64,000 nt of DNA from Maritalea porphyrae (GTDB lineage Bacteria; Pseudomonadota; Alphaproteobacteria; Rhizobiales; Devosiaceae). The position numbers and the translations under genes were made by a program. Shown here one piece after another: positions 1 to 64,000 of the stretch. The stretch spans positions 124,001 to 188,000 of the forward strand of contig NZ_BSNI01000001.1 in NCBI RefSeq assembly GCF_030159895.1. Reading direction: 5' to 3'. The notes beneath the pieces are model-generated. The model saw only the letters and a program-made list of their open reading frames with translations. It did no database searches and had not been told where the DNA came from. Positions within the stretch are counted from its first letter, which is position 1. Every line of letters begins with the position of its first letter.

Positions 1-1240
1 AATTCTCAAGCGCCGCTGCTTTAAAATGATCGCGTGGCACGCTTTGCAAAAACCCAGCAGATATCAACATCCAATAGGGAAAACCGAGCCAGGTATTGAC
101 CAGCAACAGCATTGTTCGGGTCAGGGTTGGGTTAGTGAACCAATCAGGTTCAAGCCCAAACAACCCGCCAAGGATGAGGTTTATTTCACCAAAATTTTGG
201 TTGAACAATCCGCGAAAAACAAGGATCGAAATAAACGCAGGGACGGCATAAGGCAGAATAAGGAAAAGCTTGTAAATGCCTTTATGTGCGAGATGCTCCC
301 ACTCCAAAATGACGGCAAGCATGGTGCCAACACCAGAAGTGAAGATCATCGATAGAAATGCAAAAGCGCATGTCCAAATAAAAATTTCAAGCATTGGCTG
401 GCGAATGCCATCCGCGAACAATACTTTGGTGAAGTTTGCCCAACCAACACCCACAGGCCAACCCGGCGTCACCAGCTCGCCCGCATCATTTTGATAGAAC
501 CCTTTGTCGTGATTTGGCACCAGTTTTGTGCCATCAGCGCCAAGCAGAACACCCTCTTCTTCAAGGGTATAGAATGGCGCAGATGACGCAAACTCGCGCA
601 AACCATCCATTGTCAATTCGCCACCATCGGGCAGTTCAACCACCAATTGCTGCAACGCTGCGCGGTTCTGCAAAACCGCTTTGACCTTGAGCGTGTCCGG
701 TGCCTGCCCTTTGTGCGGCGCTGCCAGCAAGCGCCCATCTGTTGCCTTTTCAATCGGCACTGTAATCAAAGCCGGTCGGCCATCATCTTCGGGGAAGAAA
801 AGGCGAGAATCTGATGTCAGTGCAAATGGACGACCACTATCCGGCGCCTTGACCATCTTATCAAGGTGGATTTGCTGTACCCGTTCAAACGGCAAAATGT
901 TGGAGGCGCTATAGTTGGTGAAGCCGATGCCAGATGTGTAAAGCACAGGCAAAACGATAAACACTGCAATTGCGGCAACCCCTGGGAATACGAACCGCCA
1001 AGTGTAAAACCGCGCCCAACCAAACAAAATGACAATCGAAATGCCGATGGCAAACGCCACCACGGCAAATATTGGTTCGCCAGCCAGATACAGGCCCCAA
1101 ATAACATATAAAAAGGCTAAGGCGATGGCTGTTAGACTGGCAATTCTAAAAAACGGCTTCACCGCTTCATAGACATCGCGGACCATCGAGTTTTCCGTCA
1201 AGTTGGATTGCGGATCACGATCTTCAGTCATTACAGACAT
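1..1240 (-). CDS. malF: Maltose/maltodextrin ABC transporter permease MalF (partial, C-terminus beyond window)
   Basis: Inner-membrane permease of a maltose/maltodextrin ABC importer. The frame is open from an ATG at 1240 to the window edge, about 413 codons, so it has no stop here. Hydrophobic spans begin near residue 33 and are followed by a long hydrophilic, presumably periplasmic segment, as in enteric MalF. The last visible residues (SVPRDHFKAAALEN) are the start of the EAA loop that docks on the ATPase, so roughly the last hundred residues are missing. A second ATG lies three codons downstream of the chosen start. The gene follows malE on the same strand after a 59-nt gap holding a hairpin; malG is expected next, outside the window. 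Confidence 0.88.
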   Translation of the reverse strand, partial: MSVMTEDRDPQSNLTENSMVRDVYEAVKPFFRIASLTAIALAFLYVIWGLYLAGEPIFAVVAFAIGISIVILFGWARFYTWRFVFPGVAAIAVFIVLPVLYTSGIGFTNYSASNILPFERVQQIHLDKMVKAPDSGRPFALTSDSRLFFPEDDGRPALITVPIEKATDGRLLAAPHKGQAPDTLKVKAVLQNRAALQQLVVELPDGGELTMDGLREFASSAPFYTLEEEGVLLGADGTKLVPNHDKGFYQNDAGELVTPGWPVGVGWANFTKVLFADGIRQPMLEIFIWTCAFAFLSMIFTSGVGTMLAVILEWEHLAHKGIYKLFLILPYAVPAFISILVFRGLFNQNFGEINLILGGLFGLEPDWFTNPTLTRTMLLLVNTWLGFPYWMLISAGFLQSVPRDHFKAAALEN

Positions 1241-1264
1241 GGCGCTGGCCTTTGCAGTTTTGGT

Positions 1265-1291
1265 GAGGCACCGCCAAACTGGCGATGCCTC
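1265..1291 (-). promoter_or_regulatory. Hairpin between malE and malF
   Basis: GAGGCA and TGCCTC arms (6 bp), one mismatch, then a CGCC/GGCG inner stem around a 5-nt loop. No T-run follows on the minus strand, so it is more likely an mRNA-stabilising or attenuating structure than a full terminator. A hairpin at this place would favour more binding protein than permease, as is usual for ABC importers. Confidence 0.5.
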
Positions 1292-1299
1292 GATTTTGA

Positions 1300-2475
1300 T
1301 TATTCTGCCAAGATACGTGTTTCAGCACCAGCCAAAGCTTCTTCTACAGAAGACTGACCGTTGGTGATTGAACGTAGCGCAGGCTCCATTGCCGCCCAGA
1401 ACTTGCCCATTGCAGGGATCGAAGGCATAGGAATACCAGTTTGCGCATTTGCCAAAGTCGCCGCAATGTTCGCATCCGCTTCAACTTGTTTCGCAAATGA
1501 AACCGAAGTCACAGCACCCAATGGCACATCGTCATTCACTGTTTTCAAGCCATCATCAGTTAGCATGTAGCTCTCGATGAATTCTTTTGCGATATCTTTG
1601 TTTGGGCTAGCAGCGTTAACGGTTGCAGCCAAAACGCCAACGAACGCTTTTGAAGGTTTGCCGTCAACAGAAGGGATTGGCGCAACGCCAAAGTTGATGC
1701 CTGAAGTTTTAAGGTTTGACCAAGCCCAAGGACCATTGATCACCATGGCTGTTTCACCCTTGTTGATCGCAGCATCCATTACGCCATAATCAACGCCTTT
1801 TGGCATAACGCCACCATCAATCAATGACTTGATCATTGACGCGCCAGCAATAGCACCTTCATTGGCAACACCAGTTGTTGTTGCGTCGTATGCGCCATCT
1901 TTTTTCTCAAATGCGTAACCGCCACCGGCCATCAGCAAAGGGAATGAGAAGTAGGTGTTGTTGTAGTCCCACATGATTGGGTGTTCGATGCCGTCAATCT
2001 TAAGATCAGCAATTTCTTCAAAAGTTTTCGGTGGGTTTGGCACCAAATCTTTGTTGTAGATAAGGCCAACAGCTTCCACAGCCACTGGGTAACCCCAAAT
2101 CTTGCCATCAGATGTTACCGCATCCCAAGCAAAGTCAAATGTGTTTGCTTTAACTTCGTCACTTGGATCAACAGGTGTGATCAAGCCGCCAGCTGCCCAT
2201 TCACCAAAGCGATCGTGTGCCCAGATGAAGATATCCGGACCTTGGCCGTTAGCTGCAGCTTGTTGGAATTTGTCTGTAACACCTTCTGGGTGCTCAACAA
2301 CAACTTCAACACCAAGTTCTTCAGTGAACTTTGCACCAACTTCAGCAAGGCCATTATAGCCTTTGTCGCCATTGATCCAGATGACTAGCTTGCCTTCTTC
2401 CAACGCGTATGTTGGCAAAATTGAAGCCGCAGAAATCGCAATTGCGCTTGCTGCTAGTGTGAGTAGTTTCTTCAT
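1300..2475 (-). CDS. malE: Maltose/maltodextrin-binding protein MalE
   Basis: Periplasmic substrate-binding protein, 391 residues, close in length to enteric MalE. A Sec signal peptide of about 24 residues (lysines, a hydrophobic core, cleavage after PTYA) leads into [20 protein letters not shown], which matches the mature N-terminus of enteric MalE almost residue for residue. Other MalE landmarks are [32 protein letters not shown] and TDDGLKTVN. It sits between the alpha-glucosidase gene and malF on the same strand, so it should deliver maltose or maltodextrins to MalF/MalG/MalK. The match is good enough to separate it from the AglE/ThuE binding proteins often found in this kind of cluster. 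Confidence 0.93.
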
Positions 2476-2505
2476 TGTGTAATCCTCCCGACTACCGAAA
2501 TGCCG

Positions 2506-4197
2506 CTAACCCAAAGCGGCGAAAAAGGCCTGATGGCCACCAAGGCTGACGGTTTTGCCGTCAAAGCCAAATTCAAATCCGTGATTTTCAAGCGCAGTGG
2601 CGCTCATGTTTGCTGGCAATTCAAATGCCACATCGTCATTGCTGAGATTGATGACGCAAAGCACTGCATCCGCCCCTTCTCCACGCACATAAGCAAGGCC
2701 CTCAACACCCCATTCAAGGAATGTCAGATCACCCGAAATTAGAGCAGGCAGCTGCTTGCGGAACGCTAAAAAGCGTTTGAATTGCGCATGAATAGATGTG
2801 TCCGAAGCGGCTTGCACTTCAACAGCTGCAGCCTTGTGCTCTGGTGCAACCGGCAGCCAAGTCTTTTCAGCTGTTGAGAAACCGCCATGCTGTTCACTTG
2901 AGGTCCAAGCAAATGGCGTGCGACAGCCATCGCGCCCTTTGAACTCGGGCCAGAAGGTAATGCCGTAAGGGTCGGTCAAATCTTCAAATGCGACATCCGC
3001 TTCCGTGAAGCCAAGTTCGTCGCCTTGGTAAAGACATACAGACCCTTTCAGGCTCAAAAGCAATGCACCAGCCAGTTTTGCAAACTGCTGTTTGTCGTTT
3101 GCCAAATCAGCCCAGCGAGTCATGTGGCGGTTCACATCATGGTTGGAAAACGCCCAACACGGCCAGCTATTGCCCTGCGCGAACTCTTCAGAAGCATCTT
3201 CAAATTTAGTGATACATTTCTTGAAATGGGCCGCGGAGAAATCCGGTCCAAGCATGTCGAACGAATAGCACATGTGAAGGCGGTCTTCGCCTGCAGTATA
3301 TTCCGCCATTGTGCGCAAAGAACGGTCACCGTCTCCAACTTCGCCTACGGAAGAGGCGCCCGGATACTCGTCCAGCAACGCACGGAACTTTTCCAAGAAC
3401 CCAATGTTTTCAGGACGCGTTTTGTCATAGATATGCTCTTGGAACCCATAAGGGTTGAGATCCGGCACATCGTTGGACCCGCCGCTGGTAACAGGTGGAT
3501 TATCGCGCAGCTCTTGATCATGAACGTAAAAATTCACTGTATCGAGACGGAAACCATCAACGCCGCGCTCAAGCCAAAACCGAACCGTTTCCAGCAATGC
3601 ATCTTGCACGGCTTCACAATGGAAGTTCAGGTCCGGCTGGCTTGGTAAGAAATTGTGCAAATAGTACTGGCGACGCTTCGGGTTCCAGCTCCACGCCGGA
3701 CCACCAAAAACAGATTGCCAGTTTGTCGGCGGTGTACCATCGGGCTTCGCATCTGCCCAAACATACCAATCAGATTTGTCACCATCGCGACTTTGGCGGC
3801 TTTCATTGAACCACTCATGTTGATCCGAAGTGTGTGACAACACTTGGTCGATCATCACCTTTAGACCAAGCGCGTGGGCACGTGCCACCATCGCATCAAA
3901 ATCTTCAAGCGTGCCAAAGCTTGGATCAACGTCACAATAATCTGATACGTCGTAGCCCATGTCTTTCATCGGGCTCTTAAAGAATGGCGACAGCCAAATC
4001 GCATCGGCACCCAGGTCCGCAATGTAATCTAGGCGCTGTGTAATACCGCGCAAATCGCCAATGCCATCGCCATTGCTGTCTTGGAAAGAACGTGGGTAGA
4101 TCTGATAGATCACCGCACCGCGCCACCAATCTTCTTGCGCCGCAACACCTGCGTTAGCGCCCGTATCCATTTGTTTGACAGCCAATGCTTCGCTCAT
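2506..4197 (-). CDS. GH13 alpha-glucosidase (oligo-1,6-/alpha-1,4-glucosidase type)
   Basis: Cytoplasmic hydrolase releasing glucose from imported maltose or other alpha-glucosides; no signal peptide is visible. With the ATG at 4197 it has 563 residues, normal for the family. GH13 landmarks: YQIYPRSFQDSNGDGIGDL near residue 31, the nucleophile Asp about 219 in GFRLDTVNF, the acid/base Glu about 286 in SVGEVGD, and Asp about 354 in FSNHDVNR. A good Shine-Dalgarno (GGACGAGG) precedes 4197; a longer frame to 4266 would run into the operator and was rejected. It is the first gene of the unit followed by malE and malF, divergent from the LacI gene. Equivalent genes in rhizobia are called aglA. Confidence 0.9.
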   Translation of the reverse strand: MSEALAVKQMDTGANAGVAAQEDWWRGAVIYQIYPRSFQDSNGDGIGDLRGITQRLDYIADLGADAIWLSPFFKSPMKDMGYDVSDYCDVDPSFGTLEDFDAMVARAHALGLKVMIDQVLSHTSDQHEWFNESRQSRDGDKSDWYVWADAKPDGTPPTNWQSVFGGPAWSWNPKRRQYYLHNFLPSQPDLNFHCEAVQDALLETVRFWLERGVDGFRLDTVNFYVHDQELRDNPPVTSGGSNDVPDLNPYGFQEHIYDKTRPENIGFLEKFRALLDEYPGASSVGEVGDGDRSLRTMAEYTAGEDRLHMCYSFDMLGPDFSAAHFKKCITKFEDASEEFAQGNSWPCWAFSNHDVNRHMTRWADLANDKQQFAKLAGALLLSLKGSVCLYQGDELGFTEADVAFEDLTDPYGITFWPEFKGRDGCRTPFAWTSSEQHGGFSTAEKTWLPVAPEHKAAAVEVQAASDTSIHAQFKRFLAFRKQLPALISGDLTFLEWGVEGLAYVRGEGADAVLCVINLSNDDVAFELPANMSATALENHGFEFGFDGKTVSLGGHQAFFAALG

Positions 4198-4250
4198 CCT
4201 CGTCCTTACTCCATTCACCAAATCCAGCCATCGGATTCGGTTCGCAACTA

Positions 4251-4266
4251 TTGAAAGCGCTTTCAA
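4251..4266. promoter_or_regulatory. LacI-family operator, alpha-glucosidase side
   Basis: Perfect 16-bp palindrome TTGAAAGCGCTTTCAA with the central CG expected for LacI-family operators. It lies about 54 bp upstream of the alpha-glucosidase start and is repeated with one change at 4457-4472 in front of the divergent LacI gene. Binding by the LacI protein encoded at 4523 is inferred. Confidence 0.75.
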
Positions 4267-4456
4267 GAAAACGAAATGAATCGGAATATGTCAAGCATCA
4301 TTTTTCGCAACGCCGCGAACAATATCCGCAAATCCAGCAGAAAAGGATAATTAAATAACTGAATTTAAAGCATTTATTCTAATAGCAAACAAATTTCACG
4401 AGAATTGACAATTGTCAGGGCTTGCCAAAACATCCAATGAGCAATAAGAAATGGCT

Positions 4457-4472
4457 TGGAAAGCGCTTTCAA
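4457..4472. promoter_or_regulatory. LacI-family operator, regulator side
   Basis: TGGAAAGCGCTTTCAA, one base different from the palindrome at 4251-4266 and keeping its GAAAGCGCTTTC core. It lies about 50 bp before the GTG start of the LacI gene. The pair, roughly 206 bp apart, would allow joint control of both divergent units and autoregulation, perhaps through a DNA loop. Confidence 0.72.
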
Positions 4473-4522
4473 TGATTGCGTATTTCGCTGCCAAATGGGA
4501 TTCGTGGAGGAAGGAGGACGTT

Positions 4523-5545
4523 GTGGCAAATCTAAAATCACTTGCTGAGCATCTTGGCCTTTCTCAAGCCACGGTGTCCCGCGCGTTGAACAACTATTCA
4601 ACCGTGAACCAAGAAACGCGCGCAAAAGTGCTAGAAGCGGCGAAAAAACTAAATTATCGCCCAAATTCAAGCGCGCGCAGATTGGCCACCGGGCGCGCCG
4701 ATGCCATTGGCATTGTGCTGCCCCATCAAGACGACTTGTTGGTTGATCCGCACTTCGCTGACTTTTTGGCAGCTTTGACCAAAAAGCTGGCCACTTACGA
4801 TAATGATGTGGTCTTGACCGCCACCGACACACCGCAAACATATCAACGCTTTGCAGAGATTGGCAAAGTGGACGGGTTTGTCATTTCTGCGCCCAAAGCC
4901 CACGATGAGCGCATTGCCGTACTGTCAAAACTCAACTTTCCGTTTATCGTTCACGGCCGTTGTGAAACAGACCTGCCTTACGGCTTTTTCGACATTGACA
5001 ATGAAGGCGCGTTTTACGATGCGACCAAACTCCTGCTGCAACTGGGGCACACACGCATTGGCCTGATAAATGGCGCTGCGGATCTGATGTTCGCCAAACA
5101 GCGCCTGGACGGCTATAACCGCGCCCACAAAGAATTCGGCATCAAACCTGCGCTAGAACTCATCCATCATGACCACATGACCGAAGAATATGGCTACCGC
5201 CACGCGCAGGCGTTGCTTGATCTGGACGACCGCCCCACCGCGTTTCTTTGTTCTTCGACACTGGTCACGGTCGGTGCCCAACGTCGCATCCGAGAAATGG
5301 GCCTTGAAATAGGCAAAGACATATCCATCATCACCCATGACGATGGATTGTCGTCCTTAAAAACCGAGAATTTTTCTGTTGCCCTAACGGTTACGCGCGC
5401 GCCTATCCGCGACGCGGGCACACAAATCGCCAAAATGGTAGTGGACCTTGTCCGCGGCACCCCAATCGAACAATTACAAAAAGTCGTACCGGTTGATCTG
5501 ATCGTGAGAACGTCAACCAGCGCACCAAGAAGGAGCAGATCGTGA
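4523..5545 (+). CDS. LacI-family transcriptional regulator of the maltose/alpha-glucoside genes
   Basis: 340-residue repressor. The helix-turn-helix is at the extreme N-terminus (KSLAEHLGLSQATVSRALN), followed by the hinge (AKKLNYRPNSSARRLATGR) and a periplasmic-binding-protein-like effector domain. The GTG at 4523 is chosen because GGAGG lies just upstream and LacI proteins begin directly with the helix-turn-helix; an ATG at 4451 would run through the operator and add 24 unlikely residues. The stop overlaps the GTG start of malK (GTGA), so the two are translationally coupled. Comparable regulators in rhizobia are called AglR. The natural inducer is inferred to be maltose or a related glucoside. 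Confidence 0.87.
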   Translation: MANLKSLAEHLGLSQATVSRALNNYSTVNQETRAKVLEAAKKLNYRPNSSARRLATGRADAIGIVLPHQDDLLVDPHFADFLAALTKKLATYDNDVVLTATDTPQTYQRFAEIGKVDGFVISAPKAHDERIAVLSKLNFPFIVHGRCETDLPYGFFDIDNEGAFYDATKLLLQLGHTRIGLINGAADLMFAKQRLDGYNRAHKEFGIKPALELIHHDHMTEEYGYRHAQALLDLDDRPTAFLCSSTLVTVGAQRRIREMGLEIGKDISIITHDDGLSSLKTENFSVALTVTRAPIRDAGTQIAKMVVDLVRGTPIEQLQKVVPVDLIVRTSTSAPRRSRS

Positions 5546-6621
5546 GCGAAGCGAAAACGGTCCTGGACATTCAAAACCTGAAAAAGAACTACGGCTCTGT
5601 CGAGGTATTGCACGATATCAATATCGACATGAAAGAAGCTGAGTTTTTGGTGCTGTTGGGCCCATCTGGTTGCGGCAAGTCGACACTGCTCAATTGCATT
5701 GCTGGTCTAGAAACCATCAATGAAGGCACCATCCAAATTGGCGGCAAAGACATGACGCAAACCCCACCTGGGGAGCGCGACATCGCAATGGTTTTCCAAT
5801 CCTATGCGCTCTACCCAACCATGACGGTGGGGGAAAACATCACCTTTGGCCTGAAAGTGCGTGGAACTGCCAAACAAGAGCAGCAAAAGCAACTCAAGCG
5901 CGTTGCTGAAATATTGCAGCTCGATCAATTACTCGACCGCAAGCCAAGCGCCCTTTCTGGTGGACAACGTCAACGCGTCGCCATGGGCCGCGCCTTGGTG
6001 CGTGACCCTCAACTTTATCTTTTTGATGAGCCACTTTCGAACCTTGATGCAAAGCTGCGTGTCGAAATGCGCGCTGAGATCAAAAGCCTTCATCAACGCG
6101 TGAATGCCTCAATCGTTTATGTGACGCATGACCAAATTGAAGCCATGACACTGGCCACCCGCATTTGTATTTTGAAGGACGGCTATATCCAACAAATTGG
6201 CACCCCAGATGAAGTTTATTACCGTCCGGCAAACACATATGTGGCCGGCTTTATGGGCTCACCACCAATGAATATTCTGCCCGCCAATGCGACCGAGAAT
6301 GGCAACATATCACTGGCCAAAGATCAGACACAGCTAAAGAGCGCAGATTTTGGCCTAAATGGAAAAGCGCTGTTTGGCATTCGGCCAGAAGAAATAGAAG
6401 TCGTAGGTGAAAAAAACGGGGTTCTAGCGCACCCAGTTTCAGCAACAGCAATCGAGCGCACCGGTTCTGATACCTATATCACCGCTCAAATCGGCGAACA
6501 CAGCTTCACAATTCGCGAAGCCGCCCGCAAGCGCGTCAATGTTGGCGACAAATTCAACATCTCATTTGACAACGACGCAGTTAGCCTTTTCCACGGCGAA
6601 ACTGGTGAGCGCCTGAATTAG
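5542..6621 (+). CDS. malK: Sugar ABC transporter ATP-binding protein (MalK/UgpC type)
   Basis: 359-residue cytoplasmic ATPase that powers the MalE-MalF importer. Walker A GPSGCGKST lies at about residues 40-48, the signature LSGGQRQR near 138, and Walker B YLFDEPLSNLD near 159. The C-terminal MalK-type regulatory domain includes GIRPEE. The start is GTG at 5542, overlapping the LacI stop by 4 nt. Although on the opposite strand from malEF, it is the only MalK-type ATPase beside them and shares the operator region. A strong terminator follows, so the plus-strand unit is just regulator plus ATPase. Confidence 0.9.
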   Translation: MSEAKTVLDIQNLKKNYGSVEVLHDINIDMKEAEFLVLLGPSGCGKSTLLNCIAGLETINEGTIQIGGKDMTQTPPGERDIAMVFQSYALYPTMTVGENITFGLKVRGTAKQEQQKQLKRVAEILQLDQLLDRKPSALSGGQRQRVAMGRALVRDPQLYLFDEPLSNLDAKLRVEMRAEIKSLHQRVNASIVYVTHDQIEAMTLATRICILKDGYIQQIGTPDEVYYRPANTYVAGFMGSPPMNILPANATENGNISLAKDQTQLKSADFGLNGKALFGIRPEEIEVVGEKNGVLAHPVSATAIERTGSDTYITAQIGEHSFTIREAARKRVNVGDKFNISFDNDAVSLFHGETGERLN

Positions 6622-6654
6622 CCGCATTTCACATCCCATACTCGATCGATCCCA

Positions 6655-6678
6655 GGGCGCCGTTATGGCGCCCTTTTT
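6655..6678 (+). terminator. Rho-independent terminator after malK
   Basis: GGGCGCC stem, GTTAT loop, GGCGCCC stem, followed immediately by five T. It is 33 nt after the malK stop and ends the regulator-malK unit. Confidence 0.88.
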
Positions 6679-6918
6679 GTCCAGCCACTCAAATTTCTGA
6701 AACAATTTTCACACAACCCTAAGTTCTGTACAGATTATTTTTGTTAATTTCTTGACAGCTGATGGTGACATGAAGGAACATCTTCAAATTGTCACAAAAC
6801 TGCTAAGGAAGAAGACTAGAGCTCTTCCCGCGCTAAACAGTGGCGCAACGAAAATAACGAAGGGCGCACGCAGCAATTTCGCTTTGCGATGAACGCCTTA
6901 CATAAGTGGAGTGAAATC

Positions 6919-7986
6919 ATGAACAAGATTCTATCATCAGGGATTGCCTTGCTCGCTGCTGGCGTTCTAAGCACGTCGGCTGCACAAGCGGAAACCTTGC
7001 GTCTACTCACATGGGGCGGCTACGCACCTGAAAATGTTGTAGAATTGTTTGAAAAAGAAACCGGCCACACTGTGGAAGTGACAAAATCAAACAACGAAGA
7101 AATGGTTGCAAAACTGCGCGCAACAAATGGCGGCGGTTTCGACCTTGCTCAACCAAGCCAAGACCGCATTGCTGGCGCGCAAGCAGAATTTGATATCTAT
7201 AAGCCGCTTGATCTGTCAAAAATTGACGCAAGCCAATTCATCCCATCGATGTTGGAAGCCACAAAAGGCAATACCATGATCGACGGTGAAGTTTATGGCG
7301 TACCGCACGTTTGGGGCACATCTGGTTTGGTGGTCAACACTGCGATGGCTGGCCAAGTCAAAGACTATACTGACCTTTGCGACCCTTCAGTCGCTGGCAA
7401 AGTATCGTACCGTTTGAAGCGCCCAACATTGATCGGTTTTGCTTTCTCTATGGGTCTAGACCCATTCGCAGCCTACAATGACGAAGCAGCTTACCAAGAC
7501 ATCTTGGACAAAGTTGAAGCCAAGTTGATCGACTGTAAGTCGAACGTTAAAACCTATTGGGGTGGTGGCGACGAGATCAAAAACCTCCTTCGTTCGGGCG
7601 AAGTTGTAGCTGCCATGGCTTGGGATACAGGCGGCTGGTCACTCAATGCTGACAATGCTGACATCACATTCGTAGCGCCAACATCTGGTGCTTTGGGTTG
7701 GATTGATACATTCGCAATGCCAAAACGCGGTCGTGCTGACGAAGCGGCATATGCTTGGATCAATTTCGTGATGCAACCAGAAATTGCTGCGATGATCACA
7801 ACTGCTGCGGGTAACTTCACCGCATCACAAGGCGGCGACGCTGGCGTGGACGATGCACTTAAAGCACGTTACCAAGCAAGCTTCCCGCAAGAAGCAATCG
7901 ACAACATCAAGTGGTACCCAACAGTGCCTGCAAATCTTGAGACACTCGAAGGCGCAGTGCTTGATCGCGTAAACGCAGCAAAATAA
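6919..7986 (+). CDS. ABC transporter substrate-binding protein, spermidine/putrescine (PotD/PotF) family
   Basis: 355-residue periplasmic binding protein. The ATG at 6919 has a GGAG seven bases upstream and begins a clear signal peptide ending in TSAAQA at about residue 24. The mature start ETLRLLTWGGYAPENVVE is typical of family 1 binding proteins for polyamines, and AMAWDTGGW and GALGWIDTFAMPK are typical ligand-pocket segments. It heads a four-gene importer unit with a weak intercistronic terminator before the ATPase, which would give excess binding protein. The true ligand is not certain: polyamines, amino alcohols and opines are all bound by close relatives. The catabolic genes at 11.9-15.8 kb suggest an amine. 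Confidence 0.82.
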   Translation: MNKILSSGIALLAAGVLSTSAAQAETLRLLTWGGYAPENVVELFEKETGHTVEVTKSNNEEMVAKLRATNGGGFDLAQPSQDRIAGAQAEFDIYKPLDLSKIDASQFIPSMLEATKGNTMIDGEVYGVPHVWGTSGLVVNTAMAGQVKDYTDLCDPSVAGKVSYRLKRPTLIGFAFSMGLDPFAAYNDEAAYQDILDKVEAKLIDCKSNVKTYWGGGDEIKNLLRSGEVVAAMAWDTGGWSLNADNADITFVAPTSGALGWIDTFAMPKRGRADEAAYAWINFVMQPEIAAMITTAAGNFTASQGGDAGVDDALKARYQASFPQEAIDNIKWYPTVPANLETLEGAVLDRVNAAK

Positions 7987-8016
7987 GCTTCGTCTAGAAG
8001 TGAACTGAATTGAAGG

Positions 8017-8038
8017 GGCGCGGATATCTGCGCCTTTT
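8017..8038 (+). terminator. Intercistronic terminator/attenuator between binding protein and ATPase
   Basis: GGCGC and GCGCC arms around an 8-nt loop that can partly pair (G-U, GA/TC), followed by TTTTCTT. It sits 30 nt after the binding-protein stop. Partial read-through would leave less message for the ATPase and permeases. Confidence 0.6.
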
Positions 8039-8069
8039 CTTGCATAAAGACCTTTTGGGGGGAAGAATA

Positions 8070-9188
8070 ATGAGCCAAAACAAATCGGCCACCGCTTACG
8101 ACTTAGAATGCCAAAACATCAATAAGGACTTTGATGGGTTCAAGGCTGTTGATGATGTCAGCTTTGGCGTCCCTGCGGGCACTTTCTTTTCCATTCTTGG
8201 CCCCTCTGGCTGCGGCAAGACCACCCTGTTGCGTATGATCGCGGGTTTCCAAGAACCTTCAAGCGGCGACTTGTTGATCAAAGGCAAATCAATGATTGGC
8301 GTACAGCCAAACAAACGCCCTGTCTCGATGGTGTTTCAGCATTTGGCGCTGTTTCCAATGATGGACATTGCTGCCAATGTTGGCTTTGGGCTGCGCCAGC
8401 GTGGCGTGCCACGCGAAGACATCGCAAAACGGGTTGAAACCGTGTTGGAACGCGTCGGATTGCCCGGCGTCGGCTCGCGACAGATCAACCAACTCTCGGG
8501 CGGTCAAAAACAGCGCGTGGCCATTGCTCGCTGCATGGTTTTGGAACCCGACGTTTTGCTGCTCGATGAACCGCTCGGCGCGCTAGACTTGAAGCTGCGC
8601 GAGCACATGAAAATTGAATTGAAAAAGCTGCAATCTGAATTCGGGACTACTTTCGTTTACATCACGCACGATCAATCAGAAGCTTTGGTGATGAGCGACC
8701 AAATCGCGGTAATGAACCACGGCAAATTCGAACAGGTCGGCACAGCTCGCGAACTGTACCACACGCCAAACACTGCATTTGTGGCTGGGTTTGTGGGCGA
8801 AGCCAACAAATATGAAGCAACAGTGGACGCTGCGTTTGGTGATGCAGTGACACTGGTGACGCCCGAAGGTATGGAGCTGAAAGGCATCAGCCCTGTTTCA
8901 AAGCTTGAGAAGGGTGACAAAGCCCATGTGTTCGTGCGACCCGAAGCCGTCCGACTGGCAACCGAAGCGGACAAATTCGGCGGCATTGAAAACCTAAACA
9001 CCGGCATCGTCGAAAATATTCTTTTCAATGGCGCGAACAGCCACATCATTTTGCGCGAGGAGAAGTCGGGCGGCGAGATGAACGTCGCCATTCCGCAAAC
9101 TGGCGAGTTCCGCGACCTTAATAAAGGCGACAAGATATTCATCGGCTGGGAAGCCGAACAAACCCGCTGCTACCGAGCGGAGGGATAA
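8070..9188 (+). CDS. potA: ABC transporter ATP-binding protein, PotA/PotG family
   Basis: 372-residue ATPase of the Pot-type importer. Walker A GPSGCGKTT, signature LSGGQKQR, Walker B LLLDEPLGALD and a C-terminal TOBE-like domain (VFVRPEAVRL) are all present. The ATG at 8070 is preceded by GGGGGGAAG; an upstream in-frame ATG at 8010 would start inside the intercistronic hairpin and was rejected. One base separates its stop from the next start, so it is coupled to the permease. The symbol denotes the family, not a proven substrate. Confidence 0.87.
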   Translation: MSQNKSATAYDLECQNINKDFDGFKAVDDVSFGVPAGTFFSILGPSGCGKTTLLRMIAGFQEPSSGDLLIKGKSMIGVQPNKRPVSMVFQHLALFPMMDIAANVGFGLRQRGVPREDIAKRVETVLERVGLPGVGSRQINQLSGGQKQRVAIARCMVLEPDVLLLDEPLGALDLKLREHMKIELKKLQSEFGTTFVYITHDQSEALVMSDQIAVMNHGKFEQVGTARELYHTPNTAFVAGFVGEANKYEATVDAAFGDAVTLVTPEGMELKGISPVSKLEKGDKAHVFVRPEAVRLATEADKFGGIENLNTGIVENILFNGANSHIILREEKSGGEMNVAIPQTGEFRDLNKGDKIFIGWEAEQTRCYRAEG

Positions 9189-9189
9189 G

Positions 9190-10053
9190 ATGACCCAAGC
9201 CCAATCTCGCCTTGGATTGTACTTGCTAATGGCGCCGCTAATGTTGTGGCTCTTGCTGCTAATCATCATCCCGCATATCGGCATGTTCCTAGTGTCGATC
9301 AGCGTAAAAACTGGCGTACGCCAATATGTCACCGGGTTTGGCAACTATATGGTGTTCTTCACCGAGCCGCTCTATTGGAACACCTTTGCACGCACGGCCT
9401 TTATGTCCATCGCTGCAACATTTCTAACTTTGCTGATTGGTTTTCCTGTCGCCTACTACATCGCGAAACTAACGCGCGGCCGCACAAAGACCACTTTGTT
9501 TTTGATGTGTCTCATCCCATTTTGGGTGAGTGAATTGGTGCGCACATTTGGCTGGATGATCTTGCTGCGCGAAACCGGCATCTTTTCCAGCTTCTTGCAA
9601 TATATCGGCGTACACTCAGGTCCCGTCGAATTCTTGTATAACGACGCGGCGATTATGATCGGTTTGGTCTACACATCAATGTTGTTCATGGTGGTGCCGC
9701 TAGTCACAACGCTTGATAGCTTGGACGACAGCCTGATTGAGGCTGGCTATGATTTAGGCGGAAACGGGATTTCAATCTTGCGTGAAATCATCATTCCGCA
9801 CGCCATGCCCGGCATTGTATCGGGTTGCATCGTGGTGTTTATGCTTTCGCTTGGAAACTACCTCACCCCCATCCTTTTGGGCGGCAAAGACAGTCTTTGG
9901 TTCACTGGTCTGATCTACAGCCAGTTCATCACCCGCTTTAATTGGGAGCTTGGCTCCGCGTTCGGTTTCTTATTGTTGGGCCTATCCTCAACAATCGTTT
10001 GGGTGGGCTTGAAGCTTTCGCGTCAATCCCTAACCGACACAGTGGGAAGGTAG
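9190..10053 (+). CDS. potB: ABC transporter permease, PotB/PotH family
   Basis: 287-residue inner-membrane protein with about six hydrophobic spans, the first at residues 10-30. The EAA loop for ATPase contact is seen as SLIEAGYDLGGNGISILREI about 80 residues before the end. It starts one base after the ATPase stop and is followed six bases later by a second permease, the usual heterodimer of polyamine-type importers. Confidence 0.87.
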   Translation: MTQAQSRLGLYLLMAPLMLWLLLLIIIPHIGMFLVSISVKTGVRQYVTGFGNYMVFFTEPLYWNTFARTAFMSIAATFLTLLIGFPVAYYIAKLTRGRTKTTLFLMCLIPFWVSELVRTFGWMILLRETGIFSSFLQYIGVHSGPVEFLYNDAAIMIGLVYTSMLFMVVPLVTTLDSLDDSLIEAGYDLGGNGISILREIIIPHAMPGIVSGCIVVFMLSLGNYLTPILLGGKDSLWFTGLIYSQFITRFNWELGSAFGFLLLGLSSTIVWVGLKLSRQSLTDTVGR

Positions 10054-10059
10054 AGCATC

Positions 10060-10917
10060 ATGATCGCAACCATCCCTCAGTCAAAAGCATTCGCGTGGAC
10101 CTATCGGATCTATGTGACGCTGTTTTTCATCTATTTGGCACTGCCCCTAACCGTTGTTTGCGCCTTCGCTTTCAACGATAGCGTTTTCCCATCCTTGCCT
10201 TGGGACGGCTTCACATGGGCTTGGTTCTTTGGCAATGAAGCGCCCTATATCGGTGTTTTCAATGAACGCCCAATCATCAAGTCCATCGGCACATCTTTGT
10301 TTGTCGCCTTTTGGGTTTCGCTACTGTCGATTGCAGTGGGCACATCAAACGCATTTCTTTTTGTGCGATATGACTTCAAATTCAAAGAGTTTTTGTACAT
10401 TTTGATGCTCTTGCCGCTCATCATCCCAGGCATCATCTTGGGCATCTCGATTTTGGTATTTTCAAACACCGTAGCCAACAATCTAGAAGACGCAACCGGC
10501 TTGTGGTTCGATGGCTTACGCCCCGGCTTGCCTTTGGTGATCCTTGGGCAATTCAGTTTCATCGCAACATTCGCTACCCTAGTCATCTCAGCACGGCTTG
10601 AAAAGTTCGACCGGTCGCTAGAAGAGGCAGCGCTTAATCTTGGTGCCACAAAATGGGGTGCAATCCGCCAAATAACATTGCCATTTCTAATGCCCGCAAT
10701 AGCTGGTGCTGCCGTGGTGGCCATTTTGATGAGCTTTGAAAACTTCAACACAACGCTAATGCTAGTCGGCTCAGACGCACCGCTAACCATCACCATGTTT
10801 GACAGATTGAAACAGGGCTCAACACCTGTGCTCAACGCAGTTTCGCTTTTGCTGATTGTCGTATCGGCATTGTTGGGCCTTATGTCCTTGTTGTTTCAAA
10901 AACGCGAACAGAATTAG
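10060..10917 (+). CDS. potC: ABC transporter permease, PotC/PotI family
   Basis: 285-residue partner of the preceding permease. It has about six membrane spans and an EAA loop (SLEEAALNLGATKWGAIRQI) near residues 188-207. The N-terminal segment AFAFNDSVFPSLPWDGFTW matches the conserved first periplasmic loop of PotC-like permeases. It is the last gene of the importer unit; a long hairpin follows before the convergent gene. Confidence 0.87.
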   Translation: MIATIPQSKAFAWTYRIYVTLFFIYLALPLTVVCAFAFNDSVFPSLPWDGFTWAWFFGNEAPYIGVFNERPIIKSIGTSLFVAFWVSLLSIAVGTSNAFLFVRYDFKFKEFLYILMLLPLIIPGIILGISILVFSNTVANNLEDATGLWFDGLRPGLPLVILGQFSFIATFATLVISARLEKFDRSLEEAALNLGATKWGAIRQITLPFLMPAIAGAAVVAILMSFENFNTTLMLVGSDAPLTITMFDRLKQGSTPVLNAVSLLLIVVSALLGLMSLLFQKREQN

Positions 10918-10922
10918 CAAAG

Positions 10923-10948
10923 GGGTTTGACGCATAAACGTCAAACCC
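10923..10948. terminator. Hairpin between convergent units
   Basis: Ten perfect base pairs, GGGTTTGACG and CGTCAAACCC, around a 6-nt loop. It lies between the permease stop and the convergent hypothetical gene. No strong T-run is seen on either strand, so termination is inferred from stem strength and place. Confidence 0.6.
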
Positions 10949-10964
10949 TAAACGGCAAGATAAC

Positions 10965-11759
10965 TTACTTGATCTTGGCTAGAGCTTCCTCGCCATCATA
11001 AATATCGCCCTCAGCACTGATAATCTCTACGTCAATTTTTGCACGTTTTTTCTTCGACTTAATGTCATTGCCGGTGATCGTCTTTCGAAGTGCACGCAGC
11101 TCCGCAAGCTTGGCCTTGATGTTCGCCTTTACAATCTTCCAAGTCGCTTTGTGGTCCAGCTTTGCACGGGCATCTTGCAGCGCTTTGACTTCTCGCTCAA
11201 CTTCCTTCTTTCTTGCGTTCGCAGACTCCAGCGCAATTTTCGCATCTGAAATCTCACGGTGATCAGGGTCATTCGGGTGATCTTTTTTAGCTTGTTCGAG
11301 ATGACGCTTAGCATGTTTTATGTTGTTATCTTCTGTATCCAGTTTATCCTGCAAATCGCGCCTTTTGTTGAAAAGAAGTCGAGCAAACTCATTGCGCGGA
11401 TCGCCCCATTTCTTCGGCCACTTCCCCCAATTTATCGCAAACCAGAACCCGACAGTTTTCGCGATTGAAAATGAGCTATTTGCAAGAATTCCAGTTCCAC
11501 TCGATACCAAGAATGGATGGCGGGCCTCATGCAATGCGGCGTTGAAAAATTTCGGGTGGTCTTGTGCGATGGCATCAATCTGATCAAACGACCAAATTGC
11601 GCCGTCTTCATCCCTTCTAGCCAAAAGCTTCGAAGCGGCAGCATTCGCATTTTTCTTTCCTGACATCGCCAGTTGACAGATCACTTCTTCGGCATTCGCT
11701 GCGCTATTGATAAGATCAAGAAAATGGTCGACCTGGTTCTCTGAAAAATGTTCTTTCAT
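10965..11759 (-). CDS. Hypothetical protein with C-terminal coiled coil
   Basis: I do not recognise this 264-residue protein. Its ATG at 11759 follows GGGAGGAAAT; a longer frame to 11900 lacks support and would overlap the neighbour. The N-terminal 90 residues look helical and Asn/Ala rich. Residues about 93-125 are more hydrophobic (FLVSSGTGILANSSFSIAKT, then GFWFAINW), without a classical signal peptide. From about residue 135 to the end it is highly charged (Lys, Glu, Asp) with heptad-like spacing, predicting a long coiled coil. It stands alone between the ABC importer and the dehydrogenase genes, on the catabolic-gene strand but beyond their terminator. No function is proposed. Confidence 0.65.
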   Translation of the reverse strand: MKEHFSENQVDHFLDLINSAANAEEVICQLAMSGKKNANAAASKLLARRDEDGAIWSFDQIDAIAQDHPKFFNAALHEARHPFLVSSGTGILANSSFSIAKTVGFWFAINWGKWPKKWGDPRNEFARLLFNKRRDLQDKLDTEDNNIKHAKRHLEQAKKDHPNDPDHREISDAKIALESANARKKEVEREVKALQDARAKLDHKATWKIVKANIKAKLAELRALRKTITGNDIKSKKKRAKIDVEIISAEGDIYDGEEALAKIK

Positions 11760-11821
11760 TATTTCCTCCCTAAAAAACGCGCGTATGATTGCACAAACAC
11801 ACCAGCTCGACAAAATCGCAC

Positions 11822-11848
11822 AAAAAAGCTGACCCCGAAGGGCCAGCT
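11822..11848 (-). terminator. Rho-independent terminator after the alcohol dehydrogenase gene
   Basis: Read on the minus strand: a 9-bp stem AGCTGGCCC / GGGTCAGCT (one G-U pair) closed by a TTCG tetraloop, followed by six T. It ends the ligase-ALDH-ADH unit. Confidence 0.82.
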
Positions 11849-11890
11849 CACAGTTTTTGTCGTCTAAGGGAAACGACCAGGGTTTTCTGC

Positions 11891-13036
11891 TTAGAAACAA
11901 GCTTTCAGCAGCTCCAATGTGTTGTCGTAAGTCATCTCAACGGGGTTGCCACCAGTGCTCGGGTCTTGCAACGCCGACTTGGTCAACTGGTCCATGTCAG
12001 GATCTGTTACGCCCAACTCTGTGAGGTTCTTCGGAATGCCCAAACTATCATTTAGCTCACCCACATAATTGTAGAAACCTTCATAGCCGCCAGCGATACC
12101 AAGATAGTTGGCAGCTGCGGTCAATCGATCTTCGACTGCAGAACGGTTGAATGTGAGAACCGGCTGCATCACAACAGCATTGGTGGTGCCATGGTGGGTG
12201 TTATGCACCGCACCAATTGGGTGCGACAGCGCGTGGATGGCACCAAGGCCCTTTTGGAACGCAGTCGATCCCATGGCAGCGGCGGACATCATATGCGCAC
12301 GCGCTTCAATGTCCGCGCCGTCTGCATATGCACGTGGCAAATACTCTTTCACCAATCGCATACCTTCCAGCGCGATACCCTGGCTCATTGGATGATAGTG
12401 CGGTGAGCAGAATGCTTCCAAGCAATGCGCAAAAGCATCCATTCCCGTACCTGCGGTGATGAATGGCGGCATGCCTGTTGTCAACTCAGGGTCACAAATC
12501 ACAACGCCCGGCAGAATTTTAGGGTGGAAAATGATCTTCTTCTCGTGTGTCACCGAGTTGGTGATAATCGACGCGCGACCAACTTCTGACCCAGTGCCCG
12601 CTGTGGTTGGCACAGCAACGATGGGTGCGATACCGTCAACGTCAGCACGGGTCCACCAATCGCCGACATCTTCAAAATCCCAAATCGGGCGGGTTTGGCC
12701 AGACATGAAGGCAATTACTTTGCCAAGGTCTAATGCCGAACCGCCACCAAATGCGATCACACCATCATGGCCACCTTCACGATATTGTTTCAGACCCGCT
12801 TCGGCGTTCAACTCGCTAGGGTTTGGGTCCACGTCTGAGAACATCGCGCGGCCGAGCCCAGCGGCTTCAAGCAAATCAAGCGTTGCTGTTGTGATCGGCA
12901 GCGAGGCCAACCCTTTATCGCTGACAAGCAAAGGTTTCTTGATACCAACAGCCGCGCACGCATCTGCAATTTCAGAAATACGACCAGCGCCAAAACGGAT
13001 CGGGGTCGGATAGTTCCAGTTTCCTTGCAACAACAT
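11891..13036 (-). CDS. Iron-containing (group III) alcohol dehydrogenase
   Basis: 381-residue cytoplasmic NAD(P)-dependent dehydrogenase oxidising an alcohol to an aldehyde. Family features are the nucleotide-binding GGGSALDLGK, the PTTAGTGSEVG loop, and a metal site with Asp and His in DAFAHCLEAFCSPHYHP plus His residues in AIHALSHPIGAVHNTHHG. The ATG at 13036 lies six bases after the aldehyde dehydrogenase stop; an upstream ATG at 13144 would overlap that gene and adds foreign sequence. Together with the adjacent aldehyde dehydrogenase and the amine ligase it suggests oxidation of the alcohol end of an amino alcohol. The substrate is inferred, not shown. Confidence 0.88.
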   Translation of the reverse strand: MLLQGNWNYPTPIRFGAGRISEIADACAAVGIKKPLLVSDKGLASLPITTATLDLLEAAGLGRAMFSDVDPNPSELNAEAGLKQYREGGHDGVIAFGGGSALDLGKVIAFMSGQTRPIWDFEDVGDWWTRADVDGIAPIVAVPTTAGTGSEVGRASIITNSVTHEKKIIFHPKILPGVVICDPELTTGMPPFITAGTGMDAFAHCLEAFCSPHYHPMSQGIALEGMRLVKEYLPRAYADGADIEARAHMMSAAAMGSTAFQKGLGAIHALSHPIGAVHNTHHGTTNAVVMQPVLTFNRSAVEDRLTAAANYLGIAGGYEGFYNYVGELNDSLGIPKNLTELGVTDPDMDQLTKSALQDPSTGGNPVEMTYDNTLELLKACF

Positions 13037-13041
13037 GGTCG

Positions 13042-14424
13042 TTACACCTTCTTCAAATGATATGATTTTGGACGGGTGAGATTGTGATAGCCAATCACTG
13101 AAAGGCCACCGCCCTTCCCTGTATTCTTGCAGCCAGTCCAGCAAAGTGCCGGGTCAAGATAATCGCAGCGGTTCATAAAAACCGTGCCTGTTTCAATTCT
13201 GTCGCCAACTGCCTGCGCGCGCGCCACATCTTTTGTCCACAATGATGCGGTGAGGCCAAACTCGCTATCGTTCATCAAGCTGATTGCTTCAGCGTCGTCT
13301 TTGACCTTCATGATGCCAACAACCGGGCCGAAGCTTTCATCCCGCATCACACGCATGGAATGATCAACATCCACCAAAATCTGCGGCATCAAATATGCAC
13401 CACCATCATCTTCAGGGAATAAAGCTGGATCAATTAGTGGCTTCGCACCGGCTTCAATCGCTTCTTTGGTTTGCGCGCGTACCTCATCAGCAAAACGCAC
13501 ATGCGCCATTGGGCCAATGGTGGTTTCTTTATCAAGCGGATTGCCCAACTTATAGCCAGAAACTATCTTCACCGCCTTTTCGACAAACTCATCGAAGAGA
13601 CTTTCCGCCACATATATGCGCTCAATGCCACAACAACATTGTCCCGAATTGAACATCGCGCCGTCAATTAGCGTTTCAACCGCCGCATCCACATCCGCAT
13701 CGTCCATTACATAACCTGGGTCTTTGCCACCAAGCTCTGTGCCAACGCCAGTGAATGTACCAGCAGCAGCGCGTTCCATCGCCTGACCGCCTCCAACTGA
13801 ACCCGTAAAGTTCACGAACCCAAATGAACCAGATGCAATGAGCGAGGATGTAGTGTCGTGATCCAAAAACACATTTTGGAACACATCGCCAGGAATCCCA
13901 GCTGCATGGAAGGCTTCGGCCAAGCGTTCGCCCACCAACAAGGTTTGTGACGCGTGCTTGAGCATGACCGTGTTGCCTGCAATCAGCGCCGGCGCAACTG
14001 TGTTGATCGCTGTCATGTAAGGATAGTTCCAAGGCGCAACGACCAACACCACACCATGCGGCACGCGTTTGATGTAACGGTTGAACTCACCGCTATCTTC
14101 AATGGCGATTGGTGCGAGTGCATCTGCAGCAATTTCAGCCATGTATGACGCACGTTGATTAAAACCGCCAAACTCACCACCATAGCGCACTGGGCGACCC
14201 ATTTGCCAAGCAAGCTCTTCAACGATTTTGTCGTTCATTTGCCCGACTTTTTCGACACCCGCTTTAACAAGCGCAATACGCTCATTCAATGGGCGTGCCG
14301 CCCATGCAACTTGAGCCGATTTTGCTCGCTCAACGGCGGCGTGAGCGGCGTCATTGCTCAGCGTTTCGCGCTCAGCATAAAGGGACCCGTCAATGGGTGA
14401 TATACATTTCACAGTGTTTGACAT
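13042..14424 (-). CDS. NAD(P)-dependent aldehyde dehydrogenase
   Basis: 460-residue aldehyde dehydrogenase. The Rossmann segment has VVAPWNYPY and NFTGSV, the general base Glu is in TELGGKDPGYV, and the catalytic Cys is in NSGQCCCGIERIY, where three cysteines stand in a row. The C-terminal RCDYLDPALCWTGCKNTGKG resembles succinate-semialdehyde or gamma-glutamyl-aminoaldehyde type enzymes. It lies three bases after the ligase and six before the alcohol dehydrogenase, so the three are one translational block. It probably oxidises the aldehyde made by the neighbour to an acid. Confidence 0.88.
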   Translation of the reverse strand: MSNTVKCISPIDGSLYAERETLSNDAAHAAVERAKSAQVAWAARPLNERIALVKAGVEKVGQMNDKIVEELAWQMGRPVRYGGEFGGFNQRASYMAEIAADALAPIAIEDSGEFNRYIKRVPHGVVLVVAPWNYPYMTAINTVAPALIAGNTVMLKHASQTLLVGERLAEAFHAAGIPGDVFQNVFLDHDTTSSLIASGSFGFVNFTGSVGGGQAMERAAAGTFTGVGTELGGKDPGYVMDDADVDAAVETLIDGAMFNSGQCCCGIERIYVAESLFDEFVEKAVKIVSGYKLGNPLDKETTIGPMAHVRFADEVRAQTKEAIEAGAKPLIDPALFPEDDGGAYLMPQILVDVDHSMRVMRDESFGPVVGIMKVKDDAEAISLMNDSEFGLTASLWTKDVARAQAVGDRIETGTVFMNRCDYLDPALCWTGCKNTGKGGGLSVIGYHNLTRPKSYHLKKV

Positions 14425-14427
14425 TTC

Positions 14428-15792
14428 TTACGCTCTTTCAAAACCCCGGGCGATCTCATAGTCGGTCACCACCCGGTCAAAGTCTTCTTGTTCCCACTCT
14501 GCTGCATGAACATAGTGAGCCACCACCTCTTCACCCAATGCTTGTTTCAGCATATCTGAATTGTTCAAAGTCACCGCAGCATCGCGCAATGTTTGCGGGA
14601 TTTCCCGTGCATCCTTGCTTTCGTAAACATCACCGGACGTTGGCGGCGCGAGTTCCATTTTGTCCTCAATGCCTTTGATACCGGCAGCCAGCTGCACAGC
14701 TAGCGCAAGATATGGATTTAGATCTGAACCACCGATACGACACTCTACGCGAACAGCTTTTGTGCCATCACCGCAAAGCCGGAACCCAGCGGTGCGATTA
14801 TCAACCGACCATACGGTCTTTGTGGGCGCAAACGTGCCTTTTTGGAAACGCTTATAGCTGTTGATGTAAGGCGCGAGGAAATAAGTATAGTCCGGCGCAT
14901 AATGGATCAGACCGGCCATATAGTTACGCATCAAATCTGACATTCCCAGTTCTTGATCCGGGTCGAAAAACGCGTTCTTGCCATCCTTCCAAAGCGATTG
15001 ATGGACATGAGAGGAACTGCCGACACGGTCTTTATGCCACTTAGGCAGGAAGGTCACTGAACGCCCTTGTTGCCACGCAATTTCTTTGGTTGCGTGTTTG
15101 GCAATCGTGTGATTGTCCGCGCAATCCAAAGCTGCTGCATAACGGATGTTCAGCTCTTCCTGCCCAGCCTCTGCCTCCCCCTTGGAGTTCTCAATTGGCA
15201 CACCCGCAGCATAAAGATGGTTGCGCAATGGACGCATCACAGCTTCTTCTTTTGTGGTCTGCAGAATATGATAATCTTCATTGTAGCCGCTAATCGGCGC
15301 TAGCTCACGAAAGCCTGATTTGCGCACCTCGTCAAAGCTCTTTTCGAACAAAAAGAACTCCAATTCAGTCGCCATCATCGCATCAAAGCCCAATTCATTT
15401 AGGCGAGCGATTTGCTTTTTCAGCATTGCGCGGGGCGAATGTGGAACCTCTTTATGGGTGTGATGATCGAGCACATCACACATCACCATCACTGTGCCTT
15501 CAAGCCAAGGCACAGGACGCAATGTTGATAGATCAGGCTTCATCACATAATCGCCATAGCCGGATTGCCAGCTTGTCGAGGCATAGCCTTCGACCGTGTA
15601 CATCTCCAGATCTGTTGCGAGCAAATAGTTACAGCAATGAGTTTCTTCCCATGCGCTATCTACAAAATGTTGCGCATGAAAACGCTTACCCATCAGACGA
15701 CCCTGCATATCAGGGAAGGTCACCAAAACGGTATCCACATCTCCGGCTTGCACTTGGCGCTTTAGGTCATCAAAAGAAAGATTGCCCGGCAT
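14428..15792 (-). CDS. Glutamine synthetase family gamma-glutamyl-amine ligase (PuuA/GlnT-like)
   Basis: 454-residue ligase expected to couple glutamate to an amine with ATP. Glutamine synthetase landmarks are the metal-site Glu in MMATELEFFLFE, EAEAGQEE near residue 205, the substrate loop GSSSHVHQSLW, and RVECRIGGSDLNPYLALA. The adenylylation-site region of true GlnA is not evident. Its neighbours are amine-type importers and two dehydrogenases rather than nitrogen-assimilation genes, so gamma-glutamylation of a catabolic amine (as PuuA does with putrescine) is the better reading. It is the first gene after the TRAP terminator on the minus strand. Confidence 0.85.
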   Translation of the reverse strand: MPGNLSFDDLKRQVQAGDVDTVLVTFPDMQGRLMGKRFHAQHFVDSAWEETHCCNYLLATDLEMYTVEGYASTSWQSGYGDYVMKPDLSTLRPVPWLEGTVMVMCDVLDHHTHKEVPHSPRAMLKKQIARLNELGFDAMMATELEFFLFEKSFDEVRKSGFRELAPISGYNEDYHILQTTKEEAVMRPLRNHLYAAGVPIENSKGEAEAGQEELNIRYAAALDCADNHTIAKHATKEIAWQQGRSVTFLPKWHKDRVGSSSHVHQSLWKDGKNAFFDPDQELGMSDLMRNYMAGLIHYAPDYTYFLAPYINSYKRFQKGTFAPTKTVWSVDNRTAGFRLCGDGTKAVRVECRIGGSDLNPYLALAVQLAAGIKGIEDKMELAPPTSGDVYESKDAREIPQTLRDAAVTLNNSDMLKQALGEEVVAHYVHAAEWEQEDFDRVVTDYEIARGFERA

Positions 15793-15821
15793 AAAAGTCG
15801 TCCACTTTGATCAGTTAGAAT

Positions 15822-15859
15822 AAAAATGTCTCGGAACAACCCGAAGGTCATCCCGAGAC
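15822..15859 (-). terminator. Terminator between the TRAP genes and the ligase gene
   Basis: On the minus strand, a 14-bp stem (GTCTCGGGATGACC with its partner, three G-U pairs) is closed by a TTCG tetraloop and followed by ATTTTTATT. It lies between the dctP stop and the ligase start only 30 nt downstream, so the ligase unit relies on read-through or a very close promoter. Confidence 0.82.
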
Positions 15860-15867
15860 CAGTTATA

Positions 15868-16899
15868 TTAGCTATAACGATACGGACGGCCAGCTTTTTG
15901 CATGTCCGCATTGTACTTTTTGAAGATCTCTACCACTTTGGCTTTGGTCTCAGATTCAGCCGCAATCTCATCCCAGAATTTCAAAGCAGCATTTTCAACT
16001 TGCGCCCATTCTTCGTCTGGAATTGAAGTGAGTTCCATCTTCGGTCCATTCACACGCAGTGAAGCTTCACCGCCCCAATACCACCACTGGCGGTAGTAGT
16101 GCGAGCTGTCCATTGCGAACTGCAAAAGCTCTTTCAGATGTTCCGGCAATTCCTGATAGCGATCTTGGTTGGCAAAGAATGAGCCAGCCCAAGCACCAGA
16201 GATATTGTTGGTCAGGAAGTAGTTGGTCACATCTGCCCAGCCCACAGTATAATCTTCCGTGATACCTGACCATGCAATACCATCTAGCTCGCCAGTTTGC
16301 ACTGCAACTTCAATGTCTTCCCATGGCAGTGTTACTGGAACAACACCAAACTGGCTCAAGAAACGGCCAGCTGTTGGGAATGTAAAGACACGCTTGCCCT
16401 TAAGATCTGCCAAGCTGCGGATTGGGTCTTTTGTTGCAAAGTGACATGGGTCCCAAGCACCAGCTGACAAATGCTTCACACCAACTTTTGAGTACTCTTC
16501 GTCCCAAATCTCGTTCAAACCATATTGGTTGAACAACACTGGTACGTCGAGCGAATAGCGGCTTGCGAATGGGAAGTACCCACCAAACACCGTTACTTCC
16601 GTTGGTGACGCCATTGAATCATCATCTGACTGCACAGCGTCAATTGTTCCCTTTTGCATTGCACGGAACAATTCACCAGTTGGCACCAATTGATCGGCAT
16701 AGAACAATTCGATTTCCATCTCATCGCCAGCGATCTTGTTGAAACTATCGATGGCGGGTTTAATCACATGCTCAGCCAAAGCAGGGCCAGCATATGTTTG
16801 CATCCGCCAACGGATTTTTGATTGCGCAATCGCTGGTGTGGCGAGAGCTGCAGCCGGTGCAAGCGCTGCCCCGGTTAAAAACTTACGTCTAGTTGTCAT
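15868..16899 (-). CDS. dctP: TRAP transporter substrate-binding protein (DctP family)
   Basis: 343-residue periplasmic binding protein of a tripartite ATP-independent importer. The N-terminus TTRRKFLTGAALAPAA is a twin-arginine style signal ending near ATPAIA, so it may be exported folded. DctP features are SADQ-like FYADQLVPTGELFRAMQKGTID, the ligand-pocket region LKGKRVFTFPTAGRFLSQFG, and WEDIEVAVQTGELDGIAWSG. It is the last TRAP gene, ahead of a strong terminator. The ligand is normally a carboxylate; the nearby amide and amine enzymes could point to an amide-linked or amino acid-like compound. Confidence 0.88.
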   Translation of the reverse strand: MTTRRKFLTGAALAPAAALATPAIAQSKIRWRMQTYAGPALAEHVIKPAIDSFNKIAGDEMEIELFYADQLVPTGELFRAMQKGTIDAVQSDDDSMASPTEVTVFGGYFPFASRYSLDVPVLFNQYGLNEIWDEEYSKVGVKHLSAGAWDPCHFATKDPIRSLADLKGKRVFTFPTAGRFLSQFGVVPVTLPWEDIEVAVQTGELDGIAWSGITEDYTVGWADVTNYFLTNNISGAWAGSFFANQDRYQELPEHLKELLQFAMDSSHYYRQWWYWGGEASLRVNGPKMELTSIPDEEWAQVENAALKFWDEIAAESETKAKVVEIFKKYNADMQKAGRPYRYS

Positions 16900-16957
16900 T
16901 TCCTTCTCCTTGTTTAAGCCTTTTGATGCCTGATTTTTCTCAGGTCTGTTTTTTCAA

Positions 16958-18280
16958 TTATTTCCCGTAGACCGTGTTTGGTAGCCAGAGCGCAATCTCA
17001 GGGAACAACATGATGAGCGAGAGCGCGAAAACCATCACCAACACGAACGGCAAAATAGAGCCGTAGATGTCCTTAAGGGTGATTTCAGGCGGTGCCATCG
17101 CACGCATCAAGAATAGGTTGTAGCCAAATGGTGGCGTCATATAAGCGATCTGGGTGGTGATCGTGTACAACACGCCATACCAGATCAAATCGAACCCAAG
17201 TACTTTGACGAGCGGCACGTAAAGTGGTGCCACGATGACCAACATTGCTGTGTCGTCTAGGAAGGTCCCCATAATCAAAAATGAAAGCTGCATCAGAATA
17301 AGGATCAGCCAAGGGTTCAATCCAAGTTGCTCGGTGAACAAATTGTCGATTGCGCGCACAGCGCCAAGCCCGTCAAACACCGCACCAAATCCAAGCGCGG
17401 CCAAAATGATCCACATGAACATACAAGAGATGAGCAGCGTTTGACGCACTGACACTTCAAACACTTTGCGGTTCATACGACCTTTGAGTACAGCGGCCAT
17501 AAAGGCGGTCATCGCGCCAATCGCCGAGCTTTCCACAAGGCTCGTCCAGCCATTGATGAACGGCACCATCATTGCAGCAAAAATCGTGATCGGCAGAACA
17601 CCCGCACCTAGCAGGCGAAGCTTTTCACCAAGCGGCACGTCGCGTTCTTCTTTGGGCAGAACAGGGCCAAGCTCAGGTTGAACGCGGCAGCGGATGTAGA
17701 TGTAAAGGATAAACATCGCGGCCATAAGAAGCCCCGGGAATACGCCAGCGAGCCACAACTGACCGACAGGTTGCCGCGCAATCATTGCATAGAGCACCAA
17801 CACAACCGATGGCGGCACCAAAATACCGAGCGATGAACCAGCCTGCACAACGCCTGTAACCATGCGCTTGTCGTAGCCGCGGCGTAGCAACTCGGGCAGC
17901 GCAATGGTTGCGCCAATCGCCATGCCAGCAACGGACAGTCCGTTCATTGCCGACACCAAAACCATCAAGCCAATCGTACCGATTGCAAGGCCGCCATGTA
18001 CTGGCCCCATCCACACGTGGAACATCTTATAAAGATCGTCTGCGATCTTGCTTTCCGACAGGATGTAGCCCATGAAAATGAACATTGGCAGCGTAAGCAG
18101 TGGATACCACTTCATCAGTTTCATCGCTGATGAGAACGGAATATCGGAGCCACCAGTGCCCCACAAAAATAGTGCCGCAATGGCTGCTACAGCACCAATG
18201 GCTCCGAACACGCGTTTGCCTGTGAACAGCATCAGCATCATCGAAGCAAACATAAAGATAGCGATCAATTCATAAGACAT
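16958..18280 (-). CDS. dctM: TRAP transporter large permease DctM
   Basis: 440-residue inner-membrane protein with about 12 hydrophobic spans, the sodium-coupled translocator of the TRAP system. Characteristic segments are GMAIGATIALPELLRRGYDKR, AGSSLGILVPPSVVLVLYAM and MTPPFGYNLFLMRAMAPPEI. The ATG at 18280 follows the DctQ stop by one base and has GGAG nearby; an upstream ATG at 18310 lies inside dctQ and was rejected. Confidence 0.9.
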   Translation of the reverse strand: MSYELIAIFMFASMMLMLFTGKRVFGAIGAVAAIAALFLWGTGGSDIPFSSAMKLMKWYPLLTLPMFIFMGYILSESKIADDLYKMFHVWMGPVHGGLAIGTIGLMVLVSAMNGLSVAGMAIGATIALPELLRRGYDKRMVTGVVQAGSSLGILVPPSVVLVLYAMIARQPVGQLWLAGVFPGLLMAAMFILYIYIRCRVQPELGPVLPKEERDVPLGEKLRLLGAGVLPITIFAAMMVPFINGWTSLVESSAIGAMTAFMAAVLKGRMNRKVFEVSVRQTLLISCMFMWIILAALGFGAVFDGLGAVRAIDNLFTEQLGLNPWLILILMQLSFLIMGTFLDDTAMLVIVAPLYVPLVKVLGFDLIWYGVLYTITTQIAYMTPPFGYNLFLMRAMAPPEITLKDIYGSILPFVLVMVFALSLIMLFPEIALWLPNTVYGK

Positions 18281-18281
18281 A

Positions 18282-18788
18282 TTACAACTCCACGCCTTTG
18301 AGTGTGGCAATGTCTTTGAACAATTCAGAGATTGATTGCAGGAGCATCATGAAGATGCCGAAACACATGACAACTTTGATTGGCCACAGATAGGGGCGCC
18401 AAGCGGTAGGGCTGCGCTCGCCATATTGGAAAGAATAGCTGGTGCTATCGTATGCGCCATAAAGCATAACGCCGAGATAGAAAATCAAGAACAATACCGT
18501 GATCGCGTCTATCTGAGCTTTCTTCTTGTCGGACCACCCGCCATAGAACAGGTCCATACGCACATGCGCGCCCTGTTGCATCGAATAGGGTCCACCCAAA
18601 ATGTAATAAGCGACCATTGCAAATTGCGCCAACTCAAGTGTCCACAATGAAGGCAGAAAAAACGTCTTCGAAATCGAAGACCACAGCAAAATCGCAACCA
18701 TCACAAAAATGAAATACATCATGATCCGGCCCATTCGGTAATTGACCGCATCAACAATCCGGACATATCTGCCCATGAATAACAGCAC
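18282..18788 (-). CDS. dctQ: TRAP transporter small permease DctQ
   Basis: 168-residue protein with four membrane spans, the small TRAP subunit that pairs with DctM. The start is GTG at 18788, sharing one base with the stop of the preceding gene (TAGTG); an ATG at 18776 is a possible alternative. GGPYSMQQGAHVRMDLFYGGW is the conserved central loop of this family. It lies one base from dctM. Confidence 0.85.
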   Translation of the reverse strand: MLLFMGRYVRIVDAVNYRMGRIMMYFIFVMVAILLWSSISKTFFLPSLWTLELAQFAMVAYYILGGPYSMQQGAHVRMDLFYGGWSDKKKAQIDAITVLFLIFYLGVMLYGAYDSTSYSFQYGERSPTAWRPYLWPIKVVMCFGIFMMLLQSISELFKDIATLKGVEL

Positions 18789-19582
18789 TAGTTCCCCTCC
18801 CCGCTGCTCAATACTCCAAGCACGCCAAGAGAATTGCTGATCATCTCAAACAGCACCTGCGCAATTTCTTGCTGTTGATCGGTCGTCGCAATCAAATCGT
18901 TGCGAACCTCAATCATCACATTGAGCAGTCCGTTCTCCATGCCGTGCTTTTTCAGCGTATAGGTGACACCGTCTTCTGGTCCATACGGCTTATTCCGTTC
19001 GATCTTCAGATTTGCGTGATGCGGTGCCAAATCCAGCATTGCATCCGCAAGCCTGCTGTCACTATCGTGCAATATCCCAATTTCGGTTTCTCGGGATTGC
19101 CCACAATAAACAGGCGTGAAGCTGTGGATGGTCACAATAACGCGCTGCGCCCTGCTCCAGCGAAGCGTCCGCTCAACCATCTCACTAAACGGAACAAAAC
19201 TAACATCGACACGCTGCTGATATTGTTCTGGGGAAATCGCCTTATTGCCCGGCACATCAAAGATTTCGCTACGCGATGGGACCGCATCTAACGCTTCAGG
19301 CGGACGATTGCAGTCATAAACGAGCCGCGAAATCTTTCCCACAATGGCTTGCGCATCCAACAACTTGCTGAGCTGTTCAGTTACCTCAAGTGCGCCCGGG
19401 TCCCAGGCAATGTGGCTGCGCTGAATTTCATCACTCAAACCTAGGGTGCCAAACTGTTCTGGAATAAAGTTCGACGCATGCTCACAGATCAACAGAACTG
19501 GCGAACGCCCACCTTCATTGAGCAACTCAACGGCGGCAAAATTTTCGCGATCGATTTTCGACTGTTCTGTAGAAATATTCAC
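18788..19582 (-). CDS. N-formylglutamate amidohydrolase family enzyme
   Basis: 264-residue predicted zinc-dependent hydrolase that cleaves N-acyl (formyl) groups from amino acids. Family motifs are ICEHASNFIPEQFG near residue 30, SHIAWDPGA, LVYDCNRPPEA, and a C-terminal VMIEVRNDLI. The GTG at 19582 has GGGAGGGG just before it; an ATG seven codons upstream lacks a good site. It is the first gene of the TRAP unit, touching dctQ, and divergent from the RpiR regulator. No other histidine-degradation gene is in sight, so a role on an imported N-acyl or amide compound is more likely than histidine breakdown. Confidence 0.8.
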   Translation of the reverse strand: MNISTEQSKIDRENFAAVELLNEGGRSPVLLICEHASNFIPEQFGTLGLSDEIQRSHIAWDPGALEVTEQLSKLLDAQAIVGKISRLVYDCNRPPEALDAVPSRSEIFDVPGNKAISPEQYQQRVDVSFVPFSEMVERTLRWSRAQRVIVTIHSFTPVYCGQSRETEIGILHDSDSRLADAMLDLAPHHANLKIERNKPYGPEDGVTYTLKKHGMENGLLNVMIEVRNDLIATTDQQQEIAQVLFEMISNSLGVLGVLSSGEGN

Positions 19583-19702
19583 AACCCCTCCCGTTTTGTA
19601 CATATTTCTTCAGAATGGATCGCGCTGTCAATATCATTTCTGAAATCTTTTCTTCATATTTGTTCAAATTGTTGGTAAACCGAGAAAAATGGAGATTTAA
19701 CT

Positions 19703-20575
19703 TTGTCCGAAAACGCCAGCACCGTTGCCGAACTGTTGCAATCAAGCTTTGACAATCTCACCCGCGCGGAGCGGCAATTGTCACACTCATTGATGGAAAA
19801 CTATCCGGTGTCTGGGCTCGGCTCGATAACCGCCGTCGCACAAAACGCTGGCGTCTCCACACCAACAGTTGCCCGCATGGTGCAGAAAATTGGCTTCAAA
19901 GGTTTTCCAGAATTCCAAGCGGCGCTGCGCAAGGAAGTTGAAGCAACAATTTCCGATCCAATAGCCAAACATGACACTTGGGCGGATCAGGCGCCCAACG
20001 AGCATATCGTCAACAAGTTCACTGAAGCGGTGATTGACAATATTCGCCACTCCCTCGGGCAACTCGATATTGAAACCTTTGAAAGCTCCTGTGAATTGAT
20101 GGCCGATACGGATCGGTCACTTTTTGTGGTGGGTGGTCGCATAACCCGCGCGTTGGCGGACTATTTCTTCCTGCATATGCAAGTGCTGCGCAAAGATGTG
20201 ACTCACATACAATCCATCTCAAACGCTTGGCCGCACTATCTGCTTGATATAAAAAAAGACGATGTGATCGTAATATTCGATGTGCGCCGGTACGAGAATT
20301 CGACGTTAAAACTCGCCGAAATGGCCGCAGAAGCAGGCGCAAAGATCATCCTGTTTACAGACCAATGGCTATCACCAATCGCTAAATTGGCCGACCACAC
20401 TTTCAGCCTAAAAATCGTTGTGCCTTCTGCTTGGGACAGCTCCGTCACAACAATGCTTCTCGTTGAGACCATCATTGCTGACGTGCAACAACGCACTTGG
20501 CCAGAAACCCGCGAGCGCATGGAAGAACTTGAAGTTATGTTCGACCGCACGCGCTTTTTCCGCAAGTTCACCTAA
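19703..20575 (+). CDS. RpiR/MurR-family transcriptional regulator
   Basis: 290-residue regulator with an N-terminal helix-turn-helix (GSITAVAQNAGVSTPTVARMVQKIGF, about residues 39-64) and a C-terminal SIS domain (about 130-250) that usually binds a sugar phosphate or similar effector. The start is TTG at 19703, eight bases after GGAG, giving MSENASTVAELLQ. It is divergent from the amidohydrolase-TRAP-ligase unit with about 120 bp between starts, so it is the likely local regulator. Confidence 0.83.
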   Translation: MSENASTVAELLQSSFDNLTRAERQLSHSLMENYPVSGLGSITAVAQNAGVSTPTVARMVQKIGFKGFPEFQAALRKEVEATISDPIAKHDTWADQAPNEHIVNKFTEAVIDNIRHSLGQLDIETFESSCELMADTDRSLFVVGGRITRALADYFFLHMQVLRKDVTHIQSISNAWPHYLLDIKKDDVIVIFDVRRYENSTLKLAEMAAEAGAKIILFTDQWLSPIAKLADHTFSLKIVVPSAWDSSVTTMLLVETIIADVQQRTWPETRERMEELEVMFDRTRFFRKFT

Positions 20576-20640
20576 CAATAGGGCTGGCGCGGCAAAGCTT
20601 TTGATTGTCCACTCCTTCAATATGTGGCACCACCCAAACC

Positions 20641-21855
20641 ATGACAAAATCAATCGCAATTATTGGTGGTGGCCCTGCCGGCTTAGCGGCCGCAGAAGCG
20701 CTGATCAACACCGGCCATAGAGTTACCATCTATGAAGCGATGCCCACTCCCGCGCGCAAGTTTTTGTGGGCCGGGAAATCGGGTTTAAACATCACCCATG
20801 CGGAAAATTTTGAAACATTCAAAACCCGATTTGGCGCAGCGTCTGACCGGCTCAAATCTGCTCTTGATGATTTCTCATCAGATGCCATTCAAAAATGGGC
20901 AAACGATCTTGGTGTAGAAACATTCGTCGGCTCTTCAGGACGTGTTTTTCCAAAGGCTATGAAAGCCTCGCCCTTACTTCGAGCCTGGCTCAACAAACTC
21001 GACAAAGCGGGCGTTGAGCTAAAAACCCGCCACAAATGGGTTGGTTTCAAAGACAACAAACTACTATTCAGCACCGTGGACGGACCTATCCAAATCGGGG
21101 CGGATGCAACAATTTTGGCACTAGGCGGCGCATCATACCAGCGACTTGGATCAACTGCAGAATGGGTGCCTTGGCTGGCAGAGCGCGAAATCGCAATTGC
21201 CCCGTTCAAACCGGCAAATTGCGGTTTTGATGTAGCTTGGAGCGATCACTTCATCGAACGCTTTGCGGGCGCACCAGTGAAAACAGTAACCGCAATATCA
21301 GGACAAGGCGCTTCAAAAGGCGAATTCGTTATTTCAAAGTTTGGGGTCGAAGGAAGCCTAATCTACACACACGCAGCCAATTTGCGCGACACTATCGAAA
21401 CCGCTGGCCATGCCACACTGCACCTCGACCTCGCACCAGGTAAGTCTGAGGATCAACTCTGCAAATCACTAGAGCGACAAAATCCAAAACAAAGTCTCTC
21501 CAATCGTTTGCGCAAGGGCGCCAAACTCACCGGTGTGAAAGCAGCCCTTGTGCGCGAATTGCGACCTGATGCCGGCAAATTGGCTCCGGCTGAATTGGCC
21601 GCTTCGCTCAAAAAACTGCCGATCAAATTAAGCAGCACGCGCCCTATCGACGAAGCCATTTCTGTAGCTGGCGGTATTCAATGGTCCGAATTGGACGCAA
21701 ATCTGATGTTGGACAAAATGCCATCCATATTTGTTGCTGGCGAGATGATCGATTGGGAGGCGCCAACTGGCGGTTACCTCATCACCGCTTGCATGGCGAC
21801 GGGCCGCGCTGCCGCAAAGGGTGCCCACAATTGGCTTTCAAAAAACGAACTGTGA
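20641..21855 (+). CDS. HI0933-like/BaiN-type flavoprotein (NAD(P)/FAD-dependent oxidoreductase)
   Basis: 404-residue cytoplasmic flavoprotein of unknown substrate. An N-terminal dinucleotide fold (IAIIGGGPAGLAAAEALI) is followed by the family hallmark RKFLWAGKSGLNITHAE, SSGRVFPKAMKASPLLRAW, and a C-terminal GGIQWSELDANLMLDKMPSI with FVAGEMIDWEAPTGGY. The ATG at 20641 is used because the Rossmann fold begins at once; the longer frame from 20605 has no ribosome-binding site. It looks like a single housekeeping gene not tied to its neighbours. Confidence 0.83.
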   Translation: MTKSIAIIGGGPAGLAAAEALINTGHRVTIYEAMPTPARKFLWAGKSGLNITHAENFETFKTRFGAASDRLKSALDDFSSDAIQKWANDLGVETFVGSSGRVFPKAMKASPLLRAWLNKLDKAGVELKTRHKWVGFKDNKLLFSTVDGPIQIGADATILALGGASYQRLGSTAEWVPWLAEREIAIAPFKPANCGFDVAWSDHFIERFAGAPVKTVTAISGQGASKGEFVISKFGVEGSLIYTHAANLRDTIETAGHATLHLDLAPGKSEDQLCKSLERQNPKQSLSNRLRKGAKLTGVKAALVRELRPDAGKLAPAELAASLKKLPIKLSSTRPIDEAISVAGGIQWSELDANLMLDKMPSIFVAGEMIDWEAPTGGYLITACMATGRAAAKGAHNWLSKNEL

Positions 21856-21936
21856 GAAACTTGGATATTTCGGTCAGTCCCACCTCGTGACAATCAATAG
21901 TCTTCTGCTAAGTTTAAATTGCATTGGGGAGAAATC

Positions 21937-22476
21937 ATGGACCACTCAAACTACGTCATTGATCAACTGATTTCGGCTAAGTCAATCGCCGCACGCGTCG
22001 AAGATTTGGCTGCAGAGATTTCTGAAACGTTTGCCGATACCGACAAACTGATCGTTGTCGGCTTATTGCGCGGCTCGTTTGTGTTTATCTCTGACCTCGT
22101 CCGCGAACTTGAACTACCCGTTGAAGTGGACTTCTTGGAAGCATCTTCTTACGGCAACAGCACAGAATCCTCCCGCGAGGTGCGGATCTTAAAAGACTTG
22201 CGTGGTGAGATTGAAGGTCGCGACGTGCTCGTGGTCGAAGACATTGTTGACACGGGCTATACCCTGACGCACGTCACGAATTTGCTTAAATCACGCAACC
22301 CAAAACGACTGGAAGTTTGCGCATTGCTCGATAAGCCATCGCGCCGAGAAGTCGACATAAAAGCCACTTGGACAGGGTTTGAAATTCCGGACGAATTTGT
22401 GGTTGGCTATGGCATTGACTATGCACAGCGCAATCGCAACCTGCCTTACATCGGCAAGGTCCGTTTCACTTCGTAA
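21937..22476 (+). CDS. hpt: Hypoxanthine phosphoribosyltransferase
   Basis: 179-residue purine-salvage enzyme that makes IMP or GMP from hypoxanthine or guanine and PRPP. The PRPP-binding motif is [31 protein letters not shown] near residue 45 and [13 protein letters not shown] are conserved, as is [19 protein letters not shown] near the end. The ATG at 21937 has GGGGAG upstream. It is monocistronic, with a convergent neighbour 8 bases away. Confidence 0.92.
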
Positions 22477-22483
22477 TCACTGC

Positions 22484-23188
22484 TCAATTTGGCACGAGCT
22501 CAAAGTCAGCAATCCTTGTAAAGGGTGCGCCAGGCTCAGCCTCTTCATATAGACAAATCCGATCGAGAATGTGCGTACGCTCAAGCACGGGCTTAAACCA
22601 TTTCTTTGCGCCGAAAAGCATTGCAGGTCCCGTGGTTTCATCAAGTGGATCTGATAGCGTCATGTGCATCCGAAACTGCTCCATAACATAGGGATAGCCC
22701 CATTTATCGAGCAGCTCTACCTGCCTTTCACTAAGCCCAGCAGCCATCCGCTTTTCGCGGCGCGCAGCACTAAGCGGCGCACGAAATGGATCAAAAACTT
22801 CAACACATTGCGCAGCAAAACCCGACAATGCTTCACTTTGCGCCTTCGGCACCAATGCCAAGAAACGCCCGATTACCTTAAGTTTCAACGCGCCGATTTC
22901 CACGGCATTTCGCTGCCGCGCGAAGTCCGCCACTGCCGCTTCAAGTTGAGAAAGACTTTTCCCCTCGGCCAATCGATAGGGCGGCTTCAGCGTTGCGTGA
23001 AATCCATAACGTCGAGGCGATTGCGTGTGGCTACACAAATCAAGGTTTACGAGTTCAGACAAATTTGGAATTTCAACATTTTTGCCTGTCAAACAATTGC
23101 GGCCAAGCCACTGGCTGCCCAATACCCACAATTCAGACGATGGTGCAGGCGCAAAATAAATTCCGTACCGCTTTGTGTTTTCGCCCAT
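22484..23188 (-). CDS. DUF1045 / 2H-type phosphoesterase family protein
   Basis: 234-residue protein related to the putative phosphonate-metabolism protein of phn operons. Two His-x-Thr motifs of the 2H phosphoesterase fold are visible, RYGFHATLKPPY near residue 54 and FRMHMTLSDPL near 178. The ATG at 23188 starts at the conserved KRYGIYFAP; a frame extending to 23341 is not conserved in character. No phn genes are in the window, so it may act on cyclic phosphates or be a stranded phosphonate gene. The ribosome-binding site is weak. Confidence 0.75.
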   Translation of the reverse strand: MGENTKRYGIYFAPAPSSELWVLGSQWLGRNCLTGKNVEIPNLSELVNLDLCSHTQSPRRYGFHATLKPPYRLAEGKSLSQLEAAVADFARQRNAVEIGALKLKVIGRFLALVPKAQSEALSGFAAQCVEVFDPFRAPLSAARREKRMAAGLSERQVELLDKWGYPYVMEQFRMHMTLSDPLDETTGPAMLFGAKKWFKPVLERTHILDRICLYEEAEPGAPFTRIADFELVPN

Positions 23189-23344
23189 AAAGTGTGCCCA
23201 AGAACCAACTTTTTTAAAAAGGAATATGTCGCGGGTTTGCCGCAAACACATAACAGTTTCATGACACGCATTATAGACGATGGATTTGCATCGATAGCAA
23301 TTTCTATGAGCAAATGATTGGGCCAGCTCTAGCCGGCCCAATAT

Positions 23345-24106
23345 TTAGCTATTCAAAGTCTCTGGCGACTTTCCAAGAATGATCATGCTCAACAGATCAT
23401 CATCCGTCACGTCGGCGACATCTACTGTGCCAACAAGCTTACCGTTTTTCATCACCGAAGCTCGATCGCAAAGCGCCATAACGTCATGGATGTCATGGCT
23501 GATCAAAAAGATACCGATGCCCGCTTTCTTGAGCTCTTTGATAAGATCAGAAACCATTTGGGTTTCATGCGGACCAAGCGCCGCAGTTGGCTCGTCCATA
23601 ATCAATATTTTAGCGTCAAAATAGACAGCTCTAGCAATCGCCACAGATTGACGTTGGCCGCCAGACAAAGCAGAAACTGGTGCCGAAAACTTCTCAAAAT
23701 TTGGGTTCAGTGTCCCCATAATTTTGCGCGTTTCAGCCTCCATCGCATCATCGTCAACAAACCCCATATTTGACATCAACTCGCGACCCAAAAACAGGTT
23801 CGACGCCGCGTCCAAATTGTCGGCCAATGCTAAGGTCTGATAGATGGTTTCAATATTGTGGGCCCGCGCGTCACGCGGATTATTGATTTCAACAGCTTTG
23901 CCATTGATCAATATCTCGCCACCATCTTTTCGATAGGCGCCTGAGAGAACCTTGATCAGCGTCGACTTACCCGCGCCATTGTGCCCGAGCAGCCCAACAA
24001 CTTCGCCCGGGTGAACATCAATACTGACATGGTCAACGGCCTTGATGCCGCCAAAGGACACTTGGATATCGCGCATTTCCACAAGCGGTGTTTTTGATTG
24101 TGTCAT
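23345..24106 (-). CDS. xylG: Xylose ABC transporter ATP-binding protein (single-domain)
   Basis: 253-residue ATPase of the xylose importer. Walker A is [11 protein letters not shown], the signature [14 protein letters not shown] and Walker [14 protein letters not shown]. It has only one nucleotide-binding domain, unlike the roughly 500-residue duplicated XylG of enterics; single-domain versions (as with FrcA) occur in alphaproteobacteria and would act as homodimers. It lies nine bases after xylH and ends the xylFHG unit. Confidence 0.87.
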
Positions 24107-24115
24107 GTCTTCCTC

Positions 24116-25378
24116 CTAGTGTCCGGTTCTGCGGCGATAGGCGATGTCTAGATAGACAGCGAATACTAAAACAAATCCAACAACGATTGACTGCAAAGGC
24201 GCATCCACACCCACCATCGCCATGCCAGACTGCAGGCTTTGCATAATGAGAGCACCAAGCAACGCGCCATAAATGGTGCCAAAACCACCCGCCAGGGCCG
24301 TACCACCGATCACGGCAGCAGCAATCACACGAAGCTCATCTAACGTACCCAAATCGTTGCCAACAGAGCCCAAACGAGCCGAAGCGATCACCGCCGCAAT
24401 GGCCGTCAGACCACCCATCAATGCAAAAACTTTTACGGTTAGCAGCTTGGTATCAATCCCAGAAAGCTCTGCGGCTTCTGGGTTTCCGCCTGTCGCAAAA
24501 ATGTAGCGCCCAAACCTTGTCCGTTTTGCAATTATGGTCATTACAATCGCAACAATCACAACAATTAGAACCGGAATAGCGACCCCATGCACCACCGCAA
24601 ACTGTGGGATTTCTTCGCCACGCGCTGCAAATATGCGTTTTACCGCACCTTTGGACAAGGGATAGGAATTCATTATGGTGACAAACCCCATGATCAACCC
24701 AATGGCAATTGCACCCAGCGTATACTCCGCCCAAATCGGCTTCAAAGAGAACCCATGGCTCTTCTTCTGTCGACGGCTTTGAACCATCAGCACAACAGCA
24801 ACTAGAGAAGCCAAAGCCCCTGCCAACCAGCTCAAATTCGCACCAAGCGTGCCCTCAGCACCACCGCCCAGCAATCGATAGGTTGCATCAAGTGGCGCAA
24901 CCGTCTGCCCAGTGGTCACCCACCATGCGGCACCGCGATACATCAAATAGCCGCCCAGAGTTACAATGAAGGACGGCACGGCCAAATAGCCAATGACCCA
25001 CCCTTGCGCAGCGCCAATGACGACACCAACGCCAATGCCAAACAGCACAGTGACGATCCAGATTGCGGGATGCTCGAACCCAAGATATTGGGGTAAAAAA
25101 TGAACCTGAAGCGCACCCATTAGCATACCGATGAGGCCAAGAAGTGAGCCAACCGACAAATCAATGTGCCGCGTGACGATGACAAACACCATACCTGTTG
25201 CCATCACAGCGACAGATGCAGTTTGCACAGACAGGTTAAACAGATTACGTGGCGTTAGAAATCGCCCATCCGTCACCAAATTGAAAGATAACCAAAGGAA
25301 CAGAAGCGCACCGATCATGCCCAGCATGCGGGTGTCTAATTCTAGCCCTTTGAAGAACTTTTTGAGCAGGTCTAACAT
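24116..25378 (-). CDS. xylH: Xylose ABC transporter permease XylH
   Basis: 420-residue inner-membrane permease with ten or more hydrophobic spans. Landmarks are GMVFVIVTRHIDLSVGSLLG, VPSFIVTLGGYLMYRGAAW and AAAVIGGTALAGGFGTIYGA, which belong to the branched-chain/ribose/xylose permease family. Length and its place between xylF and xylG support XylH. It follows xylF after a 118-nt gap with a strong hairpin. Confidence 0.9.
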   Translation of the reverse strand: MLDLLKKFFKGLELDTRMLGMIGALLFLWLSFNLVTDGRFLTPRNLFNLSVQTASVAVMATGMVFVIVTRHIDLSVGSLLGLIGMLMGALQVHFLPQYLGFEHPAIWIVTVLFGIGVGVVIGAAQGWVIGYLAVPSFIVTLGGYLMYRGAAWWVTTGQTVAPLDATYRLLGGGAEGTLGANLSWLAGALASLVAVVLMVQSRRQKKSHGFSLKPIWAEYTLGAIAIGLIMGFVTIMNSYPLSKGAVKRIFAARGEEIPQFAVVHGVAIPVLIVVIVAIVMTIIAKRTRFGRYIFATGGNPEAAELSGIDTKLLTVKVFALMGGLTAIAAVIASARLGSVGNDLGTLDELRVIAAAVIGGTALAGGFGTIYGALLGALIMQSLQSGMAMVGVDAPLQSIVVGFVLVFAVYLDIAYRRRTGH

Positions 25379-25463
25379 TGCTCTACCATACCTCTAAACG
25401 CAAAAGGTCCACCACATTCAAATATGATCCAATCAGAATGTAGTAGACCAATCAAACAATGGT

Positions 25464-25488
25464 CGCTCGCAGGACAAGCCTGCGAGCG
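25464..25488 (-). promoter_or_regulatory. Hairpin between xylF and xylH
   Basis: Ten perfect pairs (CGCTCGCAGG / CCTGCGAGCG) around a 5-nt loop. No T-run follows on the minus strand. It probably protects the xylF message end or lowers expression of the membrane genes. Confidence 0.6.
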
Positions 25489-25496
25489 CTTTATTG

Positions 25497-26528
25497 CTAT
25501 TTGCAAACAGCAACCTTGCTAGCGTCAACGCCAACACACAATGCGTCTTTTGAAATCCAACCAGCATCCAAAACTACGTTCAATTCTGAAGCAGTAATTG
25601 GAACAGGCGCCAAGAACTTGGCTTGAATTTCTGTGCCTGCTGGTGATGTCCAAGTTGCTGAGCCTTCAATATCAGAAAGCGAAGCACCGCCTGCTAGTGC
25701 AACGGCAATATTACCAGCAGCTTTTCCGAGCTCACGGGCATCTTTCCAAACAGAAACGGTCTGCGTACCCAAGGCAACGCGGTTAAGCGCAGCGTGGTCG
25801 CCATCTTGACCAGATACTGGAATGCCTTCCATGCCTTGTGCGGTCAGCGCAGCAACAACACCGCCTGCTGTACCATCGTTTGAAGCAACAACAGCATCAA
25901 CATTGTTGTCGTTTGCTGTCAGAATTTGCTCCATGTTGCGCTGCGCGTTCGCTGGAACCCAACCATCTGTATAGGCTTCGTCAACAATTGTGATATCGCC
26001 GGCATCAATTGCTGCCTGCAGCACTTCTTGTTGTCCACCACGCAAGAAATCAGCGTTCGGATCTGTAGGTGAGCCTTTGATCATCACATAGTTGCCTTTT
26101 GGCTGAGCAGCCAAAACAGCACGTGCTTGCATGCGACCAACTTCAACATTGTCAAAAGTCAGATAGAATGCACGGCCATCTTCGATTAGACGGTCATAAG
26201 CAACAACTGGAATGCCTTCATCCGTTGCAGCATCAACTGCTGGGCCAACGGCAGAAGCGTCTTGCGCCAAAATAATCAACGCGTTTGCACCACGTGCAAT
26301 CAAGCTTTCAATGTCAGATAGCTGCTTGGCCGAAGAGGCCTGTGCGTCAGCTGAAATATACTCAGCGCCCGCGGCTTCCAAAGCCGCCTTAATGGCCGCT
26401 TCATCGGTCTTCCAACGTTCTTCTTGAAAGTTTGACCAGCTCACACCAACAACCAAGTCAGCAGCCAATGCGTTTGATGCAACACCCATGCTCATTACAG
26501 CAGCGGTTGCCAATAGAATCTTTTTCAT
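25497..26528 (-). CDS. xylF: D-xylose-binding periplasmic protein XylF
   Basis: 343-residue binding protein with a signal peptide of about 22 residues (cleavage near SNALA). The mature start [20 protein letters not shown] matches XylF, as do [28 protein letters not shown] and [13 protein letters not shown]. It heads the xylFHG unit, divergent from the ROK regulator, with a candidate XylR operator about 84-106 bp upstream of its start. Confidence 0.92.
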
Positions 26529-26611
26529 AATTTCCTCCCGTAAAACTCTCGCCTCACTGACAATTCAATTTTGTCCAACATTGACAGCGGGCAGCATTAT
26601 CGGTAGCAATT

Positions 26612-26634
26612 TTAAATTCGAAAATCAAATTAAA
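26612..26634. promoter_or_regulatory. Candidate XylR (ROK) operator, xylF side
   Basis: Inverted repeat of 10-bp arms (TTAAATTCGA and TCAAATTAAA) around AAA. The 27 bases at 26611-26637 match 34278-34304 upstream of xylB at 24 positions. The two matching sites lie in front of the transport unit and the catabolic unit of xylose use. Confidence 0.7.
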
Positions 26635-26733
26635 TAATGCATTTTTTGTAAGACGCTGAATATAATAGAGAAAATACAAGGGTATCTCGCAAAACTATTT
26701 TGAGCTAAAACCGTATTTCAGTTGGAGTTGATC

Positions 26734-27963
26734 ATGTTTGATCAGGAAGGATATGCCGTGTTGGGAGAACAAAGGACACTGGGTCGCCGCGCACTTTTAG
26801 CGCAGATTCGCAAAAGCGGTCCCGTGCCACGCATTGAGCTTTCAGAACAAACAGGAATTAGTCGTGCGACCGTCACCACGGTAACCGCGGAACTGATTGA
26901 GCGAGGATTGGTTGAAGAAATCCCGGTCGAACCCAAAGGCAAAGACCTAAAACGCGGACGCCCCAAAGTTGACCTTAAGATACGCGGAAGCGCTTTCTAT
27001 GTAGCGGGCGCAAAATTGGCAAACAAATCTGTTGCAATCGTCATTGCGAACTTCGAAGGCACGGTTATTAGCGAGTATGAGCAAGCACTCGACACCACCA
27101 CATACGCAGCCAAAGACCTTGTCGATGTCTTTGCAAATCATCTTCACCATGCATGCGACAATGCTAGCATCAAACTAAGCCAAATCAGCGCAATAGGTGT
27201 CGGCCTGGCGGGCATCGTCGATGCAAGTCTTGGTGTCGTGCGATGGTCGCCATCACTGATTGAGCGCAATGTTGAACTGAAAAAATTACTTAGCGACAAA
27301 CTCAAAAAACCAACCTTCATCGATAACGACGCCAACCTTGTTGCCAAAGCCGAACAGCATTTCGGTATGGGCAAGGGCGTATCCGATTTTATTGTCGTAA
27401 CCATCGAAAACGGCGTCGGCATGGGCATTGTTTTGGGCGATGAGTTGTATCGCGGCACCAGAGGGTGCGGCGCAGAATTTGGCCACACCAAGGTGCATTT
27501 GGATGGCGCACTATGTCGTTGTGGTCAGCGCGGATGCTTGGAGGCTTATGTCGCCGACTACGCCCTCTTGCGCGAAAGATCGTTGGGCCAAGATATCTCA
27601 GAAAACGAAGCCACCCAAGAAGGCATGGCCAAGCTAATTGAGAGCGCCAAAAATGGCGATAGAACCGCTCAGTCTATATTGCAGCGCGCGGCACGCATGT
27701 TCGCGCTTGGCCTATCCAACCTTGTAAACATATTTGATCCACAACTGATCATCCTATCGGGCGAGCGAATGCAGCTCGACTTTTTGTATGCCGACGATGT
27801 GCTTGAAAGCATTAAAGAAACCGTCGTGCAAGTCGACGCCCCTCCCCCACAGATCGTTGTCCATAAATGGGGAGATATGATGTGGGCGACAGGAGCTGCT
27901 GCCTACGCAATTGAGGGTCTTACGGAACTCGAATTAAGAGGTATGTCCGAAAATGCGGCTTAG
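26734..27963 (+). CDS. xylR: ROK-family transcriptional regulator of xylose genes (XylR-like)
   Basis: 409-residue repressor with an N-terminal winged helix (ALLAQIRKSGPVPRIELSEQ and ISRATVTTVTAELIERGLV, about residues 21-70) and a ROK sugar-kinase-like domain. The ROK zinc motif is CRCGQRGCLEAYV near residue 263, and the ATP-loop GVGLAGIVD is kept. The ATG at 26734 has GGAG eight bases upstream; a TTG at 26722 is less likely. It is divergent from xylFHG, and its last 11 bases overlap the CRTAC1-like gene. Confidence 0.87.
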   Translation: MFDQEGYAVLGEQRTLGRRALLAQIRKSGPVPRIELSEQTGISRATVTTVTAELIERGLVEEIPVEPKGKDLKRGRPKVDLKIRGSAFYVAGAKLANKSVAIVIANFEGTVISEYEQALDTTTYAAKDLVDVFANHLHHACDNASIKLSQISAIGVGLAGIVDASLGVVRWSPSLIERNVELKKLLSDKLKKPTFIDNDANLVAKAEQHFGMGKGVSDFIVVTIENGVGMGIVLGDELYRGTRGCGAEFGHTKVHLDGALCRCGQRGCLEAYVADYALLRERSLGQDISENEATQEGMAKLIESAKNGDRTAQSILQRAARMFALGLSNLVNIFDPQLIILSGERMQLDFLYADDVLESIKETVVQVDAPPPQIVVHKWGDMMWATGAAAYAIEGLTELELRGMSENAA

Positions 27964-29530
27964 ACTTCTCGTCGCCATATCAGTGAGTCTCTCTAGCAAT
28001 TTCGCTTTTGCAGAACCCATCCGATTTGAACCGCGAATTGGCGAAATCGAACATCAATATGTTGGTGGCTGGGAACACTTTGTCGGTGGCGGGGTCGCAA
28101 CTTTTGACTGCAATAATGACCGATTGCCCGACTTATTCGTCGCCGGTGGCAGCGCGCCATCGCAGCTGTTTATCAACAAAACCGACGCGAATGGAAACCT
28201 CGCATTTGCGGACCAAACACCCGATACCTTATCAATAACATCAGCTACCGGCGCTTACCCGATCGACATAGACAGCGATGGATACAAAGATCTTGTCATC
28301 ATGCGCGTTGGTGAAAACCAAATCCTCAAAGGGCTCGGCAACTGCCAATTTGAGCCATTCTATGCCTTACAGTTTAAGAGCGATGACCGCTGGACCACAG
28401 CTTTCAGCGCCACTTGGGAACAGGGCGAAATCCTGCCAACGCTCGCCATTGGCAACTATGTTGACCGCACAAATCCTGATGGCCCATTTGGAGCATGCGA
28501 TACCAACCAGCTCTATCGCGCAAACAATGGGCGATACGATCAGCCTTTAGACCTTTCGCCGGGCCACTGTGCGCTATCAATGTTGATAAGCGATTGGGGT
28601 CGCAAAGGCGCTCCCGATTTACGCATCAGTAATGATCGGCACTACTATTTGAAAGACGGCAAGGAACAGCTTTGGTCGCTTGGATTAGAGCCAAAACAAT
28701 ATGGCAGTGCCGACGGCTGGGTGACGCACAAGCTTTGGGGCATGGGAATCGCCAGCCGCGACATTTCAGGCGATGGCTTGCCAGAAATATATCTCACTTC
28801 AATGGGCGACCAAAAGCTGCATTCGCTCTCAACTGACGAAGCCACCAAGCCAACCTACTCAGATGCCGCCTATGACAAAGGCATCACCACTCACCGCCCC
28901 TATATGGGAGACGACGGACGGCCATCCACTGGCTGGCACGTAGCATTTGGCGACGTACAGAATGATGGGTTGGACGATATTTTTATCGCCAAAGGGAATG
29001 TTGATCAAATGATCTCCAGCGCCATGGCAGATCCAAATAGTTTGTTGGTTCAACAGCCAAATGGCACCTTTGCCGAACAAGGTGGCGAAGCGAATATAGG
29101 CAATCCAGAACGTAGCCGAGGCGCTGCATTGGTTGACCTAAACCTTGATGGCAAGCTCGATCTTGTGGTGATCAACCGGCGTGCAAACATGGAAATCCAT
29201 CAAAACATGACTGCAGTAACCGGAAATTGGATTGGCTTGTCGGTCAACCAACCTGCCCCAAATCTCGACGCTATTGGCGCATGGATTGAAATCGATACAG
29301 GCGAGCGCACTATTGCACGTGAAATTACAATCGGTGGCGGCCATGCCAGCGGCGCCCTTGTGCCGCAGCACTTTGGCCTGGGCTCGCGTGAAGCAGTCAA
29401 AGTTCGCCTCATTTGGCCAGACGGGGCAAAAAGCGGGTGGCAGCAGATATCGACACAGGATTACTGGTCAATCGAACGCCAAGGCAATGATTTCAAAGCG
29501 ACAATTATTGGTCGAGCGGCAAGCCGCTAG
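27953..29530 (+). CDS. Secreted FG-GAP/VCBS repeat beta-propeller protein with UnbV (ASPIC) C-terminus, CRTAC1-like
   Basis: 525-residue secreted protein with a signal peptide of about 20 residues (SSNFAFA). Calcium-type FG-GAP repeats are seen as DIDSDGYKDLVI, DISGDGLPEIYL, DVQNDGLDDIFI and DLNLDGKLDLVV, implying a beta propeller. The C-terminal 100 residues (IGAWIEIDTGER, REITIGGGHASG, QHFGLGSREAVKVRLIWPDG) are the UnbV/ASPIC module. It overlaps the ROK gene by 11 bases and meets the peroxidase gene tail to tail with a 26-base overlap. Its function is unknown; similar proteins often sit beside dihaem peroxidases. Confidence 0.82.
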   Translation: MRLRLLVAISVSLSSNFAFAEPIRFEPRIGEIEHQYVGGWEHFVGGGVATFDCNNDRLPDLFVAGGSAPSQLFINKTDANGNLAFADQTPDTLSITSATGAYPIDIDSDGYKDLVIMRVGENQILKGLGNCQFEPFYALQFKSDDRWTTAFSATWEQGEILPTLAIGNYVDRTNPDGPFGACDTNQLYRANNGRYDQPLDLSPGHCALSMLISDWGRKGAPDLRISNDRHYYLKDGKEQLWSLGLEPKQYGSADGWVTHKLWGMGIASRDISGDGLPEIYLTSMGDQKLHSLSTDEATKPTYSDAAYDKGITTHRPYMGDDGRPSTGWHVAFGDVQNDGLDDIFIAKGNVDQMISSAMADPNSLLVQQPNGTFAEQGGEANIGNPERSRGAALVDLNLDGKLDLVVINRRANMEIHQNMTAVTGNWIGLSVNQPAPNLDAIGAWIEIDTGERTIAREITIGGGHASGALVPQHFGLGSREAVKVRLIWPDGAKSGWQQISTQDYWSIERQGNDFKATIIGRAASR

Positions 29531-30815
29531 GTACCGACTGCGGTGAACCCAGCCTGCCAGCAATGCTTTGTTCGTCTGTGAGGGTGTGCAAAAACGCAAC
29601 TAGCTGTGCGATTTCAACGTCGCTTAACTCCATTGGCGCAAGCTCGTTGGCATTGGCAATTCGTTCAACTTCCGCTGCGTCTCGCATCGCAGCTTCATCA
29701 TCTGCACCGGCAAGCATTGGGAGCACGCCATCCCACTGATAGTGCCGCAAGCTTTCAACCGGCGTCAAATGATGACGAATGACCGCTTCCATCGTGGCAA
29801 ACGCGCCCGAATGTCCATATGGGGCCGTGTGCGCCACATTGCGCAGCGATGGCGTTCTAAATTGATAAGCATCTTCGGGATTACCCGTTACATGCATCCG
29901 ACCAGTATCACGCACATGATCCTCAAATCGTGCTGCCTTACCCGGTCCCAATTGCGGCATGGCGATAGCGTGAAATTGATGGTCAGTTTGAAAGAGACCT
30001 GAGTGGCAAGAGCTACAATTCGCCTTGCCATAGAATAGGGTCATGCCGTTTGCTGCATCCTCTGGCAACGGCGCACCGTCAAATAAATGACGATCAAACG
30101 GGCTGTCGTCAGCCCGCCACTCAAATGCAATAAAAGCAGCAAGCACATTTGCGATATCGGCAAATTGAATATCTTGCCCATCAGGAAGAATTTGCGCAAA
30201 GAGCCGTTCGTATTCTTCAGTGCCACGCACCCGTTGAGCAATAATCTCCCACGCCCCACCTTCACCGGTCAACAAGCCAATCCGAACCGCTCGTGCCACA
30301 TCATTTTCTAGATAATGCCCTGCCATTTCGTCCGGCGATAAAACAGGAAACATCGCCTGCGCCGACAACACGCTGTCAAAACCTGCAACCATCTCATCTT
30401 CAAGCGGCGTACGAAGACCAGAGGCGCGGCTCGGATCTGCCTCCAAACGACCATCATGGAACATCGAGATAAACTGGGCCGCACCCAAGTTGAACAAAGC
30501 TGGGGAATTGCGCGGCACTCGTTGCTCAGGCATGTTATTTGGGTCGGTTTTTCGCTCCGGTCCCAATCCAATACCGCCATCACCAATCCCCAATGCAAGA
30601 CCATCCGATGTCGCGAACTTAGGGTGGTGACATGTGGAGCAGGAAACCGACTTGTTACCGCTCAGAATTGGATCATAAAACAACAAACGACCGAGCTCGA
30701 TCTCGGCCATCGTGTTCTTTGGATATTCAGCGCGCTCAAATCTATGCTCTTGCGCAAAGCAAGGGCCTGCAACCACAACAAGCAGTGCAACACCGATTTT
30801 GAGCGCGCCAAACAT
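29505..30815 (-). CDS. Dihaem cytochrome c peroxidase / MauG family protein
   Basis: 436-residue periplasmic protein with a signal peptide ending near PCFAQ. Two haem-binding motifs are visible, CSTCH at residues 59-63 and CSSCH at 267-271. TPSLRNVAHTAPYGHSGAFATMEAVIRHH and FHDGRLE are characteristic of the family, which either reduces peroxide or oxidises a protein partner as MauG does. It starts two bases after the tal stop, so it is the last gene of xylBA-tal, an unusual place for a periplasmic peroxidase. Its partner is probably the adjacent beta-propeller protein. Confidence 0.88.
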   Translation of the reverse strand: MFGALKIGVALLVVVAGPCFAQEHRFERAEYPKNTMAEIELGRLLFYDPILSGNKSVSCSTCHHPKFATSDGLALGIGDGGIGLGPERKTDPNNMPEQRVPRNSPALFNLGAAQFISMFHDGRLEADPSRASGLRTPLEDEMVAGFDSVLSAQAMFPVLSPDEMAGHYLENDVARAVRIGLLTGEGGAWEIIAQRVRGTEEYERLFAQILPDGQDIQFADIANVLAAFIAFEWRADDSPFDRHLFDGAPLPEDAANGMTLFYGKANCSSCHSGLFQTDHQFHAIAMPQLGPGKAARFEDHVRDTGRMHVTGNPEDAYQFRTPSLRNVAHTAPYGHSGAFATMEAVIRHHLTPVESLRHYQWDGVLPMLAGADDEAAMRDAAEVERIANANELAPMELSDVEIAQLVAFLHTLTDEQSIAGRLGSPQSVPSGLPLDQ

Positions 30816-30817
30816 AA

Positions 30818-31471
30818 TTAGAGGATCGACTGACCAGTGGCCTGCCAGTCTTTTACAAATCCTTCCAGCCCTTTGTCGGTCAAAGGATGCTGCACAAGCT
30901 TTGACAATGTGCTCGCCGGAATGGTTGCAACATCCGCCCCCGCCAACGCAGCATCACTCACGTGATTCACCTGACGAATGGACGCGGCCAAAATCTGCGT
31001 CGAAAACTGATAGCCAGAATAAATATTCCGAATATCCCGGATCAAATTCATGCCATCAAGATTGATGTCATCAAGCCGCCCTATAAAGGGGCTGATATAA
31101 GTCGCACCGGCTTTGGCAGCCAGCAATGCTTGATTGGCAGAAAAACAAAGTGTGAGATTTGTCTTCACGCCAATATCTGCCAACTTACGGCATGTCTTCA
31201 ACCCATCAAGGGTGGTAGGCAGTTTCACAACAACATTGGGTGCAATGTTTTTCAAAACCATCGCTTCTTTCAGCATCATTTCATGCTCAAGAGCGGCAAC
31301 TTCTGCGGAAACAGGACTATCAACCACCGAGCAAATCTCGGCAATCACTTCCAACATATCGCGTCCAGATTTCTTGATCAGGGATGGGTTAGTTGTAACC
31401 CCATCGAGAAATCCGCTGTCAGCCCATTCTTTGATCTCATCAATTTCGGCTGTGTCGATAAAAAACTTCAT
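30818..31471 (-). CDS. tal: Transaldolase (short, fructose-6-phosphate aldolase-like type)
   Basis: 217-residue TIM-barrel enzyme of the pentose phosphate pathway. The Schiff-base lysine is Lys83 in [25 protein letters not shown] at the start and GVTTNPSLI near residue 24 are family signatures. The short length fits the TalC-like subfamily, whose members may be transaldolases or fructose-6-phosphate aldolases. It lies 21 bases after xylA and would process xylulose 5-phosphate carbon further. Confidence 0.9.
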
Positions 31472-31492
31472 AATGCACTCCTAAGTGTGAAA

Positions 31493-32797
31493 TCAAACGA
31501 ACCGATTGACGTAGTTTTCCAAAATTTCCTGACGACCCGATTTCGGGCTCGGATTGACGTTTTTTGCGGCCACAGTCGCAGCAATATCGTCCAAACCGCT
31601 CGACAGCATCGCTTTTGCTTCGGGTGTATCCCAACCCGCATATCGCTCGCTCAGCGCGTCTTTTAATCCACCATCTTCGATCATTGCTGCAGCAGCTTTC
31701 AGGCCACGTGCACAAACATCCATCCCGCCAATATGGGCTGCAATCAAATCTTGTGGATCAAGCGACTGACGACGCAACTTGGCGTCAAAGTTGGTGCCAC
31801 CAGAGGTGAAACCACCACCTTGCAAAATATGGTAATAAGCAAGCGCAACTTCAGGCACATTGTTAGGGAACTGATCTGTATCCCAACCCGACTGATAGTC
31901 ATTGCGGTTCATATCTATTGAACCAAAAACGCCAAGCGCGACGGCGGTTGCAATTTCATGCTCAAAAGAATGCCCGGCAAGAATAGCGTGTCCTTGCTCA
32001 AGGTTTAGCTTCACTTCATTTTCAAGACCGTATTTCTGCAAAAACCCAAAGCAGGTTGCAGCGTCAAAATCATATTGGTGCTTGGATGGTTCCTGCGGTT
32101 TTGGCTCAACCAAAATCTGGCCCTTAAAACCAATCTTGTGTTTGTACTCAACCACCATATTGAGAAAACGGCCCATATTGTCGAGTTCGCGTCCCATGTC
32201 AGTATTGAGCAGGGTTTCATAGCCTTCACGGCCGCCCCAAAGCACGTAATTCTCGCCGCCTAGTTTCATCGTGGCGTCCATACAGGTTTTCACTGTGGCT
32301 GCACCAAACGCAAAAACGTCAGGGTCCGGATTTGTCGCAACACCAGACATATAGCGGCGGTGCGAAAACATATTCGCCGTGCCCCACAACAGCTTGGTGC
32401 CGGTTTGCTCCATCTTCTGCGCAAAATAGTCTGAGATCTCTTCTAGGTTTCGCGTGTTCTCGGCAAAGTCTTTGCCTTCAGGTCGCACATCGGCGTCGTG
32501 AAAGCAAAAGTATGGAACACCCAGAATTTCAAACATCTCAAAGGCAACATCGGCCTTTAATTTTGCCAGGTCCATCGTGTCACCAAACCAAGGGCGATCA
32601 AATGTTTGACCACCAAATGGATCACCACCCGGCCAAGCAAAGGAATGCCAATAAGCGGCTGCAAAACGCAAATGGTCTTCCATCCTTTTGCCCAAGACCA
32701 CTTCGTCCGGATTGTAATGATGAAACGCCATCGGATTAGTGCTTTGAGCACCTTCGAAGTTTGCTTTGTCGATGTTTTTGAAAAAGCCTGTGCTCAT
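31493..32797 (-). CDS. xylA: Xylose isomerase
   Basis: 434-residue enzyme converting D-xylose to D-xylulose, class II by length. Active-site and metal segments are [46 protein letters not shown] and [17 protein letters not shown]. It overlaps the xylB stop by four bases and precedes tal. Confidence 0.95.
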
Positions 32798-34245
32798 TGT
32801 ACTGCCTTAACTGCTGGATAAATTTGTTGAAACTTTTGGTAAGCCGCATCATACGCTGCCACCAATTCTTTGTTTGGCGTAATTGTTCGCGCAATTGTAG
32901 GTGACGTCATTACGCTCTTTGCATCGGCGCCAGTTGCGGCGCAAATCGCCAGGCGAGCGGCGCCCAATGCCGCCCCAAAGTCGCCCTGCTCTGGAACATC
33001 AATTGGCGTATTGAGTGTGGTTGCCAGCATCTGCACCCAATATTCAGATTTTGTGCCGCCACCCATTGCTAGCAAGCTTGGCATTTGTGCCCCGGTGGCG
33101 CGCAAAGCATCTAAACTCTCTCGCAATGAAAAGCTAACGCCCTGCAAAACAGCCTGAGTTAAATCCAAATTTGAATGGGCTATATCCAATCCAAGGAATG
33201 CGCCCCGAATGGCACTGTCATTATGTGGCGTCCGCTCCCCTGAAAGATAGGGCAAAAAACTAATGCTGGTTGGTGTCGACAAGTCGACGCCCAACGCATC
33301 TGTTAGCTCCTTCGGCGTTTGACCAACAAGGCCAGAGAGCCAATTCAGGCTGTCCGTTGCAGCCAAAGTCACACCCATCTGATACCAGCGATTTGGCACC
33401 GCATGACAAAATGTATGCACAGCCCGCTCCGGCTTTGGCGCATAACCATCACGACCCGCCAAAATAACGCCCGAAGTCCCTAGTGAAACAAAGCCTTGAC
33501 CTTCACCCAAAATGCCTGCGCCACAGGCCGCTGCCGCGTTGTCAGCAGCGCCACCAGCAACGACAACATCGCCAGCGATCCCCCATTTCGTAAGCAGTTC
33601 ACTTCTCAGACTTCCGGCTGGTGATGATCCTTCAACAAGTGCGGGTAGCATTTCACTGTCAACGCCACTCGCCGCAATTAGAGTTTCCGACCATTGGCGC
33701 GCGCCAACATCGAGCCAACTCGTGCCTGCTGCATCAGACATTTCTGATCGCAACTCGCCGGTCAGCCAGAACCGTAAATAGTCCTTTGGCAACAAAACAG
33801 TTTTAGTGCGCGCAAATATTTCTGGTTCATTGTCTGCAACCCATTTCAGTTTCGGCGCAGTAAAACCTGGGAAAACGATATTGCCCGAAAGTTCTCGCAC
33901 ACCTGAAATACCATCAAGCTCCGCTGCCTGGACATGGCTTCGTGTATCATTCCACAAGATGCATTCACGCAATATCTGCTGATTTTCATCAAGCAGAACC
34001 GCACCGTGCATATGCCCAGAAATCCCAATTCCCTCTAATTCTGACAACTGAACGGCAAAATCAGAGACCAATTGAGCGAATACGTCTTCACACGCGCGCA
34101 CCCAAAGCGCTGGATCTTGTTCACTCCAACCCACATGCGGATGAGACGTCTGATAGGGACTTTGAACGGACCCCACCGGCCGGCCGTTTTCGTCAATCAG
34201 CAATGCACGCAGACCAGATGTCCCTAAATCAAGACCAACAAACAT
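32794..34245 (-). CDS. xylB: Xylulokinase
   Basis: 483-residue FGGY kinase phosphorylating D-xylulose to xylulose 5-phosphate. The N-terminus [20 protein letters not shown] is the phosphate-binding loop, [14 protein letters not shown] is conserved, and the catalytic Asp is in [17 protein letters not shown]. First gene of xylBA-tal-peroxidase; a XylR operator lies 34-56 bp before its start. Confidence 0.94.
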
Positions 34246-34278
34246 GACTATTTCTCCTCGTCGACAAACTAATTGCGT

Positions 34279-34301
34279 TTTAATTCGAAAGTCAAATTAA
34301 A
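34279..34301. promoter_or_regulatory. Candidate XylR (ROK) operator, xylB side
   Basis: Inverted repeat TTTAATTCGA, AAG, TCAAATTAAA with 9 of 10 arm bases paired. It matches the xylF-side site at 24 of 27 bases. An extra half-site (TCAAATTA) follows at about 34313. Confidence 0.72.
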
Positions 34302-34383
34302 AAATTCTTATGTCAAATTATTGCCGCGCTTGGCTATTCAATTCGACCTCGAAAACCAAAATGGGATGTCCAAAGACTATTCA

Positions 34384-34413
34384 GGAATGTGCCGGAATGA
34401 TTGCGCACATTCC
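34384..34413 (-). terminator. Possible terminator after the LacI gene
   Basis: Nine perfect pairs (GGAATGTGC / GCACATTCC) around a 12-nt loop, 25 bases after the LacI stop on the minus strand. There is no T-run, so termination is uncertain. Confidence 0.4.
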
Positions 34414-34438
34414 ACAACAAAACCGGCATGATTTAGCG

Positions 34439-35476
34439 CTAGGCCAATGGTTCCATCCGCGGCGAAGAACAACTCTCACGTACAATCAGATCGCCATGAA
34501 GCAATTCATCTTCGGCTTCATCAACGCCCCCCGCCAAACGGTCAAGCAGCTTGTTCATTGCTGTTTCGCCAATCATCACTCGCGGTTGACGAATCGTTGT
34601 CAGCGACGGGTTCATGCTGCTCGCAAATTGAATATCGTCAAACCCAATGACCGAAAAATCTCGAGGTACATTGAGCCCGCGCGCGCGTAAAGCGGAAATC
34701 ACGCCAATCGCAGTATCGTCATTGTAACAAACAAATGCAGTTGGCAGCGTATCGCGAATGAATAGGCGCTCAATCGCGGCCCGCCCTCCTTCATGGGTGC
34801 CATCCCCAGCCACCCGCCAAGGCGAACTGCGCTTGAAGTGGGACGTAAGCGCATTGCAGTAGCCCTGATATCGCATTTCCGAAACAATATCGCCCTGCTG
34901 TCCGGAGATAAATGCAATTTGCTCGTGGCCTAATGATATCAGATATTCCGTTGCAAGCTTGGTCCCCCCGACATCATCCACACCCACATAAGCAATTTTG
35001 TCTTGGCTAACGGGACGGGACACAGCAACTGTTGCCGGGAACGTGTTAGGTGGACTTTTTCCCCAGCCAGCTACCGGCAAATGCCCAGTCAGCAATAGAA
35101 GCCCATCAACCATACCGGTCGACAAGAATCGCAAATACTTTTCTTCAGAATCAACATTCGCCTCTGTATTGCCAATAAGCACACCATATCCGCGAGCGTT
35201 CGCTGCCTTTTCCAATCCGATCAATATGCCCGGGAAATTTGGATCGGCGATTGAGTGTGCCAATACCATCACCATTTTGGAACGCTGCATGCGCAAATTT
35301 TGCGCCATCGCATTCGCGGTGTAGCCCGTGCGCGCGATTGCAGCCGTTACCTTCTTCCGCGTGCTTTCCGCAACTTTTTCCGGCATCCGAATTGCGCGGC
35401 TAACAGTTGCAATGGACACGCCAGCGATCTTGGCTACATCCTCAATAGTTGCTGGTCTGGACGGAGAATTACTCAA
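34439..35476 (-). CDS. LacI-family transcriptional regulator
   Basis: 345-residue regulator. The helix-turn-helix is TIEDVAKIAGVSIATVSRAI, with the hinge ARTGYTANAMAQNLRMQR and a sugar-binding effector domain (VDGLLLLTGH, AFVCYNDDTAIGVISALRARG, VIGFDDIQFASSMNPSLTTI). It is divergent from the ribose-type ABC operon with about 196 bp between starts, a region carrying three GGTTTACAT repeats. It is therefore the likely repressor of that operon. Confidence 0.87.
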   Translation of the reverse strand: MSNSPSRPATIEDVAKIAGVSIATVSRAIRMPEKVAESTRKKVTAAIARTGYTANAMAQNLRMQRSKMVMVLAHSIADPNFPGILIGLEKAANARGYGVLIGNTEANVDSEEKYLRFLSTGMVDGLLLLTGHLPVAGWGKSPPNTFPATVAVSRPVSQDKIAYVGVDDVGGTKLATEYLISLGHEQIAFISGQQGDIVSEMRYQGYCNALTSHFKRSSPWRVAGDGTHEGGRAAIERLFIRDTLPTAFVCYNDDTAIGVISALRARGLNVPRDFSVIGFDDIQFASSMNPSLTTIRQPRVMIGETAMNKLLDRLAGGVDEAEDELLHGDLIVRESCSSPRMEPLA

Positions 35477-35562
35477 TTATCGCAATACCTTTAGTAGCAT
35501 CGGCCCAACACGATTTTCATAGAACCAATCATCTTATGTGGGTATGACACATTTCCACAGCT

Positions 35563-35625
35563 ATGAAAAGGTTTACATAAATCGCAATGTAAAGGTTTAC
35601 ATCATTCATGAAAAGGTTTACATAA
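35563..35625. repeat. Triple GGTTTACAT repeat, candidate operator array
   Basis: AAAGGTTTACAT occurs at 35567, 35591 and 35612 on the plus strand. The first and third copies share 18 identical bases (ATGAAAAGGTTTACATAA); the middle copy forms an inverted repeat ATGTAAA-GG-TTTACAT. The array ends 48 bases before the ABC ATPase start. Confidence 0.68.
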
Positions 35626-35672
35626 CGATCATTGGCGCACTGAAAACGCGTCAATTTGGGAGGAATAGAACA

Positions 35673-37202
35673 ATGCCGTCACACGAGAATAGTGACATCA
35701 CGCCACTTTTGTGCGCCGACCGCGTCAGCATGTCGTTTGGTGAGGTCCCCGTGTTGTTTAGCGTCAGTTTTGACGTCAAAGCGGGCGAGGTTCATGCACT
35801 AATTGGAGAGAATGGCGCAGGCAAATCTACCCTGATGAAGATTCTCGGCGGATTTCACCAGCCAACTTCTGGACGCATTCTTTTTGAAGGCGAACCAACG
35901 GCCCTTCCCCCATTTGGCCAGTCGGAAGCATTGGGCATTGTCCTTATCCACCAAGAGTTAAATCTTGCCGAGCAGATGACCGTTGAAGAGAACATTTTTC
36001 TTGGGCGAGAGCATTCTAGAAGCATCTTCTTAGACCGCAAGTCCATGACGGAGCTTACACGGAAATATCTCGCGGATATGGGTGTAGACATCTCCCCAAG
36101 CACGCGAATTTCAGACCTATCAATCGCAGAAAAGCAAATGGTCGAAATCGTCAAGGCGATGAGCCGAGACGCAAAAGTGCTCATTATGGATGAGCCAACA
36201 GCAGTCTTAACTGAAGCTGAAACCGAGCTATTCTTCAGACAAGTTGAAAAACTAAAAGCAAAAGGCGTCGCGATTGTCTTTGTTTCGCACAAACTACCAG
36301 AAGTAAAAAAGATCGCCGACCGTGTGACCATTTTACGTGATGGTCAATGGATCGCCACCAAATCCACTAGCGACCTGACGATGGACGCTATGGCACAAAT
36401 GATGGTTGGTCGCGAACTGTCCAATCTTTATCCGCCAAAGAACGAAACCGACGTTGACGCTGAGATCGTTTTGGCGGTGCGCAATATGCGAACTTCTGAA
36501 ATAAACGATGTTTCCTTCGACCTTAGAAAAGGCGAAATACTAGGTTTTTCTGGCCTGGTTGGTTCAGGGCGAACGGCGCTATTTGAAGCCATCTGCGGCA
36601 TCGAGCCTTTTGAGAGCGGCGAAATTTTTGTCGATGGTGTTTCGACACATTTTAAATCTGTTGCTGAGGCAAGAGATGCGGGCATCACCTACCTGACCAA
36701 AGATCGTAAGGGCAAAGGCTTATTGCTGCAGCAGACGATGCGACCAAACCTATCGCTGTTTGCGCTGCCCAAATTCGTCAAAAATTTCATGATGGACACG
36801 GACGCCGAGGAAGCCGCTCTTAAGCGTGGAATTCGTCGTTTTGACATACGAGCGCGTGATCCAAAAGTTCTGGTTGGCGACATGTCTGGGGGCAATCAGC
36901 AAAAGCTCCTGCTTGCAAAGACAATGGAATGCGAACCGCGCATTTTGATCATCGACGAGCCCACACGCGGGATCGATGTAGGCACAAAACAACAAATCTA
37001 CCACTTCATCGCCGCGCTCGCCGCAGATGGCATGTCAGTCATCGTTATCTCTTCGGAAATGCCAGAGATCATAGGCGTCTGCCACCGCGTTGCGGTCATG
37101 CGCGAAGGTCGAATTACCGGCTTTGTATCGGGCAGCGAAATAAATGAAACAGAAATCGTGCGCTACGCCGCCGGTTTGAAGGAGGCACCAGCGCATGTCT
37201 GA
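35673..37202 (+). CDS. Sugar ABC transporter ATP-binding protein, two-domain (RbsA/MglA type)
   Basis: 509-residue duplicated ATPase of a ribose/galactose-type importer. The first half has Walker A GENGAGKST, signature LSIAEKQMVEI and Walker [12 protein letters not shown]. The second has a degenerate Walker A (GLVGSGRTA), signature MSGGNQQK and Walker B ILIIDEPTRGIDVG, the normal asymmetry of this family. The ATG at 35673 follows GGGAGGAA; the frame upstream to 35538 runs through the repeat array and was rejected. It overlaps the permease start by 8 bases. Confidence 0.9.
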   Translation: MPSHENSDITPLLCADRVSMSFGEVPVLFSVSFDVKAGEVHALIGENGAGKSTLMKILGGFHQPTSGRILFEGEPTALPPFGQSEALGIVLIHQELNLAEQMTVEENIFLGREHSRSIFLDRKSMTELTRKYLADMGVDISPSTRISDLSIAEKQMVEIVKAMSRDAKVLIMDEPTAVLTEAETELFFRQVEKLKAKGVAIVFVSHKLPEVKKIADRVTILRDGQWIATKSTSDLTMDAMAQMMVGRELSNLYPPKNETDVDAEIVLAVRNMRTSEINDVSFDLRKGEILGFSGLVGSGRTALFEAICGIEPFESGEIFVDGVSTHFKSVAEARDAGITYLTKDRKGKGLLLQQTMRPNLSLFALPKFVKNFMMDTDAEEAALKRGIRRFDIRARDPKVLVGDMSGGNQQKLLLAKTMECEPRILIIDEPTRGIDVGTKQQIYHFIAALAADGMSVIVISSEMPEIIGVCHRVAVMREGRITGFVSGSEINETEIVRYAAGLKEAPAHV

Positions 37203-38214
37203 GAATGCAGCAGCACAACCAACAAAAAAATCATGGCCTGAGATTGACTTTAAGACGCTTGGCCCAGCTATAGCGCTACTGATCTTGTGCATAATTGGCT
37301 ACTCGCTCAATTCAGCATTTTTGAGCGAAGGCAATGTCACGAATTTGCTCACACGCTCTGCCTTTATTGGCATCATTGCCATTGGCGCCACATTTGTCAT
37401 TACCGCTGGCGGCATAGACCTTTCAGTTGGCTCAATGGCAGCCGTTATTGCCGGGTTGATGATTATCATCATGAACAATGCAGTCGATACATTTGGCTCT
37501 GGCGTTGCCACCGTTTTAATTGGCTGCGGATGTTCGATCATCCTTGGGATTGGCGCAGGTTGGATCAACGGTGTGCTTACTACAAAAGGCAAAATCGAAG
37601 CCTTCATTGTAACACTCGGCACCATGGGCATATATCGCTCATTAGTGACGTATTTCGCCGATGGTGGCACGCTATCTCTCGACTTTGCCATTCGCGGTAC
37701 ATATCGGCCGGTTTATTACGAAAGTTTCTTTGGCCTACCGATACCAGTTTGGGTGTTTATCGCCGTCTCCATAGTCGGCTGGGTTCTGCTTAACCGCACC
37801 GCCTTTGGACGGTTCTGCACAGCAATCGGCTCAAGCGAAGCAGTTGCCAAATACTCCGCCATTAATGTTGATCGCATTAAAACCTATACGTACATCATTC
37901 AAGGCCTATGTGTGGCACTCGCGACCATAATTTACGTCCCCCGGCTCGGCTCGGCATCTGGATCAACCGGCGTATTGTGGGAACTTGAAGCCATCGCAGC
38001 CGTGATTATTGGCGGGACAGTGCTCAAAGGTGGCTATGGACGGATTGGCGGCACAATCCTTGGGGCTCTAATCCTTACAACGATCGGCAACATCCTGAAT
38101 TTTACCGATCTCATCTCCAACTATCTCAACGGAACCATGCAAGGCCTGATCATTATCATCGCCGTTTGGTTGCAGCGAGGCAGCTGGGGCAAAAACAAGA
38201 AAACTAAAACCTAG
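37195..38214 (+). CDS. Sugar ABC transporter permease (RbsC type)
   Basis: 339-residue inner-membrane permease with about nine spans. ITAGGIDLSVGSMAAVIAGL, KGKIEAFIVTLGTMGIYRSL and IAAVIIGGTVLKGGYGRIGG are family hallmarks. It is translationally coupled to the ATPase and precedes the binding protein. Substrate is not determinable from sequence alone; a pentose, hexose or cyclitol is expected. Confidence 0.9.
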   Translation: MSENAAAQPTKKSWPEIDFKTLGPAIALLILCIIGYSLNSAFLSEGNVTNLLTRSAFIGIIAIGATFVITAGGIDLSVGSMAAVIAGLMIIIMNNAVDTFGSGVATVLIGCGCSIILGIGAGWINGVLTTKGKIEAFIVTLGTMGIYRSLVTYFADGGTLSLDFAIRGTYRPVYYESFFGLPIPVWVFIAVSIVGWVLLNRTAFGRFCTAIGSSEAVAKYSAINVDRIKTYTYIIQGLCVALATIIYVPRLGSASGSTGVLWELEAIAAVIIGGTVLKGGYGRIGGTILGALILTTIGNILNFTDLISNYLNGTMQGLIIIIAVWLQRGSWGKNKKTKT

Positions 38215-38306
38215 AAGATTTACGTAACGGCACAACCGGAACGTGATTAACCGAGCATTGCCGGTGACCGGTACCGCTCACTCAAAATTCCAATTGGGAG
38301 GAACCA

Positions 38307-39263
38307 ATGAATTTAACAAAAACAATGCTTTCGCTGGCAGTCGGTGGTGCTATCGCACTATCTAGTTCAGCATTCGCAGACGACAAAATCAAAATCGGTG
38401 TATCATACCCAACGCCAACCCATGCATGGGCAGCGGGCATGAACTGGCATGCAGAGCAGGCAGAGAAGCGTCTTGAAGCACTCTACCCAGATGTGGACCT
38501 AATTTTGGTCAACTCACCTGATCCAAGTGCGCAAGCTAGTGCTCTAGAGGATTTGGTCTCCGTTAGCCAAATCGATGCGCTTGTTGTGCTTCCATTCGAA
38601 TCTGAGCCACTCACAGACCCGGTTTTGAACGTCAAGAAGTCTGGCGCGCTAATCACCGTTGTTGACCGTGGTTTGAGCCAGCCTGGTATCGAGGACATTT
38701 ATGTCGCGGGTAACAACCCTGAGCTTGGTCGTGTTTCAGCGCAATATATGAAGGGTCGCCTAAGCGATGGCGATAACATCGTTATTTTGCGTGGCATTCC
38801 AACGACCATCGACAATGAACGTTTTGACGCATTTATGGCGGAGATCGAGGGTTCTGGTATTAACGTACTTGACCACAAGCACGCAAACTGGAACCGCGAC
38901 GATGGCTTTGAAGTTATGCAAGACTTCCTAAGCCGCTTCCCGGATATCGATGCTGTTTGGGCGCAAGATGATGATATCGCAATTGGTGTTGTTGCGGCTC
39001 TCGAGCAAGCAGGCCGCACAGGCGATGGCATGTTCGTTGTTGGTGGCGCTGGCATGAAAGAAACCATTAAGTCTATTGCAGATGGCAACGAACTTCAGCC
39101 AGTTGATGTACTGTATCCACCTGCGATGATTGCAACAGCCATGGACGTAACAGTAGCTGCGTTCAAATCAAACGGACCAGTAGCCGGGCGGTACATTCTT
39201 GGTGCGACATTGATCACGCAAGAGAATGCAATGCAATTCTACTTCCCAGACTCGCCGTTCTAA
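38307..39263 (+). CDS. Sugar-binding periplasmic protein (RbsB-like)
   Basis: 318-residue binding protein with a signal peptide of about 24 residues ending in SSAFA. The mature protein starts DDKIKIGVSYPTPTHAWAAG, and AVWAQDDDIAIGVVAALEQAG is the conserved hinge region of ribose-type binding proteins. GGGAGGA precedes the ATG. It is third in the importer unit after a 92-nt gap. The ligand-site tryptophans (HAWAAGMNWH, KHANWNRDD) are consistent with sugar stacking. Confidence 0.88.
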   Translation: MNLTKTMLSLAVGGAIALSSSAFADDKIKIGVSYPTPTHAWAAGMNWHAEQAEKRLEALYPDVDLILVNSPDPSAQASALEDLVSVSQIDALVVLPFESEPLTDPVLNVKKSGALITVVDRGLSQPGIEDIYVAGNNPELGRVSAQYMKGRLSDGDNIVILRGIPTTIDNERFDAFMAEIEGSGINVLDHKHANWNRDDGFEVMQDFLSRFPDIDAVWAQDDDIAIGVVAALEQAGRTGDGMFVVGGAGMKETIKSIADGNELQPVDVLYPPAMIATAMDVTVAAFKSNGPVAGRYILGATLITQENAMQFYFPDSPF

Positions 39264-39282
39264 GCAAACGCGAGTTCTAAAA

Positions 39283-39323
39283 GACGGCGGAGGGTCCAAC
39301 ACCCTTTGCCGTCCTCTTTTTTT
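39283..39323 (+). terminator. Terminator after the sugar-binding protein gene
   Basis: Outer stem GACGGC / GCCGTC, with an inner GGAGGGT / ACCCTTT stem including G-U pairs and a CCAAC loop, then CCTC and a run of seven T. The ribosome-binding site of the next gene follows immediately, so read-through would set the downstream expression. Confidence 0.82.
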
Positions 39324-39334
39324 GGAGAGCACTC

Positions 39335-40393
39335 ATGAAAACAATTAAGGGTCCAGCCCTCTTTCTTGCACAATTCGCTGGCGACGATGCGCCATTTAAC
39401 AACTGGAATGACATTACCAAATGGGCGGCGGATTGTGGCTATTTGGGCGTGCAGGTGCCCAGTTGGGACAATCGACTGATCGATCTTGAACGTGCAGCGA
39501 CATCCAAATCCTACTGCGAAGAGTTGCAAGGCGTCGCCCGTGAAAATGGCGTGGAGATCACCGAACTCTCAACCCACCTGCAAGGCCAATTGGTTGCCGT
39601 TCACCCAGCATACGACAAAGGCTTTGACGGATTCGCGCCTGCTCAGGTCCATAACAACCCTGAAGCGCGCCAAATATGGGCAGTCGACCAAGTCAAGAAG
39701 GCGCTTACTGCATCAAAAAATCTTGGCATCTCACAACATGTTTCATTTTCCGGCGCTTTGGCCTGGCCCTATCTTTACCCCTGGCCACAACGCCCAGCAG
39801 GCTTAGTTGAAGAAGCATTCGATGAACTGGCCAAACGTTGGTTGCCGATCCTTAATCATGCCGAGGATTGCGGCGTTGATATTTGCTATGAAATTCACCC
39901 CGGCGAAGACCTGCACGACGGGATAACCTTTGAAATGTTCCTTGAGCGCGTGAACAATCACCAGCGCTGTAACATGCTCTTTGACCCCTCACATTTTGTC
40001 CTTCAATGCCTCGACTACTTGGACCACATCGACATCTACAAAGACCGGATCAAGATGTTCCACGTCAAAGACGCTGAATTTAACCCGAATGGACGCCAGG
40101 GCGTTTACAGTGGATACCAATCTTGGGTCGATCGTGCCGGTCGTTTCCGCAGCCTAGGCGACGGCCAAGTGGATTTTGGGGCGATCTTCTCAAAAATGGC
40201 AGCAAACAATTTTGATGGCTGGGCAGTGGTTGAATGGGAATGTTGCTTGAAACATCCAGAAGATGGCGCACGCGAAGGCGCTCAATTCGTCAAGGACCAA
40301 ATCATTCGCGTTACAGAGCGCGCATTCGACGACTTTGCGGACGGCGGCACTGATCGGGCTGCGAACCGTGCAATGTTGGGGATTACGGAATAA
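39335..40393 (+). CDS. Sugar phosphate isomerase/epimerase family protein (xylose isomerase-like TIM barrel)
   Basis: 352-residue cytoplasmic TIM-barrel enzyme. The metal-site residues appear in ICYEIHPGEDLHDG (Glu and His near 188), MLFDPSHFVLQ, MFHVKDAEF and WAVVEWECC. VSFSGALAWPYLYPWPQRPAG is typical of the subgroup that accompanies Gfo/Idh/MocA dehydrogenases. The stop shares one base with the next start (TAATG). Expected role: isomerising or epimerising an oxidised sugar or cyclitol; the exact substrate is unknown. Confidence 0.8.
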   Translation: MKTIKGPALFLAQFAGDDAPFNNWNDITKWAADCGYLGVQVPSWDNRLIDLERAATSKSYCEELQGVARENGVEITELSTHLQGQLVAVHPAYDKGFDGFAPAQVHNNPEARQIWAVDQVKKALTASKNLGISQHVSFSGALAWPYLYPWPQRPAGLVEEAFDELAKRWLPILNHAEDCGVDICYEIHPGEDLHDGITFEMFLERVNNHQRCNMLFDPSHFVLQCLDYLDHIDIYKDRIKMFHVKDAEFNPNGRQGVYSGYQSWVDRAGRFRSLGDGQVDFGAIFSKMAANNFDGWAVVEWECCLKHPEDGAREGAQFVKDQIIRVTERAFDDFADGGTDRAANRAMLGITE

Positions 40394-41553
40394 TGGTCAG
40401 CGCAGCAAAAGAAACACAATCAAACGCACCACTTCGCCTTGGCATGGTCGGTGGCGGCAAAGACGCTTTTATCGGCGAAGTTCACCGATTTGCTGCTCGG
40501 CTTGATGGGCACTATGAATTGGTGGCGGGCGCTCTTTCGTCCACGCCTCAAAAGTCACGCGAATCCGGAGAAGTTCTGGGCTTAGCGCAGGACCGCATCT
40601 ATGATGATTTTCATCAAATGGCTACCGAAGAGGCGAAACGTGACGATGGAATAGATGCTGTTGCAATCGTAACGCCAAATCACATGCACTATCCAGCAGC
40701 CAAAGCGTTTCTTGAGCAAGGCATCAATGTCATTTGCGACAAGCCTTTGACCTCGACGATAGAGGACGCGCTTGAACTCGAAAAAGTCGCCAACAAGTCA
40801 GATGCACTTTTTATCCTAACCCACAATTACACTGGCTACCCTATGGCGCGCCAAGCCAAAGAAATGGTCGCCAACGGTGAGCTAGGCAATATCCGTCTAG
40901 TCCAAGCTGAATATGTCCAGGACTGGCTTACAGTAGAGGAAACCAACAAACAGGCCGATTGGCGCACAGATCCTGCGCGTTCCGGTGCTGGTGGTTCAAT
41001 TGGCGACATTGGCACCCATGCTTTCAACCTTGCTTGTTTTGTATCAGGTTTGGAAGTCGAAAGCCTTGCCGCAGACCTGCAGTCTTTCGTTCCCGGTCGT
41101 CGGGTTGATGACAATGCCCATATCATGATGCGGTACGCTGGTGGCGCAAGGGGCACGCTTTGGTGCAGCCAAGTTGCGCCAGGAAATGAAAACAGCCTAA
41201 AGCTTCGTATTTACGGCGATAAGGGCGGGCTCGAATGGTGCCAAGAAGACCCAAACTATTTGTGGTTCACACCATTTGGCGAACCCAAACGCTTAATTAC
41301 GCGAAACGGTGCGGGAGCTGGCAACGCGGCCGCGCGTGTTAGCCGTATTCCGGGGGGGCATCCCGAAGGCTATCTTGAAGGGTTTGCCAACATTTACAGC
41401 GAAGCGGCTAGCGCCATCCGCGCAAAGAAATATGGAACTGCTAGACCGGAGGCCACTCAGTTTCCCGGCATAAAAGAAGGCATGCAGGGTATGAAATTCA
41501 TCAACGCATGTGTTTCATCTTCAGCAGAAAACTCCAAGTGGGTCACACTCTAA
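40393..41553 (+). CDS. Gfo/Idh/MocA-family oxidoreductase
   Basis: 386-residue NAD(P)-dependent sugar or inositol dehydrogenase. The Rossmann fold starts LRLGMVGGGKDAFIGEVHRF; the EKP-like motif is NVICDKPLTSTIEDALELE, with the catalytic Lys, and GGSIGDIGTHAFNLACF supplies the conserved Asp and His. It is coupled to the isomerase-like gene by a one-base overlap, so the two should act on the same imported compound. A strong terminator follows. Confidence 0.87.
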   Translation: MVSAAKETQSNAPLRLGMVGGGKDAFIGEVHRFAARLDGHYELVAGALSSTPQKSRESGEVLGLAQDRIYDDFHQMATEEAKRDDGIDAVAIVTPNHMHYPAAKAFLEQGINVICDKPLTSTIEDALELEKVANKSDALFILTHNYTGYPMARQAKEMVANGELGNIRLVQAEYVQDWLTVEETNKQADWRTDPARSGAGGSIGDIGTHAFNLACFVSGLEVESLAADLQSFVPGRRVDDNAHIMMRYAGGARGTLWCSQVAPGNENSLKLRIYGDKGGLEWCQEDPNYLWFTPFGEPKRLITRNGAGAGNAAARVSRIPGGHPEGYLEGFANIYSEAASAIRAKKYGTARPEATQFPGIKEGMQGMKFINACVSSSAENSKWVTL

Positions 41554-41559
41554 TAATCG

Positions 41560-41594
41560 GGCTCGCGCAATTCATCGACAACGCGCGAGCCTTT
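41560..41594 (+). terminator. Rho-independent terminator after the oxidoreductase gene
   Basis: Nine perfect pairs (GGCTCGCGC / GCGCGAGCC) around a 14-nt loop, followed by TTTACT. It sits 6 bases after the stop and separates the plus-strand unit from the convergent LacI gene. Confidence 0.75.
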
Positions 41595-41643
41595 ACTCGC
41601 AAAAGAAAAAACAAACGCGACGGTCAAAAAGCCGGTTTCGAGT

Positions 41644-42672
41644 TTACTTAGGAGCCGCAGTGCTGTTACGCACGACGAGCCAGGGCTCAATTTGATTTCT
41701 GGTCGTTCTGGGCTTCTCGCCATCAATCAACCGCAACATCAATTGTGCTGCTTGTGCGCCCACCTTCCGGCGTGGTTGATGAATTGTGGTTAGCGGCGGA
41801 ATGTAATAAGCAGCGATGTCCAGATCATCAAAACCAACAATCGACACATCATCCGGCACACTTACGCCCGCCGCCGCAAGCGTCGACATAAACCCAAACG
41901 CAGTTCGGTCGCTGGCACAAAACACAGCTGTCGGTTTGATGTCCAGCTGCAGGAAGTCCTTTGCCGCTTCAACGCCTACTTCGATGGTGTAATCGCCTTC
42001 AAAAACCCATGCCGCATCTGGATCTGAGCCAACATTCATCAATGATGCCCGAAACCCTTCAAGTCGGTCCAACCCCGGCCGGTGGTCGAGTGCACCAGTA
42101 ATGTGGCCAATATTTGTATGGCCAAGCTCAATTAAATGCGACATCGCCATCTTCGCGCCGAGCAAATTGTTGATTACAGCAATCGGCACATCAGGATCAT
42201 CACTCCACTCGCCGGCAGTAACGATCGGCGGCATGTCCGGTTGTTTAGATCGCATTTCGGCAATCGAAAAATGCCCATCCAGACTGATGATGCCATCACA
42301 ATTGGCCTTGGACAAATAGTCGAGAAAATTCGGCCGCGACATGGAAGGCTTTCGCGTATCCGCGATCAACACTTTAAAATCGCGCTCATCGCAAACGGTC
42401 TCAATGCCTTGCAAAACGTTAGAGAAGTGCGAGTTTCCAATATCGGGCACCAGCGCCACAATCGTGTCGGTATTTCGGCGACGCAAATTGCGGGCAGCGT
42501 GGTTCAAAACATAGCCAGTTTTTGCCACCGCTTCGGTCACTTTTAGTCGGGTTTTTTCCGACACCATTTTAGGGTTGGAAATGGCACGACTAACCGTCGC
42601 CGTTGAAACGTTCGCTTCCCGTGCCACATCTTGCACGGTTGGACTGGTGCTTTTTCTAAGGTTTTCTTTCAT
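41644..42672 (-). CDS. LacI-family transcriptional regulator
   Basis: 342-residue regulator with the helix-turn-helix TVQDVAREANVSTATVSRAI, a hinge (AKTGYVLNHAARNLRRRN) and an effector domain ending in SIVGFDDLDIAAYYIPPLTTI. It is convergent with the dehydrogenase unit and upstream of nothing obvious, so its target is not clear; it may co-regulate the ABC-isomerase-dehydrogenase genes or act elsewhere. Confidence 0.86.
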   Translation of the reverse strand: MKENLRKSTSPTVQDVAREANVSTATVSRAISNPKMVSEKTRLKVTEAVAKTGYVLNHAARNLRRRNTDTIVALVPDIGNSHFSNVLQGIETVCDERDFKVLIADTRKPSMSRPNFLDYLSKANCDGIISLDGHFSIAEMRSKQPDMPPIVTAGEWSDDPDVPIAVINNLLGAKMAMSHLIELGHTNIGHITGALDHRPGLDRLEGFRASLMNVGSDPDAAWVFEGDYTIEVGVEAAKDFLQLDIKPTAVFCASDRTAFGFMSTLAAAGVSVPDDVSIVGFDDLDIAAYYIPPLTTIHQPRRKVGAQAAQLMLRLIDGEKPRTTRNQIEPWLVVRNSTAAPK

Positions 42673-42766
42673 TGTCGGACATTTTTGCAGGCAAGCCAGT
42701 CCAATTGCAAGCCAATGTTGATCGTTACAATCTAAAGTCTAGTATTCTTTTCTATGTAACCTATTT

Positions 42767-42800
42767 GGAACGGCAAAAGGTCCCTTTCAATCGCCGTTCC
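42767..42800 (-). terminator. Hairpin at the end of the copper operon
   Basis: Eight perfect pairs (GGAACGGC / GCCGTTCC) with a possible inner AAAGG/CCTTT stem, 20 bases after the last cytochrome stop. No T-run follows on the minus strand, so it may terminate or only protect the message. Confidence 0.45.
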
Positions 42801-42820
42801 TCTGTGTCCTGCTGCCCCAA

Positions 42821-43297
42821 CTATTGTTTAATGGCGTTCAATTCATCATGACGCTTCTGAATCGATTCCGGCCAACGAGACTTAATGTATGCCAACGCCG
42901 CCACAATTTCGTCGTCGCTTAAGATCTCTTCATATACTGGCATGTCAGTTTGATAGTTTGGATTGTTTGACAAACGGGCAATGCCGAATTTGGTAATGGC
43001 GAACAAAACCTCGTCTTTGTGATGCCAGGTATGCCCCGTTTCATCATGTGGTGGCGCTGGCATTTTTCCACTATCTTTTGGCGTCCGCCAATTTGGCTCG
43101 CCCTGCAGCTCATCACCGTGACATGAAGCACAGTTCTGCTGGTAGATTTCTTTGCCCTCTGCCACCACTTGGCGATCATAGTACGGGAACAGTGCACCTT
43201 CTGGCAGCTCTGGTTGCGTATTGCCGATCGTACCCCAAGCAACAGCGCCAATCGCGACTACCGCGACAAGCCCAATGGCTATATATTGTTTTTTCAT
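42821..43297 (-). CDS. Membrane-anchored class I cytochrome c
   Basis: 158-residue monohaem cytochrome. An N-terminal hydrophobic segment (residues 5-24) without a clean cleavage site suggests a membrane anchor. The haem site is CASCH at residues 56-60; a His-rich loop (HDETGHTWHHKDE) and the possible Met ligand in QTDMPVYEEIL follow. The ATG at 43297 has GGGGTGAG upstream; a GTG at 43306 is an alternative. It is last in the copper operon and could pass electrons from the multicopper oxidase branch to a terminal oxidase. Confidence 0.84.
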   Translation of the reverse strand: MKKQYIAIGLVAVVAIGAVAWGTIGNTQPELPEGALFPYYDRQVVAEGKEIYQQNCASCHGDELQGEPNWRTPKDSGKMPAPPHDETGHTWHHKDEVLFAITKFGIARLSNNPNYQTDMPVYEEILSDDEIVAALAYIKSRWPESIQKRHDELNAIKQ

Positions 43298-43360
43298 TTT
43301 TCTCACCCCACCGTATTGGTGTGAACAACTTCTTTAAGACCCGTTAGAGTCAGCTCATTT

Positions 43361-43762
43361 TCAACTATGCTGTCCAGTAGCAACTACAAATATCGGAGGT
43401 GGGTCCCTAGGAGGATCATCCGAGGGCAACATTTCCCGTTGAATAACAGCCGCAAACTCGTGTCGTGTAACGACATAAGGGAAAAAGAAACTCGTCGTAA
43501 TCCCCACAACACAACCACCAAGACAACTGGGTTCATTTGAACCATCATCCAGACTTTGGCAGCAAGCATTGTCGCTCATACTGAAATGAACCAATTCTGA
43601 AGAAACAACCCCAACTTCAGCTATGTCTGTCAACGGAAATGCTAAGACAACTTGCGATAAAAGCAGCAACGCTGCGAAATACAGCGACGGAAATAATCGT
43701 TTCGAGTTTTCACCATTGTCGCGCCTCGTCCACAATCTCGTTAGATCATTTCGATCATCCAT
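43361..43762 (-). CDS. Small Cys-rich membrane/secreted protein with Pro-rich tail (copper operon)
   Basis: 133-residue protein I do not recognise by name. One hydrophobic segment (LYFAALLLLSQVVLAF) acts as signal or anchor. Then comes a cysteine cluster (DNACCQSLDDG, SCLGGCV), and the C-terminus is proline rich (PPRDPPPIF). The ATG at 43762 overlaps the multicopper oxidase stop by 8 bases; a TTG three codons upstream is possible. Small membrane proteins with Cys and a Pro/Arg tail (DUF2946-like) are common in copper operons. Copper binding or insertion is inferred. Confidence 0.55.
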   Translation of the reverse strand: MDDRNDLTRLWTRRDNGENSKRLFPSLYFAALLLLSQVVLAFPLTDIAEVGVVSSELVHFSMSDNACCQSLDDGSNEPSCLGGCVVGITTSFFFPYVVTRHEFAAVIQREMLPSDDPPRDPPPIFVVATGQHS

Positions 43763-45161
43763 TGACTTCAATCCAAGCGTTCATGCCGGATGCCGCATGC
43801 TCAAGCATGTGACAATGAAACAACCATTTTCCGACGTTGTCGGCAACGAACGAAATTCGGGTTGTTTGTCTAGGCGCGATCAAAAACGTATCCCTCCATA
43901 GGGAATCATGTTCGACGCCATCACCATCTCTGTCTTCAATCAAAAAGTGATGCCCATGCAGATGCATCGCATGCATAAAAGCAGTGCTATTTTCAATTTG
44001 CAATGAAACCGTTTGCCCGTGTTTTACCGCTAAGATTGGCTGCTCCATCAAGTTGGCGACACCGTTAAACGCCCAAAACTGTTGAGTGCGTTGAAACCCC
44101 GCCATATCAAGTTTTTCACCCTGATAATAAATATCATCAAGGGTTCCCATTGCGCCGCCCGTCATTCGGATGGAAAACTCCAATTGATCTGTGCTTGAGG
44201 GAAATGGAAGATCATTTGGCCGAGGATGAGTATAACCAATTGCTTTCGTTGCACCGCTAGCCAATTCAAAAAAGCAAAACGGAAACGCTTGTCCAGACAC
44301 TTCCTCCAACGCAAATGGATTTTCAGGATAAATGAGCAAATCAACGCGCTGTGCCGGCCCTAACAGCAATGGACGATAATGTAGCTCGATTGGCTCCTCT
44401 GGAACAGGTTGACCATCAAAGGCTACAATTCTACCACCAAACTTTAACGGATCCAATTCAAGGACCCTTGAATTGCTAGCGTTGACTAATCTCAGTAGAT
44501 TTGCAGCGCCAGATCGCAGCATAATTTTTGGCGCGCTTTTTCCATTTACTGTAAGCCAATTCCCAAGCCTTCCGCCATGGCTCCAATCCATCTGCGCACC
44601 AAGGCTGTCTTTATCTAACTGACCATTAGCATCTAGACGCCAGTCATCAATAACCAGAATATGATCTTGGTCTTCTGGCAATGCAGGTCCCGACGCTGGT
44701 TCAACAATCAAACCACCATAGAGTCCACGTGCAACCTGCGACCAACTGTTATTGTGTGCATGATACCAATAAGTTCCTGCATCCGGCGGCGTGAATTTGT
44801 AGACAAAGGATTCACCCGGATTTACTGCCTGTTGTGTCAAGCCAGACACACCATCCATTGAGTTTTCAATGCGTAATCCGTGCCAATGCACGGAGGTTGG
44901 TTCAGGTAATAAATTGGTAAAGCGGATGATCGCTTCTCGCCCTTGCCGCAGCTTAATTACTGGCCCGGAGATTTCGCCGTTATAACCCCAAAGATTTGAA
45001 GCTAAGGCATCTTCAGCATGGTGCAGTTTATGACTGACAGGCGCAGCAATCAATTCAACCACACCGTCAACTTCTTTGGCAAATAGAGCCGGAGGTGTCG
45101 CAACCAATGCCGCGGCACCCCCTATAATTTTGATGGCGTCGCGCCTACTTATCTGCGGCAT
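43755..45161 (-). CDS. Multicopper oxidase (CueO/laccase-like)
   Basis: 468-residue periplasmic oxidase with a twin-arginine signal (SRRDAIKIIGGAAALVATPP). All four copper-ligand motifs are visible: HWHGLR, WYHAHNNS, HAMHLHGHHF and WLFHCHMLEHAASGM, the last with the type 1 Cys, His and Met. It should oxidise Cu(I) or organic substrates and reduce oxygen. The ATG at 45161 follows GGGAG and overlaps the dihaem cytochrome stop by 17 bases; a longer frame to 45272 is inside that gene. There is no obvious Met-rich CueO helix, so the Met-rich cytochrome c' nearby might supply that function. Confidence 0.9.
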   Translation of the reverse strand: MPQISRRDAIKIIGGAAALVATPPALFAKEVDGVVELIAAPVSHKLHHAEDALASNLWGYNGEISGPVIKLRQGREAIIRFTNLLPEPTSVHWHGLRIENSMDGVSGLTQQAVNPGESFVYKFTPPDAGTYWYHAHNNSWSQVARGLYGGLIVEPASGPALPEDQDHILVIDDWRLDANGQLDKDSLGAQMDWSHGGRLGNWLTVNGKSAPKIMLRSGAANLLRLVNASNSRVLELDPLKFGGRIVAFDGQPVPEEPIELHYRPLLLGPAQRVDLLIYPENPFALEEVSGQAFPFCFFELASGATKAIGYTHPRPNDLPFPSSTDQLEFSIRMTGGAMGTLDDIYYQGEKLDMAGFQRTQQFWAFNGVANLMEQPILAVKHGQTVSLQIENSTAFMHAMHLHGHHFLIEDRDGDGVEHDSLWRDTFLIAPRQTTRISFVADNVGKWLFHCHMLEHAASGMNAWIEVNG

Positions 45162-46050
45162 TTTGATCTCCCAGCAAATAAGTTGCGATTGCGCTAAGGT
45201 CTTTTGGAGACAAGAAAGACGTTCCATCTCGTACCACCTCGACCATTGAACCGCCAAAAACGTCGCCATCATATTTGATGCCCGTTTTTAGTGCATATGC
45301 CAGCCCCTCAACTGTCCAACCCTTTTCCAGCAACTCTTCTTTTGTGATTGCTGGCGACTTTCCACCATCGGGCAACTTGTTTGCACCATGAAGTCGTTGC
45401 TCCACTTGCCTTGCACCCGCAAAGTTTCGTGGGGTATGGCAAGCTCCACAGTGCGCGGGGCCCTCCACAATGTATTTTCCGCGGTTCCAAGCAGCAGATT
45501 TAGACGTATCTTCTTGGAACTTTTCAAAATCAACAAACGCAGCTCGCCACAGTTTCAATCCCGCGCGAAAGCTAAAGGGAAACTTCATCTCATGGTCTTT
45601 TGAGGCTATTTCGACGGCGGGAACTGTTTTGAAGGCAGTCCACAAGTCAGCAACGTCCTGATCACTTAATTTCGCATAAAATGGAAATGGAAACGCAGGA
45701 TAATATGGTTCACCACTAGGAGAAACTCCCTGCCGCAAGGCCTTGGCGAACTGGTCAATTGTCCACTCGCCCATGCCAAATTTCGCGGACATCGTCAGGT
45801 TTGGCGAGTAAAATGTCCCAAAATCGGTTGGCAACGAAAGCCCACCGGCAAGAGGGGCACCACCATTTTCAGTGTCGGTATGACAGGCAATACAGCCGGA
45901 CATCCGCGCCAAATAGGCCCCTCGCCCTGCATTACCCTCCAACTCCTGCAATTCAACTTGAGCCCCGATTGGCCAGGCGACAATTGCAATCGTTGACACC
46001 GCGGCAATTGCCGCAGCGCCAGCTACTAACTGAACAACAATTTTGCGCAT
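45145..46050 (-). CDS. Dihaem cytochrome c (alcohol/gluconate dehydrogenase cytochrome subunit-like)
   Basis: 301-residue c-type cytochrome with an N-terminal hydrophobic segment (residues 5-28). Two haem sites are seen, CIACH at 53-57 and CGACH at 201-205, each followed by a distal Met candidate region. RGAYLARMSGCIACHT and RGKYIVEGPAHCGACHTPRN resemble cytochrome subunits of membrane dehydrogenases. Its start shares a base with the cytochrome c' stop (TAATG), and its stop lies inside the multicopper oxidase start region, so it probably exchanges electrons with one of them. Confidence 0.87.
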   Translation of the reverse strand: MRKIVVQLVAGAAAIAAVSTIAIVAWPIGAQVELQELEGNAGRGAYLARMSGCIACHTDTENGGAPLAGGLSLPTDFGTFYSPNLTMSAKFGMGEWTIDQFAKALRQGVSPSGEPYYPAFPFPFYAKLSDQDVADLWTAFKTVPAVEIASKDHEMKFPFSFRAGLKLWRAAFVDFEKFQEDTSKSAAWNRGKYIVEGPAHCGACHTPRNFAGARQVEQRLHGANKLPDGGKSPAITKEELLEKGWTVEGLAYALKTGIKYDGDVFGGSMVEVVRDGTSFLSPKDLSAIATYLLGDQNAADK

Positions 46051-46631
46051 TATTTCTTCTCGAGCCTAAACTTCGAGTGACAACTTGCGCAAGTTTGGGC
46101 CAACATGTTGAACACGCCATCTGCTGGCATCGCAGAAATTGTCGCCAAATCAATTTCCTGTTTGGCTCCCATCATCCCCGATCCGCTCATCATGCCGGCG
46201 CCGTCTGCCATTCCACCGTCACCCATCATGGACGTTGTCGTGCCTTGTTGCATCATCAAACCGTTAGGCGCCGCTTTTTCAAGCGCTTGAGCATAGATTT
46301 TTAGTTGTTGAGATATCTCTTCAAACTCTGCCCAGTTGGACCATATCTCAAGTTTTGCTTCCGACGGACCGCCATCGCTCCCCTCCGGGAAAAGTTTACT
46401 TAATTGCTCACCTGCATGCACTTGAATCTTCAACGCATTCTCTTTGACGACTTCTGGATCGTAGTCGACATTCCCACGCATCATTTCTGACAAGACTTTG
46501 ACCGCGCTCCCCATTGCGGACATACCATCCATACGTTCCTTAACAATCCCCGTCGCACCGCCATGAGCCAGCGCAGCGCCTGTGATCGATATGGCAGCAA
46601 TTGTGCCTAGCAAAAATTTTATATTCTTCAT
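46050..46631 (-). CDS. Cytochrome c' family protein with Met-rich insertion
   Basis: 193-residue periplasmic protein with a signal peptide of about 22 residues (TGAALAHG). It has the four-helix cytochrome c' layout: MDGMSAMGSAVKVLSEMM in helix 1, WSNWAEFEE mid-way, and the C-terminal haem motif CASCHSKFRLEKK at 181-185. Between helices 3 and 4, residues about 126-154 form an insertion with nine Met, mostly in MM pairs (LMMQQGTTTSMMGDG, AGMMSGSGMMG). Met pairs of this kind bind Cu(I) in other copper proteins. The ATG at 46631 follows GAGGAAG. Confidence 0.85.
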   Translation of the reverse strand: MKNIKFLLGTIAAISITGAALAHGGATGIVKERMDGMSAMGSAVKVLSEMMRGNVDYDPEVVKENALKIQVHAGEQLSKLFPEGSDGGPSEAKLEIWSNWAEFEEISQQLKIYAQALEKAAPNGLMMQQGTTTSMMGDGGMADGAGMMSGSGMMGAKQEIDLATISAMPADGVFNMLAQTCASCHSKFRLEKK

Positions 46632-46672
46632 TTTTCTTCCTCTAATAACTGTGAATTTCAATTGGTGAAAAT

Positions 46673-47023
46673 TCAATCATTTCGAGGAGGGGGAGGTTCC
46701 TGACCAATGACCCTAGCAAATAAAGCCAACAAAGACGTTTGCGTGTAGCCTAATCGTAGTTTTCGAAAATGTGGCGCAGCGATCTGATTCCCAACCGCAA
46801 GCTTGGCACCACAATGGATACTTGAGCGATCGTCACAACTGGTTTGATAGCCAAGAGAAGATTGATGTACATGTTGTTCTTGCGTCTGTTGGTTGTGCGC
46901 GTGATCTTCAACAACCAAAATCGTCCCATTGGTCGGCAACGAGACAAGCACCACAAGCATTAGTGATATCGCCAACATTGCGATCTCTTTCATACCAAAA
47001 CTAGCGTGCTTGAGACTATTCAA
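46673..47023 (-). CDS. Small His/Cys membrane-anchored protein with Pro-rich tail (copper operon)
   Basis: 116 residues from a TTG at 47023 that overlaps the preceding cytochrome stop by 8 bases; an ATG at 46993 giving 106 residues is an alternative without a clear ribosome-binding site. A hydrophobic segment (IAMLAISLMLVVLVSL) is followed by a His/Gln-rich stretch (EDHAHNQQTQEQHVHQ), two Cys (TSCDDRSSIHCGAK) and a tail ending GQEPPPPRND. The plan resembles the small protein at 43361. Metal handling is inferred from composition and place only. Confidence 0.5.
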   Translation of the reverse strand: MNSLKHASFGMKEIAMLAISLMLVVLVSLPTNGTILVVEDHAHNQQTQEQHVHQSSLGYQTSCDDRSSIHCGAKLAVGNQIAAPHFRKLRLGYTQTSLLALFARVIGQEPPPPRND

Positions 47024-47426
47024 TGCCGTTGGCCACCTGCAGTTTTCTAAGGTAGGTTATCACGGACACCATGTCGTCTTCGTTAACACTGGGCACCGGC
47101 GGCATATCGCCGAATGGCCAGTGATGTGATCGAACACCTACCTGTGCAGCCAGCTTAAAGGCTATATCGGCATGATGGGAAGGTTTATAAATCCTGTGAA
47201 TCAGTGGCGGTGCAATGCCTTGACGACCCGCAGCGTTTTTGCCGTGACAGGCAGCACAGTTTTCATCAAACGTCTGCTTGCCCTCCATTATCTCTTCGCT
47301 CACAACAATGGGAACAACTTCGATCATCGATTCACCAGTTGGCTCGGGCTTAGTACGGTCAAGAATGACCACACCAAAAAGCCCGAACACCAATAAAACC
47401 ACAATGATCGCCGTTCTATTTGCCAT
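47016..47426 (-). CDS. Membrane-anchored class I cytochrome c
   Basis: 136-residue monohaem cytochrome with an N-terminal anchor (residues 6-21). The haem site is CAACH at 57-61, followed by APPLIHRIYKPSHHADIAFKLA and the Met-ligand region FGDMPPVP. The ATG at 47426 is chosen over an upstream start at 47486 that has no signal-like sequence. It follows copA by 66 bases. Its layout resembles the cytochrome at 42821, so the two may be paralogues at either end of the operon. Confidence 0.82.
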   Translation of the reverse strand: MANRTAIIVVLLVFGLFGVVILDRTKPEPTGESMIEVVPIVVSEEIMEGKQTFDENCAACHGKNAAGRQGIAPPLIHRIYKPSHHADIAFKLAAQVGVRSHHWPFGDMPPVPSVNEDDMVSVITYLRKLQVANGIE

Positions 47427-47492
47427 TTCACGTTTGTGCCCAGACAACAGGTCCAAATTAAGGCATTGAACACTGTAGTTGGACAAACAAAA

Positions 47493-49964
47493 TCAAACAG
47501 CGAACCGTTTCAAACGCAATGCGTTACCTAAAACGAACACGCTCGACAAAGCCATCGCGCCGGCGGCCAACATAGGCGAAAGCAATGTGCCCGTTGAAGG
47601 ATATAGTACACCTGCCGCCACCGGGATTAAGCTGACATTGTAGGCAAATGCCCAAAAAAGGTTTTGCTGAATATTCTTGATTGTCGCTTTCGACAAAGCA
47701 ATCGCATTTGCGACGCCCTGCACATCGCCGGACATTAGCACAACATCAGCACTTTCGATTGCGATGTCAGTACCCGTACCGATGGCAATGCCAACGTCAG
47801 CTTGGGCAAGCGCAGGCGCATCGTTGATACCATCACCGACAAAGCTAACACGCTTATTCGCCGCTTGAATTTGCTTAAGAACCTCAACTTTGCCTGCTGG
47901 CAGCACTTCAGCATAAACATCGTCAATCTTCAGTTTTTTGGCGATGGCATTGGCCGTTTCTTGATTATCGCCGGTTATCATTGCCACTTTTAAGCTGAGC
48001 GCATGCAGCGCATCAATTGCTTTTGGTGTGGTTTCTTTTATTGGGTCGGCGACGGCGATAATGGCAGCTATTTTGCCATCAATGGCGGCGTAGAGTGGCG
48101 TTTTTGCTTCACGTCCAAGTCGCCTTGAGATTTCAGCAAAGGCAGACAATTCGTGGCCGAGCTTTGTCATAAAGCGATCAGCCCCAACCTCAACCGTACG
48201 CCCGTCCGCCTCGGCCCGAATGCCGTAGCCGGTAAACGAGTCAAATGAGCTTGTCTTGGGCACTTCAAGGCCCTGTTCATGTGCCGCTGCCACAATCGCC
48301 TCGGCAATCGGATGCTCCGAGTTCGCTTCCGCAGCCGCAACCAGCGCCAAGGCTTCCGCCTTATCAAAATCATCAGTTACGTCAAAATCCGTAAGCACTG
48401 GCCGCCCTAGGGTCAACGTACCCGTTTTATCGACGGCCACCACTTGCGTGTTTTTCAACTCTTGCAACGCTTCGCCATGGCGAAATAACACGCCCATCTC
48501 GGCAGCCCGTCCAGTCCCGACCATGATCGATGTTGGCGTCGCGAGCCCCATAGCGCATGGGCACGCGATTATCAAAACCGCAACACCGTTGATTAAGGCA
48601 AACGAAAGCGCTGGCTCGGGCCCAAACGCCAACCAAACACCAACTGTAATAAGCGCCACCAGCATGACAACTGGCACGAAAACCGCAGTCACTTTGTCCA
48701 CTAGCGCTTGAATTGGCAGCTTTGACCCTTGGGCATTTTCGACCATCTTTATGATCTGCGCTAAAGCGCTATCTGCGCCAACCTTAATTGCGCGAAACTC
48801 GAAGCTGCCGGTTTTGTTTATCGTGCCACCAATGACTTCACTGCCAACACTCTTTTCGACTGGCACAGGCTCACCCGAAATCATGGCTTCATCGACAAAA
48901 CTGTTTCCTCTAGTAACTTCGCCATCCACCGGAACCTTGTCGCCCGGACGAACCTGGACAATATCACCCGCAATGACCTCATCAAGCGAAACCTCGACAA
49001 ACTTGCCGTCCCGCAAAACCCGTGCCGACTTTGCTTGCAGGCTCATCAGTTTTGTAATGGCTTCACTTGTTCGCCCCTTTGCCCGCGCTTCCAACAAGCG
49101 CCCAAGCAAAATCAGTGTGATGATGACTGCACTTGCTTCAAAATAGACGTTCGCTGTGCCAGCAGGCAGCAAAGAGGGCAAAAATGTCGCCACAACCGAA
49201 TATCCCCAAGCAGCACTTGAGCCTAGGACAACAAGAGAATTCATCTCAGGCGCAAATCTCAAAAGAGCTGGCACACCCTTCTTGTAAAATATCATCCCAG
49301 GGCCGAATTGCACGATGCTCGCCATCACAAAATAAGCAAAATACAAATTGCGCATGCCTACAGATTCCATCAAAAGCATGTGCATGCCGGGAATGAAATG
49401 GGACCCCATTTCCAAAACAAACAACGGCAAAGTGAATACGACAGCAATCAACAGATTGCGCTTTAAGGTTGCATATTCCGCGTCCTTTTGAGCCTTGCGC
49501 TGCTCCAACGCATTCGCATCGGTCAATTGCGACTTGGCTCCATACCCCGCCTTTTTGACGGCTTGGGTCAGCGAAGCAGCATCCACATTGCCTCGCGCCT
49601 CGACCAAAGCGCTTTCGGTCGCCAAGTTCACCGATGCGGCGATAACTCCATCAACGCTCTTTAGTGCATCCTCAACTCGTTTCACGCACGAAGCACATGT
49701 CATGCCTTCAATTTCAAAGGTCATTGTGGTGGTCGGCACTTCATAGCCGGCATCTTCAATGGTGCGAACCACTTCGGTAATTGTTCCTGGTGAGTTGAAA
49801 TTCAAACTCACAGATTCAGTTGCCAAATTGACAGAAACATCAGAAATTCCGTCAACCTTGGAGACCGCCGTTTCCACACGCTTTACACAGGACGCGCAGG
49901 TCATCCCGGAGATGGGCAAGTTAAGCCTTTTAACTTCGGCTGATAAGTCAGTATGCGCGTTCAT
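47493..49964 (-). CDS. copA: Cu(I)-exporting P1B-type ATPase CopA
   Basis: 823-residue inner-membrane pump exporting Cu(I) from the cytoplasm. Two N-terminal metal-binding domains carry GMTCASC at residues 21-26 and 88-93. The membrane CPC motif is [13 protein letters not shown], the phosphorylated Asp is in DKTGTLTLG, and the HP motif (SEHPIAEAI) and [14 protein letters not shown] are present. It is the first gene after a CueR-type promoter and leads the cytochrome/multicopper oxidase genes; copZ is divergent. Confidence 0.96.
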
Positions 49965-49994
49965 TTGTTCACTCCAAAAATGACAATTGAACTC

Positions 49995-50025
49995 TTCATA
50001 AACCTTCCAGTCATTGGAAGGTCAA
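49995..50025 (-). promoter_or_regulatory. CueR-type copper promoter for copA
   Basis: On the minus strand, TTGACC (-35) and TATGAA (-10) are separated by 19 bases, the long spacer typical of MerR-family promoters. Within it lies ACCTTCC-N7-GGAAGGT (50002-50022), a perfect inverted repeat of the known CueR operator form. The -10 is about 31 bases before the copA start. Confidence 0.88.
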
Positions 50026-50058
50026 CAGCTGTTTCAATATTTTGCCTATCGATGCATC

Positions 50059-50089
50059 TTGACCTTACAGCAAAGGGAAGGCTTATCAG
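50059..50089 (+). promoter_or_regulatory. CueR-type copper promoter for copZ
   Basis: On the plus strand, TTGACC and TATCAG are also 19 bases apart, with ACCTTAC-N7-GGAAGGC (50062-50082), two bases off the copA-side operator. It is about 35 bases before the copZ start. The two promoters point away from each other with 33 bp between their -35 boxes. Confidence 0.75.
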
Positions 50090-50123
50090 TTGATTCAACG
50101 CACGACTTTTTTGGAGAATTGAA

Positions 50124-50324
50124 ATGACGAAGTTTGCTGTGCCTGACATGACATGTGGCCACTGTGAAGCAACAGTGACCAAGGCAATCAAAGAAGTTGA
50201 TCCATTCGCAAGCGTCAAAGCGGATTTGGCGACCAACACAATCACGCTTAGCTCAAGCGCCGAGGTGAGCACAATAACTGCGGCGCTTGAAAAAGCGGGC
50301 TATCCTAGCACTGCAATTGGCTAG
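50124..50324 (+). CDS. copZ: Copper chaperone CopZ
   Basis: 66-residue heavy-metal-associated domain protein that carries Cu(I) to CopA. The metal site is MTCGHC (Cys11 and Cys14). The ferredoxin-like fold length is normal. TTGGAG precedes the ATG. It is divergent from copA with its own CueR-type promoter. Confidence 0.9.
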   Translation: MTKFAVPDMTCGHCEATVTKAIKEVDPFASVKADLATNTITLSSSAEVSTITAALEKAGYPSTAIG

Positions 50325-50348
50325 TCAGTCCAGATCGACAAGCTAGGA

Positions 50349-51620
50349 TTAGCCAAACATATCAGCAGTTATCGCTGCATACCAATCGACTGATGCTCGA
50401 TAGGTGGCGGCTCGCGTTTCTGCGTCTTCGCCCGCTTGTGAAATAAAGCTTGAAGTTTTGCCAATCTTCTCGTCTGTCGCGCCATATGACGCTCCAACTT
50501 TGACGCCATCATCAACCGCAATCAAACTCCAACAAGTATTGCGATATTTGGCAGGAAAACGCTTACTGTCTAACAAATCCGCCCGAACGTGCATGGCGCA
50601 AACCTTTGCCTGACTGTTTGCCGAAAAGCCGGACTTTGGCATATCGCCCGCAATTGAACTATCGCCAATTACAAAGATATTTTGATCAACTGCCGAACGC
50701 ATTGACGTAGGATCAATCTCGCAAAAACCGCTTTCATTCGTCAAACCTGCAAGTTGCGCAATTTTGCCTGCCATTTGCCCCGGAATAACATTCAGCAGGT
50801 CACCTGCAAAGTCGTCAAAGTCAGTTTCAACAATTCCGGCTTGCGCATCAATATTGCCAATACCGCCATGCACGTCGGGGCCAAGCCACTCAACCATTCC
50901 CGGATAGTATTGTTCCCACCCAGCTTGAAACAATCCTTGTTTGGAGAACTTTGGTTTGGGATCAAGCACAACGATGCGAGACTTTGAGAAGCCCTTTGAT
51001 TTCAAAACATGTGCCATCATTGAAACACGCTCATATGGCCCAGGCGGACACCGATAAGGATTTGGTGGTGTTACCATCAAAATATTTTGACCATCTTCCA
51101 ATGCATCCAGTTTTGCTTTCAGCAATTTGGTTTGCTCACCGCCATGCCATGCAGATGGTGCCAAGTCCATATCCGCAGCGTTGTATCCGGGGGTCGTGTC
51201 ATAGTTGAAATCGATACCCGGCGAGATCACCAAGCGATCATAGGGAATTGGGTCACCGGCATCGATGCGGACTTGTTTTTTGTCCCGATCAACGCCCGTG
51301 GCATATGCGTGCACAACACGAATGCCATATTCTTGCGCCAACTTTTCGTACGAATGCGTAATCGATTCAAAACTGCGCAAACCGCCGAGATAGAGATTTG
51401 AGAAAAAGCAGGTTGTGAAATGGGTCTTGGGTTCAATCAGAACAACATTGATCGCACCCTTTGCATCCTTGGCAATGTATCGCGCGGCTGTGGCGCCCCC
51501 TGCACCGCCGCCGATCACCACTACCGTTGAATTTCCAGCCCCTTTTGCAATGGACGGCATGGCCAGTCCTGCAGCAGTTGCTCCAAATAGTGCGTTAAAC
51601 GTTCTCCGGTTTAGTGTCAT
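50349..51620 (-). CDS. soxF: Sulfide dehydrogenase flavoprotein SoxF (FCSD/FccB type)
   Basis: 423-residue periplasmic FAD protein oxidising sulfide. The N-terminus NRRTFNALFGATAAGLA is a twin-arginine signal, and VVVIGGGAGGATAARYI binds FAD. The redox Cys pair of flavocytochrome c sulfide dehydrogenase is kept: Cys191 in YRCPPGPYERVS and Cys363 in NTCWSLIA. The ATG at 51620 follows GGAGGGGAAA. It is the last sox gene of the minus-strand run, 77 bases after soxE. Confidence 0.9.
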   Translation of the reverse strand: MTLNRRTFNALFGATAAGLAMPSIAKGAGNSTVVVIGGGAGGATAARYIAKDAKGAINVVLIEPKTHFTTCFFSNLYLGGLRSFESITHSYEKLAQEYGIRVVHAYATGVDRDKKQVRIDAGDPIPYDRLVISPGIDFNYDTTPGYNAADMDLAPSAWHGGEQTKLLKAKLDALEDGQNILMVTPPNPYRCPPGPYERVSMMAHVLKSKGFSKSRIVVLDPKPKFSKQGLFQAGWEQYYPGMVEWLGPDVHGGIGNIDAQAGIVETDFDDFAGDLLNVIPGQMAGKIAQLAGLTNESGFCEIDPTSMRSAVDQNIFVIGDSSIAGDMPKSGFSANSQAKVCAMHVRADLLDSKRFPAKYRNTCWSLIAVDDGVKVGASYGATDEKIGKTSSFISQAGEDAETRAATYRASVDWYAAITADMFG

Positions 51621-51697
51621 TTTCCCCTCCATGATTGTTGGTTGCAGCGCATCCAACTGATGCGCCATCCAATGCAAAGCGGGAAAGCTAACAAGTC

Positions 51698-52051
51698 CTA
51701 TTCGGCAGCCCGCTCAAAATATGTTGCCAACGCAGCGATCTCTTCATCGCCAAGCTGCAATGCAATATCACGCATCGTTGTGTTTTTGCGCAGCCCTTGC
51801 TGAAACCGAACCATCGCATCGACGAAGTATGTTTTGTCATAATTGTATAAAGTGGGTATTTCGCTGCCCGCACGATGGCAAACAACGCATTCTCCGGCCA
51901 AATACGCGCCATAATCGACGTCGCCCGCAATGTTCAAAATTTCACCACCAAGCAGCTCACCATTTGCAAAGCTGAGTGTTGCAAGAGATTGATTCATGAA
52001 AGCCGCTGCCACAAGAGACCCAACAATGCATGCAGCGCTCCTGTTCATCAT
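51698..52051 (-). CDS. soxE: Monohaem cytochrome c SoxE
   Basis: 117-residue periplasmic cytochrome, electron acceptor of SoxF. One haem site is visible, CVVCH at residues 55-59, with a Met candidate in TTMRDIALQL. The classical SoxE and FccA of several bacteria are dihaem and about twice as long, so this is a short monohaem form like the small cytochrome of green-sulfur flavocytochrome c. It overlaps the soxD stop by four bases (ATGA). Confidence 0.82.
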   Translation of the reverse strand: MMNRSAACIVGSLVAAAFMNQSLATLSFANGELLGGEILNIAGDVDYGAYLAGECVVCHRAGSEIPTLYNYDKTYFVDAMVRFQQGLRKNTTMRDIALQLGDEEIAALATYFERAAE

Positions 52052-53124
52052 TCTTGATCCGGTGTTACATCCAAAACTTGGGCCCGCTTAGTGATTTCAA
52101 CCGGACCAACCTTGCATTCGTTCATGCATGGGTCCGCCGAAACAGAATATTGCGGCTCATCTTCCCGATCATCGGCATAAAAATTGGCTGTGTTTGGCAT
52201 CTCAACCGTCAGGAAGTTTTCCTTTGATAACTCAAACTCCTCATCATCAACGATATCGTTTAGATACAAAAGATATGCCGTGATTGCGTATGTTTCATCA
52301 TCTGTCAAACTTGCTGCTTCACCAAATGGCATCGCGCGTTGAACATAATCATAAACTGTTGAAAGATACGGCCAGTAGGAGCCAATCGTTTTGACCGGGC
52401 GTTCATTTTGGAGGCTATTTTGGCCGCCCGCAAGAACCGGCCAACGACCGACACCTTCTCCGAAGTCACCATGGCAAGAAGCACATTTCTCAACGAAAAC
52501 TTCTTCGCCATCAGCAACTGTTCCACGACCGTTTGGCAAACCCATTCCATCGGGACGCACATCAAAATCCCAAGCTGCAATTTCGTCATCAGTAGCAACA
52601 CGGCCCAAATGAAACACGCCATGCTCAGGCACTTCAGCAGCGGAAGCGGCCACGTTTGTTTGCGTTGTCACTGCAGGCGCGTTTGCATCATCCGAAACGT
52701 CATCTTGCTCAGCAACAGGTGCCTGAACTTCTGCCGTCGAAAACGTGCCAAGGTATGCTAACAAATTGTCCATATCCTTTTGTTTTTTGATGCCCGCGAA
52801 GGACATTTTCGTCCCCTTCACAAAAGCCTTGGGTTTGGTCAAAAACGCATTGAGCGTTTCTTCATTCCAAACCAACCCGTCTTCGCCTTTCGCAAGCATG
52901 GCTTTTGAATATTTGAAGCCATCTTTCGAACCGGCGGCACGACCAAACAACTCATTAAGCTCGGGGCCCGATTTGTTCTTCGCCTTATCGCCGACCATGT
53001 GGCAGGCTTTGCATTTGTTAAAGACCTTCTTGCCTTTATCAACATCGCCTTGTGCAAACCCGGCAGCGGAAAATGCAGAACAAACCAGCGCCCCTAGCGC
53101 GACAGACTTAAGATACTTCAACAT
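52048..53124 (-). CDS. soxD: Dihaem cytochrome SoxD of sulfane dehydrogenase SoxCD
   Basis: 358-residue periplasmic cytochrome with a signal peptide ending near AAGFA. Haem sites are CKACH at 38-42 and CASCH at 214-218, in two domains joined by an Ala/Val/acidic linker (residues about 130-165). It accepts electrons from the molybdenum subunit SoxC. It overlaps the soxC stop by 17 bases. Confidence 0.93.
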   Translation of the reverse strand: MLKYLKSVALGALVCSAFSAAGFAQGDVDKGKKVFNKCKACHMVGDKAKNKSGPELNELFGRAAGSKDGFKYSKAMLAKGEDGLVWNEETLNAFLTKPKAFVKGTKMSFAGIKKQKDMDNLLAYLGTFSTAEVQAPVAEQDDVSDDANAPAVTTQTNVAASAAEVPEHGVFHLGRVATDDEIAAWDFDVRPDGMGLPNGRGTVADGEEVFVEKCASCHGDFGEGVGRWPVLAGGQNSLQNERPVKTIGSYWPYLSTVYDYVQRAMPFGEAASLTDDETYAITAYLLYLNDIVDDEEFELSKENFLTVEMPNTANFYADDREDEPQYSVSADPCMNECKVGPVEITKRAQVLDVTPDQE

Positions 53125-54415
53125 TCTCTGTCACTCCGTCTTTGGCCACATACCAAGTTTGAATTCCGTTATTGTGATAGATGGAATTTACCCCACGCAC
53201 TGCGCGCAATGCATCCTTAGTGGGCTGCACATTTCGATATTCATCCATTGCACGCGACTGCAAATAAAGCGGCTCACCGTTCCAATCGATATCGAGATAG
53301 AAGCGATGAACTGAGCGCGACAGGCTTGGCCCGTCAATTCGTGCTGATCGCCAATTTCGACCTCCGTCAACAGACACATCGACCCGCGAGATTTTGCCAG
53401 CGCCTGACCAAGCCAGACCTGAGATAACTGTACGGCCTTTGCCATGAGTAACCGGCGCTTGTGGGCTTGGGCTAGTGATCACTGATTTGACGTCCATTTG
53501 CCAAGAGAACCGACGCGCCCGACCGTCAGGCATAAGATCTGTATATTTGGAGGTTTCTTCGCGCTGATGCCAAGGCTGATCGCCAACTTCAATTCGGCGC
53601 AACCACTTAATCCACATATTGCCTTCCCACCCAGGCACCACCAAGCGCATTGGATAGCCTTGTTCAGGGCGCAACGCTTCGCCATTCATCTTGAAGGCGA
53701 TCATGCAATCATTAAGCGCTTTTTCAATTGGAATTGAACGGGTCATTGCCGAAGCGTCGCCGCCTTCAACCAACAACCACTTGCCGTTTGGTTTAATACC
53801 GGCTTCTTCCAAAACGTGGCGCAACTTGATGCCAGTATACATCACATTATGGATCATGCCGTGGGTGAACTGCACCCCATTCAATTGGGCCCCGCGCCAT
53901 TCCATGCCCGAATTTGCAGCACATTCCAGGAAATACACTTTGTTTTCACGGGGAAACCGCTTGAGGTCTTCCAAGGTAAAAACCAGTGGCGTGTCCACAA
54001 GCCCGTGGATCATCAAGCGATGAGCGGTCGGGTCAATCTCCGCGATGCCGCCATGATGCCGTTCAAAGCACACGCCGTTTGGGGTGATGATGCCGTCAAG
54101 TTCATGCAACGGCGTAAAGCTAACTGAACTGACCGGGTCCGCAGTCAACCATTCAACATTTCGCCGTATCACGTGTGCTTCATGCGCGGAGGGAGTACCA
54201 TATGGCCGCGCATCGACACCATCACCCAAATAGGTCCGCCAATCTTGTTTCTGCAAAATTACATTCTCGCCGGCAGCTTGCGCCGCCCCAGCAGCCGCTG
54301 CACCTAACGCAGCCGCGCCACCGGCAACTAATCCATTTTTCAGGAAGGCGCGGCGGCCATTATCCGGATGATCATTTCGACCTTTTGCGCTTCTCAGCAT
54401 CGATTTTTTGCTCAT
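53108..54415 (-). CDS. soxC: Sulfane dehydrogenase molybdenum subunit SoxC
   Basis: 435-residue sulfite-oxidase-fold protein with a twin-arginine signal (GRRAFLKNGLVAGGAAALGA). The molybdenum-ligating Cys is Cys165 in YFLECAANSGMEWRG. RLVVPGWEGNMWIKWLRRIE is conserved. With SoxD it oxidises the SoxY-bound sulfane sulfur, so no sulfur globules are expected. A separate promoter in the soxB-soxC gap, with paired TTCATATG repeats, may drive soxCDEF. Confidence 0.94.
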   Translation of the reverse strand: MSKKSMLRSAKGRNDHPDNGRRAFLKNGLVAGGAAALGAAAAGAAQAAGENVILQKQDWRTYLGDGVDARPYGTPSAHEAHVIRRNVEWLTADPVSSVSFTPLHELDGIITPNGVCFERHHGGIAEIDPTAHRLMIHGLVDTPLVFTLEDLKRFPRENKVYFLECAANSGMEWRGAQLNGVQFTHGMIHNVMYTGIKLRHVLEEAGIKPNGKWLLVEGGDASAMTRSIPIEKALNDCMIAFKMNGEALRPEQGYPMRLVVPGWEGNMWIKWLRRIEVGDQPWHQREETSKYTDLMPDGRARRFSWQMDVKSVITSPSPQAPVTHGKGRTVISGLAWSGAGKISRVDVSVDGGRNWRSARIDGPSLSRSVHRFYLDIDWNGEPLYLQSRAMDEYRNVQPTKDALRAVRGVNSIYHNNGIQTWYVAKDGVTENVEVS

Positions 54416-54435
54416 CTGATAACGCCCCTCTTTGA

Positions 54436-54455
54436 TTCATATGATTTTTCATATG
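54436..54455 (-). promoter_or_regulatory. TTCATATG direct repeat upstream of soxC (candidate SoxR site)
   Basis: Two copies of TTCATATG with 12-base periodicity at 54436 and 54448, in the 89-base soxB-soxC gap. The same element, in either orientation, occurs in the soxW-soxX gap, with related forms near soxV and soxH. Confidence 0.6.
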
Positions 54456-54504
54456 TATTTTTACAAATTTTCACTCGCATTTCAAAAGAACTCTCAAATC
54501 AAGT

Positions 54505-56199
54505 CTAACTGGAAATAACTTTGACCGAACGGTTTGGCTCAAGCGCAACAACGGGGTTCTTCTGCAGGTGATCTTCCACCACATCCCAAATTGCAGGGCC
54601 CTCAACATCTTCGCTTACCGATGCCCAACCTGCGACAACATACGTGCTTTCTGGATTGATCTTTTCACCACTTTCCAGCAGCGTCATATCAGTGATCCTG
54701 TTACCGATCGTCTTTGTCGGGTCAATCGTGTAACCCATGCCACCAACTCGCACCATGTCGCCACCTTGTTGATAATAAGGGTCGGCATTAAACAAATTGT
54801 CGGCCACGTCTTCCAAAATGTCGTGGATGGTCTTGCCAGTCATCTCGCTACGATACGCAGACGGATAAGTCATTGCGCAGGCATTGTGCAAATCTTCAAC
54901 GGTAATCGCCTCTCCTGGCAGAACGCTAGTGCCCCATCTAAAGCCTGGGGAAAGTGCGATGTCAGCATCACGCTCCTCAATAAGTGCCTGACAGATCAGG
55001 TCGTCGAAGGTGCCATTGAAATTGCCGCGACGGTATAAAAGGCTGTCCGTTGTGCCAAGTTCGCGCGCAAGTTCTTCGCTGTATGGTGCGCGCACCTTTT
55101 CAACCAACGCCGTCATTTCAGCATCCTGTTCAATCACATCAGAAAAGATTGGAACCAATCGATATTTAAAGCCCTTCACATCCCCTTTTTGGACGTCCAA
55201 GTCCAAACGAGAAACAAACTTGCCGTGCGAACCAGTTGCCACCAGCAAAGTCTTGTTCACCAGCAAAGGTTCGGGCAACGCATCGTGCGTATGACCGCAC
55301 AAGATCACATCAATACCGTCAACGCGTTTTGCAAGCGCACGATCAACATCAAAACCGTTGTGTGAAAGCAAAACGATCAGCTCTGCGCCATCTGCTCGCG
55401 CAGCCTCAATATTGCGGGCGATATCTTCCTCGCGAATGCCAAATGACCAATTAGGGAACATCCAGCGCGGGTTCGCGATCGGGGTGTATGGAAATGCCTG
55501 ACCAATTACCCCGACCTTTACGCCACCGCGTTCAAAAATCTTGTATCCCTCAAATGCTGGTTCGTTCCACTCAGCATCATAAATATTAGAGCCCAAGAAT
55601 GGGAATGGCAGCTCGTCCACAATCTCAGTGACCCTGTCAACGCCATATGTGAATTCCCAATGCCCCGTCATCGCATCTGGTTTGAGGGCATTCATGACTT
55701 CAACCATATCCGCGCCATGGGTCATGTTAGAAGTGTAACTGCCTTGCCAAGTGTCGCCACCGTCGAGCAACAACATATTGTCCGCGCGGCTTGATCTGAT
55801 GGAATTTACAACCGTTGCAATACGATCCATGCCACCCATTTTGCCGTAAGACTTTGCCAGGTTCACATAGTCTTCTGAGGTGAGCGCGTAAGCCTGAGCC
55901 GAGCCAGGCTGAATATTGTACAAGTCCAGAAAGTCTTTTCCCGTCACATGTGGCGGCTTGCCATAGGCGTCGCCAACACCCAAATTGATTGATGGCTCTC
56001 GGAAAAAGACTGGCATCAATTGCGCATGCAAATCTGTGATGTGGACCAGAGTGACATTGCCGTAAGCGTCCATGTCGAGCAAATCGCTTTGAGACAGCTC
56101 TTGGCGCGCAGCAGCGCGGGCCCATTGTCCCGGCATGCCCAGCCCACCAATTGCAGACGTTGCAACTGCCGCCATCAAAAACTCACGACGAGAAAACAT
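54505..56199 (-). CDS. soxB: Thiosulfohydrolase SoxB
   Basis: 564-residue dimanganese hydrolase that releases sulfate from SoxY-bound thiosulfate. A twin-arginine signal (SRREFLMAAVATSAIGGLG) leads. Metal-site motifs are VHITDLHAQL, LLLDGGDTWQGS, the SoxB-specific TGHWEFTYG in place of GNHEFD of nucleotidases, and CGHTHDALP. The C-terminal substrate domain and full length are intact. It follows soxA by 82 bases. Confidence 0.96.
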   Translation of the reverse strand: MFSRREFLMAAVATSAIGGLGMPGQWARAAARQELSQSDLLDMDAYGNVTLVHITDLHAQLMPVFFREPSINLGVGDAYGKPPHVTGKDFLDLYNIQPGSAQAYALTSEDYVNLAKSYGKMGGMDRIATVVNSIRSSRADNMLLLDGGDTWQGSYTSNMTHGADMVEVMNALKPDAMTGHWEFTYGVDRVTEIVDELPFPFLGSNIYDAEWNEPAFEGYKIFERGGVKVGVIGQAFPYTPIANPRWMFPNWSFGIREEDIARNIEAARADGAELIVLLSHNGFDVDRALAKRVDGIDVILCGHTHDALPEPLLVNKTLLVATGSHGKFVSRLDLDVQKGDVKGFKYRLVPIFSDVIEQDAEMTALVEKVRAPYSEELARELGTTDSLLYRRGNFNGTFDDLICQALIEERDADIALSPGFRWGTSVLPGEAITVEDLHNACAMTYPSAYRSEMTGKTIHDILEDVADNLFNADPYYQQGGDMVRVGGMGYTIDPTKTIGNRITDMTLLESGEKINPESTYVVAGWASVSEDVEGPAIWDVVEDHLQKNPVVALEPNRSVKVISS

Positions 56200-56281
56200 A
56201 ATTCACCCCTATTGAATCCTCACCCATTACGCCGGATCAGCAATGCAGCAGCGCCGTGGCGCTGCCGCGTCATATGTTGTT

Positions 56282-57136
56282 TTAGTTGCGCACCGATGGC
56301 GTTTCGACCGCCAACCCCGCACCACGTGATGCTACATAGGCTTCGAGCGCAATGAATTCATCCGATCCGCGCTTAAACGGCGTCGCCCGAATATTCTCCA
56401 TACAACCTTTGAAGCGGCGATGGATTGAACCCAAACCTGCCCATTTCAAACGGTAAACCGGGAATCCATTGATCTGACCTTGGCTCAAATGATCTGAGCG
56501 AATTTGATTGCCATAATTATCTTCATGGCAGTTCGAACAAGACATATTGAGCTGACCAACGCGGGTATAGTAAAGGTCTTTTCCTTTTTCCATCCACTCA
56601 GCCATCGGCCCGTCTGTTTGAATATTCACCGGCATGCCGCGAGATTGTAAGCTAATCAGAGCCGTCATATTGACCATCTCTTTTTGCTCCCAACCCCAAG
56701 CTTCAGCGCCCATCCGATCTGTCCGGCAACGGTTGATCAGATTTTCCATTGTTGCTGGCTTATTGGTAGCCTCATCCCATTTCGGCAATTCAGCACGCAA
56801 ACCTGCAAGGCTGGACACATCCTCATGACAGGAAGCACATGACTTGCCCTCACTGCCATCGGCGGTTTCCCAAGTCTCAGCCGCAGCGTCAACAGCCACA
56901 AATCCCGGATTTTCAAAGTCATCCATTTGCAGCGATTGTGTTTCCGGTGAGCGGAAGCGCCAACCTGAATAGATATGATCCAACGGTGAACTGTCAGGCG
57001 CAGCAACATCGGTAACAATAAGCTCGCCTTCAATGATCAGCTGATTATTGTCCGGATCGGCCAGCGCAGGCGATACAAGACTTGCAAGCATCGCCGCAAT
57101 GCCAACTGCGGCAAAAATCCCCCCTACTTTGATCAT
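56282..57136 (-). CDS. soxA: Cytochrome SoxA (dihaem type)
   Basis: 284-residue catalytic subunit of SoxXA, which joins thiosulfate to SoxY. The signal peptide ends near SPALA. Haem sites are CASCH at 100-104 and CSNCH at 200-204. The active-site Cys245, in RFKGCMENIRATP, is the cysteine persulfide ligand of the catalytic haem. Two haem motifs make it the dihaem SoxA class. Confidence 0.95.
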   Translation of the reverse strand: MIKVGGIFAAVGIAAMLASLVSPALADPDNNQLIIEGELIVTDVAAPDSSPLDHIYSGWRFRSPETQSLQMDDFENPGFVAVDAAAETWETADGSEGKSCASCHEDVSSLAGLRAELPKWDEATNKPATMENLINRCRTDRMGAEAWGWEQKEMVNMTALISLQSRGMPVNIQTDGPMAEWMEKGKDLYYTRVGQLNMSCSNCHEDNYGNQIRSDHLSQGQINGFPVYRLKWAGLGSIHRRFKGCMENIRATPFKRGSDEFIALEAYVASRGAGLAVETPSVRN

Positions 57137-57184
57137 CTGTCTCCTCCTCTAAAGGGATCTTGAAGTGCTCAAGACCCGCAAAAA

Positions 57185-57508
57185 TTATTCAACAGCAATC
57201 TCTTTGCTGCTCGTGTACTCCGAGCCGTCATCGTCCAACCATTTAAAGTCGAACGTGCCGCTTTCCATTACCTTGACGTTAAACTCAATGAATGGATTGG
57301 CCGCGACGCCGGGTTCGATATCTGCAGAGAAAACGGTTGCGCCGTTAAATTCTGCGGTGAATTTATTGATGATTTTGCGTGGAATAAGATTCCCATCTTT
57401 TCCTTTGCGCTGACCGCTTTCCATCGCATGACTGATCAATGTTTTGATTGTGATCACATCACCAGCTGCGGCCTTCTTCGGTACTTTTACGCGAGGTTTT
57501 GTCGCCAT
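57185..57508 (-). CDS. soxZ: Sulfur-carrier partner SoxZ
   Basis: 107-residue immunoglobulin-like protein that binds SoxY and presents it to the Sox enzymes. RVKVPKKAAAGDVITIKTLI at the start and FSADIEPGVAANPFIEFN are conserved. It has no signal peptide and is expected to be exported with SoxY. It is 24 bases after soxY. Confidence 0.93.
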   Translation of the reverse strand: MATKPRVKVPKKAAAGDVITIKTLISHAMESGQRKGKDGNLIPRKIINKFTAEFNGATVFSADIEPGVAANPFIEFNVKVMESGTFDFKWLDDDGSEYTSSKEIAVE

Positions 57509-57532
57509 AATAATTCTCCTTCGTGCAGCCGC

Positions 57533-57991
57533 TTAACCGCCACACCCGCCAATGGTTACTTTGACAAGCTTTTTGTCCATGAACACCGATCCATCACTCA
57601 TTTTCGCAACGGCAATTACGTCCTGCGTTTTCGCCAATCGAATGCGTGTGGTCGCCGCAGCAACGCCGTTCATCGGTGTGAAGTTAAAGGTGATCACACC
57701 TGGGTTTGGGTTGCCCGATGCTAAGATCATCACAGCAGCGACGTGGTCGGCTTCCGTCATTTCGCTTTCGACGTCGACAGAAATTGGAACGGTATTCCCG
57801 TTTTCCGCGATTTCGGGCGCTGTTAGACTGATGCGCCCTTCGCCAACTTCTGCGCCAGCCGCAAATGCATCAATCGCTGCTTGGGTGGCAGCTTCATCAG
57901 CAAAAGCAATCCCGCTTGTTGACAATCCGGTCAACGCCGCTGCGCCAAACCCAGCGCCCAATGCAAGCACCTTACGTCTGGATAGTTTCAT
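57533..57991 (-). CDS. soxY: Sulfur-carrier protein SoxY
   Basis: 152-residue carrier with a twin-arginine signal (LSRRKVLALGAGFGAAAL). It ends in GGCGG, the swinging arm whose cysteine holds thiosulfate and its oxidation products. The ATG at 57991 follows AAGGAG; an ATG six codons upstream is less likely. It lies between soxX and soxZ. Confidence 0.95.
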   Translation of the reverse strand: MKLSRRKVLALGAGFGAAALTGLSTSGIAFADEAATQAAIDAFAAGAEVGEGRISLTAPEIAENGNTVPISVDVESEMTEADHVAAVMILASGNPNPGVITFNFTPMNGVAAATTRIRLAKTQDVIAVAKMSDGSVFMDKKLVKVTIGGCGG

Positions 57992-58014
57992 TCTGGTCTC
58001 CTTGCTCATGGTGC

Positions 58015-58476
58015 CTATTCCTCTTTCAAGGTCATTAGGTACGCCAGCACGTCTTCTACTTGCTGGGCACCCAAAATGGTTTTGCCTTCAAACTTTTCTG
58101 CAACGCGTGCGCCAAGCTTGAGGCTATAAAATGATGGCATGATCGATTCTGGGTTCATCGCCTGCTTTACATCCACCAAGATTGCTCTCAACTCGCCTTC
58201 GGTCCAGCGATCAGCAACACCATCCAATGGCGGGCCAACTTCACCATGAAATGGCTGCTCTGGAATTTCAGAATTGACGTGGCATGCGAGGCAGTTGCCA
58301 AGTTTTCGGTTAATCATGATGTCGCGACCCGCCGCCGGGTCGCCCGCGACGCCGGTCAATGATTCCGCGACAACGGCATCTGCCATTGCAACGTCGTTTG
58401 GCCCCACAGCATCCGCTAAAGCCACCCCAACAGTAAGCATGAGCACGGCCGATGCAGCGACTACAAGTTTCTTCAT
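58015..58476 (-). CDS. soxX: Monohaem cytochrome SoxX
   Basis: 153-residue periplasmic cytochrome, the smaller subunit of SoxXA. The signal peptide ends near GVALA. The haem site is CLACH at 62-66 and the likely Met ligand is in ESIMPSFYSL. The ATG at 58476 follows GGGAGGGGG. It is the first gene of the main sox unit after the soxW-soxX control region. Confidence 0.93.
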   Translation of the reverse strand: MKKLVVAASAVLMLTVGVALADAVGPNDVAMADAVVAESLTGVAGDPAAGRDIMINRKLGNCLACHVNSEIPEQPFHGEVGPPLDGVADRWTEGELRAILVDVKQAMNPESIMPSFYSLKLGARVAEKFEGKTILGAQQVEDVLAYLMTLKEE

Positions 58477-58512
58477 ATCAGTCCCCCTCCCTGAGACGGA
58501 TCGTCTGATCTC

Positions 58513-58526
58513 GTTCACATATGAAC
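58513..58526 (-). promoter_or_regulatory. GTTCA-N4-TGAAC inverted repeat near soxX (candidate SoxR site)
   Basis: GTTCA and TGAAC arms around CATA, containing CATATGAA, the element seen again at 58573 and 54436. It ends 37 bases before the soxX start. Confidence 0.6.
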
Positions 58527-58571
58527 AAGCTTAGAGCGATATCTTCTCTCAATCAATATATTAATTCAAAT

Positions 58572-58602
58572 GTTCATATGTATTGTATTCAACGATATGA
58601 AC
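58572..58602 (-). promoter_or_regulatory. GTTCATAT / ATATGAAC inverted repeat in soxW-soxX gap (candidate SoxR site)
   Basis: Two perfect 8-bp arms (58572-58579 and 58595-58602) with a 15-base spacer. Alphaproteobacterial SoxR is known to bind the soxW-soxX and soxS-soxV gaps, so location supports the call. Confidence 0.65.
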
Positions 58603-58619
58603 ATGAAACAATTTGCGCC

Positions 58620-59198
58620 TTACTTTAGGCGCCCCTCCGCACGTAATTGTTCAATGATTCTAGCGTGATACTTCTGAAAGTGCTCGTCGCCTTCATAGCC
58701 ACGATCAAAGACCCATTTGAACATGTTTAAGAATGTCCACTTGCCAAAGGCGCCAGGCATGGTCGCCACCGCAGCTTTGCTCACCGAGATGGAATTGGCA
58801 GGAACTTCTGCAGGCAAAAACACAATGGTTGGCGTGAAAACATAACCCCATTTGCGGGCTGCGGTCTTTTCCGTCAAGACATCGCCATCGAGGTCCGTAA
58901 CCTCCTCATCGCCAAACATATTGTACTGAACAATCAGAAAATGCTCTTGCAGATAGTCAGCGACCTCAGGGTCCGACAAAAGTTCTTCATGCATCTTTGC
59001 GCAGTAAATGCAGCCGCGCTGCTCAAACACCAACGCAAGGCGTTTTCCATCAGCCGCCGCTGTTTCAATATCCTCTGCGATGTCGCGAAATGTAAGCGCA
59101 AACCAGTCTTGTTTGTGCAACCCATCTTCGCCGATCGTGCCCGCGCTGGCGACAGTCGTGATCAAAGCAAAGGCCATAGTTAGAATTATGCGCAGCAT
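58620..59198 (-). CDS. soxW: Periplasmic thioredoxin SoxW
   Basis: 192-residue thioredoxin-fold protein with a signal peptide (residues 1-19). The redox motif is GCIYCAKMHEELL near residues 62-65. It receives reductant from SoxV across the membrane and keeps Sox thiols reduced. The start is 9 bases after soxV. Confidence 0.88.
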   Translation of the reverse strand: MLRIILTMAFALITTVASAGTIGEDGLHKQDWFALTFRDIAEDIETAAADGKRLALVFEQRGCIYCAKMHEELLSDPEVADYLQEHFLIVQYNMFGDEEVTDLDGDVLTEKTAARKWGYVFTPTIVFLPAEVPANSISVSKAAVATMPGAFGKWTFLNMFKWVFDRGYEGDEHFQKYHARIIEQLRAEGRLK

Positions 59199-59207
59199 TT
59201 TCTCCCC

Positions 59208-59942
59208 CTATCCAACAGCACCAAAGGCTGGAAATGTTTCTAAAAGCCATTGCGCAATCGCGCTCATGTTCCCGGTCACAAACAAAAGGCCCGTGACGAT
59301 AAGCAATATCCCCATGGCGATTTCGATCTTTCGCATGTGCCGTTTAAGTCGGCCCGCCATCTTGATAAACCGCGCTGCAAATGCGCCAGCCAAGATAAAT
59401 GGGATGCCAATGCCCGCAGAATAAGCGAACAGCAAACTCATGCCGCGCCAAGCCGTATCTTCAGAACTTGCGACAAATAGAATTGTTGCCAAAACCGGGC
59501 CAACACATGGCGTCCAACCAAAGGCAAATGCCAGCCCCATAATGAATGCGCCAAGCAATCCAACTGGCTTACTGTTCACCTGCACCCGCGCTTCGCGATA
59601 AAGCACCGATAGGCGCAATAGGCCGATAAAATGCAGCCCCATCGCCATAATAATCACGCCGGCGACAATCGATAGGATGTCGTAATACTGCGAAATGGTT
59701 TGCCCAAGCACATTGGCCGTTGCGCCCAGCGCAAGAAAGACAACTGAAAATCCAACCACAAAGGCAATAGACGCGAACAATATTTGTCGGGCTGCGCCTT
59801 TTTCGATTTCCTCGTCACTCAATTGCTCAAAACTAACGCCTGCCAAATAAGCAAGATAAGGCGGCACGATCGGCAGAACGCATGGGGAAAAGAAAGATAA
59901 TACGCCCGCTAAGAACGCCCCCCAAATACTTACATCCAACAT
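59208..59942 (-). CDS. soxV: Membrane thiol transporter SoxV (CcdA family)
   Basis: 244-residue six-span protein passing electrons from cytoplasmic thioredoxin to SoxW. The two redox cysteines are in FFSPCVLPIVPPYLAYLAG and FGWTPCVGPVLATI. First gene of the minus-strand sox run, divergent from soxS. Confidence 0.91.
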   Translation of the reverse strand: MLDVSIWGAFLAGVLSFFSPCVLPIVPPYLAYLAGVSFEQLSDEEIEKGAARQILFASIAFVVGFSVVFLALGATANVLGQTISQYYDILSIVAGVIIMAMGLHFIGLLRLSVLYREARVQVNSKPVGLLGAFIMGLAFAFGWTPCVGPVLATILFVASSEDTAWRGMSLLFAYSAGIGIPFILAGAFAARFIKMAGRLKRHMRKIEIAMGILLIVTGLLFVTGNMSAIAQWLLETFPAFGAVG

Positions 59943-59954
59943 ATGCCCCTACCA

Positions 59955-59964
59955 CATATATGAA
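59955..59964. promoter_or_regulatory. CATATATGAA element in soxS-soxV gap (weak candidate SoxR site)
   Basis: CATATATGAA differs from the CATATGAA element by an added TA. It is 13 bases before the soxV start in the gap where SoxR binds in other alphaproteobacteria. AT-rich surroundings make chance similarity possible. Confidence 0.35.
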
Positions 59965-60064
59965 ATTTAATATCTTTCCTCACCTTAGCTGAAATATATT
60001 TGATTTCCACTATATATTTTTATCTGTTATGCTGGGCGGACTTAAATTTGGATGGAAGAATCTT

Positions 60065-60439
60065 GTGAAATTCTTTATTTTCAAAGCCTTAGCAACCTCA
60101 CCTTTGCTTATTATTTTTTTGTCGAGTGCCGCAATTGCACAGCAATTGCTAATGCTCGAGCAAGAAGGCTGCGCCTATTGCGAGCAATGGCATGAGGAAA
60201 TTGGTGAGATCTATCCAAAGACTTGGGAAGGGAAAAAGGCACCTCTTCGGCAAATTGATATACACGATCCATGGCCGGTCGATCTTGAAAACATAAAATC
60301 TGATATTTTCACCCCGACCTTCGTGTTGATTGATAAGGATCAAGAAATCGGACGACTTCGCGGTTATGCTGGTGACGAGTTCTTTTGGTTCTTACTTGAT
60401 GAATTGATGGAAAAACTTGAAAAACCGGCTAAACTTTGA
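60065..60439 (+). CDS. soxS: Thioredoxin-like protein SoxS
   Basis: 124-residue periplasmic thioredoxin-like protein. A hydrophobic signal (FFIFKALATSPLLIIFLSS) precedes the motif GCAYCEQWHEEIGE; the C-terminal part is a short thioredoxin fold with cis-Pro in FTPTFVLID. The GTG at 60065 has GGAAG six bases upstream; a longer ATG start at 60029 would extend the signal. SoxS reactivates SoxY in related systems. It is divergent from soxV and followed by soxR. Confidence 0.82.
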   Translation: MKFFIFKALATSPLLIIFLSSAAIAQQLLMLEQEGCAYCEQWHEEIGEIYPKTWEGKKAPLRQIDIHDPWPVDLENIKSDIFTPTFVLIDKDQEIGRLRGYAGDEFFWFLLDELMEKLEKPAKL

Positions 60440-60482
60440 CATCTAGGCAAACAAGAAATCACAATAGGCACTCGTAACCACT

Positions 60483-60839
60483 ATGGCATTGCCAAAACTT
60501 AGCGAAAACTCTTCTCCTGAAGAAGTCCGCGACATGATGGAACAAGCTCGTAAAGCAAGCGATTTGCTCAAAGCGCTGTCCCATGAGTCGCGCATGCTAA
60601 TTTTGTGCATTCTATCGGAAGGCGAAAAGTCGGTTTCTGATCTCGAGCGTATTATGTCTATGCCGCAAGCCTCCGTTTCGCAGCTGCTTGCTCGGCTAAG
60701 ATTTGACAAGTTGGTCAACACGCGCCGCGAAGGTCGCACCATTTATTATTCTATTGCGAACAACGAAGTCTCAGCAATCATCGCTCAGCTCTACGAGCTA
60801 TTTTGTGCTGATGAAAAGCAAGATAATACCGACGAATAA
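60483..60839 (+). CDS. soxR: ArsR-family repressor SoxR with persulfide-sensor cysteines
   Basis: 118-residue winged-helix regulator of the sox genes. The recognition region is SVSDLERIMSMPQASVSQLLARLR. Only two cysteines are present, Cys42 in LILCILSEGE and Cys108 in LYELFCAD, the spacing of the persulfide-sensing ArsR proteins SqrR and BigR. It follows soxS by 43 bases and precedes soxT. Confidence 0.9.
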   Translation: MALPKLSENSSPEEVRDMMEQARKASDLLKALSHESRMLILCILSEGEKSVSDLERIMSMPQASVSQLLARLRFDKLVNTRREGRTIYYSIANNEVSAIIAQLYELFCADEKQDNTDE

Positions 60840-60942
60840 CCTCCACAAAACTTCCGTTTTGAACGGCTCTTTGAAAACCTGATTTGTCATTTGGCAGATT
60901 TGCGCCTTATGATGCGCCCAGGGGATACGGAGAGGAATGGCG

Positions 60943-62010
60943 ATGATCGAAGCCGATTTTGGCCTGCCATTGGCAGGAGTTGCTGTGGGCATTGCACTTG
61001 GATTTGTTGCGCGTGTGAATGTGTTTTGCACACTATCAGCATTTGAGAAAGCTTGGTATTCGGGCGATGCGTCTGGCTTGCGCACATGGGCCTTGGCGGC
61101 ATTGGTTGCCGCGTTACTAAGCCAAATCGCGATTCAATTCGGCATCGTTGATCTCTCTTCCAGCTTCTATCTCACAACAAATCTTGCACTTGGCGCTCAC
61201 ATTGTTGGCGGCCTTTTGTTTGGCATTGGCATGGCGCTTGTTGGCACATGCGGGTTCGGTGCCCTCATCCGTTTAGGTGGCGGCAGCCTAAAGGGATTTG
61301 TGGCGTTCTTAGTCATCGGCATTACAGCACTGGCAACCAGCAGGGGCCTGCTGTCCCCTATTCGCACATTCATTGAAGGCAATTTCAGCGTTGATCTCAG
61401 TTTTGCGGCCAACCAATCAATTCCAACACTAGTTTCTGCGGGCGTAGGGGCTTGGGCGAGTATCCCAACAATCGCCCTTCTTATCGTCGCTGGCGCGTTC
61501 TGGATTTTCAAATCAAAAGACTTTCGTCAAAACGCCAAGGGGCAGCTGACCGGGCTAATTGTTGGAGTTGCAATTGCTGCAGGCTGGATCATCACAGCTT
61601 ATTTTCAACAGCAGTCCTTCTCGCCTGTACAGCTGGAATCAGCGAGCTTTGTGTTGCCGCTCGGCGATGGAATTTTACAGTTTGTCGCCAATACAGGCGT
61701 CGGCCCAGACTATGGCGTTGGTTTGGTTTTCGGCACTATCTTGGGCGCAGCGCTTGGTGCATTGAAACAAAAATCCGTGCGCTGGGAAGCGTGTGATGAT
61801 GCACGTGAACTTGGACGTCATATTGCTGGAGCGGCATTTATGGGCTTTGGCGGTGTTCTTGCGCTTGGCTGCACCATCGGCCAAGGATTAAGCGCGGCAT
61901 CATTGATGACGATCAGTGCGCCAATCGTCATCATCTCGATTGCTATCGGCGCACGTATTGGCTTGGCTTATCTGCTCGGCGATCGTGCATTTCAGTTTAA
62001 CGCCTCTTAG
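60943..62010 (+). CDS. soxT: YeeE/YedE-family sulfur compound transporter SoxT
   Basis: 355-residue membrane protein with about ten spans, related to thiosulfate transporter TsuA and to PmpA/PmpB. The two repeated motifs with pore cysteines are VGTCGFGALIRLGGGSLKG and LALGCTIGQGLSAAS. The ATG at 60943 is better spaced from GGAGAGG than the one two codons upstream at 60937. It probably takes up thiosulfate or another sulfur compound and may feed the SoxR signal. Confidence 0.85.
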   Translation: MIEADFGLPLAGVAVGIALGFVARVNVFCTLSAFEKAWYSGDASGLRTWALAALVAALLSQIAIQFGIVDLSSSFYLTTNLALGAHIVGGLLFGIGMALVGTCGFGALIRLGGGSLKGFVAFLVIGITALATSRGLLSPIRTFIEGNFSVDLSFAANQSIPTLVSAGVGAWASIPTIALLIVAGAFWIFKSKDFRQNAKGQLTGLIVGVAIAAGWIITAYFQQQSFSPVQLESASFVLPLGDGILQFVANTGVGPDYGVGLVFGTILGAALGALKQKSVRWEACDDARELGRHIAGAAFMGFGGVLALGCTIGQGLSAASLMTISAPIVIISIAIGARIGLAYLLGDRAFQFNAS

Positions 62011-62015
62011 CGCTT

Positions 62016-62930
62016 TCAACCTGCAACAAAGCGGTAAGCATCGACATTGCGCTCCACGCGACCGACCCCGTTGTTCGTTAGGTGGTAGCCGATAATTTGC
62101 ATTTGGTCGCTCGATAGGCGATCCAACAGTGCCTTGCGGGTTGCAATGCCTTTATCCATGTCATGATCTGAACCGGTGGGCCAATGCGGCTTCTCAAATG
62201 AAATTATGGGGTGCGTCAACGCATCACCAACAATCATCGTTGGCGTTTCACCATGCACGGCAAATGCTGTATGCCCAACCGTATGCCCACTCGTGTCCAC
62301 TGCCTCAACATTTGGCAAAATCTCATCCCCAAATGCAAAAAAGCTGAACTGCTCTGCCAGTTCAGTTAAGCGGTTCTTCGCACCAACCGCGAACGATTGA
62401 CGCTCCGGCGACATCTTGGACAGCGTGTCGTCCGCCATCCAAAAATCAAACTCTTTCTGTGCAATATGATATTGAGCGTTTGGGAAAATTATCTCGTCAA
62501 AGTCGTCAATAATTCCCCATAAGTGATCTGGATGAGCATGCGTAAACACAACATCTGTCACCTGATCCGGCTCAAATCCTGCCTCGACAAAAGCATCGAA
62601 AAACCCACCAAGGCTAGGCAAAAAATTCGTTCCCCCGCCAACGTCGAAAACAACCAAACCCGTTTCGTTTTCCAATACCGTCACATTACAGGGTGGCGCC
62701 ACCGCATCCAAAGCAAGTTGATTGGTTGCCAACAAAGCCTTCAATTCCTCTTCCGGCGCATTGCCAAACACAAACCCCATCGGCAATTGCATAAACCCAT
62801 CATTGATGACGTGCAGTTTTGATTCACCGTTCACAATTGTGGTGTTCACTTGTGCCCTGGTCACCCCCGGAAACCCAATCATTGCAGCACCAGCAAGTCC
62901 CGCCTTTATTACTCCACGCCTCGTGATCAT
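62016..62930 (-). CDS. soxH: Periplasmic metallo-beta-lactamase-fold hydrolase, SoxH-like
   Basis: 304-residue hydrolase with a twin-arginine signal (MITRRGVIKAGLAGAAMIG). The zinc motif is FTHAHPDHLWG; further ligands are in DTSGHTVGHTAF, VGDALTH and IIGYHLT. SoxH proteins of this fold lie at the end of sox clusters and are not essential for thiosulfate oxidation in the cases studied. It is convergent with soxT, with five bases between stops, and has its own upstream inverted repeat. Confidence 0.8.
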   Translation of the reverse strand: MITRRGVIKAGLAGAAMIGFPGVTRAQVNTTIVNGESKLHVINDGFMQLPMGFVFGNAPEEELKALLATNQLALDAVAPPCNVTVLENETGLVVFDVGGGTNFLPSLGGFFDAFVEAGFEPDQVTDVVFTHAHPDHLWGIIDDFDEIIFPNAQYHIAQKEFDFWMADDTLSKMSPERQSFAVGAKNRLTELAEQFSFFAFGDEILPNVEAVDTSGHTVGHTAFAVHGETPTMIVGDALTHPIISFEKPHWPTGSDHDMDKGIATRKALLDRLSSDQMQIIGYHLTNNGVGRVERNVDAYRFVAG

Positions 62931-62940
62931 CTTCGCCTCC

Positions 62941-62970
62941 AAATTACATATTAAAAATCATATGTAATTT
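62941..62970 (-). promoter_or_regulatory. Perfect 10-bp inverted repeat upstream of soxH (candidate regulator site)
   Basis: AAATTACATA (62941-62950) and TATGTAATTT (62961-62970) with a 10-base spacer, 11 bases before the soxH start. It contains CATATGTAA, close to the element in the other sox control regions. Confidence 0.6.
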
Positions 62971-63592
62971 GACTAGAACTAACAAGAGCGAACTTACGGC
63001 GGCCAATACAAGATCGCACTACAACTCAGCCATTGCTCAAACTTACGAAATCGTTGTCGCAACTAACAACCTGCAATGTAACGAAAATTTTGGTAGCGGG
63101 AGAGGGACTTGAACCCCCGACACGCGGATTATGATTCACTTACTTACTTTTTAAACCTATTTTCCGATTGGTTAGTCCACATTTCTGAGGCGCACCGGTA
63201 GATTTGGAAGTTTGCCTTTCACCCAACCAGCTATAGATCGCCGATCTCAGAATATCCGTCCAATTTCTGCAATCGGAAACAGCGTGCGAATTCAAAAAGT
63301 CCAAACATTGAAGCTAAGGAGCAACAAAACCAAACTCTGCTCACAACAATCAGACAATTGTTTCAAAAAAAACGCGGATTTATGAGGTCCCTGGCAGCAA
63401 CTTCTTGCTGAAATGTGTCCTCAGCAATCTATACGTTCGCCAACGAAAAAGCTCCAATCAAGGCCCGTCATACACTTTGTACTTAGTTAAAACCGTAAGG
63501 CTAGTTTCGCATCCACTGAAATTTTGACCATATCCTTGGAACCTTTTCTTGACCAGATGCGTTTCACTGACACAAACGAAAGGAAATGCAAA
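62971..63592. other. Long non-coding stretch
   Basis: Apart from the tRNA fragment at 63091-63137 I see no gene, promoter or repeat that can be supported here. No integrase or transposase remnant is readable in six frames. Confidence 0.6.
63091..63137 (-). tRNA. 3' fragment of elongator tRNA-Met (CAT), probable attachment-site scar
   Basis: The minus strand from 63137 to 63091 reads the anticodon loop ATCATAA, stem TCCGC, variable region, a full T arm with GGTTCAAGTCC, and the acceptor end CCCGCTACCA with encoded CCA. The 5' half is absent: the bases upstream (AAGTG) cannot pair with TCCGC and no D arm follows. This is the piece typically left when an element integrates in the 3' half of a tRNA gene. 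Confidence 0.8.
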
Positions 63593-63775
63593 ATGTCTGA
63601 CAGAAAAGACACGGTAGTGGTAACAAAAGATGGATCAGCTGGCTGGTTCGTTGCCGTGATCGCCATCGCAGCATTGTTGCTTTTTGGCTACCTCACTTTC
63701 TCCGGCTTCTTTACCCCACAAGAAAGCGTTTCGATTGAACTCAGTGTACCTGACCTCCCAACACCGAGCGAATAA
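63593..63775 (+). CDS. Small single-span membrane protein
   Basis: 60 residues. AAAGGAA precedes the ATG at 63593; a longer frame from 63524 has no such site. A charged N-terminus (MSDRKDTVVVTKDG) is followed by one membrane span (WFVAVIAIAALLLFGYLTF) and a short acidic tail. A strong terminator 80 bases later supports a real transcript. I do not recognise the family. Confidence 0.6.
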   Translation: MSDRKDTVVVTKDGSAGWFVAVIAIAALLLFGYLTFSGFFTPQESVSIELSVPDLPTPSE

Positions 63776-63853
63776 TGAAGTACAAAATTGTCGGTTACGC
63801 GCTATGTCCTCCGTATCGAGCGATAACCGGCAGACTGTAAACACAACTTTCAA

Positions 63854-63880
63854 CCCGCAACATGAGTTGCGGGTTTTTTT
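63854..63880 (+). terminator. Rho-independent terminator after the small membrane protein gene
   Basis: Eight perfect pairs (CCCGCAAC / GTTGCGGG), an ATGA tetraloop and seven T. A possible next start (ATG at 63993 after AAGGAATG) lies at the window edge but cannot be judged. Confidence 0.9.
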
Positions 63881-64000
63881 ATTTATTTCAAATACTTAAT
63901 AGATATTAATGGAACCTTCTGCTCGTTCATTCGTTTCTATTTCGAACCCCGCGAAGATTTAAGAAGACCGCGGGAAATGAAAGGAATGAAAAATGGGCCT

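Follow-up and report, generated by a model that had tools for sequence, protein, structure and literature searches.

Genes and putative copper control of the operon

The window analysed here is a 64,000-nt stretch of the Maritalea porphyrae contig NZ_BSNI01000001.1. Its minus strand holds, from position 49964 to 42821 and behind a CueR-type operator, all eight genes that an initial annotation had listed there as a tight array. With gene starts chosen from the sequence, the intergenic gaps from copA to the last gene, cytB, are 66, 22, 41, −1, −17, −8 and 63 nt, a spacing that suggests one transcript for the eight genes. Neither an internal promoter nor an internal terminator was retained, as promoter-like (7 versus 9.0 ± 2.8) and terminator-like (14 versus 11.1 ± 3.1) matches within the operon showed no clear excess over shuffled sequences. 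The six large genes are supported by Pfam, and the two small ones, sp1 and sp2, matched no Pfam family, DUF2946 (PF11162) included, at E-values up to 10.

The first gene, copA (47493–49964, minus strand), is predicted to encode a P-type ATPase for Cu(I) export that carries two HMA domains (Pfam; TIGR01511, 588.7 bits against a cut-off of 397). Upstream of it lies a predicted CueR-type promoter (49995–50025, minus strand), in which the hexamers TTGACC and TATGAA are separated by a 19-nt spacer that contains a perfect CueR-type dyad (50002–50022). A scan of both strands allowing up to 3 mismatches found 6 such dyads versus 1.07 expected, a number reached in none of 100 shuffles. Moreover, the contig encodes a CueR orthologue some 21.6 kb ahead of the window; in a 126-aa alignment it is 57–61% identical to three annotated CueRs. 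Both marks of a CueR regulon are therefore present, the dyad within its 19-nt spacer and the genomic CueR gene, and the copper control proposed for the operon in the initial annotation is upheld by the putative operator. A 19-nt-spacer CueR operator likewise precedes copA in the CueR/HmrR regulon with CopA and a CueO-type oxidase (BMC Microbiol 2006, PMC1526738). For Vibrio, the same paper describes predicted cytochrome genes that are preceded by candidate CueR sites, whereas here four cytochromes, one of them Met-rich, share the operon of copA.

A second, imperfect CueR-type dyad (2–3 mismatches; 50062–50082, plus strand) faces a divergent copZ-like gene for an HMA copper chaperone (50124–50324, plus strand; HMA E-value 3.3e-16), which scores under the cut-offs of the CopZ models. 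Neither this gene nor its operator had been noted in the initial annotation, and the arrangement of a divergent copZ beside copA recurs in other loci. Sulfur-oxidation genes are adjacent, from 50349 onward. A role of the cytochromes as partners of these genes was set aside because copA and copZ are the recurring neighbours across loci; the corresponding search in relatives covered the two nearest sox genes only.

Cytochromes and multicopper oxidase in a recurring block

Two of the four cytochromes are mono-haem cytochromes c. One of them, cytA (47016–47426, minus strand), carries conserved HH.D and HHW.FG.MP motifs beyond the haem motif and gives matches to the cytochrome domain found in fused copper nitrite reductases, and the other, cytB (42821–43297, minus strand), has a conserved APPHD.tGHTWHH.D cluster. 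The Met-rich cytochrome c' (46050–46631, minus strand) belongs to PF01322 (E-value 4.3e-24, profile positions 2–97 of 121, 86.2 bits against a curated cut-off of 26.5) and bears an insert of MM repeats before its CASCH haem site. The dihaem cytochrome c (45145–46050, minus strand; phmmer E-value 7.9e-49 to 8gy3_A) is akin to the cytochrome subunits of aldehyde, alcohol and fructose dehydrogenases. The oxidase (43755–45161, minus strand), in which a Tat-like RR start and type 1 and trinuclear ligand motifs were identified by eye, has the "Laccase" 4f7k as its best solved relative (E-value 5.1e-87). With 151.2 bits against the CueO equivalog NF008205 (cut-off 525), it is by its Pfam assignment a multicopper oxidase and not an E. 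coli-type CueO.

A block of cytochrome c, small ORF, mostly Met-rich cytochrome c', dihaem cytochrome c, multicopper oxidase and cytochrome c was found across alphaproteobacteria and on conjugative roseobacter plasmids, often near copA and copZ. The initial annotation had named the lack of this linkage in every related genome as one of the results that would speak against it; the block recurs in relatives. We read it as a mobile module for copper resistance, with a Met-rich cytochrome c' as a frequent part of its core.

The annotation had also suggested that electrons from Cu(I) pass through the cytochromes into the respiratory chain, which we regard as plausible. Two observations count for such a relay. 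First, of the 50 loci in which a dihaem gene adjoins that of cytochrome c', 39 have a Met-rich insert ahead of the cytochrome c' haem. Second, in 8 of 14 dihaem-adjacent loci of related genomes found via cytochrome c', no such oxidase (over 200 bits) lies within 3.5 kb on the same strand, with weaker or more distant oxidase matches in L048, L053, L055 and L056. The latter result also bears on the opposite direction of flow, in which the cytochromes would be electron donors to the multicopper oxidase, acting as a periplasmic cytochrome oxidase, and not acceptors from Cu(I). In fused copper nitrite reductases, whose cytochrome domain cytA resembles, the type 1 copper is fed by haem, and several SAR116 loci have a cytB-like gene immediately before that of the oxidase. 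However, the frequent pairing of cytochrome c' and dihaem genes apart from such an oxidase, even allowing for weaker, distant or unlinked ones, makes this donor role rather improbable.

The sister clusters on plasmids offer a different explanation, namely that the cytochromes are copper-hardened spare parts. Copper would poison cytochrome c maturation, disulfide formation and cell-wall cross-linking in the periplasm, and the cluster would provide substitute cytochromes, maturation factors, Dsb proteins, L,D-transpeptidases and PBP2 that keep respiration and the wall intact, without any Cu(I) oxidation by the cytochromes. Genes for CcmI and a second cytochrome-biogenesis protein accompany four of these clusters (L164, L165, L167 and L169), L171 has CcmI alone in view, and L143 also carries CcmF and a DsbE-type gene; DsbD-domain, DsbA-family and L,D-transpeptidase genes occur in varied combinations, and PBP2 in L172 and L173. 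L,D-transpeptidases are inhibited by copper. With respect to the relay these genes are neutral or adverse, since they equally fit the replacement of parts. Loss of cytochromes in copper-treated oxidase or cutF mutants of Rhodobacter capsulatus, as described in PMC8456105, points the same way. Nevertheless, a spare-parts function leaves unexplained why cytochrome c' has a Met-rich insert and why its gene so often adjoins a dihaem gene, and the operon in the window lacks maturation, Dsb and transpeptidase genes. We hold this explanation to be possible, though clearly the less probable one.

Two small ORFs resembling CutF

The likely regulatory nature of sp1 and sp2 had been missed in the initial annotation. 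sp1 (46673–46993, minus strand) comprises a hydrophobic N-terminus, a His-containing stretch, the motif CDDRSSIHC, a 38-residue spacer and a PPPPR-ND end before the stop. sp2 (43361–43762, minus strand) combines CC..CLGGC with a C-terminal PPRDPPP, and its N-terminus also reads as hydrophobic. CutF-like proteins have a Sec signal peptide cleaved by signal peptidase I, for which the two hydrophobic N-termini are candidates. By the chosen starts they are 106 and 133 aa long (mechanical ORF calls give 116 and 136 aa), within the limit of 150 aa for CutF-like proteins, and both have a PP motif at most 15 residues from the C-terminus (PPPPRND in sp1, DPPPIFVVATGQHS in sp2). The CXXXC motif of that class is present in sp2 as CLGGC. 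sp1 lacks a strict CXXXC, unlike CutF, and has CDDRSSIHC as a Cys variant in fixed register; Cys variants are included in the published CutF-like set (Front Microbiol 2021, PMC8456105).

The distance from the Cys to the R/K of the C-terminal Pro motif of sp1 is exactly 43 residues in 29 of 31 non-redundant loci and 44 in the other 2, in a count for which the ORFs were picked without use of the Cys. This ruler was confirmed in a second set of 17 further loci, where a Pro-ended ORF was found in 13 and the distance was 43 in 10, 44 in 2 and diverged in 1. Although nearly constant in length, the intervening spacer shows 11% identity; conservation is highest in the C-terminal motif. PPP[RK] within the last 12 residues was found in none of 1127 other ORFs of at least 90 aa in 20 loci, these having been chosen for the presence of sp1. 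The leader is present in 40 of 50 cytochrome c' loci with an adjacent dihaem gene, the search pattern finding none in the remaining 10, versus 1 of 9 loci without a dihaem match. A strict link between sp1 and the Met-rich insert was rejected, as fewer than 7 Met are present in 10 of the 40 dihaem loci that carry the leader. For sp2, CxxxC lies at −41/−37 from the last PP in all 10 ORFs that passed a filter for CxxxC and PP; as the filter itself required both, the result concerns their register and not their occurrence. Small ORFs after the oxidase in L064, L073 and L080 have no CxxxC and lie outside this count.

Both small ORFs are best read as likely CutF-like nascent-chain copper sensors, and their likely regulatory nature is the best-supported new point of this analysis. 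Nascent-chain control by CutF was demonstrated on cutO of the R. capsulatus cutFOG operon (mBio 2023, PMC9973294). Features common to CutF and sp1 are a small ORF, a Cys motif, a C-terminal Pro motif (GPPPRL in CutF) and a stem-loop, predicted in the case of sp1, masking the next Shine-Dalgarno (PMC9973294, PMC8456105), and in the published numbering C73 of CutF stands 44 residues before R117, against 43 in sp1. However, CutF lies directly 5' of the oxidase gene, whereas sp1 precedes the Met-rich cytochrome c' and the dihaem cytochrome, with the oxidase third and a second leader after it; the main-text parts of the CutF papers covered here name no cytochrome as a downstream target.

Clusters of Cys and His in small, exported-looking proteins of a copper operon would also fit a role as finished proteins, in which both would be plain copper chaperones or storage peptides of the periplasm. 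This is quite unlikely in view of the poorly conserved spacer of near-fixed length, the conservation of the C-terminal motif above all else, and the pairing of the RNA of the sp1 end with the next ribosome-binding site. Moreover, cutF acts in cis only and its product went undetected, as described in PMC9973294.

A predicted hairpin downstream of sp1 and the proposed mechanism

A hairpin is predicted between sp1 and the cytochrome c' gene, its 5' arm spanning the sp1 Pro/Arg codons to the stop (46674–46688, minus strand) and its 3' arm including the Shine-Dalgarno of the cytochrome c' gene (46638–46651, minus strand). Pairing of the sp1 end with the Shine-Dalgarno of its own locus (−10.5 kcal/mol) was stronger than cross-locus pairing (−7.0 ± 0.4 kcal/mol; z = −8.9, n = 31; 0 of 20,000 permutations), as it was in a genus-level subset (z = −8.0, n = 23), and the effect was maximal at the sp1 stop. 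With the same original narrow arm, two control junctions gave no pairing effect (z = −0.2 and −0.3). Plain folds of the junctions in the window were no better than those of shuffles. The permutation tests support, at sp1, a stem-loop hiding the next Shine-Dalgarno, as in CutF, with weaker support in the second set. As a class-wide genome sample had a leader-like ORF in 3 of 17 loci (L145, L146 and L159), leaving an uninformative hairpin test with n = 1, plasmid loci were added as this second set. There, the test failed with the narrow Shine-Dalgarno arm (P = 0.26, n = 11) and gave P = 0.0008 (n = 11) and P = 0.009 (n = 7) with a wider arm that was picked after the narrow test. With this wider arm a signal also emerged at the oxidase control junction (z = −2.4, P = 0.009), and the dihaem junction tended the same way (z = −1.6). 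For sp2, inspection by eye found cases too few and too variable to make a case for a hairpin.

Although the Shine-Dalgarno in the window pairs with the CCUCCUCGA codons, Pro codons as a general anti-Shine-Dalgarno element were rejected, as synonymous changes in four motif codons hardly shifted mean accessibility of the Shine-Dalgarno over 35 loci (0.245 native versus 0.266 recoded); across loci, the 5' arm consists of the final sp1 codons and the stop. A modelled stalled ribosome raised mean accessibility in the same number of loci from 0.25 to 0.47 (0.25 to 0.58 in the window), the increase being seen in all except L052, L056, L070 and L072.

CruR, a DUF2946 uORF of Bordetella pertussis, likewise senses copper as a nascent chain and places a Cys motif at a fixed distance from a C-terminal Pro motif (mBio 2022, PMC9426467); its stalling was demonstrated in vitro (PMC12992588). 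CruR differs in its RAPP motif, its 45 intervening residues and the Rho-dependent switch-off of a transporter gene over a long spacer (PMC9426467). Given the common Cys-to-Pro ruler, the leader could in principle work in the CruR direction, with copper lifting the stalling and turning the downstream genes off. This seems very unlikely to us, as CruR has a 162-nt Rho-suited spacer and governs a copper-lowered transporter gene, whereas a gap of 35–67 nt separates sp1 from the cytochrome c' gene in all of 35 loci but L052 (87 nt), the ribosome-binding site lies in a predicted hairpin and the controlled genes belong to a CueR-driven detoxification operon.

The CueR operator together with the ruler and hairpin of sp1 suggests that the operon is probably copper-gated both at transcription, by CueR, and at translation, by stalling. 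We consider it fairly probable that the whole is an operon for periplasmic copper detoxification, switched by CueR and carrying a further copper gate at the level of translation. Cytoplasmic Cu(I) would activate CueR, to judge from the operator and the CueR gene, and so switch on copA and the seven downstream genes, with copZ in the opposite orientation, and CopA would export Cu(I) to the periplasm. As its conserved anatomy suggests, sp1 would be translated and exported, its emerging Cys/His segment binding exported copper while PPPPR occupies the peptidyl-transferase centre, at the other end of the fixed 43-residue ruler from Cys to Arg. A ribosome paused on the sp1 end would open the hairpin and expose the ribosome-binding site of cytochrome c', after which the overlapping dihaem cytochrome and oxidase genes may be translated by coupling; sp2 would be a second leader of the same kind ahead of cytB. 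In the periplasm, the Met-rich cytochrome c' may capture Cu(I) beside its haem, cytochrome c', the dihaem and the mono-haem cytochromes may pass electrons from Cu(I) to the oxidase or the respiratory chain, and the oxidase may also oxidise Cu(I) with O2. More speculatively, and with considerable doubt, the two nascent-chain gauges behind the CueR promoter could meter the cytochrome c'/dihaem pair as a haem-based Cu(I) oxidase feeding the respiratory chain, the multicopper oxidase being an optional O2-dependent add-on.

CutF and CruR are already known; new here are a cytochrome as the putative target, the operon with two leaders and the evidence from ruler and hairpin. Among the literature matches listed, no title concerned the cytochrome module, and the available text of PMC10141476 held nothing on it. 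CopI (Inorg Chem 2026, PMC13308877) is likewise a periplasmic His/Met-rich protein, with a part in copper tolerance under microaerobic conditions, but is cupredoxin-like and no haem protein.

Two ORFs for which the (incomplete) plasmid gene tables give a hypothetical protein or no entry thus become testable translational copper sensors with measurable traits, a 43-residue ruler and a hairpin covarying with its target across loci. If the proposed control is true, CutF-type regulation would reach beyond oxidases to cytochromes. With the module, whether cytochromes can detoxify Cu(I) directly becomes a question for experiment, and haem-based Cu(I) oxidation, if true, would be a route of copper detoxification able to run at low oxygen.

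Operon organization and distribution

The copper operon of the window (49964-42821) is a compact minus-strand unit in the order copA, cytA, sp1, cytochrome c', dihaem cytochrome c, multicopper oxidase, sp2 and cytB. A perfect CueR dyad (50002-50022) lies upstream of copA inside a 19-nt promoter spacer, a second, weaker dyad faces the divergent copZ, and the contig also encodes a CueR orthologue some 21.6 kb beyond the window. The predicted CueR control of operon transcription has a sound sequence basis, and CueR-controlled cytochromes had been predicted earlier in Vibrio (PMC1526738). The operon is directly adjoined by a sox-like sulfur-oxidation cluster (50349-62942), including a flavocytochrome c sulfide dehydrogenase flavoprotein identified by Pfam; the rest (soxD/soxC, soxB, soxA, soxZ, soxY, soxX and thioredoxin-like, CcdA-like, ArsR-like and YeeE-like genes) was assigned from ORF reading only.

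For comparison, a scan with the oxidase over one genome per species yielded 177 relatives, the 80 best being retained, and further loci were gathered via cytochrome c' from related genomes. Four same-genus Maritalea genomes (G001, G002, G003, G005) have oxidases 63-66% identical to that of the window. The order cytA, small ORF, cytochrome c', dihaem, oxidase, cytB recurs across loci, often with copA/copZ nearby; same-coordinate copies with identical leader ends are present in the Celeribacter, Sinisalibacter, Salipiger, Thioclava and Pseudodonghicola loci (L105, L107-L115). Cytochrome c' matches above 70 bits were thinned by discarding any whose similarity ratio to a preceding match exceeded 0.95, which left 59 loci; 50 have an adjacent dihaem match (>100 bits), and 27 of these 50 have copA in the same orientation no more than 9 kb away, many loci being short. 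As L061-L140 came via the oxidase and bias the set, oxidase frequency can be read only from the cytochrome c'-derived loci. Among L041-L060, 8 of the 14 such loci with a dihaem gene had no co-oriented oxidase of the window's kind (>200 bits) within 3.5 kb, and oxidase matches at L048, L053, L055 and L056 are weaker or farther off.

In a class-wide sample of 385 genomes, 15 had a cytochrome c' match with E no higher than 1e-15, and among relatives 31 of 61 genomes had one with E no higher than 0.001 (the window's own genome counted in both), so the distribution of the module is patchy. Cytochrome c' also matched 112 plasmid records, 54 of them typed conjugative. The dihaem protein matched 635, 611 of them below 60% identity, and many of its plasmid matches are probably other cytochromes. 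In annotated plasmid examples copZ, copA, cueR, L,D-transpeptidase, DsbA and DUF2933 genes adjoin the module in varying combinations. In two plasmids, from Gemmobacter and Tabrizicola (L172, L173), no multicopper oxidase was seen within the stretch, and the order is dihaem gene, two unknown genes, ferric-reductase-like membrane protein, penicillin-binding protein 2, cytochrome c and DsbA. In Tritonibacter and Sulfitobacter plasmids (L143, L170) genes for a response regulator and a kinase-like protein come before those for the cytochromes; by the patterns used, sp1 is missing from L143 and diverged in L170, perhaps a sign that control systems have been swapped.

Nine SAR116-type loci (L097, L098, L101, L122, L123, L126, L127, L130, L131) carry a cytB-like cytochrome immediately upstream of the oxidase gene, and no matches to the remaining module were found in them. 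The module, sp1 included, is also present on a contig binned under the label Planctomycetales (L073), with a cytochrome c' that is not Met-rich; this may reflect either transfer or mis-binning. In Maritalea mobilis (L061/L044), cytB looks frameshifted, with matches in two abutting frames (L061: 11554-11736, 11735-11980).

Features and possible role of the cytochromes

The match of cytochrome c' to PF01322 extends to profile position 97, after which comes an MM-repeat insert ahead of the haem site. At least seven Met were found among the 75 pre-haem residues in 39 of 50 dihaem-adjacent loci versus 1 of 9 others, this exception (L089) having a partial dihaem match at a contig end. The solved structures nearest to the dihaem protein are cytochrome subunits of aldehyde, alcohol and fructose dehydrogenases. 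Outside the haem motif, cytA (HH.D and HHW, 41 sequences) and cytB (HD.tGHTWHH, 43 sequences) retain His residues at 90% or more. The cytochromes may act as a relay from Cu(I) to the respiratory chain, as copper-hardened replacements, or as donors to the oxidase. Because of the Met-rich insert and the frequent absence of the oxidase, we place the relay slightly ahead of the other two.

A putative leader with a nearly fixed ruler and a predicted hairpin

The small ORF sp1 (46673-46993) occupies the same position in most loci, with a barely alignable body and a C-terminal end of (D/E)PPPPR or near it. Counting both strands, 20 loci selected for having sp1 contain 1147 ORFs of 90 aa or more; PPP[RK] within 12 residues of the end occurred in 20 of these, all of them sp1 (0 of 1127 others). 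For sp1 ORFs selected by the Pro end and not by Cys, gapless alignment on the Arg/Lys placed a Cys at -43 in 29 of 31 non-redundant loci and at -44 in the other two, while mean pairwise identity over the 38-residue spacer was 11%. Exact duplicates had been removed, the near-identical L044, L084, L109 and L124 excluded, and L138 yielded no start. A second set, which includes close relatives (L164, L165, L167, L169), gave a Pro-end ORF in 13 of 17 loci (none from L162, L168, L174 and L175), with distances of 43 in ten, 44 in two (L145 and L159, where Ile or Thr follows the Pro run) and 41 in one with a diverged motif. Matches to cytochrome c' are split over two frames in L132 and L138 (Martelella, Allosediminivita), possibly through pseudogenization or sequencing errors, and the sp1 end of L132 is unlike those of its close relatives L137 and L138.

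The second small ORF, sp2 (43361-43762), follows an oxidase in the window and in Maritalea, Pseudovibrio, Roseibium/Labrenzia and Ahrensia loci. Of the non-redundant ORFs pre-selected for CxxxC and a late PP, 10 of 10 have the CxxxC at -41/-37 relative to the last PP, with 14% spacer identity; in L064, L073 and L080 the post-oxidase small ORF is without CxxxC.

At many loci the 3' end of sp1, from its last codons through the stop, is able to base-pair with the Shine-Dalgarno (SD) region of the cytochrome c' gene. Own-locus pairing averaged -10.5 kcal/mol versus -7.0 ± 0.40 with partners shuffled between loci (0 of 20,000 permutations, n=31), and z was -8.0 in a genus-level subset with one locus per group (n=23). 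The same test gave z = -0.2 upstream of dihaem (n=28) and -0.3 upstream of the oxidase (n=25). When the 5' arm was slid along the leader, pairing was strongest at the stop codon and weaker at -15 (z = -4.3) and -30 (z = -2.7). Measured against other stretches within its own locus, the pairing showed a weaker effect that still held (8 of 31 below 0.05; Fisher P = 1e-6). A wider start region gave z = -9.9 in the first set and from -2.4 (oxidase, P = 0.009) to 0.9 at five control junctions. In the second set, the narrow arm gave no significant pairing (P = 0.26, n=11); the wide arm, picked only after that result was known, gave P = 0.0008 (11 loci) and 0.009 (7 loci). The window's own junctions fold no better than shuffles. 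Modelling a ribosome paused at the motif raised mean SD accessibility from 0.25 to 0.47 (35 loci, near-duplicates counted), with a fall or no change in L052, L056, L070 and L072.

A putative translational gate

CutF-like proteins are already known, 5,334 having been counted (PMC9973294), as is CruR (PMC9426467). In the part of the literature surveyed, supplements excluded, we found neither a CutF-like leader described for a cytochrome c' module, nor an operon with two such leaders, nor cross-locus hairpin evidence. CutF requires both its Cys and its Pro motif (PMC8456105), and spacing matters in CruR (PMC9426467); by analogy with these two, an arrest peptide read out along the ribosome tunnel would call for a fixed length with free sequence. 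Ruler, motif and hairpin together strongly suggest, at the level of sequence, that sp1 exerts translational control, and the likeness to CutF and the detoxification setting argue that copper would switch the gate on. The cytochrome c' and dihaem genes of the window overlap by 1 nt and the dihaem and oxidase genes by 17 nt, so that a single gate could serve all three.
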